A stretch of 64,000 bases of DNA, taken from contig NZ_BMZB01000001.1 of the NCBI RefSeq assembly GCF_014652575.1, positions 1,231,722 through 1,295,721 of the forward strand, read 5' to 3'. A program made the position numbers and the translations under genes. Shown in pieces: positions 1 through 64,000 of the stretch. The number at the start of each line of letters is the position of its first letter. Position 1 is the stretch's first letter. Below the pieces are notes generated by a model. The model was not told the origin of the DNA. It saw nothing but the letters and a program-made list of their open reading frames with translations, and searched no databases. The stretch comes from Asticcacaulis endophyticus. GTDB taxonomy: Bacteria; Pseudomonadota; Alphaproteobacteria; Caulobacterales; Caulobacteraceae.

Positions 1-96
1 GATCCGGCATGAAATCCTGTCCGTTAAGCGCGGGGCGGTCGATTACCTTAACACCTATGTTGGCAAAAATGCATCAGTTTGGCACAACACGAATAA

Positions 97-111
97 TTGT
101 ATACGTTATTA
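97..111 (+). promoter_or_regulatory. Operator-like site 1 in the TonB-receptor promoter
   Basis: The sequence TTGTATACGTTATTA lies about 130 bases upstream of the TonB-dependent receptor. The same core, TTGTATACG then any base then TAT, recurs at 7556-7570 and, inverted, at 14961-14975, each time in a promoter region of this locus. The GTATAC centre is palindromic, as in sites of GntR-family regulators, but no regulator gene is visible here, so the factor is inferred. A TATAAT lies at 122-127. The 239 bases before the receptor hold no recognisable gene; a short open frame runs from position 2 to 112 and could be the tail of an upstream gene, but I do not recognise it. Confidence 0.5.
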
Positions 112-239
112 GGCATGATCGTATAATTTATAATTGACGCGACCTCTATACGGTGGTTCTGTCACGATTGTGTCAGAAATATTGCACCCTCGCTTTGGGC
201 GACGGGTAGCGTATCGCCTATCAGCATAAGGGGATTTTT

Positions 240-3200
240 ATGCAAATCAGTAAGAAACGTGCCTTAATGTTAGCCGGAGCGGCCTTTTCGGCCCTGCTCA
301 CCGGCCTTTCGGCGGCTCCTGTGTTTGCGCAGGATGCCCCTGCGGAACCGGCCGCCGAAGAGGCAGTCCAGGAAGTGGTTGTCACGGGTACGCGTATCCG
401 CCGCCCGAATCTCAAGAGCGCCTCACCGATCACCACGGTCGATGCTGCCGAAGTCAAGCTTCAGGGCGCCACCGGCGTTGACAGCTTCCTCGCTAAGCTG
501 CCGCAGATCGAAGCCGGCAATAACGAAAACCAGTCGAATAACTCCGACGGCACTGCGGGCGTTAACCTGCGCAGCCTGGGTGGCAACCGTGCGCTGGTGC
601 TGATCGACGGTCAGCGTTTCTTGCCAACCCTGGGTGTCGACCTGAACTTTGTGCCGTCAACTCTGGTGGAGCGCACGGACGTTCTGACCGGTGGTGCGTC
701 ATCGGTTTACGGCTCTGACGCCATGTCGGGTGTTGTCAACTTCATCATGCGCAAGAAGCTGAACGGCGTGCGCGTCGATGCGCAATACAGCATCTATAAC
801 CACCATAACGACAATGGCGGCCTGCGAACCATTCAGGGCAATAAAGGCATTGAACTGGCTGACAATCACGTTTGGGATGGTGAAAAGTACGACTTCAACA
901 TTGCGGCCGGTGGCAACGTAGACGACGGCAAGGGTAATATCACCGGCTACTTCGGCTACCGTAAGATGGAAGCTGTCCGGCAGGATTCCCGCGACTATTC
1001 TAACTGCGCCCTCGAATTCAACGACCCGGCTGGCGGCTCGTTCCGCTGCGGCGGGTCTGGCACACACGCTTACGGCTGGTTCTTACCGCAAAGCGGTCCA
1101 AGCAATGGCGTGCCGCTTGCCAACGCCAAAGACGGCTCAAAGACATGGGTCAGCAACGACTCGTCGTTTGCCTATAACTATGCGCCGGACAACTACATCC
1201 TGCGTAACTCCGAGCGTTATCAGGCCGGTGCATTCGCCAACTATATGTTCAATGATCATGCCGAAGTCTATGGCAGCTTCATGTTCATGGATGATCACTC
1301 GATAAGCCAAGTGGCCCCTTCGGCTATCTGGTCGGGCCGTGACTTCACCATTAACTGCGCCAACCCGTTCATGAGCGCTCAACAGGGTAACCTGCTGTGT
1401 GGTTCCAATTACGGAAATGCCGGTGTGGATATGACCACCTGGGCGTCCTACCGGGCCGCTACGGGCGAACCGCGCCGCAATGATATGCGTCACACCAACT
1501 ACCGCTTCACGGCAGGCCTGCGTGGCGATATCGTCGAAGGCTGGAGATACGACGCCAACTACATGCATGCAACCACGATTGGTCAGTTCAACTATCAGAA
1601 CGACATCAATCAGGACAAGGCTGAGCAGGCTCTGAACGCGGTGACGCGCAATGGTCAAACCGTCTGTTTTGATGAGTCGAATAACTGTAAACCTTTCGAT
1701 ATTTTCAGCGCCAATGGCCCATCGACCGAAGCCTATACCTTCGTTTATGCGCCGACCTTTACGCGCAATGAGCAGACCATCGATGTCTTCAACGCCTATG
1801 TCAGCGGTGATCTGGGCCAGTATGGCATCACCTCGCCTTGGGCAGCAGATGGTCTGGCGATCGTTCTGGGTGCTGAGCACCGTAAGGAATCGCTTGATGA
1901 ACGCCGTGACGAAAGCCAGCTTTCCTACGCGTCTAACGCGGATGGTAAGGTGTCTGCCGATGAATGGTTCACCGAAATCGAAGTTCCGATCGTGTCGGAT
2001 AAGCCTTTTATCCGCTCTTTGAACGCCTCTGTCGGCTATCGCAGCTCGACCTATAATGTTTCGTCGTCGACCTCGGAAGGCAGCGAAAAGAAGACTGAGA
2101 CCTCTAAGTTCGAAGTCCGCTACGCCCCGACCAGCGATATCCTGTTCCGCGCCAGCTACAATAAGGCCATGCGCGCTGCGAATATCACCGAACTGTTCGC
2201 CTCTCAGGCGGTCGGCAACGTCGCTCTGATCGATCCATGTTCTGTTAGCCAGATTGGGGCCCTTGGCGCCAATGCCGCGACCCTGTGTGCCCGTACGGGA
2301 GCTACCCCGGCACAACTGGCCCTCGGCATCATCGATACACAGGCTGATGTCGGTACGGCACTGGGCGGCGGTAACCCTGACCTGAGCCCTGAAGAAGCCG
2401 AAACCACGACCTATGGTTTCGTCTTTACCCCAGGCTTCGTTCCGGGACTGGCACTGAGCGTGGACTATTATGAAATCCATATCGATGGCTATATCGGTTC
2501 GGTTCAGGCCCAAACAGCGGTTTCGCAGTGTCTGAACACGGGCGATGCCTTCTACTGTGGTTTGATCCGTCGTAACCCGAACAACGGCGCACTGTATGGC
2601 AGCGATACCAGCGGCGGCTATGTGATCTCGACCAACGTCAACACCGGTTATCTGGAAACCAAAGGCATCGACTTTTCGGGTAGCTACCTTTGGACGGCGG
2701 GCTTCGGCAACGTAAACTTCTCGTTCGTGGGCACGCTGCTTGACTCCCTCGAAACCGAAGTGCTGCCGGGTCTGGGTTCCTATGACTGTAAGGGTTACTA
2801 CGGTGCCACCTGCGGTCAGCCGTCTCCGGAATGGCGTCACAATCTGCGCGCCACCTGGACCGTGCCGGGCGACAAGATCTGGGCCCCGACCACCGTGTCG
2901 ATCAACTGGCGTCACTTTGGTGAGACCAAGCTGTCCACCAACAGCACAGATCAGTACCTGACCGGTACCAAGTCGACCCTCAATGCCGAGATTAAGCCGT
3001 ACAACTACATTGATATCGCTGTGACCAAGGACCTGCCTTACGGTCTGGTGGCCCGCGCCGGTATCAACAACCTGTTCGACAAGGACCCGCCTTCGATCAT
3101 GGGTGGTCTGCTGGCTGAAAACGGCAACGGCAACACCTTCCCAAGCACCTACGACCCATTGGGCCGTATGTTGTTCATCGGGATTTCGTCCAAGTTCTAA
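240..3200 (+). CDS. TonB-dependent outer-membrane receptor
   Basis: A 986-residue outer-membrane receptor that would import a ligand using energy from TonB-ExbBD. Residues 1-30 are a signal peptide ending in VFA. A TonB-box-like stretch, EVVVTGTRI, lies at about 45-53, followed by a plug domain with GVNLRSLGGNRALVLIDG and VYGSDAMSGVVNFI. The long beta-barrel ends in phenylalanine (GISSKF), as expected for outer-membrane insertion. The start is preceded by AAGGGGATT. The length and N-terminus fit the large carbohydrate- or peptide-uptake receptors of Caulobacterales. The glycosidases and peptidases downstream suggest an oligosaccharide or glycopeptide ligand; the sequence alone does not fix it. 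A terminator follows, so it is probably transcribed alone from a promoter carrying operator-like site 1. Confidence 0.93.
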   Translation: MQISKKRALMLAGAAFSALLTGLSAAPVFAQDAPAEPAAEEAVQEVVVTGTRIRRPNLKSASPITTVDAAEVKLQGATGVDSFLAKLPQIEAGNNENQSNNSDGTAGVNLRSLGGNRALVLIDGQRFLPTLGVDLNFVPSTLVERTDVLTGGASSVYGSDAMSGVVNFIMRKKLNGVRVDAQYSIYNHHNDNGGLRTIQGNKGIELADNHVWDGEKYDFNIAAGGNVDDGKGNITGYFGYRKMEAVRQDSRDYSNCALEFNDPAGGSFRCGGSGTHAYGWFLPQSGPSNGVPLANAKDGSKTWVSNDSSFAYNYAPDNYILRNSERYQAGAFANYMFNDHAEVYGSFMFMDDHSISQVAPSAIWSGRDFTINCANPFMSAQQGNLLCGSNYGNAGVDMTTWASYRAATGEPRRNDMRHTNYRFTAGLRGDIVEGWRYDANYMHATTIGQFNYQNDINQDKAEQALNAVTRNGQTVCFDESNNCKPFDIFSANGPSTEAYTFVYAPTFTRNEQTIDVFNAYVSGDLGQYGITSPWAADGLAIVLGAEHRKESLDERRDESQLSYASNADGKVSADEWFTEIEVPIVSDKPFIRSLNASVGYRSSTYNVSSSTSEGSEKKTETSKFEVRYAPTSDILFRASYNKAMRAANITELFASQAVGNVALIDPCSVSQIGALGANAATLCARTGATPAQLALGIIDTQADVGTALGGGNPDLSPEEAETTTYGFVFTPGFVPGLALSVDYYEIHIDGYIGSVQAQTAVSQCLNTGDAFYCGLIRRNPNNGALYGSDTSGGYVISTNVNTGYLETKGIDFSGSYLWTAGFGNVNFSFVGTLLDSLETEVLPGLGSYDCKGYYGATCGQPSPEWRHNLRATWTVPGDKIWAPTTVSINWRHFGETKLSTNSTDQYLTGTKSTLNAEIKPYNYIDIAVTKDLPYGLVARAGINNLFDKDPPSIMGGLLAENGNGNTFPSTYDPLGRMLFIGISSKF

Positions 3201-3213
3201 TCTAATCCCCCCG

Positions 3214-3247
3214 AACGGGCGGGTAGCTTCGGCTACCTGCCCGTTTT
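3214..3247 (+). terminator. Rho-independent terminator after the TonB receptor
   Basis: A 14-bp stem with one G-T pair (3214-3227 with 3232-3245) closes on a TTCG tetraloop and is followed by a short T run. It lies 14 bases after the receptor stop codon, separating it from the next gene. Confidence 0.85.
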
Positions 3248-3359
3248 ACGTTTCAGTCCATCTTTGATGGGCCTGAAATCAAAGCGTCGGCATGCCAAAA
3301 CGATTGAGGCACGTCCGGCGCTTTTTTATTTGCATCAGCATCAAATATCGGAGGCCGGT

Positions 3360-5702
3360 ATGCCAAGCAGCTTTAATCGCCGCAGCTTTCTCAAAGGATC
3401 AACGCTGGCAGGGGTAGGCGTTGCCGCCGCAGCACCTGTCGCCATCGCAGCCCCTAAACTGTTGCCAGTCGATCAGGTATCGACGCAGGGGCAATCGCGC
3501 CTGTCGACCTTTACGTCGGACGGAACGCAATGGACGGTCTATGAGGATCAGAGCCGCCGCGACGGCCCGATCAGCTTTGTCTCAACGAAGGGCGCATTCG
3601 CCCTCGATAAACGTCTGGCGGCCTGTTTCGACGATATAAAGCCGTCCTATCTGGGGCTGGCGCTCAAGGATATCTGTCTGGCGGACGCTGATTTGCTGGC
3701 GGATAAGCTGCTGGAAAACGGTGATCCTGATCCGGAGCAGGTGCGTCGTGCCGCCCCGCCGCTGGGGTGGAACTACACGCGCGAATCCCTGTGGTGGCGG
3801 ATGCCGTGGACCAATTTTGTCGGTACCCGTCAGCAGGGCGACACCATGCCGATCTTCCCCAACGGGCGCACGCGCGGCTACCGGCCGGAACATGATTTTC
3901 CGGAACTGGAGGGCGATGACGGGGTTAAAACCCGCTGGGAAGGGCTGCTCGGCGGTTGGCTGCCCGCGATCCATAAGATCATTCAGGTGTCCGACACCCG
4001 CTATTACGACCTGCTGGTGTTTGCCGATGTGACGGCCCCCGATGAACTGTTGGTGCAAACCTGGCACCGCACCGTACAGTACGATAACGGCAAGGCCGTC
4101 AAGACCAGTTTCGGATATTCCTACGCACCATTCCCGCCGCGCCGCACCGTGCCGAGCGCTGAAGATTTTTATGCGGCTCTGTTGGCCTTTGCCGGTTACT
4201 GGCAGAATGAGGTCAAGGATCAGGCGGCGGTGACCCTGCCGGATAAAGCCTTGGCCGACATGGTCAGCCATGCCTTTGCCAAGGAACTGATCACCCGTCC
4301 GCGCGGGGTCTATCCCAAATACGGCGTGGTTGACCGCGACTATTTCGGGCCGGAATATGATGGATTTCAGGACATTCTGACCTCATCGCTTTACGCCAAT
4401 CTGGAGTGGGGTCGCTTCGATCAGGCCAAGGCCGTGCTGGAAAACTATTTTGATCAGTTTGTCTATGATGACGGCATGATCAATATGCGCGGGCCGGAAG
4501 TGGCCCAGTTTGGTCTGACCCTGAGCTTGCTGGCGCGCTATCTGCATTACACCGGTGATCTGGCGACCCTTAAAAAATATGCCGGTAAGATCAGCAATAC
4601 CGCCGTCCTGTTGGCGGAAATGCATGATCTGAGCCTTAAGAAACCGGTGACTGATGCGGGCTTTGGCCTGATCGACGGCTGGAGCGAGTCCGATGCCTGT
4701 CTGCATCCGGACCCCAGCCTGTGGTGGAAGCCGTACTGGAACAATTCTTCGTTCACGATCCGGGGCTGGCGCGACCTTGCGCGCGTCTGGCCGCTGATCA
4801 GCCCGGATCAGGCGGGGCAGGCCGCAGGCTGGAACCGCCGCGCCGATCAGTTGCAGGCCCAGTTGGTCAAGTCAGTGCGCGCCAATGTCCGTCATGACCT
4901 GAAACCGGCCTATCTGGGTGTTTTGCCGGGCCTCAAGCAGACCCACCGTGAGGCCCTGGCCGAAGCGCGCGCTAAGAAACAACGTACGGAGCAAGGCTGG
5001 GCCCACCGCGTCTATGCTGAGTTGCTGCACGCCGATGTGCTGCCGGATGATCTGGCCGACATAGTCATCGATGCGGTGCGTGGTCATGGCGGCACCTCGA
5101 TCGGTGTGCTGGCCAATTTCTCGCCGGCCAATGAAACTAATCGCGACCAGTTGGGCTTTATCTCCTATGGTTATGCCCAGCAATTGTTGCGATCAGATCG
5201 TATCGAGGAATATCTGCTGTTCCTGCATTCGCACCGCTATCATTCTCATACGCCGGGCACCTGGGTGGCCGGTGAGGTGTCGGACATTGACGGTGGCCTG
5301 CCGCTCTATTGCGTACCGGCACAACTGACGATCCCCAAGCTGGTGCGCTGGGCGCTGGTATTCGAAGCCTCCGATGCCGACACGCTTTATCTGGGACGGG
5401 CGATCGCGCGTGACTGGATCGCATCGGGAGAACCTGTGGCCATAACGGGCGCGCCGACCCGCTGGGGTGCGGTTGATTTCAGCGTACAGGGGCAGGGGGC
5501 ATCGATCCGCGGTCAGGTGGCGTTTGCCGGTCAGTCGCGACCAAAAGAGGTTCATCTGCGGTTGCGGGTGCCCAAGGGTAAGACGCTGCGGCGGGTGCTG
5601 ATTAACGGCAAATCCGCCCGTATCGTCGGCCGACAAAAGGATACCGTGGTGTTCTCACCAGCGGGTGTTGCGGCGTTTACTATTGAGGCGGTGTTAGCCT
5701 AA
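3360..5702 (+). CDS. Tat-exported putative glycoside hydrolase, six-hairpin type
   Basis: A 780-residue exported protein of uncertain family. The ATG at 3360 is chosen over one 96 bases upstream because GGAGGCCGG precedes it and it opens directly on a twin-arginine signal (FNRRSFLKG). The middle of the protein, about residues 290-650, has the aromatic-rich helical pattern of (alpha/alpha)6 glycosidases, for example GWSESDACL and PEVAQFGLTLSLL; acidic residues there could be catalytic, but I cannot assign them. The last 100 residues look like a beta-sandwich accessory domain. Its place between a TonB receptor and GH127 and GH2 enzymes supports a periplasmic role in glycan breakdown. I do not recognise the exact CAZy family. 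It ends at a terminator shared with the convergent gene. Confidence 0.7.
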   Translation: MPSSFNRRSFLKGSTLAGVGVAAAAPVAIAAPKLLPVDQVSTQGQSRLSTFTSDGTQWTVYEDQSRRDGPISFVSTKGAFALDKRLAACFDDIKPSYLGLALKDICLADADLLADKLLENGDPDPEQVRRAAPPLGWNYTRESLWWRMPWTNFVGTRQQGDTMPIFPNGRTRGYRPEHDFPELEGDDGVKTRWEGLLGGWLPAIHKIIQVSDTRYYDLLVFADVTAPDELLVQTWHRTVQYDNGKAVKTSFGYSYAPFPPRRTVPSAEDFYAALLAFAGYWQNEVKDQAAVTLPDKALADMVSHAFAKELITRPRGVYPKYGVVDRDYFGPEYDGFQDILTSSLYANLEWGRFDQAKAVLENYFDQFVYDDGMINMRGPEVAQFGLTLSLLARYLHYTGDLATLKKYAGKISNTAVLLAEMHDLSLKKPVTDAGFGLIDGWSESDACLHPDPSLWWKPYWNNSSFTIRGWRDLARVWPLISPDQAGQAAGWNRRADQLQAQLVKSVRANVRHDLKPAYLGVLPGLKQTHREALAEARAKKQRTEQGWAHRVYAELLHADVLPDDLADIVIDAVRGHGGTSIGVLANFSPANETNRDQLGFISYGYAQQLLRSDRIEEYLLFLHSHRYHSHTPGTWVAGEVSDIDGGLPLYCVPAQLTIPKLVRWALVFEASDADTLYLGRAIARDWIASGEPVAITGAPTRWGAVDFSVQGQGASIRGQVAFAGQSRPKEVHLRLRVPKGKTLRRVLINGKSARIVGRQKDTVVFSPAGVAAFTIEAVLA

Positions 5703-5711
5703 AATAAAAAG

Positions 5712-5735
5712 AAGAGGGGCTTTTCGGCCCCTCTT
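5712..5735. terminator. Bidirectional terminator between convergent genes
   Basis: A perfect 9-bp stem, AAGAGGGGC with GCCCCTCTT, and a 6-base loop lie between the stop codons of two convergent genes. A-rich sequence on one side and T-rich on the other allow it to work in both directions. Confidence 0.85.
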
Positions 5736-5736
5736 T

Positions 5737-7515
5737 TCATTTGTCATCGCTGTACGGACTTTGGCCGCCGCTCGCGATAAACTGATCTGTGCGCGTCTCG
5801 ATCACCGGCAAAGGTACCGAACCCAGATCGAGCATGGCGTCGTGGAAATTGCGGATGTCGAACCTGTCGCCCAATGCGGCTTCGGCCCGGCGGCGGGCCT
5901 TCCAGATCGCCAGTTCGCCCATATAGTAGCTGAGCGCCTGACCCGGCGTGTTGATGTAGCGGTCAGTCTCGGTGGTGATTTCATGCTCACTGAGTGCCGT
6001 GTTATCGCGCAGGAACGCCAGCGCCTGATCACGGGTCCAGCCCTTGGCATGCATGCCGGTATCGACCACCAGTCGGCAGGCGCGCCACATCTGATAGGTC
6101 AGCATGCCGAAATGTTCATAAGGGGTGTGATACATGCCCATCTCGACCCCCAGCCGTTCGGCATACAGCGCCCAGCCTTCGCCGTAAGCCGAAATATAAC
6201 CGTTCTGACGAAACTCCGGCAGGGTTTTGTTTTCCAGCGCAAACGGCATCTGCATGGCGTGGCCCGGTGCCCCTTCGTGCAACACCAGTGCGGGCAGGGT
6301 ATAGAGCGGACGCGATTTAAGATTATAGGTGTTGAGGATCAGAACCCCCGGCCCGCCATTGCCGCCGGTATTGAACGGCGCGATGGCTTCCGGCGTCGGG
6401 ATAACGGCAAAGCGCTGACGCGGCAGACGACCGAACCAGGTGGCGGATTTGCCGTCAAATTCTTTTGAAATCCACGCGCCGCGATCAAGGAATTGCTGCG
6501 GTGTATTGACATAGAACTGCGGGTCGGTGCGCAGGAAATCGTTGAATTCCTGTAGCGTGCCGGAGAACTTGACCTGCTTCATGACCTCAAGCATTTCGGC
6601 CCTGATCTTGGCCACTTCGTCGAGGCCGATCTGATGAATCTGGTCAGGCGTCATATCCAGCGTGACATACTCACGGATCAGGGCCTGATAATAGCTTTTA
6701 CCGTCGGGCAGGTCATAGGCCGCAATCGTGGTGCGCGCCTTGGGCATATATTCGCTGCGCAAGAAAACCAGCAGTTTTTTATGCGCGGGGATAACCTTAT
6801 CGGTGATGGCCTGTAGTCCCAGACGGCGTAATTCAGCCTGTGTCTGCGCGGGGATCGAGGCGGGCAGGGTTTTGAACGGCGCATAGAAATTGGTATCCTC
6901 TACCGCCTTACCATCATAAGGGATGGCTACCGACGAGTCGCGCCCCTGAATGGAAATGCGCGAGGGCGTAAAGCCGCGTTTCAATCCCGCACTGAGATTA
7001 TCCGTGCTCTGATCAAAGAAGCGCGGCACGTCGTTCAGCCAGGCGATATAGCGCCGATACTCAGCTTCGGTGCGCAGGTTTTTGGGGGTGCCCCAGCTCA
7101 GGCCGTTCCAGAAGCCGAAGTTCATCTCAAAATTGCGAAAATTCTGATCTGTCAGTTGGGTGTCGATCTGATGGCGGTAGACGATATAGTTGATCTGTTG
7201 TTCGCCAGACAGTGTCTTCGGATCGATGCGGTCAAGGGCGGCCTTAACCTCAAGCCACTTTTTCAGTTTGGCGCTCTGCGCAGCCTTTGAGACGTCGGGC
7301 AGGCGGTCCGGCGTTTCGTCGCCTTCGCGCGGGCCAAGGCTTTGCCGCCATGTCCATTCCGCCTCATAGATGGCGGTGAATGCTGCATCGGGAGATGCAG
7401 CGGCTGCCGCGCTTTCGGCAGCCGCAACCGTGGCCATCGTGCCTGAAAACAAACTGGTGGTCAGGTATAGGCTCATCAGCAGTGGGCGCACCGGTGTCGG
7501 GGGAACTAACGGCAT
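5737..7515 (-). CDS. Exported DUF885 family putative metallopeptidase
   Basis: A 592-residue DUF885 protein. The family is poorly characterised but carries a zinc-peptidase-like motif, seen here as HEGAPGH near residues 412-420, followed by GEGWALYAE, which could supply another ligand. The ATG at 7515 is chosen because an ORF extension upstream would run through operator-like site 2; GAGGCAAG lies just before it. The N-terminus is hydrophobic and ends in an alanine-rich stretch, so export is likely. It is divergent from the GH127 gene and shares its promoter region. A second DUF885 gene at 15014 is a paralogue with the same start of the mature region (IYEAEWTWRQ here, LYEAEWTWRQ there). Peptide bond cleavage in the periplasm is inferred from family and context. 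Confidence 0.85.
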   Translation of the reverse strand: MPLVPPTPVRPLLMSLYLTTSLFSGTMATVAAAESAAAAASPDAAFTAIYEAEWTWRQSLGPREGDETPDRLPDVSKAAQSAKLKKWLEVKAALDRIDPKTLSGEQQINYIVYRHQIDTQLTDQNFRNFEMNFGFWNGLSWGTPKNLRTEAEYRRYIAWLNDVPRFFDQSTDNLSAGLKRGFTPSRISIQGRDSSVAIPYDGKAVEDTNFYAPFKTLPASIPAQTQAELRRLGLQAITDKVIPAHKKLLVFLRSEYMPKARTTIAAYDLPDGKSYYQALIREYVTLDMTPDQIHQIGLDEVAKIRAEMLEVMKQVKFSGTLQEFNDFLRTDPQFYVNTPQQFLDRGAWISKEFDGKSATWFGRLPRQRFAVIPTPEAIAPFNTGGNGGPGVLILNTYNLKSRPLYTLPALVLHEGAPGHAMQMPFALENKTLPEFRQNGYISAYGEGWALYAERLGVEMGMYHTPYEHFGMLTYQMWRACRLVVDTGMHAKGWTRDQALAFLRDNTALSEHEITTETDRYINTPGQALSYYMGELAIWKARRRAEAALGDRFDIRNFHDAMLDLGSVPLPVIETRTDQFIASGGQSPYSDDK

Positions 7516-7555
7516 CTTTAGACTTGCCTCATGAAATATTACAGCTATGTTGAAA

Positions 7556-7570
7556 TTGTATACGGTATAA
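7556..7570 (+). promoter_or_regulatory. Operator-like site 2 between DUF885 and GH127 genes
   Basis: The sequence TTGTATACGGTATAA lies in the 95-base region between two divergent genes, 41 bases from one start and 40 from the other. It matches the sites at 97-111 and 14961-14975, so one regulator could control both genes. The regulator is not in the window. Confidence 0.5.
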
Positions 7571-7610
7571 TTAATCCTGTGCAACATCCTTTGTCCGTGA
7601 GAGGCTTGCC

Positions 7611-13156
<5,546 letters not shown>

Positions 13157-13222
13157 GGGCAGGTCACACCGGCGACACATTGCGGCCTGATGCTGTGTTC
13201 CATAGGTTTCATGAGGTCTGTG

Positions 13223-13732
13223 ATGATTAAGCTAATGGCGGTTATGGGTGTGGCGGCGCTGGTTTTGGGTGGGTGCGCGGCCATGCCGATGGGCGGTGCA
13301 ACTCCCGATGCCACCGAGACCTTGTCCGTGTCGGTCGGGCCTTGCTTTGGGTTCTGCCCGGTCTATAAGGTGTCGGTGACGCCGCAGGGTTTGGTCAGCT
13401 ATGACGGCGAGCGCCACACAGCGGTTTTAGGGACCCGCACCCTTGATAAAGGGCCGCGCGGTTATCGCGCCGTCAGTCAAAAGCTGTCGGCGTTCAAACC
13501 AACCCGCGGACAAACGGCGGATACCCAGTGCGAGCAGCGCATCAGCGATCAGCAGCATTACCGCATCGCCTGGACCGCCACCGATGGCACTGAAACCGTG
13601 CTTCAGCATGACAAGGGCTGCCGCTCACCCGCCAATGACCAGCTTAACAAGGTTCTGGAAAGCCTGCCACAAACTCTGGGCATTAGTGACTGGGCCAAGC
13701 AGGAAACCCGGCCCGGCGTTTCGCGCGGGTAA
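13223..13732 (+). CDS. Small lipoprotein with DUF6438-like domain
   Basis: A 169-residue lipoprotein. The ATG at 13223 is chosen because GAGGT sits 5 bases before it. The signal ends in the lipobox LGGC, so the mature protein is anchored by its N-terminal cysteine. After a linker comes a domain starting GPCFGFCPVYKVSVTPQG, the pattern of DUF6438, whose function is unknown; two later cysteines could pair with these. It lies 66 bases after the GH2 gene on the same strand and could be the operon's last gene. The DUF assignment is from memory of the motif. An alpha-proteobacterial repeat begins at its stop codon. Confidence 0.75.
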   Translation: MIKLMAVMGVAALVLGGCAAMPMGGATPDATETLSVSVGPCFGFCPVYKVSVTPQGLVSYDGERHTAVLGTRTLDKGPRGYRAVSQKLSAFKPTRGQTADTQCEQRISDQQHYRIAWTATDGTETVLQHDKGCRSPANDQLNKVLESLPQTLGISDWAKQETRPGVSRG

Positions 13733-13785
13733 GCACTTTCCAAAAGTGTGAAGCGGTTTTTGGACTCAAAAGTGCGATAAAATAA
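13732..13785. repeat. Alphaproteobacterial intergenic palindromic repeat, copy 1
   Basis: Directly after the lipoprotein stop lies AGCACTTTCCAAAAGTG, then AAGCGGTTTTTGGAC, then AAAAGTGCG. This resembles a repeat seen in very many alphaproteobacterial intergenic regions, with imperfect dyad symmetry around a CGGTTTT core. It lies between convergent genes and may help end transcription. A related copy is at 35435-35500. Confidence 0.55.
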
Positions 13786-13791
13786 GCCTGA

Positions 13792-14892
13792 TTATTTCTG
13801 CGTCTTTTTCAGCAGGGCGGTCAGGTCATCCTTCCAGAACTTCGCCCAGGTGTGGGTGCCGTGGCCGCGCGTGTCTGGTGACGACGGGATCAGGCGATAG
13901 GTCACGCTGCTCAGGCGCGGCAGGGCTTTTTCCGGTATGCCCAACTCTGGCGGATTGATGAAGTCATCGCCGGAATTGATCCAAACGGTCGGTGCGGTGA
14001 TTTTTTCCAGGTTAGGCCACGGATTATAGGTGCGTGAGGCGTCGAACTGATAAATGAAATCATTGGCATCACGCGACGCAATATCCTTTTCAATCCGTTC
14101 ACGGATATTGACCTCAGCCTGTGCGCGGGTCGGGAACTGGGCCTGAAGATATTCAGGCGCGCTGCCCGCCATGACCGACAGGGCCGCCGCGGTGCGCAGG
14201 CCCTGAACCGGCTGGGTTGTGTAGTTGCCGCCTTGCCAGACCGGATCAGCACGGATGGCATCCATAGCAGCGACGCGCCACATGCGGTTACGGCCGGCGA
14301 TCTCAACCGGCTGACACGCCATGGGCATGAGGGCGTCGGCAAAATCAGGGTGCGCCTCCGCCCACACAAAAATATGCATGCAGCCCATCGACGTGCCGAA
14401 AATCAGCCGCAGATGGTCGATCTTAAGCGCGCTTTTCAGCATCTGGCGCTGGGCTTCGACCATGTCGTCATAATCATATTTCGGGAACGCCATGCGCAGC
14501 CCATCGCTGGGTTTAGACGACGCGCCATGACCGATATTGTCAGGCAGGATGATGAAATAGCGAGTGATATCGAGCGGCTGACCGGGGCCGTAAAGCTCAT
14601 CTGCAAACTGCGGCACCAGAAACTGCGCGCCTGAGCCACCGGTGCCGTGCAGGATCATAACCGCATTATCGACCTGACCCTTGGCATCATAGTGCGGCGT
14701 GCCCAACGTGCGATAATTCATCTTCAATTCGCTTAAGGTTTCGCCGGACTTAAAGCGAAAATCCTTCAGGGTCACGCTGGCCTGTTTGGCGGCACTGGCA
14801 TCAAACGCCATGACGGGACTGGATGCCAAAACCGCTCCGATAAGAGCGGTAGCCAGATGTACTTTAAAGGATTTCAACCTCAGTTTGGTCAT
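13792..14892 (-). CDS. Exported MetX-like alpha/beta hydrolase
   Basis: A 366-residue alpha/beta hydrolase of the homoserine acetyltransferase-like branch. The nucleophile elbow is GTSMG, the oxyanion region LHGTGGSG, and the C-terminal acid and histidine are probably in NSGDDFINPP and RGHGTHTW. The start at 14892 has CGGAG eight bases upstream and opens on a signal peptide ending PVMA; the ORF can be extended upstream only by running through operator-like site 3. A periplasmic location argues against methionine synthesis; an esterase role, for example removing acyl groups from the substrate of this locus, is an inference. It is divergent from the second DUF885 gene. Confidence 0.82.
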   Translation of the reverse strand: MTKLRLKSFKVHLATALIGAVLASSPVMAFDASAAKQASVTLKDFRFKSGETLSELKMNYRTLGTPHYDAKGQVDNAVMILHGTGGSGAQFLVPQFADELYGPGQPLDITRYFIILPDNIGHGASSKPSDGLRMAFPKYDYDDMVEAQRQMLKSALKIDHLRLIFGTSMGCMHIFVWAEAHPDFADALMPMACQPVEIAGRNRMWRVAAMDAIRADPVWQGGNYTTQPVQGLRTAAALSVMAGSAPEYLQAQFPTRAQAEVNIRERIEKDIASRDANDFIYQFDASRTYNPWPNLEKITAPTVWINSGDDFINPPELGIPEKALPRLSSVTYRLIPSSPDTRGHGTHTWAKFWKDDLTALLKKTQK

Positions 14893-14960
14893 GACGGGCT
14901 CCGGTAAGCGGTTGCGCGATAAAAGACGCGTGAACGGGCGGGCTAAGTGTTGACACCAAA

Positions 14961-14975
14961 GTATATCGTATACAA
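14961..14975 (-). promoter_or_regulatory. Operator-like site 3 between hydrolase and DUF885 genes
   Basis: On the minus strand the sequence is TTGTATACGATATAC, matching sites 1 and 2 in TTGTATACG and the following TAT. It lies between two divergent genes, 69 bases from the hydrolase start and 39 from the DUF885 start. A TTGACA at 14950-14955 on the plus strand is next to it, so a bound protein could block or assist that promoter. Confidence 0.5.
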
Positions 14976-15013
14976 CATACAATTCGGTGATGTTCAAACA
15001 GGTGGCAGGGATT

Positions 15014-16831
15014 ATGGCGCGATCAGCAGTTTCACTTTTTCTGGGTTTGGTGTGCGCGGTCTCTCCGCTGGCCCTATCTAAGGCCGTTTTGGCTCAGCCC
15101 GCTTTGGCGCAGATAGCAAGCCCGCCAGTCGCCCAAGCGGGGCAAACCGCCGATCAGCGCCTGAAAGCGCTTTATGAAGCCGAGTGGACCTGGCGTCAGG
15201 CGGAGTATGGCCGCTCGGGGCCGGGCCGGGGCTCCAGTTCGGATAAACTGCCCAGCGTCACGCCACAAACCTATGCCCGCCGTCTGGCCTATTGGGATAA
15301 GGTGCTGGCCGAACTCAAAGAGCTGCCGGTGGCGCAGTTATCCCATGATGAAAAGATCAATTACGACGTGTTTCTGGCGTCGGTATCGGCCGAAGCCAAT
15401 CAGATCCGCTTCAAAACCTATGAAGCACCGTTCAATTCCGACAGCTTTTTCTGGACCGGCATGAACCCGCGCACGCCGTACCGCACGGCGGAGGACTATC
15501 GCAAATACTTAAGCCGCATGAAGGACATCCCGCGCTATTTCGATGAGAACACCGTCAATATGAAGGCGGGCCTCAAGCGTGGCTGGACCGTGCCCTATGT
15601 TTCGACCATCGGCCGCGAAAAGACGATGGAAGCCTACACCAAGGCTGACACGACCAATCCGTTTTATGAAGCCTTTGCCCAAATGCCGGACACCATTCCC
15701 GCCGCAGAGGCTGCCGCGTTGAAGGCCGAAGCGCAAACCGTCATCCTTGATGTGGTCGCCCCGGCCTACGTCAAATTGCATACCTTCTTCACCAAGGAAT
15801 ATCAGCCCAAGGCGCGGCGCGATATCGCTGCCTATAGCCTGCCGGACGGCAAGGCGTTTTACAAAGCGCGGATGCAGGAGTTCATTACCCTCGACCTGAC
15901 ACCCGATGAGGTCCACCAGATCGGCCTGAAAGAAGTCGCCCGTATCCGCGCCGACATGGAACAGACCATGAAGGATTCAGGCTTTACCGGCACCTTCCCT
16001 GAGTTTCTGGTGTTCATGCGCACTGATCCGCAGTTCTATGCCAAGACCCCGCGTGAACTGTTGTCCTACTCGGCCTATGTCTCCAAAAAAGCCGACGGAA
16101 AACTAAAGGATTTCTTCAACGTCCTGCCGCGCTATCGCCATGCCATTTTGCCGGTGCCGGATGCGGTCGCACCCATCTATACGTCGGGTCGTGGCGGCCT
16201 TGATAGCTGCCTGATGAACACTTACGACCTGCCGTCGCGCCCGCTTTACAACCTTGCGGCCCTGACCCTGCATGAGTGTACACCGGGCCACAGCTATCAG
16301 GCGGCCGCCGCCTTAGAAGCCCCGCCACGGCCTGATTTTAGGCGCGGCACAGGCTTTTCAGGCTATGGCGAAGGCTGGGGGCTCTATACCGAATGGCTGG
16401 GCACCAAGATGGGCATTTACGAAACCCCCTATGAGGAGTTTGGCCGTCAGACTTTTGAGATGTGGCGCGCCGTGCGTCTGGTGATCGACACCGGTATGCA
16501 CACCAAGGGCTGGACCCGTCAGCAGGCGATGGACTATCTGACCGAAAATACCGCTCTGGCGCCGCTTGATATTAAGAACGAGATTGACCGCTATATCGCC
16601 TGGCCGGCGCAGGCTTTGGCCTATAAGCTGGGCGAGCTTAAGATGCGTGAGATGCGCAGCTTAGCGGAGGCTGAGCTGGGGGCGGAGTTTGATCAGCGCA
16701 CCTTCCACGACACAATTCTGAATATGGGCTCAGTGCCGCTAACCACCTTTGAGTCGGAAATGAAAGCCTATATCGCCGCTGAAAAAGTACGTGTGCAAAA
16801 TAACGCCACGACGACACCTGTGGCCAACTGA
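15014..16831 (+). CDS. Exported DUF885 family putative metallopeptidase, second copy
   Basis: A 605-residue paralogue of the DUF885 protein encoded at 5737-7515. The zinc-peptidase-like motif is HECTPGH at about residues 420-426, followed by GEGWGLYTE. The ATG at 15014 is chosen because it opens directly on a signal peptide (MARSAVSLFLGL, ending AVLAQ) and GGCAGGG precedes it; an upstream ATG at 14987 would add nine residues. It overlaps the next gene by one base (TGATG), so it is coupled with the S9 peptidase. The pairing suggests the two peptidases process the same peptide in the periplasm. Substrate preference cannot be read from the sequence. Confidence 0.87.
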   Translation: MARSAVSLFLGLVCAVSPLALSKAVLAQPALAQIASPPVAQAGQTADQRLKALYEAEWTWRQAEYGRSGPGRGSSSDKLPSVTPQTYARRLAYWDKVLAELKELPVAQLSHDEKINYDVFLASVSAEANQIRFKTYEAPFNSDSFFWTGMNPRTPYRTAEDYRKYLSRMKDIPRYFDENTVNMKAGLKRGWTVPYVSTIGREKTMEAYTKADTTNPFYEAFAQMPDTIPAAEAAALKAEAQTVILDVVAPAYVKLHTFFTKEYQPKARRDIAAYSLPDGKAFYKARMQEFITLDLTPDEVHQIGLKEVARIRADMEQTMKDSGFTGTFPEFLVFMRTDPQFYAKTPRELLSYSAYVSKKADGKLKDFFNVLPRYRHAILPVPDAVAPIYTSGRGGLDSCLMNTYDLPSRPLYNLAALTLHECTPGHSYQAAAALEAPPRPDFRRGTGFSGYGEGWGLYTEWLGTKMGIYETPYEEFGRQTFEMWRAVRLVIDTGMHTKGWTRQQAMDYLTENTALAPLDIKNEIDRYIAWPAQALAYKLGELKMREMRSLAEAELGAEFDQRTFHDTILNMGSVPLTTFESEMKAYIAAEKVRVQNNATTTPVAN

Positions 16832-19179
16832 TGTCTGGAATGTCCATGAAAAAATACCTCAGCGCGGTGGCTGTGGCTGCCCTAACACTCGCCTTCACAG
16901 CATCGGTCATGGCGGCGGCCCCGACCGTTAGCGATTATGAACGCTCGATCGGCCTGCGTGAAGCGTGGGTCGGGTTTGCGCAAAATATCGCAGAGCCCGG
17001 TCACTGGATCGACGGGACGCACAAGTACGTCTATCGCCGCACCGTGCCGGGCGGATTTGAATTTGTGATGCTGGATGCCGATACCCAAACCAAGGCTCCG
17101 GCCTTTGACCATGACAGGCTGGCGGCGGCCTACACTAAGGCCATGGGGAAAACCTATACCGGCTTAAAGCTGCCGTTCACTGAGAACTTCACCACCATGC
17201 AGATGACCGATGCGCAGACGGTGAGCGCGCGTCTCAACGAGGTGACATGGATATGCACGCTGTCGGATTATGTGTGCGCGCCGCAAGTCGATAAGCGTCA
17301 GCCGCGTGGTTTTGGGGTTGTACGTGATCTGAAGGTGCCCGCCGATAATACCCCCAAACCGTCGCCGGATGGTAAGTGGCTGGCGTTCGTTCAGGGCTAT
17401 AATATCGCCGTAAAACCCGCAAGCGGTGGGGCGGTTACCGTCCTGTCGACCGACGGTTCCGAGGGCAATTTCTATGATCCGGAATCGATCGTCTGGGCAC
17501 CGGATTCGGGTAAGCTGGCGGCCTATCGCGTCACCCCCGGCTATCGCCGCGAAGTCACCCGCGTGATTTCCTCTCCGCCCGATCAGGTTCAGCCCAAGGT
17601 CGATGTCCAGCTTTACCCCAAACCCGGTGATGCCATCGATATCGACCGGCCTGTCCTGTTCGATGTGGCTGCCAAGCGCCAGATCAATGTGCCGTTTGAG
17701 CTGTTCGCCAATCCGATTCAGATGGGCGACCTGAAGTGGCGCAAGGACAGTGCTGGCGTGCGCTTTGAGTTCGATCAGCGCGGCCATCAGGTTTACCGCC
17801 TGATTGAGATCGAGGCCGCGTCAGGTAAGCCGCGCGTGGTCGCCGAAGACACCAGCAAAACCTTCATCAACAGCTACAGCCGCAGTTTGGCGCTGGATGT
17901 CGGCGGCGAGGGCAAAGAAGTCATCTGGATGTCAGAACGCGATGGCTGGAACCATCTTTATCTCTATGACGCCAAAACCGGTAAGGTCAAAAACCAGATC
18001 ACCAAAGGCGAGTTCGTCGTGCGTCAGGTCATCAAGGTCGATGAAAAAACACGCCAGATATGGTTTGCCGCTAATGGCATGCGCAAAGGCGAAGACCCGT
18101 ATTTTCAGCACTATTACCGCATTGATTTCGATGGCCGCAACCTGACGCCCATCACCAAAACCGACGCCTTTCACGATGTCGCGTTCTCTTCGGACATGCA
18201 GTTCTATGTCGATACCTATTCGCGCGTCGATTTGCCCAATGTCGCCAAGCTGCATAAGGCCGATGGGACTGAGGTGGCGCAGCTTGAAACGCCCGATATT
18301 GCGCGGTTGCTGGCGGCCGGTTTCAAGCCGCCGGAAGTCTTCACCGCCAAAGGGCGTGACGGCACAACCGACATCTGGGGCGTGATCGTCCGGCCTCAGA
18401 ACTTTGATCCCGCTAAAAAATACCCGGTCATTGAAAACATCTATGCCGGGCCGCATTCATCGTTTGTCCCTAAGACCTTCTGGCCGTTCGGCCCGCACTC
18501 CAGCGGCGATAAGGTCGTGGGGATGCAGGCCCTGGCCGACATGGGTTTTATCGTCGTGCAGATTGACGGCATGGGCACGCTCAATCGCTCCAAGGCGTTT
18601 CATGATGCGGCGTGGAAAGATATTGGCGATACCGGTTTTCCTGACCGCATCGCCTGGCATAAGGCCGCGGCTGCGAAATATAGTTATTACGACATCAGCC
18701 GTGTTGGCATCTATGGCGGCTCGGCTGGCGGGCAGAACTCATTGAGTGCGCTGGTGTTCCAGCCTGATTTTTACAAGGTCGCGGTCGCCTATGCAGGCTG
18801 CTTCGACAATCGCATGGACAAGATCGGCTGGAACGAAGCCTGGATGGGTTGGCCGATTGACGACAGCTATTCGCGCTCATCCGGCGTTGATAATGCCAAA
18901 AACATGACCGGCAATATCCTGCTGGTCACAGGTGAGCTTGATATGAATGTCGATCCGGCCTCAACGATGCAGGTCGCCAATGCTCTGATCAAAGCGCGCA
19001 AAGATTTCGATCTGCTGATCGTGCCGAACGATGGTCATGGAGCGCTCAGAACCACAGGCGATGTGTCCTATGGCCTGCGCCGCCAGTACGATTTCTTCAT
19101 CCGCCACCTTCAGGGCGAGGTCACGCCTGACTGGAACGCCCTGCCTCAAACCGCCGCCAAACCGGCATTGGGAAAATAG
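16831..19179 (+). CDS. Exported S9 family peptidase, DPP-IV-like
   Basis: A 782-residue prolyl-oligopeptidase-clan serine peptidase. A signal peptide comes first (MKKYLSAVAVAAL; translation could begin at 16831 or at the ATG at 16846). A beta-propeller of the DPP-IV N-terminal type follows, then the alpha/beta-hydrolase domain. The catalytic serine is Ser631 in YGGSAGG, the acid is in GELDMNVDP (Asp704 or Asp708) and the histidine is His736 in NDGHG. Characterised relatives release X-Pro or X-Ala dipeptides from N-termini, which would suit a proline- or hydroxyproline-rich peptide. It is coupled to the DUF885 gene by a one-base overlap. The 130 bases after it carry a TATAAT at 19265-19270, likely part of the next gene's promoter. 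Confidence 0.9.
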   Translation: MSGMSMKKYLSAVAVAALTLAFTASVMAAAPTVSDYERSIGLREAWVGFAQNIAEPGHWIDGTHKYVYRRTVPGGFEFVMLDADTQTKAPAFDHDRLAAAYTKAMGKTYTGLKLPFTENFTTMQMTDAQTVSARLNEVTWICTLSDYVCAPQVDKRQPRGFGVVRDLKVPADNTPKPSPDGKWLAFVQGYNIAVKPASGGAVTVLSTDGSEGNFYDPESIVWAPDSGKLAAYRVTPGYRREVTRVISSPPDQVQPKVDVQLYPKPGDAIDIDRPVLFDVAAKRQINVPFELFANPIQMGDLKWRKDSAGVRFEFDQRGHQVYRLIEIEAASGKPRVVAEDTSKTFINSYSRSLALDVGGEGKEVIWMSERDGWNHLYLYDAKTGKVKNQITKGEFVVRQVIKVDEKTRQIWFAANGMRKGEDPYFQHYYRIDFDGRNLTPITKTDAFHDVAFSSDMQFYVDTYSRVDLPNVAKLHKADGTEVAQLETPDIARLLAAGFKPPEVFTAKGRDGTTDIWGVIVRPQNFDPAKKYPVIENIYAGPHSSFVPKTFWPFGPHSSGDKVVGMQALADMGFIVVQIDGMGTLNRSKAFHDAAWKDIGDTGFPDRIAWHKAAAAKYSYYDISRVGIYGGSAGGQNSLSALVFQPDFYKVAVAYAGCFDNRMDKIGWNEAWMGWPIDDSYSRSSGVDNAKNMTGNILLVTGELDMNVDPASTMQVANALIKARKDFDLLIVPNDGHGALRTTGDVSYGLRRQYDFFIRHLQGEVTPDWNALPQTAAKPALGK

Positions 19180-19311
19180 GTTAAGTCGGGCTTCCCTGTA
19201 TTGCTTGTGACGAGTGCGGATTATTTTCGCTTGATTTTGATCTAATTTGCGCGTTAATTTGTCCTATAATTAACGGCGATATCGCTCAAAAAGGCAACAG
19301 GGATTCAGGAG

Positions 19312-20748
19312 ATGATCAGGAAAGCTATGCGCCATATGGCGCTGGCGGTAACGCTTTGTGCCGCCGTTATGGCCGCTTCGACCGCACACGCGCAAACCAG
19401 CGCCCGTCAACAGGAACGCGAGCGTCAGGCCGCTCTGATACGCGAACGCGATGCCGCCGAGGCGCTTAAGGTGACTGCCCGCCTGATCGAACAGCACCAG
19501 ATGCCGTGTGAAATCACCGAGGCGGGTACCTTGCCCGCCGTCGAGATCGTGCAGGACGGTAAATCCGTGGCGGCGGATGTCTATGAGGTGGTCTGTAAGG
19601 ATCAGCGCGGTTATGTGCTGCTGAGCGCGAAATCAAAACTGGTCGGCGACCCTATGGGCTGCCTGCAGGCCGCAGAACTGGCTAAGGCGTCGCCCGGCAG
19701 TCCGGTCTGTAAGCTTAAGGCCAACCGCGCGGCCCATTACTGGCTGACCGATACGGCCAAGTCCAAAATCCCCAACTGTCAGATTGCCGGGGCGCGTTTC
19801 ATCAGCCACAGCCCCGCCACCAATACCGAAGTTTATGAGATCAGTTGTAAGGGCGTCTCCGGCGGCATTTTTACCGTCCCGACCCATAAGGCTGCCGATA
19901 AAACCGTCGGCTATATGAACTGCCTCAAAACCGCTGATACGGCGCTCAAATGTGAACTGACGACGCTGGAACTGGCGGCCCAGACTCTGAACCCTCTGGT
20001 CAAAAAGAACGCACCCGACTGCACGGTGACCAATGCCCGCTTTGTCGGCGCCACCAGGGATGCCGAATATTATGAAATCGGCTGTCAGGGGAAGGCCGGT
20101 TTTGTCATGGTGACCGACCTTGACGCCGGTTTCAAGGCGACGGTCGGCTGCGATAAGGCGGCCACGATTGGCGGCTGCAAATTCACCGATACGGCGGCTC
20201 TGGCGGCGGCCGGTAAGGCGAAAGCCGATGAAGCCAAGGCCAAATATCAGACGGCCTATACGCAGGCGCTGAGCCAAAATAACGTCGCCTGCACCTTCAC
20301 TGATTTTCGTCGCATCGGGCGTGACAGCGCCACCAATCGCGATGTGGCTGAGTTCAAATGCCCGGAGGCCGTCTATGGCCTGATGGCCTTCATTCCCGAT
20401 GCGGGCAAGGCGGAAAAGTTTGAGAATTTTGACTGCTATGTGGCGACCGTCAATAAGCTCGACTGCACGCTTACGACCCCCGATGACCTCAAGGCCCATC
20501 TGCAAACCCTGTCGGTTGGTCACAAATCGATCAAGCCCGACTGCGTGATCGGTGAGGCCCGCTATGCCTTTGAAAACGCCGGGCAGGTGGTGATGGAAAT
20601 CGCCTGCATCAACACCCGTGGCTATATCGCCGTGCTGAACAAGGCGCGCACCGCTCTTAATCCCGCCGTGCCCTGCCACATCGCGGCCACCAATCCTGGG
20701 GTTCCGGAAAAGTGCTCGATCAAGGGCAATGGCACTAAACAGGATTAA
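19312..20748 (+). CDS. Secreted protein of five four-cysteine repeats, function unknown
   Basis: A 478-residue protein I do not recognise. Residues 1-27 are a signal peptide (ending AHA), followed by a charged stretch rich in Arg and Glu. The rest is five tandem units of about 80 residues, each with four cysteines: 66/95/117/133, 156/179/204/214, 237/258/280/289, 327/350/375/385 and 411/432/455/468. Each unit reads roughly C, then ARF or similar, then YEISC or similar, then GY/GF and a hydrophobic strand, then two more cysteines. The regular spacing suggests two disulfides per unit in the periplasm or outside the cell. CAGGAG touches the ATG at 19312, and AGGAAAG precedes the ATG at 19327, so the exact start is uncertain. 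It converges on the antiporter gene with a 4-base overlap. Confidence 0.8.
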   Translation: MIRKAMRHMALAVTLCAAVMAASTAHAQTSARQQERERQAALIRERDAAEALKVTARLIEQHQMPCEITEAGTLPAVEIVQDGKSVAADVYEVVCKDQRGYVLLSAKSKLVGDPMGCLQAAELAKASPGSPVCKLKANRAAHYWLTDTAKSKIPNCQIAGARFISHSPATNTEVYEISCKGVSGGIFTVPTHKAADKTVGYMNCLKTADTALKCELTTLELAAQTLNPLVKKNAPDCTVTNARFVGATRDAEYYEIGCQGKAGFVMVTDLDAGFKATVGCDKAATIGGCKFTDTAALAAAGKAKADEAKAKYQTAYTQALSQNNVACTFTDFRRIGRDSATNRDVAEFKCPEAVYGLMAFIPDAGKAEKFENFDCYVATVNKLDCTLTTPDDLKAHLQTLSVGHKSIKPDCVIGEARYAFENAGQVVMEIACINTRGYIAVLNKARTALNPAVPCHIAATNPGVPEKCSIKGNGTKQD

Positions 20749-22544
20749 TTCGGGGTTGCAGCTATAATTCCGACCTCGGCCTCCGCTTTACGGCGGCGGC
20801 TGAGGTAGTCGGCCCCGCCGTAGAAGATGCGCTTACCGGCATCAAGCCCGCCGGTCAGCTCAATTTCAAAGCGTACCTCGTCGCGCTCCCGCACGGTGCG
20901 CTCCATTTCAGATATGGCCTCGTCATCTTCGCCAAGGGTTTCCAGCGCTTTTGCGCCCAGAACCAGCGCCGACTCAAAGGTATCGCGAATCTGGTAATCG
21001 ACACCAGCGGCGACCAGCTTGAGCGCCTGATAGCGGTCAAAGGCGCGGGTCAGGACGGGGATCAGCGGGAACTCCGCCTTGATAAGCTCGACAATCTTTA
21101 GGGTTTCATCAGGCTTATCGACGCAGACCAGTATGGCCTGGGCATGATGGGCACCCGCAGCATGCAGAATATCGAGGCGGGCCCCGTCACCATAATAGAC
21201 CTTAAAGCCATATTCACCCGCCCTGCGGATCATTTCGACATCATTATCGATGGTCGAGACCTTATAGCCCGCGGCCATGACCATCTGGCTGGCGACCTGT
21301 CCGACGCGACCAAAGCCGATAATCAGGACATGGCCTTCGTTGTCCTGTGGCGCGTCCAGACCTTCAGTGTCTTCGATGGCCTTGGGCATGATATATTTCA
21401 GGCTGATGATGGTAAGTGGCGTCAGCACCATCGACAGGATAACGATAGCGGTCAGTATGGCGTTTTGCTCACCCGTAATGATCCCGGCAGACGTCGCCGC
21501 CGCATAGAGCACAAAGGCAAATTCCCCGCCCTGCGCCATGAAGACCGCGCGTTCCAAGGCGTGACCGTGGTTGGATTTCATAAGGCGCGCCACCGCATAG
21601 ATGGCCCCTGCCTTCACGATCATGTAGGCCGCGACATAAAAGGCAATCATCTGCCAGTTGGCGGCGACGATATTGAGATCAAGCGACATGCCGACCGCCA
21701 GAAAAAACAGCCCCAGCAAAATGCCTCTGAACGGCTCGATATCGGCCTCTAGCTGATGGCGGAAATGCGATTCCGACAAAAGCACACCGGCCAGAAACGC
21801 GCCCATGGCCATGGACAGCCCGCCAAGCTGCATCACATAGGCTGACCCCAGCACGACCAGCAGAGCCGCCGCCGTCATCACTTCACGCGCCTGAGCGTTG
21901 GCGAGCAGGGCAAACATCGGATTGAGCAGATAACGCCCCGCCACAAACAGACCGATCAGGCACCCAAGCCCGATCCCGATCGCCACCCAGTCTATGCCGC
22001 CCGCATGGCCCGGCACGACCGGCGCCAGAAAGGTCACGAGGATCAACAACGGTACAATGGCGAGGTCTTCGAGCAAAAGGATAGAGACCATCTTCTGGCC
22101 CGCCGGTTCATTGATGGTTTTGCGCTCCTGCAACAACTGCATGACGATGGCGGTTGAGGTCAGCACAAAGCCTGCCCCGGCCACAAAGGAGGCGGCGACC
22201 GGAAAGCCGGTGGCCATGCCCACGCCGGTTAGCAAAAGCGCACACAGGCCAACCTGAGCCACGCCCAGACCAAATATCTCGCCCCTCAGCGCCCACAATC
22301 TGGCGGGCCGCATCTCAAGCCCGATGATGAACAGGAACATCACTACGCCCAGTTCCGCGACATGCAGGGCCGTGGCCGGTTCTGAAATGATTTTGAAGCC
22401 AAACGGGCCGATCAGGATACCCGCCGCCAGATAGCCCAGCACCGAGCCGAGCCCCAGCCGTTTAAACAATGGCACGGCAATGACGCCTGCGCCCAACAGG
22501 GCCACGACCGGCAGCAGATCAACGCCGTGGGCGGCTTCGGACAT
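20745..22544 (-). CDS. CPA2 family K+/H+ antiporter, KefB/KefC type
   Basis: A 599-residue membrane antiporter. The first 380 residues form the Na+/H+-exchanger-type domain with about twelve hydrophobic segments, including LGYLAAGILIGPFG and LGVVMFLFIIGLEMRP. A TrkA-N Rossmann domain follows (HVLIIGFGRVGQVASQ) and binds nucleotide. Relatives exchange K+ for H+, often gated by glutathione adducts during electrophile stress. That would fit its position beside an alkylation-damage repair cluster, but the link is inference. AGGGAG six bases before the ATG supports the start. The tail is shorter than a full TrkA-C domain. Confidence 0.92.
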   Translation of the reverse strand: MSEAAHGVDLLPVVALLGAGVIAVPLFKRLGLGSVLGYLAAGILIGPFGFKIISEPATALHVAELGVVMFLFIIGLEMRPARLWALRGEIFGLGVAQVGLCALLLTGVGMATGFPVAASFVAGAGFVLTSTAIVMQLLQERKTINEPAGQKMVSILLLEDLAIVPLLILVTFLAPVVPGHAGGIDWVAIGIGLGCLIGLFVAGRYLLNPMFALLANAQAREVMTAAALLVVLGSAYVMQLGGLSMAMGAFLAGVLLSESHFRHQLEADIEPFRGILLGLFFLAVGMSLDLNIVAANWQMIAFYVAAYMIVKAGAIYAVARLMKSNHGHALERAVFMAQGGEFAFVLYAAATSAGIITGEQNAILTAIVILSMVLTPLTIISLKYIMPKAIEDTEGLDAPQDNEGHVLIIGFGRVGQVASQMVMAAGYKVSTIDNDVEMIRRAGEYGFKVYYGDGARLDILHAAGAHHAQAILVCVDKPDETLKIVELIKAEFPLIPVLTRAFDRYQALKLVAAGVDYQIRDTFESALVLGAKALETLGEDDEAISEMERTVRERDEVRFEIELTGGLDAGKRIFYGGADYLSRRRKAEAEVGIIAATPN

Positions 22545-22604
22545 GTAAAACTCCCTGAAAATTCACGGAAGTATCAGACGGGAAACCGCCACATCTGCCA
22601 AGCC

Positions 22605-24095
22605 TTAATTTGCTATGTCTGACTTGAATTGTGGGCGATTCCAGATGTGCATGACCGCATAGGCCCGCCACGGCCGCCAGTTTTGCGAAGCCGCTTCCGC
22701 CTGTTTCGGCGTCAGGCGTTTAGGCAGATCGCGGCTGAGGTTATTGAGCACAGCGATGTCTTCCTTTGGGAAGGCGTCCGGCCATCTCAGGGCGCGCATG
22801 GCGATATAATGGGCGGTCCATGGGCCAATGCCGGGGATAGTGGTGAGGTGCGTCACGACCTTTTCTGGCCTGAAACCGGCCTCAAGGCTTAACGCGCCAG
22901 AGGCAACAGCCTGTGCTACAGCAATCATGCTTTTGGCGCGACTGCTGATAATGCCTAAGCGGGCAATGTCATCGACCGTGGCGGCAGCGATCTGTTCCGG
23001 GCGCGGACTAAGGCGCGTCAGGCCCTCGATAGGGGTGGCAACCGGCGCGCCAAAGGCTTCGGCAAAGCGGCACGACAGGGTTGTGGCGGCTTTTACGGTC
23101 ACCTGCTGGCCCAGAATGGCGCGCATCGTCATTTCAAAACCATCGAAGGCACCCGGCACGCGTTGGCCGGGATTGGCCTCGACCCACGGTTTGAGCAGGG
23201 GGGCTTCGGATAGTCGGGCATTGATCACATCGGGGCGGGCCTGAAGGTCGAATAGGTTTTTTAGCCGCCCCAGAAGGGCGGGCAGCACCGGCAAAAGGGC
23301 GGGCGCGATATCGACCATAAGGGCATTTTTGTGCGCAGCATTTTGCACCCGCACCCAGCCGGTGTGGCCGCCCAGTTCAATCGTGCGGGCGTAAAAATCC
23401 TCGCCGACAACATCGACGCCGGTCATGACGCGGCCCTTCAGAAAGGCCAGTATGCCGTCCCAGTCATAGGGCGGGCGATAGCTCAGTTGCAGCGATAGGC
23501 TATCTGAATCCGCAGAACTGGCCGAATCCGCAGATCCGGCGGTTTTTCGCAAGGCCGAAGGGGTCAGGGCATAGTGTTTCTGAAACGCGTCATTGAACCG
23601 GCGCAGGCTGGAAAATCCGCTGGCAAAGGCAATCTCGGTCACCGGCAACCGGGTTTCGGTCAGCAACTGCTTGGCCAGCAGCAGTCGCCGCGTCTGGATC
23701 AGTTCTATGGGGGACACCCCCAGCTCCGCCTGCACAATGCGCCGGATCTGACGGGCGCTCAGGTCGAACTGATCGGCGATGTCCTCAAGTCCGCTGTCGC
23801 CCGCGATCACCCCTTCTTCGAGGCGGTGGGCAATCAGGCTGGCGATGCGACCAGAATCATCGATGGGGGCCAGACCGGGTGCCAGCTCCGGCCGGCAACG
23901 CAGACAGGGGCGGAACGCGGCTTTTTCAGCGGCTTCGGCGCTGTCAAAAAAGCGGCAATTATCGGGCTTCGGCTTTTTGGCGGGGCATATCGGACGGCAG
24001 TAGATGCCGGTCGAGGTCACGCCCATGAAGAACACGCCGTCAAAGCGCACGTCGCGGGCAAGGGAGGCGTTATAATAGGTGTCTTCGCGGGTCAT
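22605..24095 (-). CDS. alkA: Ada-like/AlkA fusion: alkylation sensor and 3-methyladenine DNA glycosylase
   Basis: A 496-residue three-part protein. Residues 1-75 are the Ada metal-binding domain with Cys33, Cys37, Cys64 and Cys67; Cys33 matches the methyl-accepting cysteine of Ada. Residues 90-185 are an AraC-type helix-turn-helix (LSARQIRRIVQAELG). From about 205 on is an AlkA-type glycosylase with the helix-hairpin-helix IPGIGPWTAHYIAMRAL and a catalytic aspartate in PKEDIAVL. Such fusions both sense methyl phosphotriesters, activating transcription, and excise alkylated bases. It is divergent from ogt; the 29-bp repeat element starts 32 bases upstream of its ATG, so its promoter must lie in or beyond that element. 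The usual O6-methyltransferase part of Ada is absent here and is supplied by ogt. Confidence 0.92.
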   Translation of the reverse strand: MTREDTYYNASLARDVRFDGVFFMGVTSTGIYCRPICPAKKPKPDNCRFFDSAEAAEKAAFRPCLRCRPELAPGLAPIDDSGRIASLIAHRLEEGVIAGDSGLEDIADQFDLSARQIRRIVQAELGVSPIELIQTRRLLLAKQLLTETRLPVTEIAFASGFSSLRRFNDAFQKHYALTPSALRKTAGSADSASSADSDSLSLQLSYRPPYDWDGILAFLKGRVMTGVDVVGEDFYARTIELGGHTGWVRVQNAAHKNALMVDIAPALLPVLPALLGRLKNLFDLQARPDVINARLSEAPLLKPWVEANPGQRVPGAFDGFEMTMRAILGQQVTVKAATTLSCRFAEAFGAPVATPIEGLTRLSPRPEQIAAATVDDIARLGIISSRAKSMIAVAQAVASGALSLEAGFRPEKVVTHLTTIPGIGPWTAHYIAMRALRWPDAFPKEDIAVLNNLSRDLPKRLTPKQAEAASQNWRPWRAYAVMHIWNRPQFKSDIAN

Positions 24096-24126
24096 GGGGA
24101 AAAGACTAGCATGTTTTTGAGCGCGT

Positions 24127-24280
24127 ACCGGCCATTTTCGGACATTATATTTACGCTCAAGCGCCGCGAGGCTCGTCGCAGGGGCGGCGGCGGGCAGTCG
24201 CCCTTGCCAACTTAAAGATTGGCTTGGAGGTATAACTCACACAATGGAGAACGTAAATATAATGTCCGAAAATGGCCGGT
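24127..24280. mobile_element. MITE-like element with perfect 29-bp terminal inverted repeats
   Basis: Positions 24127-24155 and 24252-24280 are exact inverted copies over 29 bases, beginning ACCGGCCATTTTCGG on the left. They enclose 96 bases with no transposase. The arms are too far apart and the centre too unstructured for a simple terminator, and the place is a promoter region between divergent genes. A miniature inverted-repeat element is the best reading. No clear target duplication was found beyond possibly two bases. An invertible regulatory segment is an alternative, but no recombinase gene is nearby. Confidence 0.65.
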
Positions 24281-24338
24281 GTTAGAATTCATTATTCGCC
24301 ATAATCGACCTCTGATATAATCCTGCCCGGAGGCGCTT

Positions 24339-24872
24339 ATGCCCAAAAGTTCACCACCTGCCGAAACCATCCATTACGCCACGGGCCCGTCGAGTCTGGG
24401 GGCTGTGCTGGTTGCCCAAAGCACAGCCGGTCTGTGCAGCCTGATGATCGATGACGATCCGAAAGCCTTAAGGGATCAACTGGCCCTCAGATTTCCCAAT
24501 GCGGAACTGATCGAAGACGTATCCGGGCTTAAAGCCGTTCTGGCGCAAGCCATCGCCCTGATTGATGCGCCCGATGCGGCTTATGACGGTCCGCTTGATC
24601 TGCGCGGCACGGCGTTTCAGCAAAGCGTGTGGCAGGCCCTGATGACGGTGCCGGCAGGTGAGACCCTGACCTATTCCGAATTGGCGGAGCGTGTTGGCAA
24701 TCCAAAGGCCGTGCGCGCGGTAGCTGCCGCCTGTGGTGCCAACCGTATCGCGGTCGTCATTCCCTGTCACCGCATTATCGGGCGAAACGGATCGCTCACC
24801 GGCTATCGCTGGGGGGTTAAGCGCAAACAATCCCTGCTGCAACGTGAGGAGAGAGGTCATGGACACGCTTGA
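24339..24872 (+). CDS. ogt: Methylated-DNA-protein-cysteine methyltransferase
   Basis: A 177-residue O6-alkylguanine-DNA alkyltransferase that transfers alkyl groups from O6 of guanine to its own cysteine, being consumed in the process. The acceptor is Cys143 in IPCHRIIG; the DNA-binding helix-turn-helix (TYSELAERVGNPKAVRAVA) with its arginine finger precedes it. CGGAGG precedes the ATG. It is the first gene of a run with a 2OG oxygenase and alkB, and overlaps the next gene by 14 bases. It is divergent from the Ada-AlkA fusion, whose sensor domain is a plausible activator of this operon. Confidence 0.95.
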   Translation: MPKSSPPAETIHYATGPSSLGAVLVAQSTAGLCSLMIDDDPKALRDQLALRFPNAELIEDVSGLKAVLAQAIALIDAPDAAYDGPLDLRGTAFQQSVWQALMTVPAGETLTYSELAERVGNPKAVRAVAAACGANRIAVVIPCHRIIGRNGSLTGYRWGVKRKQSLLQREERGHGHA

Positions 24873-25584
24873 TCTTTGCATAATGCGCGACAATCCGCGT
24901 CTGGCCGATACACCGCGTCTGATGCGGGAACTGGACGCGCAGGGCTGGGGCCTGCTGCCGGGCCTGATCAGTGCCGAAGATTGCGCTGATCTCAAAAACC
25001 TGTGGGCGGCCGATCCGGCGTTTCGCAGCCACATCCATATGGCACGCCACGGCTTCGGCAAGGGCGAGTACAAATACTTCACCTATCCCCTGCCGCCGCT
25101 GATCTCGACCCTGCGTCATGAGCTTTATGAGATGCTGGCCCCGGTCGCCAATCGCTGGAATGCCTATATGGATATCGCCACGCGCTATCCATTGCGGCTT
25201 GATGAGTTTCTGGCGCGCTGCCATGACGCAGGGCAGGGGCGGCCGACGCCGTTGCTGCTGCGCTATCATGACGGTGATTATAACTGCCTGCATCAGGATC
25301 TGTACGGGGAGCATGTCTTTCCGTTGCAGGTGGTTGTGCTGTTGTCGGAGCCGGATGAGGATTTCACCGGCGGGGAACTGGTGCTCACTGAGCAAAGACC
25401 GCGCATGCAGTCGCGGGCCGAGGTTGTGCCGCTGCATCGGGGCGACGGGGCGGTCATAGCCGTCCATCACCGTCCGGTCAGGGGGGCGCGCGGCCCTTAC
25501 CGCGTCACCATGCGCCACGGCGTCAGCCCGATACGGTCGGGGGAGCGCTTTGCCGCCGGTATTATTTTCCACGATGCGGCCTGA
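24859..25584 (+). CDS. 2OG-Fe(II) dioxygenase in the alkylation-repair operon
   Basis: A 241-residue iron- and 2-oxoglutarate-dependent oxygenase of the prolyl-hydroxylase-like group. The iron triad can be read as His145-x-Asp147 (LHQDLYGEHVFPLQ) and a distal histidine at 203 or 204, with an arginine in PYRVTMRHG likely binding 2-oxoglutarate. The start at 24859 has GAGGAGAGAGG upstream and lies inside the end of ogt. The stop touches the alkB start codon with no gap. Its sequence differs from AlkB, so it is not simply a second copy; the substrate is unknown, though oxidative repair of a DNA, RNA or protein lesion fits its place. Confidence 0.85.
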   Translation: MDTLDLCIMRDNPRLADTPRLMRELDAQGWGLLPGLISAEDCADLKNLWAADPAFRSHIHMARHGFGKGEYKYFTYPLPPLISTLRHELYEMLAPVANRWNAYMDIATRYPLRLDEFLARCHDAGQGRPTPLLLRYHDGDYNCLHQDLYGEHVFPLQVVVLLSEPDEDFTGGELVLTEQRPRMQSRAEVVPLHRGDGAVIAVHHRPVRGARGPYRVTMRHGVSPIRSGERFAAGIIFHDAA

Positions 25585-26229
25585 ATGGCAGACACACTTG
25601 ATTTGTTTGGGCAGAGCGGCCCCGAAGCCTTAAGCGATGGCGCGGTGCTCATGCGCGGATTTGCCGTTTCGGAGACCGATGCGCTGATCACCGGCATTGA
25701 AAGCGTGGCTACACAGGCGCCGTTTCGCCGCCTGATGACGCCGGGGGGCAAGCCGATGTCGGCAGCCATGACCAATTGCGGGGCTGCGGGCTGGGTGTCG
25801 GATCGGCGCGGCTATCGCTATGAGGCCTGCGATCCGCAGACCGGCAGGCCGTGGCCTGAGATGTCGGACGGGTTTCGTGACCTGGCGGTTGAGGCGGCAC
25901 GTCTGGCCGGGTTTGAGGATTTCACACCGGACGCCTGCCTGATCAATCTCTATGAGCCGGGGGCGCGCATGTCCCTGCATCAGGACCGCGATGAAACCGA
26001 TCTCAGCCAGCCTATTGTGTCGGTGTCGCTGGGCCTTGAAGCGGTCTTTCTGTGGGGCGGCATGGCGCGGACTGATCCGACGCAAAAGATCATCTTGCGG
26101 CATGGCGATGTGGTGGTGTTCGGTGGGGCGTCTCGGCTCAGGTTTCATGGCATCGCCCCGCTGAAACCCGGTCGCTGTCCGGGCATCGGCGCGCGACGGT
26201 ACAACCTGACCTTTCGGCGGGCTATTTAA
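25585..26229 (+). CDS. alkB: DNA oxidative demethylase AlkB
   Basis: A 214-residue AlkB dioxygenase that removes methyl groups from 1-methyladenine and 3-methylcytosine by oxidation, using iron and 2-oxoglutarate. The iron ligands are His132 and Asp134 (LHQDRDE) and His188 (RLRFHGI); NLYEPGARM and the C-terminal RRYNLTFR match the 2OG-binding NxY and Arg motifs. The ATG follows the previous stop directly. Together with ogt and the divergent Ada-AlkA fusion it completes a direct-reversal and base-excision set for alkylation damage. It overlaps the convergent luxR-type gene by 8 bases. Confidence 0.95.
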   Translation: MADTLDLFGQSGPEALSDGAVLMRGFAVSETDALITGIESVATQAPFRRLMTPGGKPMSAAMTNCGAAGWVSDRRGYRYEACDPQTGRPWPEMSDGFRDLAVEAARLAGFEDFTPDACLINLYEPGARMSLHQDRDETDLSQPIVSVSLGLEAVFLWGGMARTDPTQKIILRHGDVVVFGGASRLRFHGIAPLKPGRCPGIGARRYNLTFRRAI

Positions 26230-26977
26230 GAATACCGGCCCCGACGCCGTAAATAGCGGCGGCCACCCGGTCGGTGACATTCAGCTTGGCATAGATCCGG
26301 CGCATGTGAGTATCGATGGTGTGGGTCGAGACCTCAAGGATGTTGGCGATGACGCTGTTGGACTTTCCCCGCGCCACCCAACTGAGGATTTCGACCTCAC
26401 GCGGCGACAGGTCGGCCTGCTTTGACTGGCTTTGCAGGATGATGTCGCAGTAGCGTAAGTGCGCCCCCTGAAAGATGATCTGCAATTCCTGCCGTAAAAC
26501 TGCAGGGATAGCCATTTTGATTTCAGGCAGTCCGACCGAACACAGAGCGCGCCGCCCCATCGGCCCATAAAGTGGAAACGCCAGACCGTCACCCACATTA
26601 TAAGCCAGATAATTCGTCACATACTTACGGATTTCCGGTGATGTCGTGGTATCGCGCAGGTCTTCGTTCATAATCTCAGACCAGCAGAATGGGGTTATGG
26701 CGGTGCGCGCATACTCCATAACCGGCGAGATACTGATGTAATCATTTTCTATGAAGTGCGCGACCCAGTCCTGGGCAAAGCCTTCGGAGGCAATCAGGGG
26801 CTTTTCCTGATCAAGCGCGCCCAGCGGGGGAATATGCATGTAGGTCAGGCTGGTGAAGCCCTTGTGGGCGCGAAACCGGTTGAGTAACGCCCATATGTCA
26901 TCGAAGTTTTCGGCACGGTGAATCCGGTCCAGATAGTCCTGAAGACCCGGTTCATCACTCTTTGTTGCCCGGCCCAT
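26222..26977 (-). CDS. LuxR-type regulator with autoinducer-binding-like domain (LuxR solo)
   Basis: A 251-residue regulator with an N-terminal autoinducer-binding-like domain (residues 10-170) and a C-terminal LuxR helix-turn-helix (LSPREVEILSWVARGKS onward). Lined up by eye with TraR, the tryptophan in DWVAHF and the later FCW are kept, but the conserved Asp of the DP pair is Ser (ISISPV) and the neighbouring Tyr is Phe. Those residues contact the acyl-homoserine lactone, so the ligand may differ or be absent. No luxI-type synthase lies in the window. The targets are unknown; it converges on alkB. Confidence 0.88.
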   Translation of the reverse strand: MGRATKSDEPGLQDYLDRIHRAENFDDIWALLNRFRAHKGFTSLTYMHIPPLGALDQEKPLIASEGFAQDWVAHFIENDYISISPVMEYARTAITPFCWSEIMNEDLRDTTTSPEIRKYVTNYLAYNVGDGLAFPLYGPMGRRALCSVGLPEIKMAIPAVLRQELQIIFQGAHLRYCDIILQSQSKQADLSPREVEILSWVARGKSNSVIANILEVSTHTIDTHMRRIYAKLNVTDRVAAAIYGVGAGILK

Positions 26978-27138
26978 GACTCCCGCCCCATGTTTCGGTC
27001 ACGCGCTATCGGGATTCGATTGGCGTCGAACCCTGTCTAGCCCATGCGGGCGGCGGACACCACATCAAAACAAGACTATCCCTTTCAAGACAGCGTTATC
27101 AGCGGTGGAATGTATTCGGCTCCGGTTATCCGGCCAAG

Positions 27139-27540
27139 TTACCCGGCCAGAGCCAGGCCGTCCGTGTGACCAAACAGCATGTCGGGGATAAGCCGACACA
27201 AGGCATTGGCGCTGAGCGGACGGTGGAGGAAATGATCGCATCCGGCATCAAACAGGCGCTGGATGATCTGGCGCGACGGATCGGTTGTGGTCACGAGCGC
27301 CCTCGGTTTGACCTCAAGGCCGCTCATCCAGTCGAGGAGTCCCAGAGCATTGATCCGCGACGGCTGATGGTCGATCAGCACGGCACCATACGATTCGCCA
27401 GCCAGTAAAGCCTTGGCTTCGGTTTCGGAGCGGGCAATGTCGAAATCTGCCCCAAGGGCGGTCATCATATAGCGCACGAACACCAGATTGGCGTCGCAGT
27501 CATCAATGATCAGCAGTCGTGGAAGAGGGGCAGTGGTCAC
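27139..27540 (-). CDS. Single-domain response regulator receiver
   Basis: A 133-residue receiver domain with no output domain. The acidic pair is in LLIIDDCDAN and the phospho-acceptor aspartate in AVLIDHQ; the switch Thr/Ser region is LVTTTD. The usually invariant lysine before a proline is Arg (LHRPLS), which may alter phosphorylation. The GTG at 27540 is chosen because AAGGA sits about seven bases before it, whereas a TTG further upstream has no ribosome site. With no kinase nearby it may act as a phosphate sink or a partner in a phosphorelay, or bind another protein. Confidence 0.75.
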   Translation of the reverse strand: MTTAPLPRLLIIDDCDANLVFVRYMMTALGADFDIARSETEAKALLAGESYGAVLIDHQPSRINALGLLDWMSGLEVKPRALVTTTDPSRQIIQRLFDAGCDHFLHRPLSANALCRLIPDMLFGHTDGLALAG

Positions 27541-28005
27541 AGCCGTAATCCTTATGGGGAACAAAAGGTACGCTTGAACTGATCGTGAGGTATTCCAGAA
27601 AAATTAGCGGTTTTTATGGAAAGCCTTCACGCGATAAACAACATCCGTTGCACGGGGCCATGTACTCAGGGGGGGAGCGGTACATTGACCCCGCACAGGA
27701 ACAAAGAAAAACGCCCTTTGCTCCATCAGAGACGCGCACTCATAACGTCTCAAACCGGATGTTCGCTTTATGGGGGAATTATCCGTGGACGTCATGTCAC
27801 GTAGTTACGGGACACTGTATCCTTGAGGTTTTTTGAGCCTGTCAGACCGGATGTGGTATGATTTTATATGCACTAAATGTGAGCAAGTACCCAATGGGGC
27901 CGATTTAAGGTTTTGTTTTTATGAGTATCTTGCCCTTAAGGTATGTGCTCGCTATTTTGGCCAATCACTGGGTAAACTATGGTTTGTCCTTTACCGGAGA
28001 TAGGT
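27541..28005. other. 465-base region without a recognisable gene
   Basis: No convincing gene is seen. An 83-codon open frame in it has no family-like sequence or ribosome site. A possible promoter, TTGGCC with TAAACT, is just upstream of the thioesterase gene. No tRNA or known riboswitch pattern was found. Confidence 0.5.
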
Positions 28006-28404
28006 ATGACCACTCACGACGCCGCACCGTTTGTTATCGAAATGAAGGTGCGTGATTCGGAATGTGACGCCCAAGGGGTGGTCAATAACGCCAATTATCT
28101 GGTCTATTGCGAACATGCGCGTCATGAATTTCTGGAGGCGCACGGGGTGCATTTCAAGGATCTGGTGGCGCGTAATATCTTCCTGATGGTGGCGCACATG
28201 GATCTGACGTTTCTGTCGCCACTCACCGGCGGAGAGCGGTTTGAAGTGGCCTCAACCGTTCAGCGCCACGGCCCGCGGGCACGGTTTGAACATGTCATCA
28301 CGCGCTTGCCGGAACGGACCGTGTGTCTCAAAGCCCATGTCGATGTTATCTGTAAGATCGATGCCAAGCTTACGCGCGGAACATTTTTTGAGACGTTTGG
28401 CTGA
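28006..28404 (+). CDS. Acyl-CoA thioesterase, 4HBT hotdog family
   Basis: A 132-residue hotdog-fold thioesterase of the YbgC/FadM type that hydrolyses acyl-CoA. The catalytic motif is ECDAQGVVNNANYLVYCE, with the aspartate followed by G and N as in the family. The ATG at 28006 is chosen because GGAGATAGGT lies before it. Its last 35 bases overlap the convergent GGDEF-EAL gene, an unusually long shared end. The preferred acyl chain cannot be told. Confidence 0.88.
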   Translation: MTTHDAAPFVIEMKVRDSECDAQGVVNNANYLVYCEHARHEFLEAHGVHFKDLVARNIFLMVAHMDLTFLSPLTGGERFEVASTVQRHGPRARFEHVITRLPERTVCLKAHVDVICKIDAKLTRGTFFETFG

Positions 28405-30628
28405 GCGATGTTGAGGCGGGGTGGGCCCACAGCGACAGGTAGGACGCAATCGAAGCCTGCGGCATGGGCCGTCCGATCAGAAAGCCTTGGGCCTCGTCGC
28501 AGCCATTGCTGCGCAATATCTCAAGCTGGCTCTCGGTTTCGACCCCTTCGGCCAGTACCGGCACCCCGATAGCGTGACCCAGACCAATGACAGCCCGCAC
28601 AATGGCCTTGGCGTGGCCGTTGCGCTCAAGGTCGCTGATGAAAGCGCGGTCGATCTTGATCTTGTCGAATGGGAAAATCTGCAGATAGCTGAGGGACGAA
28701 TAGCCGGTGCCGAAATCGTCCATGGCGATGCTGACGCCCAGCATCTTAAGACGCCGCAGAATATGCAGCGCCCGGTCAGTATTCTGGATCAGCACGCCTT
28801 CGGTGACCTCCAGTTCCAGCCGTGACGGCGCAAGCCCTGTGCGAACCAGAACGTCATGGACATGATGGGCCAGATCGCCGTCAAATATCTGTAGCGGCGA
28901 CAGGTTGACCGCGATGGTTAGCGGCGTGTCCCATGTGGCGGCTGTGGTGCAGGCTTCCTTCAGTATCCACTCGCCCAGAGGCACAATCAGCCCGGCCTCC
29001 TCGGCGATGGGGATGAAAATGTCTGGGGCGATGGCCCCAAACTCCGGGTGGTTCCAGCGCGCCAGCGCTTCAAATCCGATCAGGCTCTGATCACTCAGGC
29101 GCAGTTGCGGCTGATATGCCAGAGACAGGCCCAGAGGTGCCGCCTGATCGTCGCGACTTAAGGCTTCGCGCAGGTCGTGCTCAAGGCGCCGACGGTGATT
29201 GACGGCATCGGCCATGCTGGCGTCAAAGGCGCAGGCCCGGTTGCGGCCTTCACTCTTGGCGCGGTAAAGGGCCATGTCGGCATGGCGGATCAGAAGGTCG
29301 ATATTGGCGGCATCCTGCGGGTAGAGCGCATAGCCCAGACTGGCGCTGACCATGCCGGCTGTCAGCGGGACGTGATCCATGATCGCGTTACGCACGGCGT
29401 GGATCAGATGCTCGGCGCGCAGCCTGGCATCTTCGGCAGACTTTACACCAGTCTGGAGCAGCATGAACTCATCCCCGCCAAGCCGGGCGATGACATCGGT
29501 CTTGCTGGAATGTTCGATCAGGGTGCGCGCTACGATTTTGAGCACATCATCACCGACCGGATGGCCCAGAGTGTCATTGACCTCCTTAAAGCGGTCGAGG
29601 TCGATGACATGCAGCGCCAGGGCTGATTTACGGCGGCGGGCGCGGATAGCCTCTTCGCTCAGGCGGCGCTGAAAAAAGGTGCGGTTGGGCAGGGCGGTTA
29701 AGGCGTCATGGTGGGCCAAAAACTGCAACCGGTCTTCATAGTCACGCTTTTCAAACGCCAGCGCACACAGGCGGGTGCAGATATCGACCATGCTCTGTAT
29801 GAACGGTGTCAGGGTGATGGCGGTATGGCTATAAAAGGCAAAGGTGCCTGCCACGCGGCCGCACCTGTCCTTAACCGGTGTCGACCAGCAGGCATTGAAG
29901 CCCAGCGGCGCGACCAGTTGGGTATAGCCTTCCCATAACGGGTCGGTGGCGATGTCGTTGACCAGAACCGGCTCCCCGCGATAGGCCGAGGTGCCGCACG
30001 ATCCGACTGACGGGCCGATTGCGGCACCGTTGAGGGCCTGTTTATAGCTGTCGGGCAAGTGCGGCCCGGCCAGAGGGCGGATGCGGCCATCTTGGTCAAT
30101 CCGCTGGATCGACATGGTTATGCCGGGCAACAGCTCTTCGGCCTCAAGGCAGATCAGGGTCAGGATGTCGCTTAAGGCCTTGTCCTGAATCAAAGCCTCC
30201 AGCACCTTTTGTTGCAGGCTCTCGTACAACTTGCCATAGGTAATGTCGGTAACGGTGGCCACCAGCCACAGCTTGCCTGCGTCATCGCGAACCTTAGTGA
30301 CGGAAAAGCCGCCCCAGATAGGGTGATGATCGCGGTTATAAAGCAGGACTTCGCCATCACATGAGGATTTGCGGCGCAGGGTTTTCAGAGCACTTTCAAT
30401 CGCCCCGCGTGAAGCCAACTGATCACGGCACAGATCATAGATTGAGCGCTTAAGCAGGGTGCGTTGGTCAAGTCCGGTCAGGGCGGAAAAGGCGTTATTG
30501 GCGTAAACAAACCGTCCGCGCACATCCATGACGATAACGGCCACATGGGTCTGGTGGATCGCTCCGGCTATGAGGGCGGAGATACTAGCGGGAATAGTGT
30601 CGTGCGTATTCTGGCTCTGTCCGGTCAT
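28370..30628 (-). CDS. PAS-GAF-GGDEF-EAL cyclic-di-GMP signalling protein
   Basis: A 752-residue soluble protein that probably makes or breaks cyclic di-GMP in response to a sensed signal. In order: a PAS domain (about 15-130), a GAF domain (about 150-300), GGDEF (about 315-475) and EAL (about 495-745). The cyclase motif is intact (ARLGGDEF), but the RxxD inhibitory site five residues before it reads SKTD, so product inhibition is probably lost. The EAL domain keeps EALARW, EVTEGV, DDFGTGYSS and the EGVE motif, so phosphodiesterase activity is likely. No membrane segments are seen. Surface attachment and motility are the usual outputs in this group of bacteria. Confidence 0.93.
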   Translation of the reverse strand: MTGQSQNTHDTIPASISALIAGAIHQTHVAVIVMDVRGRFVYANNAFSALTGLDQRTLLKRSIYDLCRDQLASRGAIESALKTLRRKSSCDGEVLLYNRDHHPIWGGFSVTKVRDDAGKLWLVATVTDITYGKLYESLQQKVLEALIQDKALSDILTLICLEAEELLPGITMSIQRIDQDGRIRPLAGPHLPDSYKQALNGAAIGPSVGSCGTSAYRGEPVLVNDIATDPLWEGYTQLVAPLGFNACWSTPVKDRCGRVAGTFAFYSHTAITLTPFIQSMVDICTRLCALAFEKRDYEDRLQFLAHHDALTALPNRTFFQRRLSEEAIRARRRKSALALHVIDLDRFKEVNDTLGHPVGDDVLKIVARTLIEHSSKTDVIARLGGDEFMLLQTGVKSAEDARLRAEHLIHAVRNAIMDHVPLTAGMVSASLGYALYPQDAANIDLLIRHADMALYRAKSEGRNRACAFDASMADAVNHRRRLEHDLREALSRDDQAAPLGLSLAYQPQLRLSDQSLIGFEALARWNHPEFGAIAPDIFIPIAEEAGLIVPLGEWILKEACTTAATWDTPLTIAVNLSPLQIFDGDLAHHVHDVLVRTGLAPSRLELEVTEGVLIQNTDRALHILRRLKMLGVSIAMDDFGTGYSSLSYLQIFPFDKIKIDRAFISDLERNGHAKAIVRAVIGLGHAIGVPVLAEGVETESQLEILRSNGCDEAQGFLIGRPMPQASIASYLSLWAHPASTSLSQTSQKMFRA

Positions 30629-30816
30629 CGTCCCTGCCCGCTCAATCTGGTGTTCAGTATGCCATGACAGGTTGAATAAAATGATAAATGTTAAGCTTAA
30701 CGGCCCCGGTGAAGCCGTACGTGCCCTTATGTCGCAGACGCGGATTGCGGCTTTCTTTCGCTTGGGACTCTGCTAAGGTGTGAGAATGAGTTGCACAAAG
30801 GGCGCTAAGGTTTGTC

Positions 30817-31221
30817 ATGAGCGCTGATGATCCCACAAATCCGGCGGATAAGTACCGAATGACGCCTGCGCGCCTGATCTGGCTGGTGGGGGGGCTGGCC
30901 ATGTTCGGGTTGGGGATTGTCGGCGCGTTTTTGCCACTGATGCCATCGACCATTTTTCTGATTATGGCGGTGTGGTGCTTTGGCAAGTCCTCGCCCCGGC
31001 TTGAGGCATGGCTGCTCAATCATCCTCGCTTTGGGCCGACCTTGCGCAACTGGCATGAGCGCAAGGCCATATCCCGTCCGGCCAAGGTCATGGCTGTGGG
31101 CGGCATGGCTGTTGGCTATGGCCTGTTCTACTGGGGCGCGCGACCGAATATTTACGTGGCTGCGGGTGTGTTGGTGGCTATGGCCGCCTGCGCGGTCTAT
31201 GTGGCGACGCGGCCGGAATAA
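30817..31221 (+). CDS. DUF454 (YbaN-like) inner-membrane protein
   Basis: A 134-residue membrane protein with four likely hydrophobic segments, matching the DUF454/YbaN family (GAFLPLMPSTIFLIMAVWCF, then a soluble loop with HPRFGPTLRNW). The role of the family is unknown. It is divergent from the GGDEF-EAL gene, and the intergenic region holds a perfect 12-base palindrome, GTTAAGCTTAAC, at 30690-30701, which could be a regulatory site. It converges closely on the isoaspartyl peptidase gene. Confidence 0.85.
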   Translation: MSADDPTNPADKYRMTPARLIWLVGGLAMFGLGIVGAFLPLMPSTIFLIMAVWCFGKSSPRLEAWLLNHPRFGPTLRNWHERKAISRPAKVMAVGGMAVGYGLFYWGARPNIYVAAGVLVAMAACAVYVATRPE

Positions 31222-31228
31222 AAATAAA

Positions 31229-32092
31229 TTAGAAGGCTTCCGACTGAATAGCCTCATCGCCGCTAAACCATGCCCGTTTCATCCCGGCTGAGCGGAACGG
31301 CACCTGTACTTCGCCGGTTCGGCTAACGCTGATCAGCCCGCCTTCGCCGCCAAAATCGACGACTTCTTGCAGGGCCGACGCTGTGGCATCGCGTAAAGAC
31401 TGACCGGCCTTCAGGCGGTAGGCCACTTGCGCGGCGACCTGCGCGCGGATAAAATATTCGCCCTGACCGGTGCAGGAGACCGCGACATCACCATCCGCCC
31501 AGGTGCCTGAGCCAATGACCGGCGTGTCCCCGACCCGCCCCGGTAATTTGCCGAACACGCCTGCGGTTGAGGTGCCCGCCGCCAGATTTCCATACTGATC
31601 AAGGCACACGCAACCGACCGTGCCGTGGGCCAGAGTCCCCGGTGGGTGATTGGATTCAAACAATCCGGCGCGGGTGAAATAGCTTTCCGGATTGCTCAGG
31701 GCTTCAAAGCCTTGGCCCTGCGCAAACCGGCGTGCGCCGTCTCCGGCCAAAAAGACATGGGGGGTGCGCTCCATCACCGCGCGGGCGACATCGATCGGGT
31801 TGGCATAGCCCTGCAAGGCGGCCACCGCCCCGCAGCGCTTGTCCTTGCCGTCCATCAGGCTGGCATCCAGTTCAAACTCACCGTTGAGGTTGGGTGAGGC
31901 CCCCTTGCCCGCCACATAAAGCCCGGAATCTTCAAGGGCGTGCACGGTGTCGGTGACGACATCGAGCGCGGTTGCCCCGCCCATAAGCGCCGCGCGAGCG
32001 GTCTCAGCAATGGCGCGCATGTCAGCGATTTCGGCGCTATAGTCGCGGCCTGCCTTGGCACCGGCACCGCCGTGAAGGGCAAAAGCGATCAT
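31229..32092 (-). CDS. iaaA: Isoaspartyl peptidase / L-asparaginase, Ntn-hydrolase
   Basis: A 287-residue plant-type asparaginase (family T2). The precursor cleaves itself before the threonine in HGTVGCVCLD, and that threonine becomes the nucleophile; GNLAAGTSTAG and the downstream GDTPVIGSGTWAD match the substrate site. The N-terminus, IAFALHGGAGAK, is typical. The second ATG (32092) is preferred to the one at 32098 because CCGGAG is at the right distance. It would hydrolyse isoaspartyl dipeptides and asparagine in the cytoplasm. The residues between alpha and beta chains are fewer than in E. coli IaaA, a family variation. Confidence 0.93.
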   Translation of the reverse strand: MIAFALHGGAGAKAGRDYSAEIADMRAIAETARAALMGGATALDVVTDTVHALEDSGLYVAGKGASPNLNGEFELDASLMDGKDKRCGAVAALQGYANPIDVARAVMERTPHVFLAGDGARRFAQGQGFEALSNPESYFTRAGLFESNHPPGTLAHGTVGCVCLDQYGNLAAGTSTAGVFGKLPGRVGDTPVIGSGTWADGDVAVSCTGQGEYFIRAQVAAQVAYRLKAGQSLRDATASALQEVVDFGGEGGLISVSRTGEVQVPFRSAGMKRAWFSGDEAIQSEAF

Positions 32093-32149
32093 GATCATCT
32101 CCGGGATAGTCTCTGGTGAAACTGCCCTTATCCCTGTGCCTTTACGCGG

Positions 32150-33718
32150 TCAATCCATATTCAAAACATCACGGCACAGACGGCGGGGCGCAGGTTTATG
32201 GCTGATAAGGATCAGCCCGCGCGGTTCGGCGTTCAGCCGCGTCTCCAAGGCCTCAATCAGGCGGCTTTCGGTCTCAGCATCCAGCCCTTCGGTCGGTTCA
32301 TCAAGGATCAGTATGGGCGCGTCCCGCAACAGGGCGCGGGCGATGCCGAGGCGCTTTTTCTCGCCGCCCGATAGCGTAACCCCGCCGTCACCAATCCATA
32401 GATCAAGGGCTTTTGACGTCAGTTGCGCATCGCTAAGCGCCGCGAACATCATCACGTCAAGCTCGGCCTTGGAGCGGGTTTTGAGGGCCTCGGCTGAGAA
32501 CGCCATCTTGAGATTGTCTCGGATGGTGCCGTTGAGCGGTGTGGCATCCTGCGGGCTTAGGGCGAACAGGTTGCGGTCAAATTGGCCCATGTCCGCACCC
32601 ACGGGCCGCAGCCCCATAAGCGTCTCAATCAGCCGGGTTTTCCCTGCCCCGGACGCACCGGAAATCAGCAGGCGGGTATCGCGGTTCAGTCGGAAACTTT
32701 GACCCTTAACGGTCAGCAGACAGTCGGTAAGGGGGGCATGGGTATCGGTGGTGCGCGGCATGGCCTGATCGTACAGATCAGCGACACGGGTTTCGGCGTC
32801 ATCAAAAACACGCCTTTGGGCAAAGGCCTTGAGCAAGGGGGCTGAGCTTTCAAACCCGACTGTAACCGAAAGTGCCGCCAGCGCCAGCAGGGGCAGGTCA
32901 TGACCGCGGTGGGTCAGAAACAGTACAGCCAGTGTCACCCCCATAGCCACCAGCGACACACTTTGGATCAGACCATCCAGAGATATCTGACTGGATTTTG
33001 CGACGGCCAGATCATGCTCACGCGCGGCCATGTCGGCCAAAAGGCGCTCGCTCAGGTCATAGGCGGCAATATCCGGCGTCAGAGGCAGAATCTCAAAGAA
33101 CCGTTGCTTAAGACCGCCCATAATCGCCTGTTCGCGCTGGGCCTGATCCTTGCGGGCCGTTGTCTGCCCCAGCCACATACCCGCCCCAAGTGTCACCCCC
33201 AGACCTATGATGAAAATAACCGCAGCCCATGGTGACAGAAACAGGCAGAGCAGTATCGCCGCCATAATCCCGCCGATGGCCGAAGCGGGCGCACTCTGGG
33301 CCACCAGCCGGTTTTCCAGCACGGTGATATCCTGCACAAAACGCGCCGAGGTCTCACCACGGCTGAGTTTTAGGGTGTGGTGCGGATCAGCGGCGACGAT
33401 GCGTGAAAACAGGTGTGGGCGCACAACCGCTAGAGCGCGCAAGGCCGCCGCATGGCCGCTGTAGCGTTCGACATAGCGCAAAAGCGTGCGTGCAATGGCC
33501 AGAAACCGGATGGCCGCACTCGGCAGCAGATAGTTGAACATCTGCATGGCCGCGCCACCGACAGCACCGGCCATCGCGGCCCCGGCCAGAAACCAGCCCG
33601 ATACCCCCAAAAGGCAAACGGCGGCGACACTGACGGCGGCGGCACTTAAACCTGCGGTCATCAGATCGCTGCGGAACGGTCGGGTGGCCTGCTTGAAATA
33701 GGTCTTAAAGGCGCTCAT
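32150..33718 (-). CDS. cydC: CydC subunit of the thiol exporter ABC transporter
   Basis: A 522-residue half-transporter with six predicted membrane helices and a C-terminal ATPase: Walker A GASGAGKT, signature LSGGEKKRLG, Walker B ILILDEPTEGLD. With CydD it forms an exporter of cysteine and glutathione (and binds haem in E. coli) needed to assemble cytochrome bd. It overlaps cydD by 4 bases (ATGA), and cydABX lies divergently upstream, which makes the assignment firm. CydC and CydD are distinguished by order and N-terminal resemblance. Confidence 0.92.
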   Translation of the reverse strand: MSAFKTYFKQATRPFRSDLMTAGLSAAAVSVAAVCLLGVSGWFLAGAAMAGAVGGAAMQMFNYLLPSAAIRFLAIARTLLRYVERYSGHAAALRALAVVRPHLFSRIVAADPHHTLKLSRGETSARFVQDITVLENRLVAQSAPASAIGGIMAAILLCLFLSPWAAVIFIIGLGVTLGAGMWLGQTTARKDQAQREQAIMGGLKQRFFEILPLTPDIAAYDLSERLLADMAAREHDLAVAKSSQISLDGLIQSVSLVAMGVTLAVLFLTHRGHDLPLLALAALSVTVGFESSAPLLKAFAQRRVFDDAETRVADLYDQAMPRTTDTHAPLTDCLLTVKGQSFRLNRDTRLLISGASGAGKTRLIETLMGLRPVGADMGQFDRNLFALSPQDATPLNGTIRDNLKMAFSAEALKTRSKAELDVMMFAALSDAQLTSKALDLWIGDGGVTLSGGEKKRLGIARALLRDAPILILDEPTEGLDAETESRLIEALETRLNAEPRGLILISHKPAPRRLCRDVLNMD

Positions 33719-35403
33719 AGCCGCACCACCTTATTTACCAGAGCCATCAGGGCGGGTGAGTGGGTCGCCATGATGACGGTGCGGCCCTTAAAGCCCCATT
33801 TAAGCGCTTTGATAATGTCTGCTTCGGCCTGAGCATCCAGATCGGCGGTCGGTTCATCCAGTATCAAAATCGGCGCGGGTTTCAGCAGCGCGCGCGCCAG
33901 CCCGATGCGGCGGCGCTCACCGCCCGACAGCCCCGATCCGCGCTCATCTAAGCGGTGGTCCAGCCCGTCCGTCCGTGAGGCAATGATGGCCGACACCCCG
34001 GTGATATCAAGCACAGCCTGCATGTCGGTATCATTTAACGCCGTGCTCGACAGCCGCAAATTGTCGCGGATCGTCCCCGCCACCATCGGCGTGTGCTGAG
34101 ACATCCACGCAATCGACGGGGCAATGGTCGTGCCCGCCGTAAGTGGCGTTCCGCTGACCAAAATCTGACTATCAAAGGCCTCTGATGGATTAAGCAGGCG
34201 GCGCAGCAGGGTCGATTTGCCGGAGCCGGTATCGCCGGTTATGGCTATGACCTCACCGGGGGCTACCTCAAAGCTGACCGGCCCGATGCGGTAATCAGGA
34301 TCATCCTCGAAACGGGCGACGACGTCCTCAAATCGGATGGTGGGCACGGTCGTCACTGGCATCACCGTGGCCGCATAATTCAGGCGCGGGGTGAGCTGTA
34401 TCAGCCGCTCGGTCGCCGCCACGGCGGTTTGCTGATCATGATAGGCGGCACTGAGGCGGCGCATGGGCGCATAGACTTCGGGGCTTAGGGCCAGCGCAAA
34501 AAACGCCGCCGTAAAGGCATCTCCGCCCTTGAAATCCAGAACCTCCGCTACCGGAAAGGGCAGGAGTCCGAGCAGGGCAAAACCGCAATAGACCGCCACC
34601 AGCGCCACGCCAAGCGCGCTGAAAAACTCCAGAATCCCGGAGGCGGTAAAGGCGATTTTTAGCACACTTAAAGTGCGCTCGGACACTTCGCGGGCGGCGC
34701 GGTTGACGGCGGTGGTCTGGGCCGGGCCGTTGTCGAAGCTCAAGATCAGGGGCAAGGCGCGCATCCGATCGGCAAACAGGCTGGACAGGCGCGACAAGGC
34801 ATCAAGCTGCTGGCGTGACTGGGCCGAAGTCGTCAGGCCCGACAGCGCCATCAGTGCGACAAAGGGAAGCAGTGTGCCCATCAGGATCAGCGCCGACAGC
34901 GGGCTCATCACCGCCACGACCGCAATCAGGATGAGGGGTGTGATCGCCGCCAGTGTGCGCGCGGGCAGAAAGCGGGCGTAGTATCCCTCCAGCGCTTCGG
35001 TATCTTCAAACAGTGACGTAAGTTTTACCGCGTGGGTTGAGGAAAGTCCTTGGCCGCGCAGCAGTCTTCCGGTAATATCCATACGAACTGTAAGGATAAT
35101 GGCGCGCGCTGCCCTGTGGTTAAGTTTTTGAATTACATAGCCTAAAGCGGCTTTGGCGCAGAGGGACGCCACCAGAATCAGCACCGGCCCTAAAAGATGC
35201 GCTCCATCGGCACCATAAAGCCTTAAACCGCCCAGAATGGCGCTTAAGGCACCGGCAAATCCGACGGCAGCGGCCACGTCTAACAGGCTCAGCAGGGCCG
35301 CCAGACGTGACGGGCCTTTGGCCAGGGTTTGCCACTGTCTGAGGCATCTGGCGGGCGTTAGTTCCGGCGGGGGCGTAGCTGAGGTGCCCGTGGGGTGCGA
35401 CAT
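33715..35403 (-). CDS. cydD: CydD subunit of the thiol exporter ABC transporter
   Basis: A 562-residue half-transporter with an N-terminal membrane domain and a C-terminal ATPase (Walker A GDTGSGKST, signature LSGGERRRIGLARAL, Walker B ILILDEPTADLD). It pairs with CydC. AGGAACC before the ATG supports the start. It is read away from cydA across a 291-base region that holds a repeat at 35435-35500 and presumably both promoters; I found no clear FNR-type site (TTGAT then ATCAA) there. Confidence 0.92.
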   Translation of the reverse strand: MSHPTGTSATPPPELTPARCLRQWQTLAKGPSRLAALLSLLDVAAAVGFAGALSAILGGLRLYGADGAHLLGPVLILVASLCAKAALGYVIQKLNHRAARAIILTVRMDITGRLLRGQGLSSTHAVKLTSLFEDTEALEGYYARFLPARTLAAITPLILIAVVAVMSPLSALILMGTLLPFVALMALSGLTTSAQSRQQLDALSRLSSLFADRMRALPLILSFDNGPAQTTAVNRAAREVSERTLSVLKIAFTASGILEFFSALGVALVAVYCGFALLGLLPFPVAEVLDFKGGDAFTAAFFALALSPEVYAPMRRLSAAYHDQQTAVAATERLIQLTPRLNYAATVMPVTTVPTIRFEDVVARFEDDPDYRIGPVSFEVAPGEVIAITGDTGSGKSTLLRRLLNPSEAFDSQILVSGTPLTAGTTIAPSIAWMSQHTPMVAGTIRDNLRLSSTALNDTDMQAVLDITGVSAIIASRTDGLDHRLDERGSGLSGGERRRIGLARALLKPAPILILDEPTADLDAQAEADIIKALKWGFKGRTVIMATHSPALMALVNKVVRL

Positions 35404-35434
35404 TTGGTTCCTGTATCTGGCGTGAGCTTACTGT

Positions 35435-35500
35435 TAGAGCGTTTTCGACGAAGTGGACGCCGGTTCGTCGTTAAAAAACGCGACAAACCAAAAACTTAGC
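35435..35500. repeat. Alphaproteobacterial intergenic palindromic repeat, copy 2
   Basis: GAGCGTTTTCGACGAAGTGG, then CCGGTTCGTCG, then AAAAAACGCGACAAACC form an imperfect dyad: the left GCGTTTTCGACGAA pairs with the right TTCGTCG and AAAACGC. It resembles a repeat common in alphaproteobacterial intergenic regions and shares its layout with 13732-13785. It lies close to the cydD start, between the two cyd transcription units. Confidence 0.6.
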
Positions 35501-35694
35501 GCGGACATTAGGGCGCTTCGGGTGGGCTGTTAAGTGATTTTGGCTCTCAAAAGCGTCGTGAAATTAGTCAAGCTGTCTGTACGTGTCTATTGTCATAAAG
35601 GTTTCACACGGATTTCGTGACACTATGCCGCATGACAGGAATACGATTTGTATAGGATAATTATCGGAATGTTGAACGGGCACGGGGGATTATT

Positions 35695-37284
35695 ATGGAT
35701 TTAAGTACCGTCGAGCTATCGCGTCTGCAGTTTGCTTTGACTGCGCTTTATCACTTCTTGTTTGTGCCGCTGACGCTCGGCCTGTCCTTCATGCTGGTCA
35801 TCATGGAAAGCGTCTATGTGCTGACGCGCCGGGAAATCTGGCGGACCGTCACCCGTTTTTGGGGGACGCTGTTCGGGATCAACTTTGTGCTGGGCGTGGC
35901 TACGGGCCTGACCATGGAGTTCCAGTTCGGCACCAACTGGTCGTATTTTTCGCACTTTGTGGGCGACATCTTCGGGGCTCCGCTGGCGATCGAAGGGCTG
36001 ATGGCTTTTTTCTTGGAGGCCACCTTTGTCGGCCTGATGTTCTTTGGCTGGGATAAGCTGTCGCGCGTCGGGCACCTGATGGTGACCTTTCTGGTGGCGT
36101 TGGGCACCAATCTTTCGGCCCTGTGGATTCTGATCGCCAATGGCTGGATGCAAAATCCGGTCGGATCAGAGTTCAATCCGGCGACCATGCGCATGGAAGT
36201 CAACGACTTCATGGCGGTGCTGTTTAACCCGATCGCTCAGGCCAAGTTCGTCCATACGGTATCGGCGGGCTATGTCTGTGCGGCGGTCTTTGTGCTCGGG
36301 GTCTCGGCCATTTACTTGTTGCAGGGCAAATGGGTCAGTGTCGCCAGGCGTTCCATGGCGGTGGCGGCAGCCTTTGGTCTGGCGTCCTCCCTGTCGGTGG
36401 TGGTTCTGGGCGATGAGTCAGGTTATGCCCTGACCGATAACCAGAAGATGAAACTGGCCGCGTTAGAGGCCATGTGGCACACCGAACCGGCACCGGCGGG
36501 TCTGACCCTGTTCGGCATCCCGAACATGCAGACCCAGCATACCGACTTGGAAATCAAGGTGCCTTTTGTTCTGGGGCTGATTTCGACCCGCAGTCTGGAT
36601 CGCCCGGTGGTGGGTATCCTTGATCTGGTCGATCAGGCCGAAGGGCGTATTCGCTCGGGCATTCTGGCCTATGACGCGGTTGAAAAGCTCAAAGTCAATG
36701 AAACCGATATGGCCGCCCGTGCCCAGTTCGAAGCCCATAAGCGCGATCTGGGTTATGGCTATCTGCTGAAAAAATATGTCAGTGATCCGCGTACAGCGAC
36801 CAATGAGCAGATTGTTGCGGCGTCACTGGATGTCATCCCCAACGTGCCGGTCATGTTCTGGACGTTCCGGGTTATGGCCGGCATCGGGGTGGCTATGATT
36901 GTCCTGTTTGCGGTAGCTTTTCTTTTGGTGTCGCTGCGTAAGGCCGAGCATACACGCTGGTTCCTGCGTCTGTGTGTGCTGGCTATGCCTCTGCCGTGGA
37001 TTGCTATCGAAGCGGGCTGGATGCTGGCCGAAATCGGGCGTCAGCCTTGGGCCGTCGAAGGGGTTCTGCCGACCTTTATGGGCGCCTCAAGCCTGACCAA
37101 GTCGCAGATATGGATCACCATTATCGGCTTTACCCTGATGTACGGCGCGCTGGCGGTCATTGAGGTTAAGCTGCTGATCAAGACGATCAAAAAGGGCCCC
37201 TATCCGGCCAAGATGGGCCACATGCACGACGAAGCCGAAGCCAGCCCGCTTGAGGGCGGCAAAGGCGTCACCGGGCCCGCTTAA
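35695..37284 (+). CDS. cydA: Cytochrome bd ubiquinol oxidase subunit I
   Basis: A 529-residue membrane subunit of the bd-type oxidase, which reduces oxygen to water with electrons from quinol. Histidine in LYHFLFVPLT, histidine in KFVHTVSAGY and the conserved GRQPWAVEGVLPT near the C-terminus match haem- and quinol-site residues. The length is close to E. coli CydA with a long Q-loop. GGGGG lies shortly before the ATG. It is the first gene of cydABX. This oxidase has high oxygen affinity, so it likely serves at low oxygen or under respiratory stress. Confidence 0.96.
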   Translation: MDLSTVELSRLQFALTALYHFLFVPLTLGLSFMLVIMESVYVLTRREIWRTVTRFWGTLFGINFVLGVATGLTMEFQFGTNWSYFSHFVGDIFGAPLAIEGLMAFFLEATFVGLMFFGWDKLSRVGHLMVTFLVALGTNLSALWILIANGWMQNPVGSEFNPATMRMEVNDFMAVLFNPIAQAKFVHTVSAGYVCAAVFVLGVSAIYLLQGKWVSVARRSMAVAAAFGLASSLSVVVLGDESGYALTDNQKMKLAALEAMWHTEPAPAGLTLFGIPNMQTQHTDLEIKVPFVLGLISTRSLDRPVVGILDLVDQAEGRIRSGILAYDAVEKLKVNETDMAARAQFEAHKRDLGYGYLLKKYVSDPRTATNEQIVAASLDVIPNVPVMFWTFRVMAGIGVAMIVLFAVAFLLVSLRKAEHTRWFLRLCVLAMPLPWIAIEAGWMLAEIGRQPWAVEGVLPTFMGASSLTKSQIWITIIGFTLMYGALAVIEVKLLIKTIKKGPYPAKMGHMHDEAEASPLEGGKGVTGPA

Positions 37285-37307
37285 ACAGATATTCAGGAAG
37301 AATAATC

Positions 37308-38456
37308 ATGGAAATACCTTTAGATTTTGAAACCCTGCGCGTTATCTGGTGGGCTTTGATCGGCATACTCCTGATCGGGTTTGCCATCACCGATGGCCAC
37401 GACATGGGGGTAACCGCCCTTCTGCCGTTTGTCGCTAAAACTGACGAAGAACGTCGCGCGGTCATCAATACGGTGTCAGCGACCTGGGAAGGCAATCAGG
37501 TCTGGTTCATCCTCGGTGGCGGGGCCATCTTTGCGGCTTGGCCCTTTGTCTATGCGGTCAGTTTCTCCGGTTTTTATCTGGCGATGTTCGTGGTGCTGAT
37601 GTCCATGATCCTGCGGCCGGTGGGCTTTAAGTACCGCTCTAAGCGGCCCGAAAAGGCGTGGCGGCGCAACTGGGACTGGGCGCTGTTCATCGGTGGATTC
37701 GTACCGACGCTTGTTTTTGGTGTGGCCATTGGCAACGTGCTGAGTGGTGCACCCTTCCGCCTCGACAGCGATCTGCGCATTACCTATGAGGGCGGTCTTT
37801 TGGGGCTGTTTACGCCGTTCACCGTTTTGTGCGGCCTGACCTCGGTGGCGATGGTGGTCCTGCAAGGGGCGACCTGGCTTGGCCTTAAGCTGGAGCGCGG
37901 CGAGGTTCACAAACGTTCTATGAAGTTCGGTTTTGTGGCCGGGATCGCGGTGATCGTTTTGTTTGCGCTAGGCTTTGTGTTCTTGAAGTTCGGTAATATT
38001 GGCTATCAGGTGGTCGGTGATGTGGCCGCGGGCGGCGTCTCCAACCCACGCCGCGCCGAGGTTGTCCCGATGGCGGGCGGCTGGCTTACCAACTATGCCA
38101 CCTATCCGTGGATGTGGATCGCGCCAATTGTGGGCTTTGCTGGCCCGGTGCTGGCGCTGGTGGGGCTCAAACTTAAATCAGAGCCTTTGGCTTTTGGCGG
38201 ATCATCGTTTGGGATTTTCGGGATCATTGGTTCCGTTGGCGCGTCAATGTTCCCGATCATCCTGCCGTCGACCCTGGATGCCAAGTCAAGCCTTCTGGTG
38301 TGGACGGCGTCCAGTTCGCACCTGACTTTGTTTATCATGCTGGGGGTGACGCTGGTCTTTTTGCCGATCGTGCTGGCCTACACGGCATGGGTTTACAAGG
38401 TTCTGTTTGGCCGGGTAGGGATCGAGAACATCAGAACGAACCCGGATATGTATTAA
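37308..38456 (+). CDS. cydB: Cytochrome bd ubiquinol oxidase subunit II
   Basis: A 382-residue partner of CydA. The N-terminus, LRVIWWALIGILLIGFAITDG, and WEGNQVWFILGGGAIFAAWP are family-typical. It starts 23 bases after cydA with AGGAAGAA before the ATG, so both are in one operon. A strong hairpin begins three bases after its stop codon and separates it from cydX. Confidence 0.96.
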   Translation: MEIPLDFETLRVIWWALIGILLIGFAITDGHDMGVTALLPFVAKTDEERRAVINTVSATWEGNQVWFILGGGAIFAAWPFVYAVSFSGFYLAMFVVLMSMILRPVGFKYRSKRPEKAWRRNWDWALFIGGFVPTLVFGVAIGNVLSGAPFRLDSDLRITYEGGLLGLFTPFTVLCGLTSVAMVVLQGATWLGLKLERGEVHKRSMKFGFVAGIAVIVLFALGFVFLKFGNIGYQVVGDVAAGGVSNPRRAEVVPMAGGWLTNYATYPWMWIAPIVGFAGPVLALVGLKLKSEPLAFGGSSFGIFGIIGSVGASMFPIILPSTLDAKSSLLVWTASSSHLTLFIMLGVTLVFLPIVLAYTAWVYKVLFGRVGIENIRTNPDMY

Positions 38457-38459
38457 GAT

Positions 38460-38485
38460 CATGGGGGAAATAACTTTCCCCCATG
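38460..38485 (+). other. Perfect hairpin between cydB and cydX
   Basis: CATGGGGGAAA and TTTCCCCCATG form a perfect 11-bp stem around the loop TAAC. No run of T follows, so it is unlikely to stop transcription completely. It could protect the cydAB transcript end or lower the amount of cydX message. Confidence 0.7.
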
Positions 38486-38527
38486 TGCCCCCTTTGACTG
38501 CGGCGCGACCGGAACAGGAGAGATAAA

Positions 38528-38650
38528 ATGTGGTATTTTACGTGGGTTTTGGGCTTGGGTCTGGCGGTGACCTTCGGCGTCCTCAACGGCATCTGGTTTG
38601 AGTTTCTGACCGAAGACGATCCTGATGCCGAAGACCCGTTTAAGGAGTGA
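38528..38650 (+). CDS. cydX: Cytochrome bd small subunit CydX
   Basis: A 40-residue protein too short for usual gene finding. It begins MWYFTWVLGLGLAVTFGVLN, one membrane helix, and ends in an acidic tail with DDPDAEDPFKE. CydX (YbgT family) packs against CydA and stabilises the haems. The start has AGGAGAGAT at the right distance, and its place after cydB is the family's usual one. The early Trp-Tyr-Phe and the GxxxxxF pattern agree with known members. Confidence 0.93.
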   Translation: MWYFTWVLGLGLAVTFGVLNGIWFEFLTEDDPDAEDPFKE

Positions 38651-38666
38651 TCGGCGCGATCTGATC

Positions 38667-38700
38667 AAAAGCCTCGGAAATGATATTCCGGGGCTTTTAT
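38667..38700. terminator. Terminator after cydX, shared with the convergent gene
   Basis: AAAAGCCTCGGAA pairs over 13 positions (one T-G) with TTCCGGGGCTTTT around a 6-base loop. Flanking A and T runs suit both directions. Confidence 0.88.
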
Positions 38701-38712
38701 TATAAGTGTGGC

Positions 38713-39921
38713 CTACTCGGCGGCTGCGGTGAGATTTGCGTGCGGCCGGTGGATCTTGTTGACGAACGAAAACAGCAGGGATCGCACCAGATCATCCTCG
38801 GACTTAGAGGCAATCTGGAACAGCCGCTCCAGATCTTCCGGTTCAATAACGTGGGTTTCGTTCTGGCTGACGACCTCAAAAATGCCTGGCATGACCGGCG
38901 CTTGAGTCTCGTCAATATCGGTCAGGTCTTCGGTCAGTTTCTCACCATCACGCAGGCCGATGAACTTGATTTCGATGTCGCGTCCGGCCTTGAGGCCATA
39001 GAGTCGGATCATGCGCTTGGCCAGATCGACGATTCTTACCGGCGTGCCCATTTCAAGCACATAGAGGTTCGGCATATCGGCGCTGGATTTGGTGTTCTGT
39101 AAGGCAGCCTGCAGCACAAGCTGAACCGCCTCAAGGATCGTCATGAAAAAGCGTTCGGCCTTGGGGTCGGTGATGGTGATCGGGCCGCCACGCTCAATCT
39201 GGGCGCGGAACAGCGGCACGACCGAGCCTGTCGAGCCCAGCACATTGCCAAAACGCACGACGCAGGCCTGAGTGTAGGCCGACGACTTGAGGCCATTGTG
39301 GCGGATCAGATGTTCGGCCAGGCGCTTGGTCGCCCCCATTAGCGACGATGGAGCCACAGCCTTATCCGACGAAATCATGACCAGTTGCGCCACCTTGCAG
39401 GCATTGGCGACTTCGATCAGGTTCTGGGTGCCCAGCACATTGGTCAGCACGCCTTCGGATGGGTTCTGCTCAACCATCGGTACGTGCTTTAGCGCGGCGG
39501 CATGGAAAATAATGTCGGGACGCTCTGTCCGCACAACGCTCATCAGGCGGTCCTTGCGGCGGATGTCGCACAGGATCGCCCGCTTGGTCATGGCGAACTG
39601 GGCCTTGAGGCTTAAGCTCTGGTCGATGGAGTACAGCGCCAGTTCGGAATTTTCAACCAGACTTACGTGGGTGGCGCCCATGTCGGCGACCTGCTGGGCG
39701 ATTTCCGAACCGATCGATCCGCCGGCGCCGGTAATCAGTATGCGTTTACCCTTATAGAATTCTTTAAGTTCACTCAGATCCAGACTGACCTGCGGGCGAT
39801 GAAGGAGGTTCTTATAGGCAATTTGATCGTCAGCGGACGGGATGGTCAGACGCTGCGGCTTTTTTCCAAAAAAGGGTGTGGAGGCCAAAAGGCGCAACAT
39901 CTGGAAATGCACAGGGCCCAT
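38713..39921 (-). CDS. CapD-like UDP-sugar dehydratase/epimerase, soluble short form
   Basis: A 402-residue extended short-chain dehydrogenase of the polysaccharide-synthesis family (CapD/FlaA1-like). NAD(P) binds at ITGAGGSIGSE; HAAALKHVPMVE and SSDKAVAPSSLMGATKR are family motifs, where the usual catalytic Tyr position is Met, as in the 4,6-dehydratases. The large family members have four N-terminal membrane helices; these are absent, leaving a 50-residue lead-in. It probably converts a UDP-N-acetylhexosamine for an envelope glycan. No other sugar genes adjoin it. Confidence 0.85.
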   Translation of the reverse strand: MGPVHFQMLRLLASTPFFGKKPQRLTIPSADDQIAYKNLLHRPQVSLDLSELKEFYKGKRILITGAGGSIGSEIAQQVADMGATHVSLVENSELALYSIDQSLSLKAQFAMTKRAILCDIRRKDRLMSVVRTERPDIIFHAAALKHVPMVEQNPSEGVLTNVLGTQNLIEVANACKVAQLVMISSDKAVAPSSLMGATKRLAEHLIRHNGLKSSAYTQACVVRFGNVLGSTGSVVPLFRAQIERGGPITITDPKAERFFMTILEAVQLVLQAALQNTKSSADMPNLYVLEMGTPVRIVDLAKRMIRLYGLKAGRDIEIKFIGLRDGEKLTEDLTDIDETQAPVMPGIFEVVSQNETHVIEPEDLERLFQIASKSEDDLVRSLLFSFVNKIHRPHANLTAAAE

Positions 39922-40267
39922 CTAATCCAAACCGAAAAATAGTCTAACGAAAACAATCAGCACTCAAATTACGAAATCAGCCTATCATAGCAAGGGTAAA
40001 TGACACTAATAAAATGCCTGATTTCGCCGATTTCGAAGCTTTCTGTGGTTTTTGTGTTTGATAATGAGAGCGCTTTGGGCGCAAATCTTGTTTAAAATAA
40101 GGAACTCATAAAAAATCTCAGGTTGTAAATGCTCAGGCGGGCATAAATCGCGTTTGCGTCACCAAATAAGCACAGAGTGCGATTCTTGCGGTGTTATAAA
40201 ACCGCTTTTGCCTTTTGGGCCATTTCAGCGCTTTGCCTGCGCCAGAGGTCTCAGTTATGGTGCAAGC
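39922..40267. other. 346-base AT-rich region before moaE
   Basis: No gene is seen. It presumably holds the divergent promoters of the CapD-like gene and moaE. A weak hairpin, GCGGT with ACCGC at 40188-40205, followed by TTTTG, is near the moaE end. I see no match to the known molybdenum-cofactor riboswitch, though I cannot exclude a divergent one. Confidence 0.4.
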
Positions 40268-40732
40268 ATGGATCATATGATTGTAAGACTGTTGCCGGAG
40301 GTTTTAGACAGCACCCACGCGTTTCGTGAGTTTTCCGATGGGGCGGCGGATGGTGCTATCGTCACCTTCACCGGCAAGGTGCGGCCAGCCGACAAAACGG
40401 GCGAAGCGGTCGATCATCTGTACCTCGACTGGTATCCCGGCATGACGGAGGCCAGTATGGAAGCGATTGCACATTCGGCCTGCGCGCGTTTTGATGTGGC
40501 GCGGGTCATGGTGCTGCATCGCTGCGGGCAGGTTCACGCGGGCGAAGATATTGTCTTTGTGGCCGCTGCCGCGGCTCACAGGCGAGCCGCGTTTGAGGCG
40601 GCGGATTACATGATGGACCGGCTGAAATCAGAAGCCGCGTTCTGGAAGCGCGAGCAGGGGGCGGGGGTGGAACGCTGGATCGAACCGACCGCCGCCGATC
40701 AGGCCGACAGGAAAAGGTGGGAAGATGAATAG
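40268..40732 (+). CDS. moaE: Molybdopterin synthase catalytic subunit MoaE
   Basis: A 154-residue large subunit of molybdopterin synthase, which adds two sulfurs to precursor Z using the MoaD thiocarboxylate. [23 protein letters not shown] and the catalytic lysines in [13 protein letters not shown] are visible. The ATG at 40268 is preferred over an upstream extension that lacks family sequence; the ribosome site is weak. It overlaps moaC by 8 bases. moaD is not in the window. Confidence 0.94.
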
Positions 40733-41198
40733 CTTATCTCATATCGGCGGCGATGGCCGCGCGCACATGGTCGATGTGTCCGAAAAAGCCGCAACGGCGC
40801 GGGTCGCTACGGCGCGCGGGCGGCTGATCTGTGCGGCGCAGACTGTGGCGATTGTCCGTGACGGTAAGGCACCGAAAGGGGCCGTGATCACTACGGCTGA
40901 ACTGGCCGGGATCATGGGCGCCAAGCGTACCGCCGATCTTATTCCGCTGTGTCACCCTCTGGCTTTGTCCAAGGTCGAGGTGAAAATCACGCCTACGGAT
41001 GATGGGGCCGGTTTTGATATCGAAGCCATCGTGAAAACCACCGGCCCCACCGGGGTTGAGATGGAAGCGCTGACAGCGGTCAGTGTGGCAGGGCTGACGC
41101 TTTATGACATGCTCAAAGCCGTCGATAAGACCATGCGCCTGGAAGCGATCGAAGTCACGTCCAAGTCGGGTGGGAAGTCCGGCGACTGGACGGTCTGA
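40725..41198 (+). CDS. moaC: Cyclic pyranopterin monophosphate synthase MoaC
   Basis: A 157-residue enzyme of the first step of molybdenum cofactor synthesis, making cyclic pyranopterin monophosphate with MoaA. Family motifs include [24 protein letters not shown] and [20 protein letters not shown], which includes a catalytic lysine region (MLKAVDKTM). It is coupled to moaE by overlap and followed by a terminator. Confidence 0.96.
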
Positions 41199-41228
41199 AC
41201 CGGTATAAAATTACGATTTCCAAACAAT

Positions 41229-41262
41229 AAAAAGGCCTCACGGGAACCATGAGGCCTTTTTA
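41229..41262 (+). terminator. Terminator after moaC
   Basis: AAAAAGGCCTCA pairs perfectly with TGAGGCCTTTTT around a 9-base loop, 30 bases after the moaC stop. Confidence 0.9.
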
Positions 41263-41358
41263 ATGGGAGGAGGAAAAAATAATTAAAAGAAAGGCTTAAG
41301 CTAAAAATTCCGCCATTATAAAGTTGACGGGACGCCTAATGGGTAGACCGGAGCCAAA

Positions 41359-41396
41359 TAAAAAAGCCATAGGGAAAGCGCTCCCAACAGGCTTAA
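41359..41396 (-). terminator. Probable terminator after btuB
   Basis: Read on the minus strand, AAGCC and GGCTT enclose an inner GGGA...TCCC stem and are followed by a run of T. It lies about 40 bases past the btuB stop. A second small dyad, GCTTAAC with GTTAAGC, adjoins it at 41391-41408. Confidence 0.55.
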
Positions 41397-41434
41397 CCAC
41401 CGTTAAGCTTTAGCCTTTTCTTATGACACTATGA

Positions 41435-43276
41435 CTACAGGCTGGCGCGAATGCCGAGCCACAAACGACGCCCGGTTGAGCCGTAGTTGGCTGCCGTTTC
41501 ATAGTCTTCGTCAGTGGCGTTCTCAATGCGTCCAAAGACGCTGACCGTATCGTTCACGCGGTATGCGGCCCGCAGATCGACCAGAGTGTAGGCGTCCAGT
41601 TCGCGGGTGTTATAGATATTCTCAAACGACTTGCCGGCATAGCGCGCGGATGCACCGAGCGACAAGGCATCGGTTGCCTGCCAGTCAATATGGGCATTGG
41701 CCAGATGCTTAGGGGCGCGACCCAGATCGTTCTTATAGGTGAAGCTGTCCTTGGCATCGTCGCGGGCGATGATGTGGCTGTAGTTGCCGGATATCGACAC
41801 CGCGTCACTCAGGTCGCGCGCGGCTTCCAGTTCGATGCCGTAGGCCTTGGTCCGGGCGATATTGCCATAGGTGAAGGTCGACATGTCATAGTCGATCTGG
41901 TTTTCGGTTTTGCGGCCAAAGAGAGACACGCCATAGCGGCCATTGTTGGCGCCGTAGACATCTACGCCGAAGTCGATATTAGTGGCCTCTTCGGGCTTCA
42001 ACGCGACATTGCCCGACCAGCCGTCATAAAGCTGATAGAGGCTGGGGGCCTTAAAGCCCTGCCCCAGACTGGCGTGCAAAACCACGGCATCACTAAGCGC
42101 ATAGGCAGCGGCGATCTGGCCGATGGTGTTGTCACCAAAGGTAGAGTGATCGTCGCGGCGGACGCTGGCGTTCAGGGTCAGGGCGTTGATATCCTGACGG
42201 ACCTGCGCGAACAGGCCGTTGAGCGTTACCGATTTGACCAGGCCGGTGGTGATGATTTTAGAGCGCTCAGACGATGCCCCGAACACGAACTGGGTGGCTT
42301 CCGACAGTGAGAAGGTGCCGGTATAGTCATAGCTGGTCTGGCGACCCTCAAACGGATATGAGGTCGCATTGGCTAAATCCGAGGTCTCACGCTCGGTCTT
42401 GGTCTGGCTTATGGTGACGCTGTTTTTCAGGCGGCCCTCCAGCATCTGGTTGTAGTAACCGACGCTTGCCACACTTTCATCCTGCGTGCCAAAGTCGCGG
42501 GTATCGGCCAGAGAAAACGACGCATCATAGCCATCGAAATCATAGTCGCTTTCGGTGTGGCTCAGGCGCGCCCGCAAGCCCGATGTCTCAGTCAGGGCGT
42601 AGTTCAGGTAGCCGTTGAGGTGCTTTTGTTCAAAACCATCTTTTTCTGAGCCGGTACGCAGCGATGATACGCCTTCATCGTCGATATAGGCCCCGGACAG
42701 GCCCCAGGTCAGGCGATCCGCCTTGCCGCCGATTGAGGCGCGCGCGGTGACATAGTCGTCCAGTCCCTCAACCGATACACGCGCTTCGAATGGCTTTTTC
42801 GGGGTGCGGGTAGTGATGGCGACCACGCCGCCAATGGCCTGAGAGCCCCACAGGGTCGAGAGCGGCCCGCGCAGGACTTCGACGCGTTCGGCATCATTCA
42901 GGGCCAGCAAGCCAAGGTTTAGCCCGCCGCCGATTTGCGATGGATCGCCGAGTTTCACCCCGTCGATCAGGAACAGGCTCCGATCGCTTTCCGCGCCGCG
43001 AAAACGGGCGGTGTCGACCTGACCGGGGCCGCCGGTCTGGGCGATGGAAACTGACGGCGACTGGGCGATCAGGTCGCTGAGGAAAAGTTCCTGACGGGTC
43101 TCGATAGTGGCGGCATCAAACACAGTGACGCTCTGGCCGACCTTGGACAGGGCGACGGGCTCACGGGTCACGGTGACGACAACTTCGGTAATGTCTTCAG
43201 AGTGTGCGTGGCCGGCAACGGTCATCAGCGCCAGGGCCGACGCGGTGGTCATCGCGGCAATAAGGTAGGTTCGCAT
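41435..43276 (-). CDS. btuB: BtuB-like TonB-dependent vitamin B12 receptor
   Basis: A 613-residue outer-membrane receptor for cobalamin. The start at 43276 opens on a signal peptide (MRTYLIAAMTTASALALM, ending GHAHS) followed by the TonB box EDITEVVVT and a plug with IDGVKLGDPS and VEVLRGPLSTLWGSQAIGG. The last residue region, RLWLGIRASL, ends the barrel. A cobalamin riboswitch about 130 bases upstream in the leader makes the ligand nearly certain: expression falls when B12 is plentiful. No other cobalamin genes are in the window. Confidence 0.94.
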   Translation of the reverse strand: MRTYLIAAMTTASALALMTVAGHAHSEDITEVVVTVTREPVALSKVGQSVTVFDAATIETRQELFLSDLIAQSPSVSIAQTGGPGQVDTARFRGAESDRSLFLIDGVKLGDPSQIGGGLNLGLLALNDAERVEVLRGPLSTLWGSQAIGGVVAITTRTPKKPFEARVSVEGLDDYVTARASIGGKADRLTWGLSGAYIDDEGVSSLRTGSEKDGFEQKHLNGYLNYALTETSGLRARLSHTESDYDFDGYDASFSLADTRDFGTQDESVASVGYYNQMLEGRLKNSVTISQTKTERETSDLANATSYPFEGRQTSYDYTGTFSLSEATQFVFGASSERSKIITTGLVKSVTLNGLFAQVRQDINALTLNASVRRDDHSTFGDNTIGQIAAAYALSDAVVLHASLGQGFKAPSLYQLYDGWSGNVALKPEEATNIDFGVDVYGANNGRYGVSLFGRKTENQIDYDMSTFTYGNIARTKAYGIELEAARDLSDAVSISGNYSHIIARDDAKDSFTYKNDLGRAPKHLANAHIDWQATDALSLGASARYAGKSFENIYNTRELDAYTLVDLRAAYRVNDTVSVFGRIENATDEDYETAANYGSTGRRLWLGIRASL

Positions 43277-43403
43277 GGGTCGTATAGTCTTTCGCAGACG
43301 AAACAACAGCCACGGATCATCGATCCGCGCTGTCAAACATATCGCCGCTCAGGAAAGGCTCCCGCTCTTGTGACACACCCCGATCACGCAAAGGACGACA
43401 GCA

Positions 43404-43562
43404 AAGGGCAGGTCTCCTGACTTGCGCCTCAGACATTTGCGGCCGCCTTCCCGAAGTCACCCTCAGTGGCATATGGCCGAAAACTCAGCGCTTACAGTTG
43501 CGGGGACAGTCCGGGGATTTCACCCGGTTCCCTATTAAGCCGCTTTCGCGGCACCTCTTGCA
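43404..43562 (-). ncRNA. Cobalamin riboswitch upstream of btuB
   Basis: On the minus strand the leader shows the class landmarks in order: GGTGCC near the 5' end, TAATAGGGAA, CCGGGTGAAATCC, CCCCGCAACTGTAAGC, GCCACTGAG, GGGAAGGC and finally the B12 box AGTCAGGAGACCTGCC. Adenosylcobalamin binding would hide the ribosome site of btuB. Confidence 0.96.
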
Positions 43563-43686
43563 CGGCGGGGCCATTAGGCCGTTTGCGGGCGGGGGTCAAG
43601 GGTTTAGGTGCGATTTTGCGCGCTTAAGTCTTGACCCTGCGGGCATTTTCGGGTTTGCCAGAGGTATCTTATGAAACGAGGGCGTG

Positions 43687-44589
43687 ATGAAAATTTGGGC
43701 AGGAATATGGACGGCGGCGTGGATCATGGCCTCAACTGTGGTTGCTCAGGCTGCGGGGTTTACCTCCATCACTGACCTGAAAGTCGCCACCGATCTGGCC
43801 CACAGTCTCAAGGCCGATAAATCAAAGCGCGTGCTGGTGGTGTTTGATATTGATGACACCCTGCTGACCGTGCCGGGCGATCTGGGCTCCGAAGGCTGGC
43901 TGGGCGGCAAGCTTGACGGGGCACAGGGTGAACAGCGCAACGTGATCCTTTATGAGCAGGCCCTGTGGCTGACCTTGGCGGGTCTGAAACCCACGCAGGA
44001 TGACGGCCCGCAGCGGGTCCGCGACCTGCAATCGGCAGGGATTCCGGTCTATACCTTAAGCGCGCGCGGGTCCGAGTTACGCGGGGCGACCGAGCGGGCG
44101 CTGATGGCCGTTGGCTATGATTTTAGCGCAGCACCTGAATGTGTCAAACCGCTGTGTACCCGACGCGGACGTTTGGGAGATGACGAAATCCGCAAGGCCG
44201 CTCAAAAGCTCAAGGTCGCTTTGCCAGAGGGGCCGCACCGCGACATCACCGTATCTGACGGGATCATGCTGGCCGCCGGTCAGGACAAGGGCGTGATGGT
44301 TCAGCTTATGGCCGCGTCCATCAGCCGAAAGCCTTTCACCGATATCGTGTTTGTTGACGACAGCCGCCGCAATATCGATGATGTGGTGCGCGCCGCGACC
44401 ACCACGTCGAAGATCACGTTCCACGTTTTCCGCTATGAGAAAATCTGGCCGCGTAACGTGGATTTGCATGACAGCCCGGCCCGGCTTAAGGCCGCCGATG
44501 CGCAATCTGACGCTATCCGCGCCAGCCTGTGCGCGGCGTTCGACAGTGTGTTGTGCGGCTATAGCTACGGGTTTGGACGCAGGGATTAA
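43687..44589 (+). CDS. Exported HAD-like phosphatase, DUF2608 type
   Basis: A 300-residue protein with a signal peptide (ending AQAA) and a haloacid-dehalogenase core: motif I VVFDIDDTLL with the nucleophile aspartate, motif II YTLSARG, and motif IV FVDDSRRN. This pattern matches DUF2608 or related acid-phosphatase-like proteins; the substrate is unknown. The ATG at 43687 is preferred to a GTG three bases earlier, with GAGGG upstream. It is divergent from btuB and overlaps the end of cysA by 4 bases, so it is probably its own unit. Confidence 0.82.
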   Translation: MKIWAGIWTAAWIMASTVVAQAAGFTSITDLKVATDLAHSLKADKSKRVLVVFDIDDTLLTVPGDLGSEGWLGGKLDGAQGEQRNVILYEQALWLTLAGLKPTQDDGPQRVRDLQSAGIPVYTLSARGSELRGATERALMAVGYDFSAAPECVKPLCTRRGRLGDDEIRKAAQKLKVALPEGPHRDITVSDGIMLAAGQDKGVMVQLMAASISRKPFTDIVFVDDSRRNIDDVVRAATTTSKITFHVFRYEKIWPRNVDLHDSPARLKAADAQSDAIRASLCAAFDSVLCGYSYGFGRRD

Positions 44590-45626
44590 TTCCCGAACAC
44601 ATAGACCTTGATCGGCTTGACATAGACCGTGTCGTTAAGTGCAAGGTCGCTGGCGTCGGAATCGTGGGCGTGCTGGGTCTCGAACACCGTGCCGTCCTCG
44701 CTTTGCAACTCAAGGCGCAGATTGGCACCCGCCGGCAGGATCGAAAGCACCTTACCCTTGAAACCCGGCCCGTCCTTGGACAGGTGAGCATCGAACGGCC
44801 GGAAACGAACCACTTGTGGGCCTGTCAATTCACCTGAGACCACCGCCGGGGCGGTAAAGCCATCGAATTTGGCCTCGGCGCCACTGACCGTCGCTGTGAC
44901 CTGATTGTTGGTGCCGAGGAAATCGAACACGAAGCTGGAGGCCGGTTTGCGGTAAAGCTCAAGCGGTTTGCCGATTTGCTCGATCTGACCGTCTTTCAGC
45001 ACCACCACGCGGTCGGCGAGGTCAAGGGCCTCTTCCTGATCATGGGTGACGAAGATCGTGGTCACGCCGGTTTCATCATGGATGCGGCGCAGCCAGCGGC
45101 GCAGATCCTTACGCACCAAGGCATCCAGCGCCCCAAACGGTTCATCCAGTAAAAGAATACGCGGCGAAATGGCCAGCGCGCGCGCCAGAGCGACCCGTTG
45201 ACGCTGACCACCGGACAGTTGTGACGGGAAACGCTTGCCCAGATCCTCAAGCTGAATCAGCTTCAATAAGCTCTGAACCTTGGCCTTGATCTCGGCCTTT
45301 GATGGGCGGTCTTTCGACGGGCGGACATTGAGGCCAAAGGCGATGTTCTGCTCAACGGTCATGTGGCGGAACAGGGCGTAGGATTGAAACACCATGCCGA
45401 TGCGGCGTTCGCGCGCGTTCAGCGCCAGATAGTCTTCGCCTTCAAAGGTCACGCTGCCGGAATCGGGCTGATCAAGACCGGCCAGCAGACGCAGCAGCGT
45501 GGTCTTACCGGACCCCGACGGGCCGAGCAAAGCGAGGAACTCACCCGAATGGGCCTCAAAAGACACATTGTCGAGGGCCGCGAAATCCGAGAAGCTTTTG
45601 GTGATGTTTTGAACGGTCAGGGACAT
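44586..45626 (-). CDS. cysA: Sulfate/thiosulfate ABC importer ATP-binding protein
   Basis: A 346-residue ATPase of the sulfate importer. Walker A is LGPSGSGKTT, the Q-loop VFQSYALFRHMTV is CysA-typical, the signature is LSGGQRQRVA and Walker B ILLLDEPFGALD. The C-terminus carries a TOBE-like regulatory domain. The start at 45626 gives a 16-base gap to cysW; a longer frame would overlap it. It is the last gene of sbp-cysT-cysW-cysA. Confidence 0.95.
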   Translation of the reverse strand: MSLTVQNITKSFSDFAALDNVSFEAHSGEFLALLGPSGSGKTTLLRLLAGLDQPDSGSVTFEGEDYLALNARERRIGMVFQSYALFRHMTVEQNIAFGLNVRPSKDRPSKAEIKAKVQSLLKLIQLEDLGKRFPSQLSGGQRQRVALARALAISPRILLLDEPFGALDALVRKDLRRWLRRIHDETGVTTIFVTHDQEEALDLADRVVVLKDGQIEQIGKPLELYRKPASSFVFDFLGTNNQVTATVSGAEAKFDGFTAPAVVSGELTGPQVVRFRPFDAHLSKDGPGFKGKVLSILPAGANLRLELQSEDGTVFETQHAHDSDASDLALNDTVYVKPIKVYVFGN

Positions 45627-45642
45627 ACAGATTGAAACTTCT

Positions 45643-46488
45643 CTAGTGGCGTCTATGGGCGGCAAGCTCGTCGGCAAAGCGCCACTCAAGCAGGGTTTTA
45701 AGGATCAGGGTCACGATGGCCAGCCCTGCCAGAATCGACGCCGTGGCAAAGGCCGCGACCGTATTATATTCGTTATATAACACTTCGATATGCAGCGGCA
45801 GGGTGTTGGTCAGGCCGCGAATATGGCCGGAGACGATCGACACCGCCCCGAACTCACCCATGGCGCGGGCGGTACAGAGCAAAACGCCGTAGGTCAGGGC
45901 CCATTTGATGTTGGGCAGGGTAATGCGGAAGAACACATCCCAGCCGCGCGCGCCAAGCGTAACGGCGGCGATTTCTTCATCCGTGCCCTGATCCAGCATC
46001 AGCGGTATCAGTTCACGCGCCACGAACGGCAGGGTGACCAGCACGGTGGCGATGACAAGACCGGGCAAGGCAAAGACGATGCGGATATTATGGGCATCCA
46101 GCCATGCGCCGAACCATCCATGCGCGCCAAACAGCAGAATCCACACCAGACCCGAAATCACCGGCGACAGGGTAAACGGCAGATCAAGGACTGACAACAG
46201 CAAGCCCTTGCCCCTGAACTCAAAGCGCGTGATGCACCAGGCGGCCGCAATGCCGAATACAGCGTTCAATGGCACAGCGATGGCCGCCACCAGAAGGGTG
46301 AGTTTGATGGCGCTGATGGCGTCCGGTTCCAGTATGGCCGCAAGATAGGGCGCGACGCCAGTTCTGAACGCTTCAAACAGGACGTTGACCAACGGCAGTA
46401 CGATAACCAGCGCGATCCAGAACAGGGCAAAGGCCAGAAGGGCGATGGCGGCCGGTGATTTGGGCGCTTCGGGAGCTTTGACTTTCAT
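45643..46488 (-). CDS. cysW: Sulfate ABC importer permease CysW
   Basis: A 281-residue inner-membrane permease with six hydrophobic segments. The cytoplasmic coupling loop, [20 protein letters not shown], contacts Cys[18 protein letters not shown] is CysW-typical. It overlaps cysT by 4 bases and pairs with it in the membrane to take up sulfate. Confidence 0.95.
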
Positions 46489-47411
46489 GCGCGGCCTCGG
46501 CGGGACAGGAGCACCTGAACAAAGTTGGTGACCAGCAGGATGGTGAACGACAGCGCCAGCATGGCGATAGCCACGGAGGCGGCCCCGGCATAATCAAATT
46601 CTTCGAGCTTGATGACGATCAACAGCGGCGAAATCTCGGAAATATAGGGCATATTACCCGCAATAAAGATGACCGAGCCATATTCGCCCACGGCCCGCGC
46701 GAACGCCAGCGAAAAGCCGGTGATCAGGGCCGGGGCCAATGACGGTAAAATCACTCTGATGGCGGTCTGCATAGGCGTGGCCCCCAGGGTCAGGGCGGCT
46801 TCTTCGACCTCGGCATCAAACTCAGCCAGAACCGGCTGAACTGAGCGCACCACAAACGGCAGGCCGATAAAGACCAGCGCGATAAAAATCCCGATCGGCG
46901 TATAGGCAATCTTGATGCCCATCGGGTCGAACAATGAGCCTACCCAACCATTGGGGGCGTAAAGGCTCGACAGCGACACACCGGCTACGGCGGTCGGCAG
47001 GGCAAACGGCAAATCGACAATGGCGTCGATAATCTTCTTGCCCGGAAACTCATAACGCGTCAGCACCCACGCTACGATAAGGCCTGCAAACAGATTGACC
47101 ACGGCCGCCCAAAATGCGGTGGTAAAGCTCAATTGCAACGCCTTGAGCACCCGCTCATCGGTGACCGTGCGGATAAATCCGTCAAGCCCCGCTTCCCAAG
47201 GCCTGAGCACCAGCGCTACCAGCGGCAGCAACACGATCAGCGATAGATAGGTCAGCGTGATGCCTAATGACGCATGAAAGCCCGGCAGGACGTGCTGGGT
47301 TCGGTGGGTGGCCTTGGGCGGCTTAAAGCCTTCGGGTTTTATCTGATGCGCAGAACGCCCGTTTGTCTCCAAGCGGGCGTCTCCGGCAGATATAGGGCTG
47401 TCTGTCGTCAT
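46485..47411 (-). CDS. cysT: Sulfate ABC importer permease CysT
   Basis: A 308-residue permease, partner of CysW. It has a soluble N-terminal tail of about 45 residues before the first helix, then [19 protein letters not shown], the coupling loop [19 protein letters not shown] and [18 protein letters not shown], all CysT/CysU-like. The start has only a weak ribosome site. It lies 31 bases after the binding-protein gene. Confidence 0.95.
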
Positions 47412-47442
47412 GGATTACAACGCTCACGAAAACGGGTGCCGT

Positions 47443-48486
47443 TTAGGCTTTGAAGACTTTGGCGGATATTTGATCAAACAGGGCGCCCTGCTCGAAGTGG
47501 CGGGCATTGGCCGTGGTCCAGCCGCCAAAATCCTTGTCGATATTCAGTTGCTCAATGGCCGGGAAGCGGTCAGCAAACGATTTTAGCACATCCGCGTTGG
47601 TCGGGCGGTAAAAATGCTGCGCCGCCAGGGTCTGGGCGTCTTCGTCATAGAGGCCTTCCAGATAGGCCTTGGCCAGCGCTTCGGTGCCATTGGCCGCGAC
47701 GTTTTTGTCAACCCACGCCACCGGCGTATCTGCAGCAATAGACAGTGACGGATAAACGATGTCGAACTGAGCGCCATCCTTGGCCGCGCTCATCAGGGCC
47801 TCGGATTCCCAGTTGATCAGCACATCACCCTGACCGCGCTGGATGAAGGTCGTGGTCGCCCCGCGCGCGCCGGTATCCAGCACCGGCACATTTTTAAACA
47901 GGGCCTCAAGGTAGGCTTGCGCCTTGGCTTCATCGCCGTTGTTAGCCCGCAGCGCCCAGCCATAGGCCACGAGGTAATTCCAGCGCGCCGCACCTGATGT
48001 CTTCGGGTTGGGTGTAATGACCTGAACGCCCGGTTTGACCAGATCGCCCCAGTCCTTAATGCCCTTGGGGTTACCTTTGCGCACCAGCAGCAGGATGGTC
48101 GAATTATAGGCGACGGAATTGTTGGGCAGTCGCGAGGCCCAGTCGGCGGCCAGCAGGCCGGTGGCGGCCACTGCGTCGATATCGTGAGCCAGCGCCAGTG
48201 ACAGGACATCGGCTTTCAGGCCATCAACAACCGCGCGCGCCTGCTTGCCCGACCCGCCGTGGCTCTGGTTGAAGGTCGGAGCCGGTTTGCCGCCGGTGGC
48301 GTATTTCTTGGCAAACAGGGAATTGTAGGCGGCGTAAAATTCGCGGGTCGGGTCAAACGATACATTCAGTAAGGATTGGGCAGCCGGCTTACCGCAGGCG
48401 CTTAAACTCAGGCCCGCACCCGCGGCAATGCCTGCGCCGGTTAGGGTTTTCAGAAACAGGCGGCGGTTGGCGCGTGCATGGGTCAT
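47443..48486 (-). CDS. sbp: Sulfate-binding protein, Tat signal with lipobox
   Basis: A 347-residue periplasmic sulfate-binding protein. The family pattern is clear: LLNVSFDPTREFYAAYN, FNQSHGGSGKQARAV, and TPNPKTSGAARWNYLVAYGW. Unusually its N-terminus combines a twin-arginine motif (ANRRLFLKT) with a lipobox (LSAC at about 31), so it is probably a Tat-exported lipoprotein rather than a free Sec-exported one. AGGGAT lies before the ATG. It is the first gene of the sulfate importer operon. Confidence 0.94.
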   Translation of the reverse strand: MTHARANRRLFLKTLTGAGIAAGAGLSLSACGKPAAQSLLNVSFDPTREFYAAYNSLFAKKYATGGKPAPTFNQSHGGSGKQARAVVDGLKADVLSLALAHDIDAVAATGLLAADWASRLPNNSVAYNSTILLLVRKGNPKGIKDWGDLVKPGVQVITPNPKTSGAARWNYLVAYGWALRANNGDEAKAQAYLEALFKNVPVLDTGARGATTTFIQRGQGDVLINWESEALMSAAKDGAQFDIVYPSLSIAADTPVAWVDKNVAANGTEALAKAYLEGLYDEDAQTLAAQHFYRPTNADVLKSFADRFPAIEQLNIDKDFGGWTTANARHFEQGALFDQISAKVFKA

Positions 48487-48801
48487 AGTAAAATCCCTAT
48501 CCCTTGTGTCTTTGGGGTGTCTTTGGGGCCTTGGTTGCCTGAAAGACTATCAATCGAAATAGACGCGAGCAAATCAGAAAACGGTAAACTGCCCCGTGAT
48601 CGCGGGCAGCAGCGCGGCGTTTACATAATTCCTACTTTTCTGAAGCTGTTTTAAACAAAAGCCACCATAAGGTCATACGACGATTTTTCAGAGATCAGGT
48701 TAGCAGGGCTAAATCAACAAAAACCGGATTATGGCTTGATATCTCATAGCGGAGGTGATTGTAAAAGCACCACCCGTTTTCGTATACTTTGGATATCCGA
48801 T
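48487..48801. other. Intergenic region between sbp and metC
   Basis: No gene is seen. Nested dyads, GTAAAC with GTTTAC enclosing CTGCCC with GGGCAG, lie at 48584-48624 and could be a regulatory structure. At 48751-48759, GGAGGTGAT is a nine-base match to the anti-Shine-Dalgarno sequence but sits about 43 bases before the metC ATG with no in-frame start at normal distance. I see no known SAM riboswitch pattern. Confidence 0.5.
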
Positions 48802-49980
48802 ATGCCTTCATTGCCGTCTGAACGCACCCGATTGACGAGCGCCACCTATGAGCGGGCGCCGTCTCACCGGGCGGTCAATGTTGGCGTCGAGCGCGGCTCG
48901 ACCGTGTTGTATGCCCGCGCTGAGGATCTTTATAACGAAGACATCAAGCCCGGCTACGGCATTGAGGGGCTTAGCACCCAACGCGAACTGATGCGCCTGA
49001 TGTGCGACCTTGAAGGGGCAACGGACGTATTCCTTCTGCCGACGGGGTTGTCGGCGCTAACGCTTGCGATCACCGCCTGCCTTAAGGCCGGGGATGAAGT
49101 GGTGTGCGTCAATAGCTGCTACGGCCCGATCCGCCGGTTCTTACAGTCGCAGATGGCGCGTTTTGGCGTGACCAGCCGCTATTATGAGGCCGGTGCCAGC
49201 GTGGATGAGGTTATGGCCCTGACCACGGATAAAACCGCCCTGATCATTGTCGAATCGCCGGGTTCGTTGACCTTTGAGATTCAGGATATCCCGGCCATTG
49301 CCAGAGCCGCCAAAGCGCGCGGTATCCTCACGCTTTGCGATAATACCTACGGCGCCGGTGTGCTTTTCAAACCGCTGGAGCACGGCATTGATATGTCGAT
49401 GCAGGCCCTGACCAAGTATGTTGGCGGCCATTCCGATATCCTGATCGGCACGGTGGCGGTCAAGGATAAGGCTCTGGCTAAGCGTCTGGATGACACGTCG
49501 CGGGCGTTTTCGTTTTTCGCCTCAGCCGATGAAAGCTATCTGGCCATCCGCGGTTTGCGTACGCTTCATCTGCGGCTGGAGCAAAGCGGCAAGTCCGGGT
49601 TAGAACTGGCGCGCTGGTTGGAAGGCCATGATCTGGTCGATCGTGTACTGCATCCGGGGCTGGAGTCTTTTCCGGGCCATGAGTTATTTAAGCGCGATTT
49701 CACGGCCCCTAATGGCTTGTTTTCGGTGGTGCTGAAAGGCGGCAATATCGCTGCATCCTGCGCGTTTTTGAATGCGCTTAAGCTGTTCGGGCTGGGCTTT
49801 AGCTGGGGCGGGTTCGAGAGTCTGGCTATCCATTTTGAGCCGCAGCTTATGGGCCGTGCCAAACTCGGCCAAGCCTATGAAGGCTCGCTGATCCGGTTTT
49901 ATATTGGCCTCGAAGACCCTACCGACCTCAAGGCTGATATCGAACAGGCGCTTGAGGCTTACCGCGCGGCCATAGGTTAG
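48802..49980 (+). CDS. metC: Cystathionine beta-lyase
   Basis: A 392-residue PLP enzyme of the Cys/Met metabolism family. The PLP lysine is in MQALTKYVGGHSD, and LYARAEDLYNEDIKPGYG, NTYGAGVLFKPLEHG and the C-terminal FSWGGFESL fit cystathionine beta-lyase rather than gamma-synthase. It cleaves cystathionine to homocysteine, pyruvate and ammonia in methionine synthesis. The ATG at 48802 is the first plausible start, though a much stronger ribosome-binding sequence lies far upstream. It is divergent from the sulfate importer, so both serve sulfur supply. Confidence 0.92.
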   Translation: MPSLPSERTRLTSATYERAPSHRAVNVGVERGSTVLYARAEDLYNEDIKPGYGIEGLSTQRELMRLMCDLEGATDVFLLPTGLSALTLAITACLKAGDEVVCVNSCYGPIRRFLQSQMARFGVTSRYYEAGASVDEVMALTTDKTALIIVESPGSLTFEIQDIPAIARAAKARGILTLCDNTYGAGVLFKPLEHGIDMSMQALTKYVGGHSDILIGTVAVKDKALAKRLDDTSRAFSFFASADESYLAIRGLRTLHLRLEQSGKSGLELARWLEGHDLVDRVLHPGLESFPGHELFKRDFTAPNGLFSVVLKGGNIAASCAFLNALKLFGLGFSWGGFESLAIHFEPQLMGRAKLGQAYEGSLIRFYIGLEDPTDLKADIEQALEAYRAAIG

Positions 49981-50918
49981 GCGGCTTTTTTAGGCACATC
50001 AACGCCGTCATCAAACTGCGGCACGCCGGGTTGCGTCGCATCCAGCGAAAAGCGCGGGGTGAGCGGGCTTTTGGCGCCATTGAAGCCGCCAAAGGCTTTG
50101 ATGGCGCGGGCATAGATGACCTTGGCCGCTTCAAATGGCAATACGCGCTTATCAATCTGTGGCTTACACCCAAACCAGCGACGCAGGCAGCCATTGGCAT
50201 AGAGCACATTGGCGCGCCAAATGGCCGCCGGTGTCATGAATTCAATCGACATCGACACATTGACCATGTCGTGATTGACGATGCGGTGGGGGGCGTTTTG
50301 CGGCCAGGTGATCATCTCACCGGGCTTAAGGTCATGGACCATCGCGTCCTTATCCCACGACGGATCATAGGGCAGTTGCTCGTCACTTTCGCGCAGGGCA
50401 ATGCCTTCGAGATCGGGATTAGACACAAACGGCGCGGTCGGCGGATAGACAAACAGCTTCTTGACGCCGCGCACCTGCCACAGCATCACCAGCGGGATGT
50501 CGAGGTGATAAAAGACATGGGCCTTGGGTGACGAAATCAGCAGGCCCAGATCGGGTTTCAGGGTCTTTTGGCCGCTCTCGCGCTCCAGTTCGGCAAACAT
50601 CCGCCCGCACAGCTCATTAAAGGCCGGATCGGCGTGATTGACCTTACGCAGATTAAGCCACAAACGACCGGCCTTGACCCCGTCCATCAGGGCGCGGCCA
50701 TCAAGGCCGGAGCGGCGGCCCAGATACCACTGGCCCCAGTTGGATGGATCGTAACCCATGCTGAAGACTTCGAGTTTGTCAGGCGGGTAACGGTCAATCA
50801 GGTCTATCAGGGCTTCGTCTGTGAACAAATCAGAGCCCGCCAGTTCGTGTGAAAACAGCAGGGTCTTTTTCGTGAAATTGTGGCGGTGGTCGTCCGACCA
50901 TGTCAGCAGTCCGGTCAT
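49977..50918 (-). CDS. JmjC/cupin-like putative iron oxygenase
   Basis: A 313-residue protein with a cupin fold of the JmjC/cupin_8 type. HLDIP gives a His-x-Asp pair and a distal histidine is in WPQNAPHRIVNH, together a possible Fe(II) site; LFVYPP and PGEMITWP are typical strands. The start at 50918 keeps it just after the glycosyltransferase gene (4-base gap), so the three genes from 53027 down to here form an operon. Relatives hydroxylate proteins or small molecules; here a sugar or lipid-linked substrate is as likely. It shares its last 4 bases with metC. Confidence 0.75.
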   Translation of the reverse strand: MTGLLTWSDDHRHNFTKKTLLFSHELAGSDLFTDEALIDLIDRYPPDKLEVFSMGYDPSNWGQWYLGRRSGLDGRALMDGVKAGRLWLNLRKVNHADPAFNELCGRMFAELERESGQKTLKPDLGLLISSPKAHVFYHLDIPLVMLWQVRGVKKLFVYPPTAPFVSNPDLEGIALRESDEQLPYDPSWDKDAMVHDLKPGEMITWPQNAPHRIVNHDMVNVSMSIEFMTPAAIWRANVLYANGCLRRWFGCKPQIDKRVLPFEAAKVIYARAIKAFGGFNGAKSPLTPRFSLDATQPGVPQFDDGVDVPKKAA

Positions 50919-50922
50919 GGGG

Positions 50923-51891
50923 TCATCTTCCGGGAGCGTTGGTTTTGAGCAGGGCGGTGCCGTAAAAGCCAAGCTTAAACGGTGGAAACCAGATCAGTTT
51001 GCCGAGGCCCCGCGCGCATTTATCGAGGGCGCTTGCGGCCCCTTTGGCACGCGTCAGCGTCAGCAGTCCGCCCCAAATCCCAAACACCACGGCCTGAACC
51101 GCGCCGTTTATCATCCAGTAGGCGCAAGCGAACGGTTTGGACGGATTATGGGCCATGGCCGAAGTTGACGGCCCCTGACCATAGGCGAAGGCACGCGGCA
51201 GGGTGTATTTCAAAGTGGAGCGGCTTTGCGGGACATCTTCCCACACGACCGCGTCTGCGGCCCAGGCCATGCGCTTGCCCTGTTCGCGCATACCGTAAAA
51301 CAGTTTATCGTCTTCACCTCCGCAGTCATTGCGATCGACCGAGAAAACCTCATGGACGCGGGGCAGGGCGGCGCGGCGCAGCAGGCTGTTGCCGCAGCCA
51401 TAATAGTGGTCGATCAGTTGCGTAGTGTCTGGCCCAAAGCGCGAAAAGAAAGCCTCAAAATAGGACGGATATGGCACTTCGGCGGCTATCAGCCGGGCGC
51501 TGACCGGGCCGAACACCACATCGGCGTCCAGTGCGTTTTGGGTGGCTAGCAATTTCGACAGCCAGTCAGCGGGCGCTTCTTCGTCATCATCCAGAAAGGC
51601 GATAAAGTCATCATCGGTCGCCGCCAGAGCCGTGTTGCGGGCATTGGCCACGCCGGTTGCCGGTTCATGCAGATAGGTGATGTCTATGTCGCTGTTGATG
51701 GCGGCCACGATCGCGCGCGCTGACGCTTCGGGGGAATTGTCGCACACGATAATGCGGACGGTGACGGCTTCAAGGCCTGTTTGCGCCAGCACGGACCCCA
51801 CCGCCAGCCTCAACCCGTCGGCACGGCGAAAGGTCGGGATGATCACACTGAGGCGCACGGCGGTAAAGCTATGGGGCGGGGCCGGTTTCAT
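50923..51891 (-). CDS. GT2 family glycosyltransferase
   Basis: A 322-residue inverting GT-A glycosyltransferase. LSVIIPTFRRADGL opens the nucleotide-binding fold, FIAFLDDDEEAP gives the metal-binding DxD, and CGGEDDKLFYGM the catalytic base region. A hydrophobic segment near residue 270 (YWMINGAVQAVVFGIWGGLL) may attach it to the membrane. The start at 51891 is fixed by its 4-base overlap (ATGA) with the upstream acyltransferase gene. It likely transfers a sugar in an envelope glycan pathway. Confidence 0.9.
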   Translation of the reverse strand: MKPAPPHSFTAVRLSVIIPTFRRADGLRLAVGSVLAQTGLEAVTVRIIVCDNSPEASARAIVAAINSDIDITYLHEPATGVANARNTALAATDDDFIAFLDDDEEAPADWLSKLLATQNALDADVVFGPVSARLIAAEVPYPSYFEAFFSRFGPDTTQLIDHYYGCGNSLLRRAALPRVHEVFSVDRNDCGGEDDKLFYGMREQGKRMAWAADAVVWEDVPQSRSTLKYTLPRAFAYGQGPSTSAMAHNPSKPFACAYWMINGAVQAVVFGIWGGLLTLTRAKGAASALDKCARGLGKLIWFPPFKLGFYGTALLKTNAPGR

Positions 51892-53027
51892 CCGCGGCCC
51901 TCCGGTGATTTCAGGCGCTGCGGCATGGCCTGCGCGGCCCGCCACAGGCCCTTGAGGCGATCCGGTGCGTTCAGTTCCAGCGCACAGATCTGATCGACAC
52001 GCCGGTTAAGGCGGCTCGTGATTTCCACAATGCGCGGCGGCAGGGACTGACCAGCTTCACGGGCCCATGCGGTCGTGCGGGCGCTAAACCGCCCCCCCGT
52101 GGTGTCTCCATAGACCCGACCGTGGGTCACGACGCGATGGGTGTTGCCAAAGGCGTTTTTGTAATGCTGCTCACCCGTCGACAGGTCGTAGTAATTCACG
52201 CCATCGGCCTTGAGTACGTCTGCGCACCCGGCCAGAAATAACTGACCGGGCGAAAAGGCGCTGAACGCCGGATCGAAACTGGATATCCACGGGTGCATGA
52301 CATCGCCCAGTCTTACACCATAATGGAAAATAATCCCTTTACCGCCCGCCGTCAGGGTCAGCATCTGCCCGCGTAAGCCTTCAGACGGCGCGGCAAACAG
52401 TTGATGCATCAGGGCATCGACCCACGTCGGGCCCAGAAAATCATGCAGGCCGGTGGTGCGCGCCTGTTCCCGTTTCAGGCGCAGCATCATATCGAAATGG
52501 GCGGGATTGCGATCCGGGGTGATAAAGCGCACCTCGCCGTGCTGCTCTTCAAGGCGGCGGCGCAGGCGGTTGATATTCTTGGCATGCTTATGCGGAATGT
52601 GATCGAGCGGCTGCGTCAGATCGATCCCACAGGCATCATCGCTGTCGCCGCCGATATCGCCAAACACACCGTAGGGATCAATCAGGCCGATGACCTGAAA
52701 GCGGTCGATGCGGGCCAATCTGAGCGCCTCAGCAATCGTAATGACCGGATCGGGCGCGGTGATCAGGGCGGTATAGTCCGAAAACGGGGCGCCGACGGGT
52801 CTGGCCAGTCTGCCGGGGCGGCGATGGTGGGGCAGAAACCCTATGGTCTGACCGTTGCGGCGATAGATGGCGACCCATACATCGTCACGCACCTGGGCGA
52901 TGGCTTGCGCAAATTCCGGCGACAGCAAGGGGGAGCGAAAATCAGGCGTGGCAACGGCCATATCGCGCCATGACTGCGCATCGGCCGGGCTCAGGTCATG
53001 GGGGCGGATAAGGTCACAGGTCGTCAT
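51888..53027 (-). CDS. CelD/HfsK-like GNAT acyltransferase
   Basis: A 379-residue protein of the FemAB/CelD-type GNAT group (Acetyltransf_6). The C-terminal acyltransferase fold includes IIFHYGVRLGDVMHPWISS, SPGQLFLAGCADVLKADG and YYDLSTGEQHYKNAFGN, the last being family-typical. Relatives include HfsK of Caulobacter, needed for holdfast cohesion, and proteins encoded near cellulose genes. The start at 53027 is the most likely because sequence further upstream is AT-rich and not protein-like; 53075 or 53204 are alternatives. It heads an operon with the GT2 and JmjC genes. Confidence 0.8.
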   Translation of the reverse strand: MTTCDLIRPHDLSPADAQSWRDMAVATPDFRSPLLSPEFAQAIAQVRDDVWVAIYRRNGQTIGFLPHHRRPGRLARPVGAPFSDYTALITAPDPVITIAEALRLARIDRFQVIGLIDPYGVFGDIGGDSDDACGIDLTQPLDHIPHKHAKNINRLRRRLEEQHGEVRFITPDRNPAHFDMMLRLKREQARTTGLHDFLGPTWVDALMHQLFAAPSEGLRGQMLTLTAGGKGIIFHYGVRLGDVMHPWISSFDPAFSAFSPGQLFLAGCADVLKADGVNYYDLSTGEQHYKNAFGNTHRVVTHGRVYGDTTGGRFSARTTAWAREAGQSLPPRIVEITSRLNRRVDQICALELNAPDRLKGLWRAAQAMPQRLKSPEGRG

Positions 53028-53232
53028 AGGGTCGGGCAACTCACATACAGGGCTCAGACCCTCAAGCGAGGCCATACTCGCACAGACCTGTAAATATTCG
53101 GTTGGTTCAGAAATATTATTCTTTAAACGCGTGACAATTACGTATGTGTAAAGTTCGCGCGTCTTTTTGACAAGATTGCCGCTGGCGTTCAGGATCGCTG
53201 ACATATTTCTGCCGGATCACAAGGCTTAAGTT

Positions 53233-54150
53233 ATGAAAATCACAGGAAACATTATGCCGAAATCTTTTAAATCTGTTTTCAAAGCGCTTATGCTGGCCGG
53301 GGTGGCGCTTTTACCGGTCGCCGCTCAGGCTGAAAGTGCCAAAACCGGCGCACCCTTGATGTGGGTCGTCAAGGATGCGGATTCGACCGTCTATCTGCTG
53401 GGGTCAATTCACCTGTTGAAGCCCGACATGCAGTGGCAGGATGACCGCATCAAAACCGCGATGACGCAGTCGTCAGAACTGTGGCTGGAGATCGCTAATC
53501 TGGATGATCAGGCCGCCGCCGGTTCGGCCTTTCTGAAACACGCCATCAACGCCAAAGGTAATCTGACCGAAGGCATGAGCGAGGCTGATATTGCCAAGCT
53601 TAATGCCGCGTTGGATCGTCATGGTCTGCCGATGGCGCAGGCGCGCAACCTCAAACCGTGGGCCGTCGGGCTCCTGATCACGGTGAAATCGATGATGGCG
53701 TCAGGTTTTGATCCTAATTCAGGCGTCGACAAAACCCTGCTCGATCAGGCCAAAGCGGCGGGTAAGCCGGTCAAGGGCTTTGAAACTATCGAACAGCAGA
53801 TGGGCTTCTTTGGTAATTTTGACGAGGAAACCTCACGCCAGTTCCTGATCGATGTGCTCAATCAGGAGGAAGAGGGCAAGGCGTTGATGGACTCCATGCT
53901 GACCGCCTGGCAAACCGGCGATGAGGCGGCGCTTGGAAAGTTGTTTAACGACGAAATGAAGGTCAAGACACCTAAGCTTTATGACGTGCTACTCAAAGGC
54001 CGCAATCAGGATTGGGTGCCGCAGATCGAGCAGATTCTGGCCGGTTCCGGTACGTCCCTGATCGTGGTGGGTACGGCCCATCTGGTCGGGCCAGACGGTG
54101 TGCCGACCCTATTGAAAGCTAAGGGTGTTAAGGTCGATGCCGTCAAGTAA
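53233..54150 (+). CDS. TraB/GumN family protein, exported
   Basis: A 305-residue exported protein of the TraB/GumN family. It has the two paired motifs of the fold, YLLGSIHLL and VVGTAHLVGPDG, plus conserved glutamates in the first half (SELWLEI). These resemble the metal sites of Tiki-like peptidases, so proteolysis is possible. The signal peptide ends PVAAQA. The ATG at 53254 has a better ribosome site (AGGAAA) than the one at 53233. It is divergent from the acyltransferase gene and ends well before argD. Confidence 0.85.
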   Translation: MKITGNIMPKSFKSVFKALMLAGVALLPVAAQAESAKTGAPLMWVVKDADSTVYLLGSIHLLKPDMQWQDDRIKTAMTQSSELWLEIANLDDQAAAGSAFLKHAINAKGNLTEGMSEADIAKLNAALDRHGLPMAQARNLKPWAVGLLITVKSMMASGFDPNSGVDKTLLDQAKAAGKPVKGFETIEQQMGFFGNFDEETSRQFLIDVLNQEEEGKALMDSMLTAWQTGDEAALGKLFNDEMKVKTPKLYDVLLKGRNQDWVPQIEQILAGSGTSLIVVGTAHLVGPDGVPTLLKAKGVKVDAVK

Positions 54151-54250
54151 CTCATGACCAATAATCATGGGTTCAGGACGCGCTTTTTATTGACATTGGG
54201 GATAAATTTCCCCAAAAGGCCGCTCTAAGTCCTACTTAGGTTCTTTAATT

Positions 54251-54280
54251 TCCTCTCCGTTTGTTCGGAGAGGATTTTAT
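54251..54280 (+). terminator. Terminator or attenuator before argD
   Basis: TCCTCTCCG pairs perfectly with CGGAGAGGA around TTTGTT and is followed by TTTTAT. It lies 100 bases after the TraB stop and 17 before the argD start, so it may end the upstream unit or act as an attenuator in the argD leader. A second dyad, TTGGGGA with TCCCCAA, lies at 54196-54215. Confidence 0.65.
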
Positions 54281-54296
54281 CTTTTGGGATGTTGCC

Positions 54297-55496
54297 ATGA
54301 GCCAGCCAGATCATCTTTTCGGTGTTTACAATCGTGCCCCCATTGAGGTTGAGCGCGGCGAAGGTGCGAACCTTTACACCAAGGATGGCCGACGTTTTCT
54401 GGACTTTGTGCAGGGTATCGCCACCAATGGTCTGGGGCACGCCAACCCGATCCTGATTGATGCCATGACGAAACAGGCCGGGAAACTGTGGCATGTGTCG
54501 AATATTTTCCGGATTCCGGATCAGGAAGCTCTGGCCGAGCGCCTGTGTGACGACAGCTTTGCCGATCAGGTCTTTTTCACCAATTCCGGCACCGAAGCGG
54601 TCGAGTGCGCGCTGAAACTGGCGCGTAAATATCATGCCGCCAAGGGCAACCCGGAACGTATCGACATCATCACGTTTGAAGGCGCCTTTCATGGCCGTAC
54701 CTATGCCGCGGTCAACGCTGGCGGCAACGACGCTTACCTGACCGGTTTCGGGCCTAAGCTGCCGGGATTTGTGCATCTGCCGTTTGGCGATCACGAAGCC
54801 TTGAAAGCGGCGGCGTCGGCACCGACCGCCGCCGCCATTCTGGTCGAGCCGGTACAGGGCGAAGGCGGCACCCGCGCCGTGCCGAACCAGTGCCTGCAAG
54901 GTCTGCGTGACCTGTGCGACCAGTACGGCCTGCTGTTGATGTTTGATGAAATCCAGTGCGGCATGGGCCGGACAGGTAAGCTGTGGTCCTATCAGTGGTC
55001 GGACATTGAGCCCGACGTGCTGATGACTGCCAAGGCGCTGGGCGGCGGCTTCCCGATCGGAGCCTGTCTGGCCACCCGCGATGCGGCCTCCGGCATGGTC
55101 GTCGGCGCCCATGGTTCGACCTTTGGCGGTAATCCGCTGGCGATGGCGGTGGGACTTGCGGCCTATAATGAGTTGTCGAAGCCTGAGACCCTTGAGCACG
55201 TTAATGATGTGTCCAACTATCTGCGTCAGCAGCTTCAGAGCCTGATTTCTACCTACGGCGATGTGGTCGAAGAAGTGCGCGGCAAGGGACTTCTGGTTGG
55301 GATCAAGGTCAAGCCGGTCAACCGTGAGGTCATGGCTATGGCGCGTGATGCCGGCATACTAATTGCGGGCGGATCGGATAACTGTGTGCGTCTGTTGCCG
55401 CCGCTGAACGTCACGCTTGATGAAGCCCGCGAAGCCATTGGCCTGCTGGAAAAAACCTTCATCGCCGCCCGTGAAAAGGCCAAAGAGACGGCATAA
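54297..55496 (+). CDS. argD: Acetylornithine aminotransferase
   Basis: A 399-residue class-III PLP aminotransferase of arginine synthesis, converting N-acetylglutamate semialdehyde to acetylornithine; it may also act in lysine synthesis. The PLP lysine is in MTAKALGGGFPIGA; NSGTEAVECALKLAR and GAFHGRTYAAV are class motifs. The ATG at 54297 is chosen because translation from 54261 would run through the hairpin. It is followed after 35 bases by argF, and they form a probable operon. Confidence 0.95.
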   Translation: MSQPDHLFGVYNRAPIEVERGEGANLYTKDGRRFLDFVQGIATNGLGHANPILIDAMTKQAGKLWHVSNIFRIPDQEALAERLCDDSFADQVFFTNSGTEAVECALKLARKYHAAKGNPERIDIITFEGAFHGRTYAAVNAGGNDAYLTGFGPKLPGFVHLPFGDHEALKAAASAPTAAAILVEPVQGEGGTRAVPNQCLQGLRDLCDQYGLLLMFDEIQCGMGRTGKLWSYQWSDIEPDVLMTAKALGGGFPIGACLATRDAASGMVVGAHGSTFGGNPLAMAVGLAAYNELSKPETLEHVNDVSNYLRQQLQSLISTYGDVVEEVRGKGLLVGIKVKPVNREVMAMARDAGILIAGGSDNCVRLLPPLNVTLDEAREAIGLLEKTFIAAREKAKETA

Positions 55497-55531
55497 CAGG
55501 GGCCGGACATCCAAAATAAAAGGGGGTACAG

Positions 55532-56449
55532 ATGACCCGTCACTTTCTCGACCTCTGGGCCTTAAGCCCGGAGGATCTCCGCTCTATTCTCGATGACGCC
55601 CATGTGCGCAAAAAAGCCCGTCTGGGCTGGCCGAAAGGGCGCGTCGATGCCGATGCCCCGGCCAAAGACCGCGTATTGGCCATGATTTTCCAGAAAAACT
55701 CGACCCGCACGCGCTTTTCGTTCGACGCGGCCATCCGTCAGCTTGGCGGTGACGGCCTTATCTCGACCGCCAACGACATGCAGCTTGGGCGTGGCGAGAC
55801 CATTGAGGACACCGCCAAGGTTCTGTCGCGCATGGTCGATGCCATCATGATCCGCGCCAACCGCCATGAGGATGTTGAGCAACTGGCGGCCGCATCAACG
55901 GTGCCGGTCATCAACGGCCTGACCGACAAGAGCCATCCGTGTCAGATCATCGCTGATCTTCAGACTATCGAAGAGCACCGCGGGCCTGTGGCTGGTAAGA
56001 CCTTGGCGTGGATTGGCGACGGCAACAATGTCTGCGCGTCGTTCATCCATGCGGCGCCTAAGCTTGGGTTTTCGCTCACCATCGCCTGCCCCCCGCAATA
56101 TAGTCCCTCAGACGCCGATCTGGCTCACGGCGCGGGGGCGAAAATCACCGTCACCCACGACCCAAAAGCGGCGGTTGCCGGTGCCGATGCCGTCATGGCC
56201 GATACCTGGGTCAGCATGGGCGATACCGATTACGATGAGCGCATGGCCGCCCTTGGCCCCTATCAGGTCAATGAGGCCCTGATGGCGCGGGCCAAGCCTG
56301 ATGCCCTGTTCCTGCACTGTCTGCCTGCCCATCGCGGCGAGGAAGTCACCTCAGCCGTTATCGACGGTCCGCAATCTGTCATCTGGGACGAGGCTGAAAA
56401 CCGGATACATGCCCAAAAATCCATCCTCGCCTGGTGTTTTAAATCGTAG
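55532..56449 (+). CDS. argF: Ornithine carbamoyltransferase
   Basis: A 305-residue enzyme making citrulline from ornithine and carbamoyl phosphate. The carbamoyl phosphate site is STRTRFSF; the ornithine and catalytic motifs are [11 protein letters not shown] and [19 protein letters not shown] precedes the ATG. Its final codons and stop form one arm of the inverted repeat at 56438-56544, so that element may shape the transcript end. Confidence 0.96.
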
Positions 56450-56544
56450 TCTTTGGGCTATTACGTCGTTGTCGTCGCTGCCAGGTACTTAGTGTACCTG
56501 CGGCGCTTGACGCCTAGTACTGACCTCAAATCTTACGATTTAAA
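56438..56544. repeat. Nested inverted-repeat element at the argF end
   Basis: TTTAAATCGTA (56438-56448, the last argF codons) and TACGATTTAAA (56534-56544) are exact inverted arms. Between them are two further dyads: CAGGTAC with GTACCTG around TTAGT (56482-56500), and GGCG with CGCC around CTTGA. The whole may fold into a branched structure. It could be a terminator for both argF and the convergent small gene, or a repeat family member. Confidence 0.5.
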
Positions 56545-56553
56545 GGCGGGGAT

Positions 56554-56781
56554 TTAGTAGGGCTGGAACGCGGGCTGGGGGTTGCCGCCGACGAGAGCGA
56601 AGATGTGGACCAGCAGGATGATCGCTGCGGTGCCGGACAGCAGCATGATCAGCCGGTAAGGGACTAGTCTGACGGCATCGGTTTTGAGATTGGGTGGCCG
56701 CGCCCCCAGATAACCGCTGAGAATGCAGGCTAACACGGCGGCAAAAAACATAATGAGCGTGGTGCCAAGATCAAATTCCAT
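56554..56781 (-). CDS. Small two-helix membrane protein, unknown
   Basis: A 75-residue protein with two hydrophobic helices, about residues 7-26 and 44-64, joined by a short loop with LGARPP and VRLVPYRL. I do not recognise it. The mix of hydrophobic helices and a positive loop suggests a real inner-membrane protein. The ribosome site is weak. It is convergent with argF and divergent from podJ. Confidence 0.55.
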   Translation of the reverse strand: MEFDLGTTLIMFFAAVLACILSGYLGARPPNLKTDAVRLVPYRLIMLLSGTAAIILLVHIFALVGGNPQPAFQPY

Positions 56782-56902
56782 GTTTGCGAATATGGTAGGA
56801 ATGTGGCGCGGCGCAAGGCTCCCACGCCATTTTCCCTTATCAGGCGTTTATATAATGCCGTGGTTCTCCACAGGAGAATGGCGTTATCCCAATAGATGGT
56901 GG

Positions 56903-56918
56903 TTAACAAAAGGTTTAC
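56903..56918 (+). promoter_or_regulatory. CtrA-like site upstream of podJ
   Basis: TTAACAAAAGGTTTAC fits the Caulobacter CtrA consensus TTAA, seven bases, TTAAC, with one mismatch, 51 bases before the podJ start. GATTC (GANTC), the CcrM methylation sequence, occurs at 56962-56966, just before the ATG, and at 57005-57009 inside the gene. Both signals are typical of cell-cycle-controlled genes. Confidence 0.5.
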
Positions 56919-56968
56919 ACGCAAGATGATGGTGGTTAGCCTTAAGTTTGCATAAGTAGGGGATTCGC

Positions 56969-59900
56969 ATGTCTGCGGGCACGCCATGGAGTGTTAAGGG
57001 TATAGATTCAAAGGCGCGCGAAGTCGCCAAGGATCTGGCGCGCCGGTCTGGCATGACCCTTGGGGAATGGCTTAATCAGGTGATTCTGGAGGGCGATGAG
57101 CCCGAAGCCGATCCACGCGAAAATCGCGGTCGCCGTCCCTATGTGCCACAAAACGATTATCAGCCGGAAAGCGGTGAAGACTATCCTTCGGGGGGCGGGC
57201 GTATGAAGCGCACCTACACGTCATCACGTCATGATGAAGAGTTTATCAACCGTCCGCGCCGCTCGGCGCCAGCCTTTTCCTCAGTCGCGGCGCGTGAACG
57301 TGCGGCCCGTTATGAAGATGATTATGACCGCTATGAGCGGGGAGGCGATGAGCGTCACCCGGCTGAGCGTCACAGTTCCGGCTCCGAAGACCTGTCGCGT
57401 GTGGCCCGCGCTCTGGAATCCCTGGGCTCGCGCATTGAAACCTCTGAGACCCGTTCGGCTTCGGCGGTGCGTGGGGTGTCTCAGGCGGTTGAGGGCTTGC
57501 TGACCCGGCTGGAACGTACCGAAGCCGGGGTTACGGCGCGCACGGAACATCTGGCGGAAAAGCTGGAAAGCCATGCCGACGACGTGTTCACCTCGCGCGA
57601 GCGTCTGATGCGCACTGAGGAAGATCAGGCCGTATTGGCTGAGCGTCTTGAGGCGGCGGAACGTCTGGTCGATGCGCAGGCGGAACGGCTTGAGGGTCTG
57701 TCCGGTCATCTGCGCGAAGAACGCGAACGGGTGGCCAGGCTTGAGGCCGAGTTGCGTGCCCCGCAGCAGCAGGAAAATATCCGCGCCCTTGAAGGGGCCC
57801 TGGGCAAGATTTCCAATCAGCTCTATGAAACCGATGTCCGCAACCGTGAAAATTTCAAGGATGTGCGCTCAGATATGCTGGGTCTGTCGCATCGTCTGAC
57901 CCAGATGGAATTGCGCGACCCCGATGCGGCGGCCCAAAACCTGATCGATAAGGTCGTGGCGCAAGTGTCCCATCGTCTGGACAGTGCCGAGGCCCAGACC
58001 TCGACGGCGCTGAAAACCCTAGAGCAAAGCTTTGCAGCACTCGATTCGCGCCTGCTGCGGACCGAAGAGCGCGGTGATGTGTCGGACCCGGAATCGGTGC
58101 AGTCTCTGCGTCGTCTGGCCGATGATCTGACCCGCCGTATCGATGAGGCCCGCGTTGAAATCGCCCGCTCACTCGAAGACACCACCCATCACAATATCGA
58201 GCAGGCCTTAAGCGGCGTGCACGAACAATTGGCGCAGGTCGATCAGCGTTCGGCCAAGGCCATTGAACAGATGGGCCATAATGTCCTAAAGGTGGCTGAT
58301 AACCTTAACCGGAGAATGACGGGCGTGGAGCGCCAAGGCCATGACGCGGCAGATCGTTTGAACGCTGAGCTTCGCCGCGTGGCGGATTCAGTGGAGGTTC
58401 GCTTTGCGCGTCAGGACGGTCAGCATTCTCAGGCGCTGGAGCGTCTGGGGGGCGAGATCGCCCGCATTTCAGAGCGCCTGTCGAGCCGTATTTCCGAGAG
58501 CGAACGCCGCACGGCGCAGGTTCTGGACGGGGTGCAGGCGCACTTGCGTCAGACCCATGAACATACCCACACGGAGCTGGGCGAGCGTATCCGCCAAAGC
58601 GAAGCCCGCACCGCCCAAATCCTTGAAGACGCCCGTGCCCGCATTGAGCAGCGTCTGAGCAAGGCCGAGAGCCAGCACCTGGCGGAGCGGATGACGCGCG
58701 CCACACCCGCACCGGATGTCCTGCCTAGCGCCTTTGCGTCGCGGTCCCGCTATGCGCCGCCATCGGAGCCTGTCGTCGAAGACGTTCTGGATGTGGTTGA
58801 TGACGCAGAGGTCGACGCCGAGTTGGACGCGGCGGCGGTCACCCGCTTTGACTTTACGCCGCCCGTGGCTGAGACGGTTGAGGCAGATACAGACGCTGAC
58901 GACCTCGACTTGACCGGGCATCTGCTGAAAAATGTGACCGGCTTTGGTGAAGAGCGCGCCGACGATGGCCTGCAGGACGCGCGATTCAAGCCCGATTACG
59001 ATCCGTTTGAGGATGATCTGGATGCTCCGGCAGCCTCGGTTGAGGCGGAGTCTTTCCGCGAGGACGATGAGGCCGATCCGTTCGCCAATGTCGCTCTGTC
59101 GCGTAAGACCGCGCCTCGTCTGCGTCACGACCGCGATCCGTTTGCGGATGAAGCGGATGGTGAAGGGGCGGCTGATATTTTTGATGATGAGCCCCTAAAA
59201 GGTTTTGGGGCGCGCCGTGACGAAGAAGCCCCGCAAGAAGCCCCCGTCTCCGTCTCCACGCGCGATGCCCTGGCGGCCGCGCGGGCGGCGGTGCGAGCCA
59301 GCCTCGAAGACAGCGATGATCGCCGTCCGGGTCTGGGCGGGCTCAAGCTTGGGGCGTCGCGTACCCGCGGTGCGGTGGCGGATAAGCCTGTTAAGACTGT
59401 AAAAGCCACTGAGTCAAAAGGCGCACAAAAGTCAGGCTTAGGCGAAACCCTGAAAAAGGCCTTTAAGGCATCGTCCGTGGCCGTGGCCTTGACGGCGGTC
59501 GGCGCGGGCGGCTATGCTGTTCTGCGCGATGAGGGTAACTCCGGCCAGGCGCCGATCAAACCTGATGCCGCCCGTAAAACCGATGTGGCAACCCCCATTG
59601 CCGCCGCAGCGATCACCCCGCCGGTTGAGGATCGCGCCGCACTTGAGCGGCAGTTTCAGGACGCCGTTCAGGCCCTGACCGCCAATGATCCGGTCGGTAT
59701 TGATAAGCTCAAGGCCGTGGCTAATCAGGGCTATGCCCCGGCGCAGTTCCGTCTGGGGCGGATCTATGACGGTGAAGAAGGTTTTGGCGGCATTGCACCG
59801 GACAAGGTACAGGCCCGTTTGTGGACGCAGCGTGCAGCCGAAGGCGGTGTGTCGCGCGCCATGCATAATCTGGGGCTGATGTATTATGCCGGTGACGGCG

Positions 59901-60214
59901 GCCAGCCTGATCGCGGTCAGGCTGCCACATGGTTCCGGCGTGCAGCCGAGCGCGGCATTGTCGACAGCCAGTATAATCTGGGTATCATGTACCGCGAAGG
60001 TATTGGCGTCACGCTCAACCCGACCGAGGCCTATAAGTGGCTGCTGATTGCTGAGGCAGGCGGCGATAAGGAAGCCGCTCAGGCGGTAGCTGATCTAAAG
60101 ACCGAACTGTCAGCGCCACAGCGCCGTATCGCTGAGTCTCAGGCCAACGGATTCCAGGCCAAGGCCGATGATGCGGCGACGCTGGCATCTGCCCCGTCTG
60201 CGCCACAACCCTGA
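56969..60214 (+). CDS. podJ: PodJ-like polar localisation protein
   Basis: A 1081-residue polar organiser. Residues 1-42 (PWSVKGIDSKAREVAKDLAR, then SGMTLGEWLN) match the conserved N-terminus of Caulobacter PodJ. Residues 130-580 are mostly coiled coil with heptad repeats rich in Arg, Glu and Leu; 600-790 are acidic and disordered. One membrane helix lies near 833-852 (SSVAVALTAVGAGGYAVL), with Sel1 repeats in the periplasm at about 905-1040. PodJ sets up the new pole, helping place pili and holdfast. I see no peptidoglycan-binding domain after the Sel1 repeats, unlike the Caulobacter protein as I know it. CtrA-like and GANTC sites lie upstream. Confidence 0.85.
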   Translation: MSAGTPWSVKGIDSKAREVAKDLARRSGMTLGEWLNQVILEGDEPEADPRENRGRRPYVPQNDYQPESGEDYPSGGGRMKRTYTSSRHDEEFINRPRRSAPAFSSVAARERAARYEDDYDRYERGGDERHPAERHSSGSEDLSRVARALESLGSRIETSETRSASAVRGVSQAVEGLLTRLERTEAGVTARTEHLAEKLESHADDVFTSRERLMRTEEDQAVLAERLEAAERLVDAQAERLEGLSGHLREERERVARLEAELRAPQQQENIRALEGALGKISNQLYETDVRNRENFKDVRSDMLGLSHRLTQMELRDPDAAAQNLIDKVVAQVSHRLDSAEAQTSTALKTLEQSFAALDSRLLRTEERGDVSDPESVQSLRRLADDLTRRIDEARVEIARSLEDTTHHNIEQALSGVHEQLAQVDQRSAKAIEQMGHNVLKVADNLNRRMTGVERQGHDAADRLNAELRRVADSVEVRFARQDGQHSQALERLGGEIARISERLSSRISESERRTAQVLDGVQAHLRQTHEHTHTELGERIRQSEARTAQILEDARARIEQRLSKAESQHLAERMTRATPAPDVLPSAFASRSRYAPPSEPVVEDVLDVVDDAEVDAELDAAAVTRFDFTPPVAETVEADTDADDLDLTGHLLKNVTGFGEERADDGLQDARFKPDYDPFEDDLDAPAASVEAESFREDDEADPFANVALSRKTAPRLRHDRDPFADEADGEGAADIFDDEPLKGFGARRDEEAPQEAPVSVSTRDALAAARAAVRASLEDSDDRRPGLGGLKLGASRTRGAVADKPVKTVKATESKGAQKSGLGETLKKAFKASSVAVALTAVGAGGYAVLRDEGNSGQAPIKPDAARKTDVATPIAAAAITPPVEDRAALERQFQDAVQALTANDPVGIDKLKAVANQGYAPAQFRLGRIYDGEEGFGGIAPDKVQARLWTQRAAEGGVSRAMHNLGLMYYAGDGGQPDRGQAATWFRRAAERGIVDSQYNLGIMYREGIGVTLNPTEAYKWLLIAEAGGDKEAAQAVADLKTELSAPQRRIAESQANGFQAKADDAATLASAPSAPQP

Positions 60215-60320
60215 GCGCCTGTTCAGACTCTGTTCAGTTAATCGCGCTAAGCTTGGTTAACGGCCTGCATCTGTGTGGGCATCGCGGCCGATTAGGGCCT
60301 TTGAACCTGAGCCTGTGAAC

Positions 60321-61244
60321 GTGGATATCTACCTGCCCATTGCCGAAATGTCGGTCAATGTCCTGACTATGGTCGGGCTTGGGGTACTGGTGGGGTTTGT
60401 GTCGGGCCTGTTCGGTGTCGGCGGCGGGTTTCTGATGGCGCCAGTTCTGGTCTCACTCGGTATTCCGCCGTCCGTGGCCGTGGCCTCTCAGGCCGGGCAT
60501 GTGCTGGCGACCTCGACCTCTTCCGTCATGAGCTATAGCCAGAGCGACAGCGTCGATTACCGCATGGGCGCGGTCATGGCCGCAGGCGGCGTGGTCGGTG
60601 CCATTATCGGCGTTGAAATTTTCCGGATTTTACGTCTACTGGGGCAGATCGATCTGGTGGTGTCGGTCGCCTATCTTTTGGTGCTGGGCTCCATCGGCGG
60701 TATGATGCTGAATGAATCCCTGTCGGCCATGCTGCGCCGACGAAAGGGCGAATCGCCACCCCGGCCCAAGGTCAAGCGCCCGGTGTGGATATATGGCCTG
60801 CCGTTCAAGATGCGCTTTCCGCGTTCTGGCCTTTACATCAGCTTTATCCCTCCGGCGGCGATCGGGCTTCTGGTCGGGATATTGTCGGCCATGATGGGGG
60901 TCGGTGGCGGGTTTTTAATAGTGCCCGCCATGATCTACATCCTGCGCATGAAGGCCTCGGTCGTGGTTGGCACCAGCCTGTTTCAGATTATCATAACGAC
61001 GCTGGTGACCATGATCCTTCAGGCGGTGCGCAACCACAGCGTCGATATGATTCTGGCGCTGATCCTGCTGGCGGGCGGGGTCGTCGGCGGTCAGGCCGGT
61101 ATCCGCATGGCCAGTCGTTTCCGCGCCGATGAACTGCGCGCGATCATGGCGGTAATCATTCTGATGGCCGGGTTGCAGATGGGGCTGTCGCTGTTTGTAC
61201 CGCCGCAGGACCCGTTTGTCCTCGTGCCCACGGGGCAGCAATAA
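60321..61244 (+). CDS. TSUP (TauE/SafE) family membrane transporter
   Basis: A 307-residue TSUP permease with about eight membrane segments in two related halves, each with a glycine-rich motif: GFVSGLFGVGGGFLMAP and GILSAMMGVGGGFLIVP. Relatives carry sulfite, sulfonates or other organic anions. The GTG at 60321 is chosen because family members usually begin (M)DIYLPIAE; the ribosome site is weak. Its stop overlaps the next gene by one base, and that pairing is common in alphaproteobacteria. Confidence 0.88.
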   Translation: MDIYLPIAEMSVNVLTMVGLGVLVGFVSGLFGVGGGFLMAPVLVSLGIPPSVAVASQAGHVLATSTSSVMSYSQSDSVDYRMGAVMAAGGVVGAIIGVEIFRILRLLGQIDLVVSVAYLLVLGSIGGMMLNESLSAMLRRRKGESPPRPKVKRPVWIYGLPFKMRFPRSGLYISFIPPAAIGLLVGILSAMMGVGGGFLIVPAMIYILRMKASVVVGTSLFQIIITTLVTMILQAVRNHSVDMILALILLAGGVVGGQAGIRMASRFRADELRAIMAVIILMAGLQMGLSLFVPPQDPFVLVPTGQQ

Positions 61245-62047
61245 TGGTCGCTGTCCTTCCCCCCGCCATACCACCGGCAATCGTTCAGGCCCTGCCCGAA
61301 GCGGCCCCGTCCTCGAACATTCTGTCGACTGACCTGACCCAGAACCGCATCGAGGTATCGTCTTCGTTTCAGGGGGCCAAGGTTGTTGTTTACGGTGCGG
61401 TCGTCGAAAGCCGTGATCAGCCGTCCGATGTCGTGGTCGTCGTCTCCGGCCCCAAGGCGTCAATGCGCCTGATCCGCAAGGTGCAGGTGGCAGGCCTGTG
61501 GCTCAACAGCCGCCCGGTGGTATTCGAAGGCGCGCCAGGTTTTTACATGGCCGCCTCATCCCAGCCGCTGGATCGGATCACCGGCTTTTCCAACCGCCGC
61601 CGTCTGGGGCTGGGGGTCGATTATATCGCCATGGATACGCCGCGCGACACCAAGGTCGTGACGCGTTATGGCGTGCGCGATGTGGTGGTCAACAGTCTTG
61701 AAGACGATTATCTGGAGTGGCGGCAGGCGGTAACGCGCCTGAAACAGAAATCGAGCCTCTATAGCGATAATCCGTTCGGGGTGCGCTTTGTCGACCGCAA
61801 CCTGTTCCGTGCCGAAATCGACTTGCCCTCGGATGCGCCGATCGGCACCTATAAGGCCGAGGTCTGGCTGTTTCGCGATGGGGAGCCGGTCAGTTACAGT
61901 GCCAAACTGCTGCGGGTTGAAAAGGTCGGGTTTGAGCGCTTCATCTATGACACCGCCCATCGCCGCCCGTGGATGTATGGCATCGTCAGCGCCCTGATCT
62001 GTATCGGGCTGGGCCTTGGGGCGTCACGCATTTTCCAGCGGCGTTAA
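61244..62047 (+). CDS. Alph_Pro_TM (TIGR02186) membrane protein
   Basis: A 267-residue protein with an N-terminal exported segment, a beta-rich domain starting LSTDLTQNRIEVSSSFQGAK, and a single C-terminal membrane helix (YGIVSALICIGLGLGASRIF). It matches the alphaproteobacterial family PF09608/TIGR02186, of unknown function, nearly always beside a TSUP transporter. The start codon shares a base with the transporter stop (TAATG), so they act together, perhaps as a periplasmic substrate-handling partner. This is inference from context. Confidence 0.85.
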   Translation: MVAVLPPAIPPAIVQALPEAAPSSNILSTDLTQNRIEVSSSFQGAKVVVYGAVVESRDQPSDVVVVVSGPKASMRLIRKVQVAGLWLNSRPVVFEGAPGFYMAASSQPLDRITGFSNRRRLGLGVDYIAMDTPRDTKVVTRYGVRDVVVNSLEDDYLEWRQAVTRLKQKSSLYSDNPFGVRFVDRNLFRAEIDLPSDAPIGTYKAEVWLFRDGEPVSYSAKLLRVEKVGFERFIYDTAHRRPWMYGIVSALICIGLGLGASRIFQRR

Positions 62048-62101
62048 ACTGCGCGGGTTTTGTGTATTGGTTTTGTTCGCGCGAATGTTTAAGTTATTCG
62101 G

Positions 62102-64000
62102 GTGACTCGCGATGCGCCCCCAACCCCTGTAACTGATGAGATCAAGCCTGCCGTCCTGCCGGACGCGCCGCCTTTGAGTTTCCGTGAGGTCTTACCGGGA
62201 CAGTCTCTGGCCTTCCTGCCGTCCAAAGCGGGCCTGAGCAATGGCCACCAGACCCGCCGGATCGAGATCGTGCATTTGCGCGAACTGTGGGGCCGCGAAG
62301 CTGTGCTGGTCGCCAATGCGCCGTTTATCCGGCAGCGCCTGTTTGCAGGCCGTGGCCACCGCGAAGTGCAGCATTTCGATGTGCTGGAACTGTTTGCCTT
62401 TGTGCGTCCGGCGCAGTTTTGCGCCCCGTCAGTCGCGGGTGTGGCGCAGATTATGGGCTACGGCGAGCCGGACGGGCCGGAAGAAGGCGCGTGGGTTCTG
62501 TTCCGGGTGGCCGAAGATTTGCTGTCTGAACTGGCCGCAGCGTCCGTGGCCTTCAGGCTGATGGCGCGGGCCAGCCTCAATTTTATGGCCAAAAACGGCT
62601 GGGTGTGGGCGGGCGCGGTTGAGGCGGCGCTGGCGCGCAATCCGCTGCCGGCCGATTTTGTGATCCCGCCTGCGCTTGAGGTCTGGACGCTGCTCGACGA
62701 ATGGGAGGATCAGGCCCCCGACGTACCGCCTAAATCGGTATCGGTAACTGAGGGCGAAATCGCTGACGCCCTGTCGCGCCATCTGGTTCGGGCCGGTCTT
62801 GATGAACGCCGCCCTGAACAACTGGCCTTTGCCCAGTCGGCGCGCACCATTTTTCAGCCGAAATGGGTGATGGATCAGCCACACATGGTGTTGGCTGAGG
62901 CGGGTACTGGCGTCGGTAAGACGCTGGGGTATTTGGCTCCGGCCCAAGCCTGGGCGCAAAAAGCGCAAGGCAAGGTGTGGGTGTCGACCTATACCCGCGC
63001 GCTGCAAAAACAGATTTTCAATGATACCCGCGCCCTGTTTGATACCGACGCTGAGCGCCAGATGAAGGTGGCGGTACGCAAGGGCCGCGAAAACTATCTG
63101 TGCCTGCTTAATTATCAGGAGCGGCTAACCGCAGTCAGTCAGACGCCGGGGGAGGCGATCATTGCGGGCCTGATGGCGCGTTGGGTCGTCTATAGCCGTG
63201 ACGGCGATATCATGGGCGGGGATTTCCCGACCTGGCTGCCATCGCTGTTGCCGGTTGGGTCGGGAGCGCATTTGTTTCAGTCGCTTAATCCGGCGGCACT
63301 GGTTGACCGGCGGGGGGAGTGCATCCATTCGGCCTGCGCCCATTACCGGGTGTGCTTTGTCGAAAAGTCTATCCGTAAGGCGAAATCGGCCCAAATCGTG
63401 ATCGCCAACCATGCCCTCGTGATGGCGCAGGCGGCCTATGAGTTGCACGCGGCCCAAAAAGCCAATTTGAAAGCGACCGATGACCGCAGCGAAGAACCGT
63501 CCGAAGTGCCGGTGCTGTCGCGCCTGATCTTCGACGAAGGCCACCATGTGTTCGAGGCCGCAGATTCGGCGTTTTCGACCGCTTTGTCGGGGTTTGAGGC
63601 GGCGGAACTGCGGCGCTGGATACGTGGCAACGAAGGCCACCGGCGGCGCTCACGCGGTCTGGAGCAGCGCTTAGGCGATCTTTTGGCGACGCGTGAGACG
63701 GCGCAGGATGCGCTCAAGGATCTGATCCGCGCCGCCCATGTTCTGCCGCAGGAAGGCTGGTCCCAGCGCCTGACGACGCGCACCCAGTCCGGCAATATGA
63801 TGGAACCGCTGGGGCCGATTGAGGCCCTGCTGGCCACGGTCATGAAGCAGGTCGAGGTCCGTCAGGCCGACACCACCTCGCGGTCGCGCTATCGTTCGGA
63901 GACCGAGGCGGGTGGTGAATGTGAAGCCCATCCGTGCCTGCCCGAAGTGGCTGAAGCGTCAAAGGCGGCGGCGGTGGCTTTGCGCGGGATCGAAGCGCCA
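62102..64000 (+). CDS. DinG/XPD-type ATP-dependent DNA helicase, 3' end beyond window
   Basis: An open frame of 633 codons that runs off the window end. A GTG start at 62102 is the first possible after an in-frame stop at 62090 and has no clear ribosome site. The first 220 residues are an unassigned N-terminal extension; the helicase follows: EQLAFAQSARTIF, Walker A AEAGTGVGKTLGYLAPA, Ia TYTRALQKQIF and the DEGH box (LIFDEGHH). Cys334, Cys407, Cys412 and Cys418 probably bind a 4Fe-4S cluster as in XPD and DinG. It would unwind DNA in repair or clear structures; the C-terminal motor domain is not visible. Confidence 0.88.
   Translation, partial: MTRDAPPTPVTDEIKPAVLPDAPPLSFREVLPGQSLAFLPSKAGLSNGHQTRRIEIVHLRELWGREAVLVANAPFIRQRLFAGRGHREVQHFDVLELFAFVRPAQFCAPSVAGVAQIMGYGEPDGPEEGAWVLFRVAEDLLSELAAASVAFRLMARASLNFMAKNGWVWAGAVEAALARNPLPADFVIPPALEVWTLLDEWEDQAPDVPPKSVSVTEGEIADALSRHLVRAGLDERRPEQLAFAQSARTIFQPKWVMDQPHMVLAEAGTGVGKTLGYLAPAQAWAQKAQGKVWVSTYTRALQKQIFNDTRALFDTDAERQMKVAVRKGRENYLCLLNYQERLTAVSQTPGEAIIAGLMARWVVYSRDGDIMGGDFPTWLPSLLPVGSGAHLFQSLNPAALVDRRGECIHSACAHYRVCFVEKSIRKAKSAQIVIANHALVMAQAAYELHAAQKANLKATDDRSEEPSEVPVLSRLIFDEGHHVFEAADSAFSTALSGFEAAELRRWIRGNEGHRRRSRGLEQRLGDLLATRETAQDALKDLIRAAHVLPQEGWSQRLTTRTQSGNMMEPLGPIEALLATVMKQVEVRQADTTSRSRYRSETEAGGECEAHPCLPEVAEASKAAAVALRGIEAP

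Follow-up and report, generated by a model that had tools for sequence, protein, structure and literature searches.

An Asticcacaulis gene cluster that probably dismantles hydroxyproline-rich glycoproteins of plant or algal cell walls

Which substrate is served by a cluster that joins a TonB-dependent receptor, glycosidases and putative peptidases is the question raised by positions 240-19179 of the window, the whole stretch of 64,000 nucleotides of Asticcacaulis endophyticus that was analysed. The cluster probably takes apart sugar-coated, hydroxyproline (Hyp)-rich cell-wall proteins of plants or algae, and we hold with good confidence that the locus is the outer half (uptake and trimming) of a utilisation system for such glycoproteins.

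Gene content and predicted enzymes of the locus

Gene content and family membership are direct observations. The locus holds nine genes; all those named in the preliminary description are long open frames at the positions given, and profile searches (Pfam, NCBIfam) confirm the families named there, except for the Tat-exported protein termed TatX, whose sole family matches are Tat-signal models. Two of the nine genes, at 5737-7587 and 13792-14997, run in the opposite direction, and thus the locus is not a single operon. The earlier impression that nearly all products are exported holds: inspection of the translations by eye shows an N-terminal export signal in all nine, which for some requires a later start than that of the longest frame. 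Divergent from these genes, positions 1..10 (minus strand) are the first codons of a cupin-like gene, most of which lies left of the window (L027:15742-16731, minus strand; 61% identity to the PF13621 protein L035:6550-7572). Its homologue is present in at least 15 of 21 TatX-bearing stretches; these and the following counts over the 21 stretches are lower bounds, as the stretches span 7-57 kb (nine were extended owing to a nearby epimerase) and homologues under the set identities are uncounted. The TonB-dependent receptor (240..3200, plus strand; PF00593, PF07715), the proposed importer of Hyp-glycopeptides or arabinosides, has a homologue of at least 45% identity sharing the stretch with TatX in at least 20 of the 21. 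Of the ten genes scanned between 240 and 20748, none encodes a SusD family member, and hence there is no Bacteroidetes-type SusC/SusD PUL.

TatX (3357..5702, plus strand, with an upstream TTG at 3264 as a possible start) is a putative glycoside hydrolase. Its predicted structure (pLDDT 60) suggests the (alpha/alpha)6 glycosidase superfold, with a beta-sandwich on either side of the (alpha/alpha)6 barrel. Searches against PDB sequences with the single sequence or a 14-row profile gave no match, and GH121 is absent from the matches listed for TatX; as the superfold alone, at this pLDDT, is the guide, no GH family is claimed.

The arabinofuranosidase (7611..10031, plus strand; PF07944, PF20736, PF20620), previously given as GH127/GH146-type, reaches 394.9 bits against the GH127/146 catalytic family PF07944 (cut-off 24.9). 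Its best solved match is Bacteroides thetaiotaomicron BT0349 (5opj, the founder of GH146), with 461 bits over residues 44-797, almost the full length, whereas GH127 HypBA1 gives 51 bits; by sequence the enzyme is thus GH146-type, and the GH127 half of the assignment falls away. Residues E356, C358, C425 and C426 (E-x-C and CC), the catalytic Cys included, reproduce the zinc ligand set of beta-L-arabinofuranosidases given in the accessible text of PMC10850190. Release of beta-L-arabinofuranose is a predicted activity, and the same text reports Araf-beta-Hyp to be a substrate of the GH146 enzymes XeHypBA1 and Bll4HypBA1. The N-terminus carries a twin-arginine-like SRRSLL. Profile scans of the locus reveal neither a GH43 HypAA nor a GH121 HypBA2, so that the HypBA1-HypAA-HypBA2 trio is not present.

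The start codon of the LacZ-type GH2 exo-glycosidase (10028..13156, plus strand; PF02836, PF02929) overlaps the GH146 stop by 4 bases, which bears out the coupling first noted from the sequence. The enzyme is beta-galactosidase-like (931.7 bits to NF052611, under the cut-off of 999). It has no obvious place on extensin. A DUF6438 lipoprotein follows (13190..13732, plus strand; PF20033, 75.6 bits; lipobox), present in at least four of the 21 TatX stretches (G071, G073, G076 and L044), and then, on the minus strand, an exported MetX-like alpha/beta hydrolase (13792..14997, start probably at 14892), possibly an esterase. The best NCBIfam match of the latter is PRK06489 (508 bits, cut-off 305), with MetX-like relatives below; it is found in at least three of the 21 stretches, and a homologue lies beside GH146, DUF885 and S9 genes in another genus (L162).

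Three genes encode putative peptidases. DUF885 proteins a (5737..7587, minus strand; HEGAPGH at residue 437, GEGW at 469) and b (14987..16831, plus strand; HECTPGH at residue 428) score 511.9 and 480.2 bits, respectively, to PF05960, and b aligns with PDB 3o0y (E 5e-68). Their shared motif is HE-x4-H with GEGW 32 residues on, rather than HExxH with a downstream Glu, and they are therefore not filed with the M32, M3 or M2 zinc peptidases; we regard them as putative metallopeptidases. No functional study of DUF885, or of DUF5695 (see below), was recognised by title or start of abstract among the open-literature papers listed. The S9 peptidase (16831..19179, plus strand; PF00930, PF00326) possesses the DPPIV-type propeller and retains its Ser-Asp-His triad (GGSAGG at 629, GELD at 701, DGHG at 733-737), as the label DPP-IV-like implied. 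The double-Glu motif of DPP-IV fixes the free N terminus of the substrate; in alignments to 2ecf and 5yp1, their DEE faces DPE at 216-218, without the flanking insert. With that motif not intact, the DPP-IV specificity label was dropped.

Hydroxyproline catabolism in the same genome

The genome contains a single PF05544 gene, a 4-hydroxyproline epimerase (L030:16375-17403; NF010578, 522 bits over a cut-off of 376), located in a second locus that also holds a DUF885/GH146 pair 63% and 71% identical, respectively, to that of the window. This sister locus further comprises DHDPS-, DAO-, M24- and permease-family genes together with GH97, GH43, GH127 and DUF5695 genes. The epimerase, the D-amino-acid oxidase/dehydrogenase (L031:64-1287) and the DHDPS-family deaminase (L030:17568-18479) together make up a gene set for 4-hydroxyproline catabolism, in which the oxidase and deaminase, like the M24 protein, are broad-family matches only. 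For the semialdehyde dehydrogenase, one candidate (500 bits against a cut-off of 770) emerged from the 8 scanned of 12 PF00171 matches. The window locus lies on contig C1 and the sister locus on C2; the two halves are thus on different contigs in the organism's own genome.

The glycosidases of both loci bear on which Hyp-rich glycoprotein is attacked. The best matches of the sister-locus GH97 are the retaining alpha-galactosidases 3a24 and 5e1q, which fits the Ser-alpha-Gal that extensins carry (accessible text of PMC9266454). Arabinogalactan protein could instead be the substrate, GH146 clipping terminal beta-1,3-arabinofuranose and GH2 beta-galactose before the Hyp backbone is eaten. The GH146 enzyme Bll3HypBA1 is active on rice arabinogalactan protein and takes off beta-1,3-Araf (PMC10850190, in the text available), and the LacZ-type GH2 gene that overlaps GH146 recurs beside Hyp genes, its homologue adjoining M24 within the run of Hyp genes in G063, G064 and G042. 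However, the alpha-galactosidase-like GH97 and the GH43 and GH127 genes of the sister locus suit extensin better, and no endo-galactanase family appeared in the scanned part of the neighbours, where GH43, some subfamilies of which are galactanases, was assigned at the family level. We consider arabinogalactan protein a possible but unlikely target.

Linkage to hydroxyproline genes in relatives

Linkage to Hyp catabolism, which the preliminary description had not predicted, is conserved across genera and strongly supports its proposal of a Hyp-rich glycoprotein. In G071, all nine window genes and the Hyp-catabolic genes are joined in about 32 kb, and the deaminase/epimerase pair of G014 and G072 is flanked by a homologue of DUF885 protein a (74% identity). 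A. taihuensis likewise has TatX, the receptor, GH146 and DUF885 close to its epimerase. Within Asticcacaulis, TatX occurs in 17 of 25 genomes and PF05544 in 20 of 25; in 9 of the 16 genomes with both, the two genes are no more than 30 kb apart, where 0.23 would be expected (P about 2e-13, with kinship disregarded). Six Asticcacaulis genomes have TatX and the epimerase not close; in two of these, G069 and G074, short contigs may hide a linkage. The stretch examined lacks GH146 in 7 of the 17 TatX-bearing genomes, contig ends truncating some of these stretches, and the 39 kb of G063 hold neither GH146 nor DUF885. Positions 7599-9986 of the window, nearly all of GH146, are cleanly missing in the close relatives G073 and UBA2476, most of the rest being 91-97% identical; both keep the peptidases, and GH146 is thus dispensable at a window-type locus (G073 retains a C2-type GH146 paralogue).

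A GH146 tree of 48 of 49 copies (one under 600 residues was dropped; copies of the phylum sample stand outside it) places the window enzyme inside a clade of Hyp-linked copies with support of 100/100. Hyp-catabolic or peptidase genes occur within 12 kb of 24 of the 30 copies in this clade versus none of the 18 outside it, and the same figures hold for DUF885, S9 or M24 genes alone; G209 and G258, with the epimerase just beyond the stretch read, are labelled peptidase-only. Conservation of the glycosidase without peptidases, named at the outset as evidence against the proposal, is thus confined within the clade to six copies with neither a peptidase nor a Hyp gene in that distance, three of them in a different receptor locus. 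In Caulobacterales beyond the genus, the epimerase is within 12 kb of GH146 in seven of eight genomes with a window-clade copy, whereas among ten genomes with other matches only, it is present in two, on other contigs. At most two candidates were scored per genome in this survey, so more copies are possible, and three matches (L157 of G204, L159 of G258 and a third from G178) enter it without their flanks. In the phylum sample, the epimerase is near GH146 in four of five further genomes with a match of at least 46% identity, the whole set being found in G659. The linkage recurs in Sphingomonas, in other Caulobacterales families and in two genomes outside the class.

Such recurrence bears on two further readings. 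A chance juxtaposition of sugar-utilisation genes with genes for general peptide scavenging might be argued from the commonness of DUF885, with six copies in the genome, although the two GH146 loci account for three of these. The recurrence with shuffled gene order, well above expectation in Asticcacaulis, and the clade specificity of the neighbours, albeit among related genomes, make this extremely improbable. A locus for pectin side chains, whether arabinan, RG-I or RG-II, in which the peptidases and Hyp genes were mere bystanders, would accord with the location of BT0349 in an RG-I locus, for which the accessible text of PMC10850190 names no Hyp genes, and with the GH146 clade devoid of nearby Hyp genes, which indicates that the family does serve other substrates. 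It is nevertheless the window clade that is linked to Hyp catabolism, across several families and in genomes beyond the class, and with gene order altered; this linkage disfavours RG-II or arabinan as the main substrate, and neither would explain the epimerase, oxidase, deaminase and prolidase-like gene. Pectin, named at the outset as the main alternative, is therefore quite improbable.

Proposed pathway and relation to known systems

The same genes beside Hyp-breakdown genes in relatives point to a glycoprotein of which both sugar and protein are eaten. In the route that we infer, compartments, order and the specificity of each enzyme included, the TonB receptor would import Hyp-arabinosylated glycopeptides, from which TatX, GH146 and GH2 would strip the sugars in the periplasm or at the surface, GH146 taking beta-L-arabinofuranose off Hyp. 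The Pro/Hyp-rich peptide so exposed may then be the target of both DUF885 proteins and of the S9 peptidase, and the amino-acid permease and M24 prolidase-like enzyme of the C2 locus would yield free hydroxyproline in the cell. 4-Hydroxyproline is converted to 2-oxoglutarate by way of an epimerase, an oxidase or dehydrogenase, a deaminase and a semialdehyde dehydrogenase, the steps that the epimerase, D-amino-acid oxidase/dehydrogenase, DHDPS-family deaminase and semialdehyde dehydrogenase candidates would perform here. Related Hyp-arabinoside chemistry occurs in algae and in peptide hormones, and the real substrate might be Hyp-rich glycoproteins from the walls of green algae, or else small plant peptide hormones that carry arabinose. 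Use of algal Hyp-rich glycoproteins has been proposed for another phylum (PMC4454575, in the part available), but we rate this variant as rather unlikely. That proposal, for aquatic Latescibacteria, was likewise inferred, from a GH127 gene, and the accessible text names neither a linked locus nor Hyp catabolic genes.

Enzymatic removal of arabinose from hydroxyproline is already known. The HypBA1/HypBA2/HypAA system of Bifidobacterium longum employs enzymes of the GH127/GH146 kind on Hyp-arabinosides and is clustered with a transporter, as here (PMC10850190, PMC7263609), but this is an ABC transporter for sugar import rather than a TonB receptor. The available text describes no peptidase or Hyp catabolism for that system, and the word 'peptidase' is absent from that of PMC10850190. 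B. longum also has the GH121 HypBA2, whereas the Asticcacaulis proteins scanned include no full GH121 match, the HypBA2 hits in the sister locus being partial and far under cut-off. In Xanthomonas euvesicatoria (XCV2724/2728/2729), the GH146 XeHypBA1 is accompanied by XeHypAA, a GH43 protein of 528 aa, like the 528-aa GH43 beside GH146 in the sister locus (PMC6085000). A neighbouring prolyl-oligopeptidase gene there, suggested by the authors to act on Hyp-rich glycoproteins, is described as a pseudogene, and Hyp catabolism, DUF885 and TatX are not named in the text available. The bacterial 4-hydroxyproline catabolism of the HypE family, to which the epimerase here belongs, was studied by genome neighbourhood (PMC4113996), and its main text, as far as accessible, contains no occurrence of 'arabino', 'extensin', 'plant' or 'collagen' and no coupling to glycosidases. 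In the open literature, to which our search extended (subscription papers lay outside it), we found no account of bacterial consumption of the Hyp-rich backbone as well as the sugar, recognised no description of the combined island (arabinofuranosidase, peptidases, receptor and Hyp catabolism), and found nothing that joined trans-4-hydroxy-L-proline with Caulobacter, operon and plant.

A broader proposal, more speculative and one we lean against while taking it seriously, is that a widespread proteobacterial island eats Hyp-arabinosylated glycoproteins whole, that TatX and its neighbour family DUF5695 would be new GH families for Hyp- or Ser-linked glycans, and that DUF885 may include Hyp/Pro-specific peptidases needing prior sugar removal. 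Finally, every step has a named candidate in the conserved island, which also suggests a role for DUF885 that can be put to the test and adds two candidate carbohydrate enzymes that are as yet unclassified.

Gene content of the proposed utilisation locus

The locus at window 240-19179 contains nine long genes, which encode a TonB receptor, TatX (a Tat-exported putative glycoside hydrolase at 3357..5702 on the plus strand that belongs to no known family), the putative metallopeptidase DUF885a on the minus strand, a GH146-type arabinofuranosidase (7611..10031), a LacZ-type GH2 enzyme whose gene and that of GH146 share 4 bases, a DUF6438 lipoprotein, a MetX-like exported hydrolase on the minus strand, a second putative metallopeptidase (DUF885b) and an S9 peptidase. 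Export signals were read by eye on all nine products, and a cupin-like gene that starts at the left edge of the window is divergent from the receptor. The preliminary description had called the S9 peptidase DPP-IV-like; the double-Glu motif is not intact, which does not support that specificity and counts against the glycoprotein reading. The arabinofuranosidase that it reported is present and is of the GH146 rather than the GH127 type: the best solved relative is BT0349 (5opj), the GH146 founder, at 461 bits, whereas HypBA1, a GH127 enzyme, scores 51 bits, and both Zn-ligand motifs, Glu-x-Cys and Cys-Cys, are conserved. In the accessible text of one study, XeHypBA1 and Bll4HypBA1, two GH146 members with known activity, attack arabinose linked to hydroxyproline (Hyp) (PMC10850190). 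Further GH146 enzymes are active on arabinan or arabinogalactan protein (AGP), and thus family membership alone is insufficient to fix the substrate.

Window 19312-20748 encodes an exported 478-aa protein with Cys-containing repeats (by eye), for which no Pfam or NCBIfam match and no counterpart in the compared stretches of relatives was found. An alkylation-repair-like gene run adjoining the locus at 22605-26229 (Ada/AlkA-like, Ogt-like and AlkB-like by eye, and a PF09859 oxygenase by Pfam) is apparently unrelated to it.

Linkage to hydroxyproline catabolism in Asticcacaulis

The only PF05544 gene of the genome, at 374-375 kb of contig C2, is a 4-hydroxyproline epimerase above the curated cut-off. 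Its neighbours include a GntR regulator and an amino-acid permease, together with a DHDPS-family protein (putative deaminase), a D-amino-acid oxidase of the FAD type and a prolidase-like peptidase of family M24. For the final-step semialdehyde dehydrogenase, the genome has one candidate, which scores under the cut-off. The C2 locus also holds DUF5695, GH43, a GH127 gene, a GH97 closest to retaining alpha-galactosidases, and a divergent DUF885/GH146 pair resembling that of the window. The separation of the two loci in this genome counts against the Hyp-glycoprotein reading.

DUF5695 (PF18951, no function) repeatedly adjoins GH146 or TatX (L030:10291-13065 in the C2 locus, L032:6701-9469, L049-L051 and L057), and is a second candidate carbohydrate enzyme; the L030 and L032 proteins begin with a twin-arginine-like sequence.

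Among 25 Asticcacaulis genomes, TatX is found in 17 and PF05544 in 20 (both, 16; TatX alone, 1; PF05544 alone, 4; neither, 4). Where both occur, they lie within 30 kb in 9/16 genomes, 106 kb apart in one, and further apart or on separate contigs in six, including the window's own. Random placement expects 0.23 genomes with the two within 30 kb versus the nine observed (P ~2e-13, a guide only because the genomes are related), and gene order varies among the linked genomes despite their kinship. In G071, ∼32 kb bring together GntR, epimerase, deaminase, oxidase, M24, DUF885a, GH146, GH2, DUF6438, MetX-like, DUF885b, S9, an Ldh_2-family gene, cupin, receptor, TatX and permease. G014 and G072 have the deaminase/epimerase pair flanked by a DUF885a homologue (74% identical). 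The Ldh_2-family gene of G071 (PF02615; L112:9394-10404) follows S9; cyclic-imine reductases related to this family have a role in proline/hydroxyproline metabolism.

Three genomes count against the reading. In 39 kb of G063, TatX, receptor, S9 and GH2 accompany the Hyp genes, and neither GH146 nor DUF885 is present. Two close relatives, G073 (L118) and Asticcacaulis sp. UBA2476 (L044, with a TatX 97% identical to the window's), cleanly lack GH146: window 7599-9986, nearly the whole gene, is precisely absent, GH2 adjoins the DUF885/GH146 intergenic region, and identity to the window is 91-97% over most of the flanking sequence. As a side observation, the G073 TonB receptor (window 813-2726) is 62% identical as protein, versus 91-92% at the DNA level for downstream genes, as if it had been swapped.

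Linkage outside the genus and the GH146 tree

GH146 matches at E 1e-150 or better were found in 23/398 Caulobacterales genomes. Eight of these, from outside Asticcacaulis, carry a copy in the window's clade, with the epimerase within 12 kb in seven and on a different contig in the eighth (G433). Of the remaining ten non-Asticcacaulis genomes (nine in the other clade by tree, and G204, 47% identity, left unplaced), two have an epimerase, each on a different contig. The epimerase is also joined to the GH146 locus in G010, from the family search. A phylum sample gave matches at E 1e-120 or better in 12/398 genomes. At identities of at least 46%, the epimerase lies within 19 kb in four of five genomes besides the window's own (G659, G729, G785 and G541), the exception being G476 (none within 19 kb); at 41% or less, it is near GH146 in 0/6. 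G659, from outside the class, unites regulator, oxidase, deaminase, epimerase, GH2, DUF5695, receptor, DUF885, GH146 and M24. Four Sphingomonas species hold DUF885a, GH146, DUF5695, TatX, GH2 and receptor together. In two of them, the epimerase is on a contig equal in length to the one that carries the locus, at most 3 kb from where the sequence read ends; in the other two, its contig has a different length.

A tree of 48 of 49 GH146 copies, fetched with flanks and scored for neighbours within 12 kb, splits 30 versus 18 with full support. The larger clade has Hyp genes beside 17 copies, peptidases only beside seven, TatX or DUF5695 only beside two, and none beside four, versus 0/18 with any of these in the smaller. 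Hyp or peptidase neighbours thus number 24/30 versus 0/18 (Fisher 4e-8, kinship ignored), and the label 'none' requires 4 changes on the tree versus 16.1 when shuffled. A subclade 56-59% identical (L029, L033 and L036) sits in a different locus type, with tryptophan-halogenase-like genes in 3/3 and without Hyp genes, and probably has another substrate.

Probable substrate of the locus

Known systems of Xanthomonas (PMC6085000) and Bifidobacterium (PMC10850190) both strip Hyp-arabinosides, according to the portions available. The same Xanthomonas text suggests that a neighbouring prolyl oligopeptidase gene, a pseudogene there, acts on hydroxyproline-rich glycoprotein (HRGP), use of which is predicted from GH127 in Latescibacteria (PMC4454575, in part); extensin cleavage is proposed, in the text available, for Svx, an M60 peptidase with relatives in Asticcacaulis (PMC9266454). 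For the terms searched, the main text of a proline racemase neighbourhood study shows no connection to glycosidases (PMC4113996), and no description of a combined glycosidase/peptidase/Hyp-catabolism locus was recognised in the literature searched, as far as its accessible text extends. The GH2 enzyme suggests that galactose-bearing glycans matter, and AGP is therefore also a possible substrate. Use of a Hyp-rich glycoprotein, as proposed in the preliminary description, is supported by the linkage to Hyp catabolism, which that description had left unmentioned.
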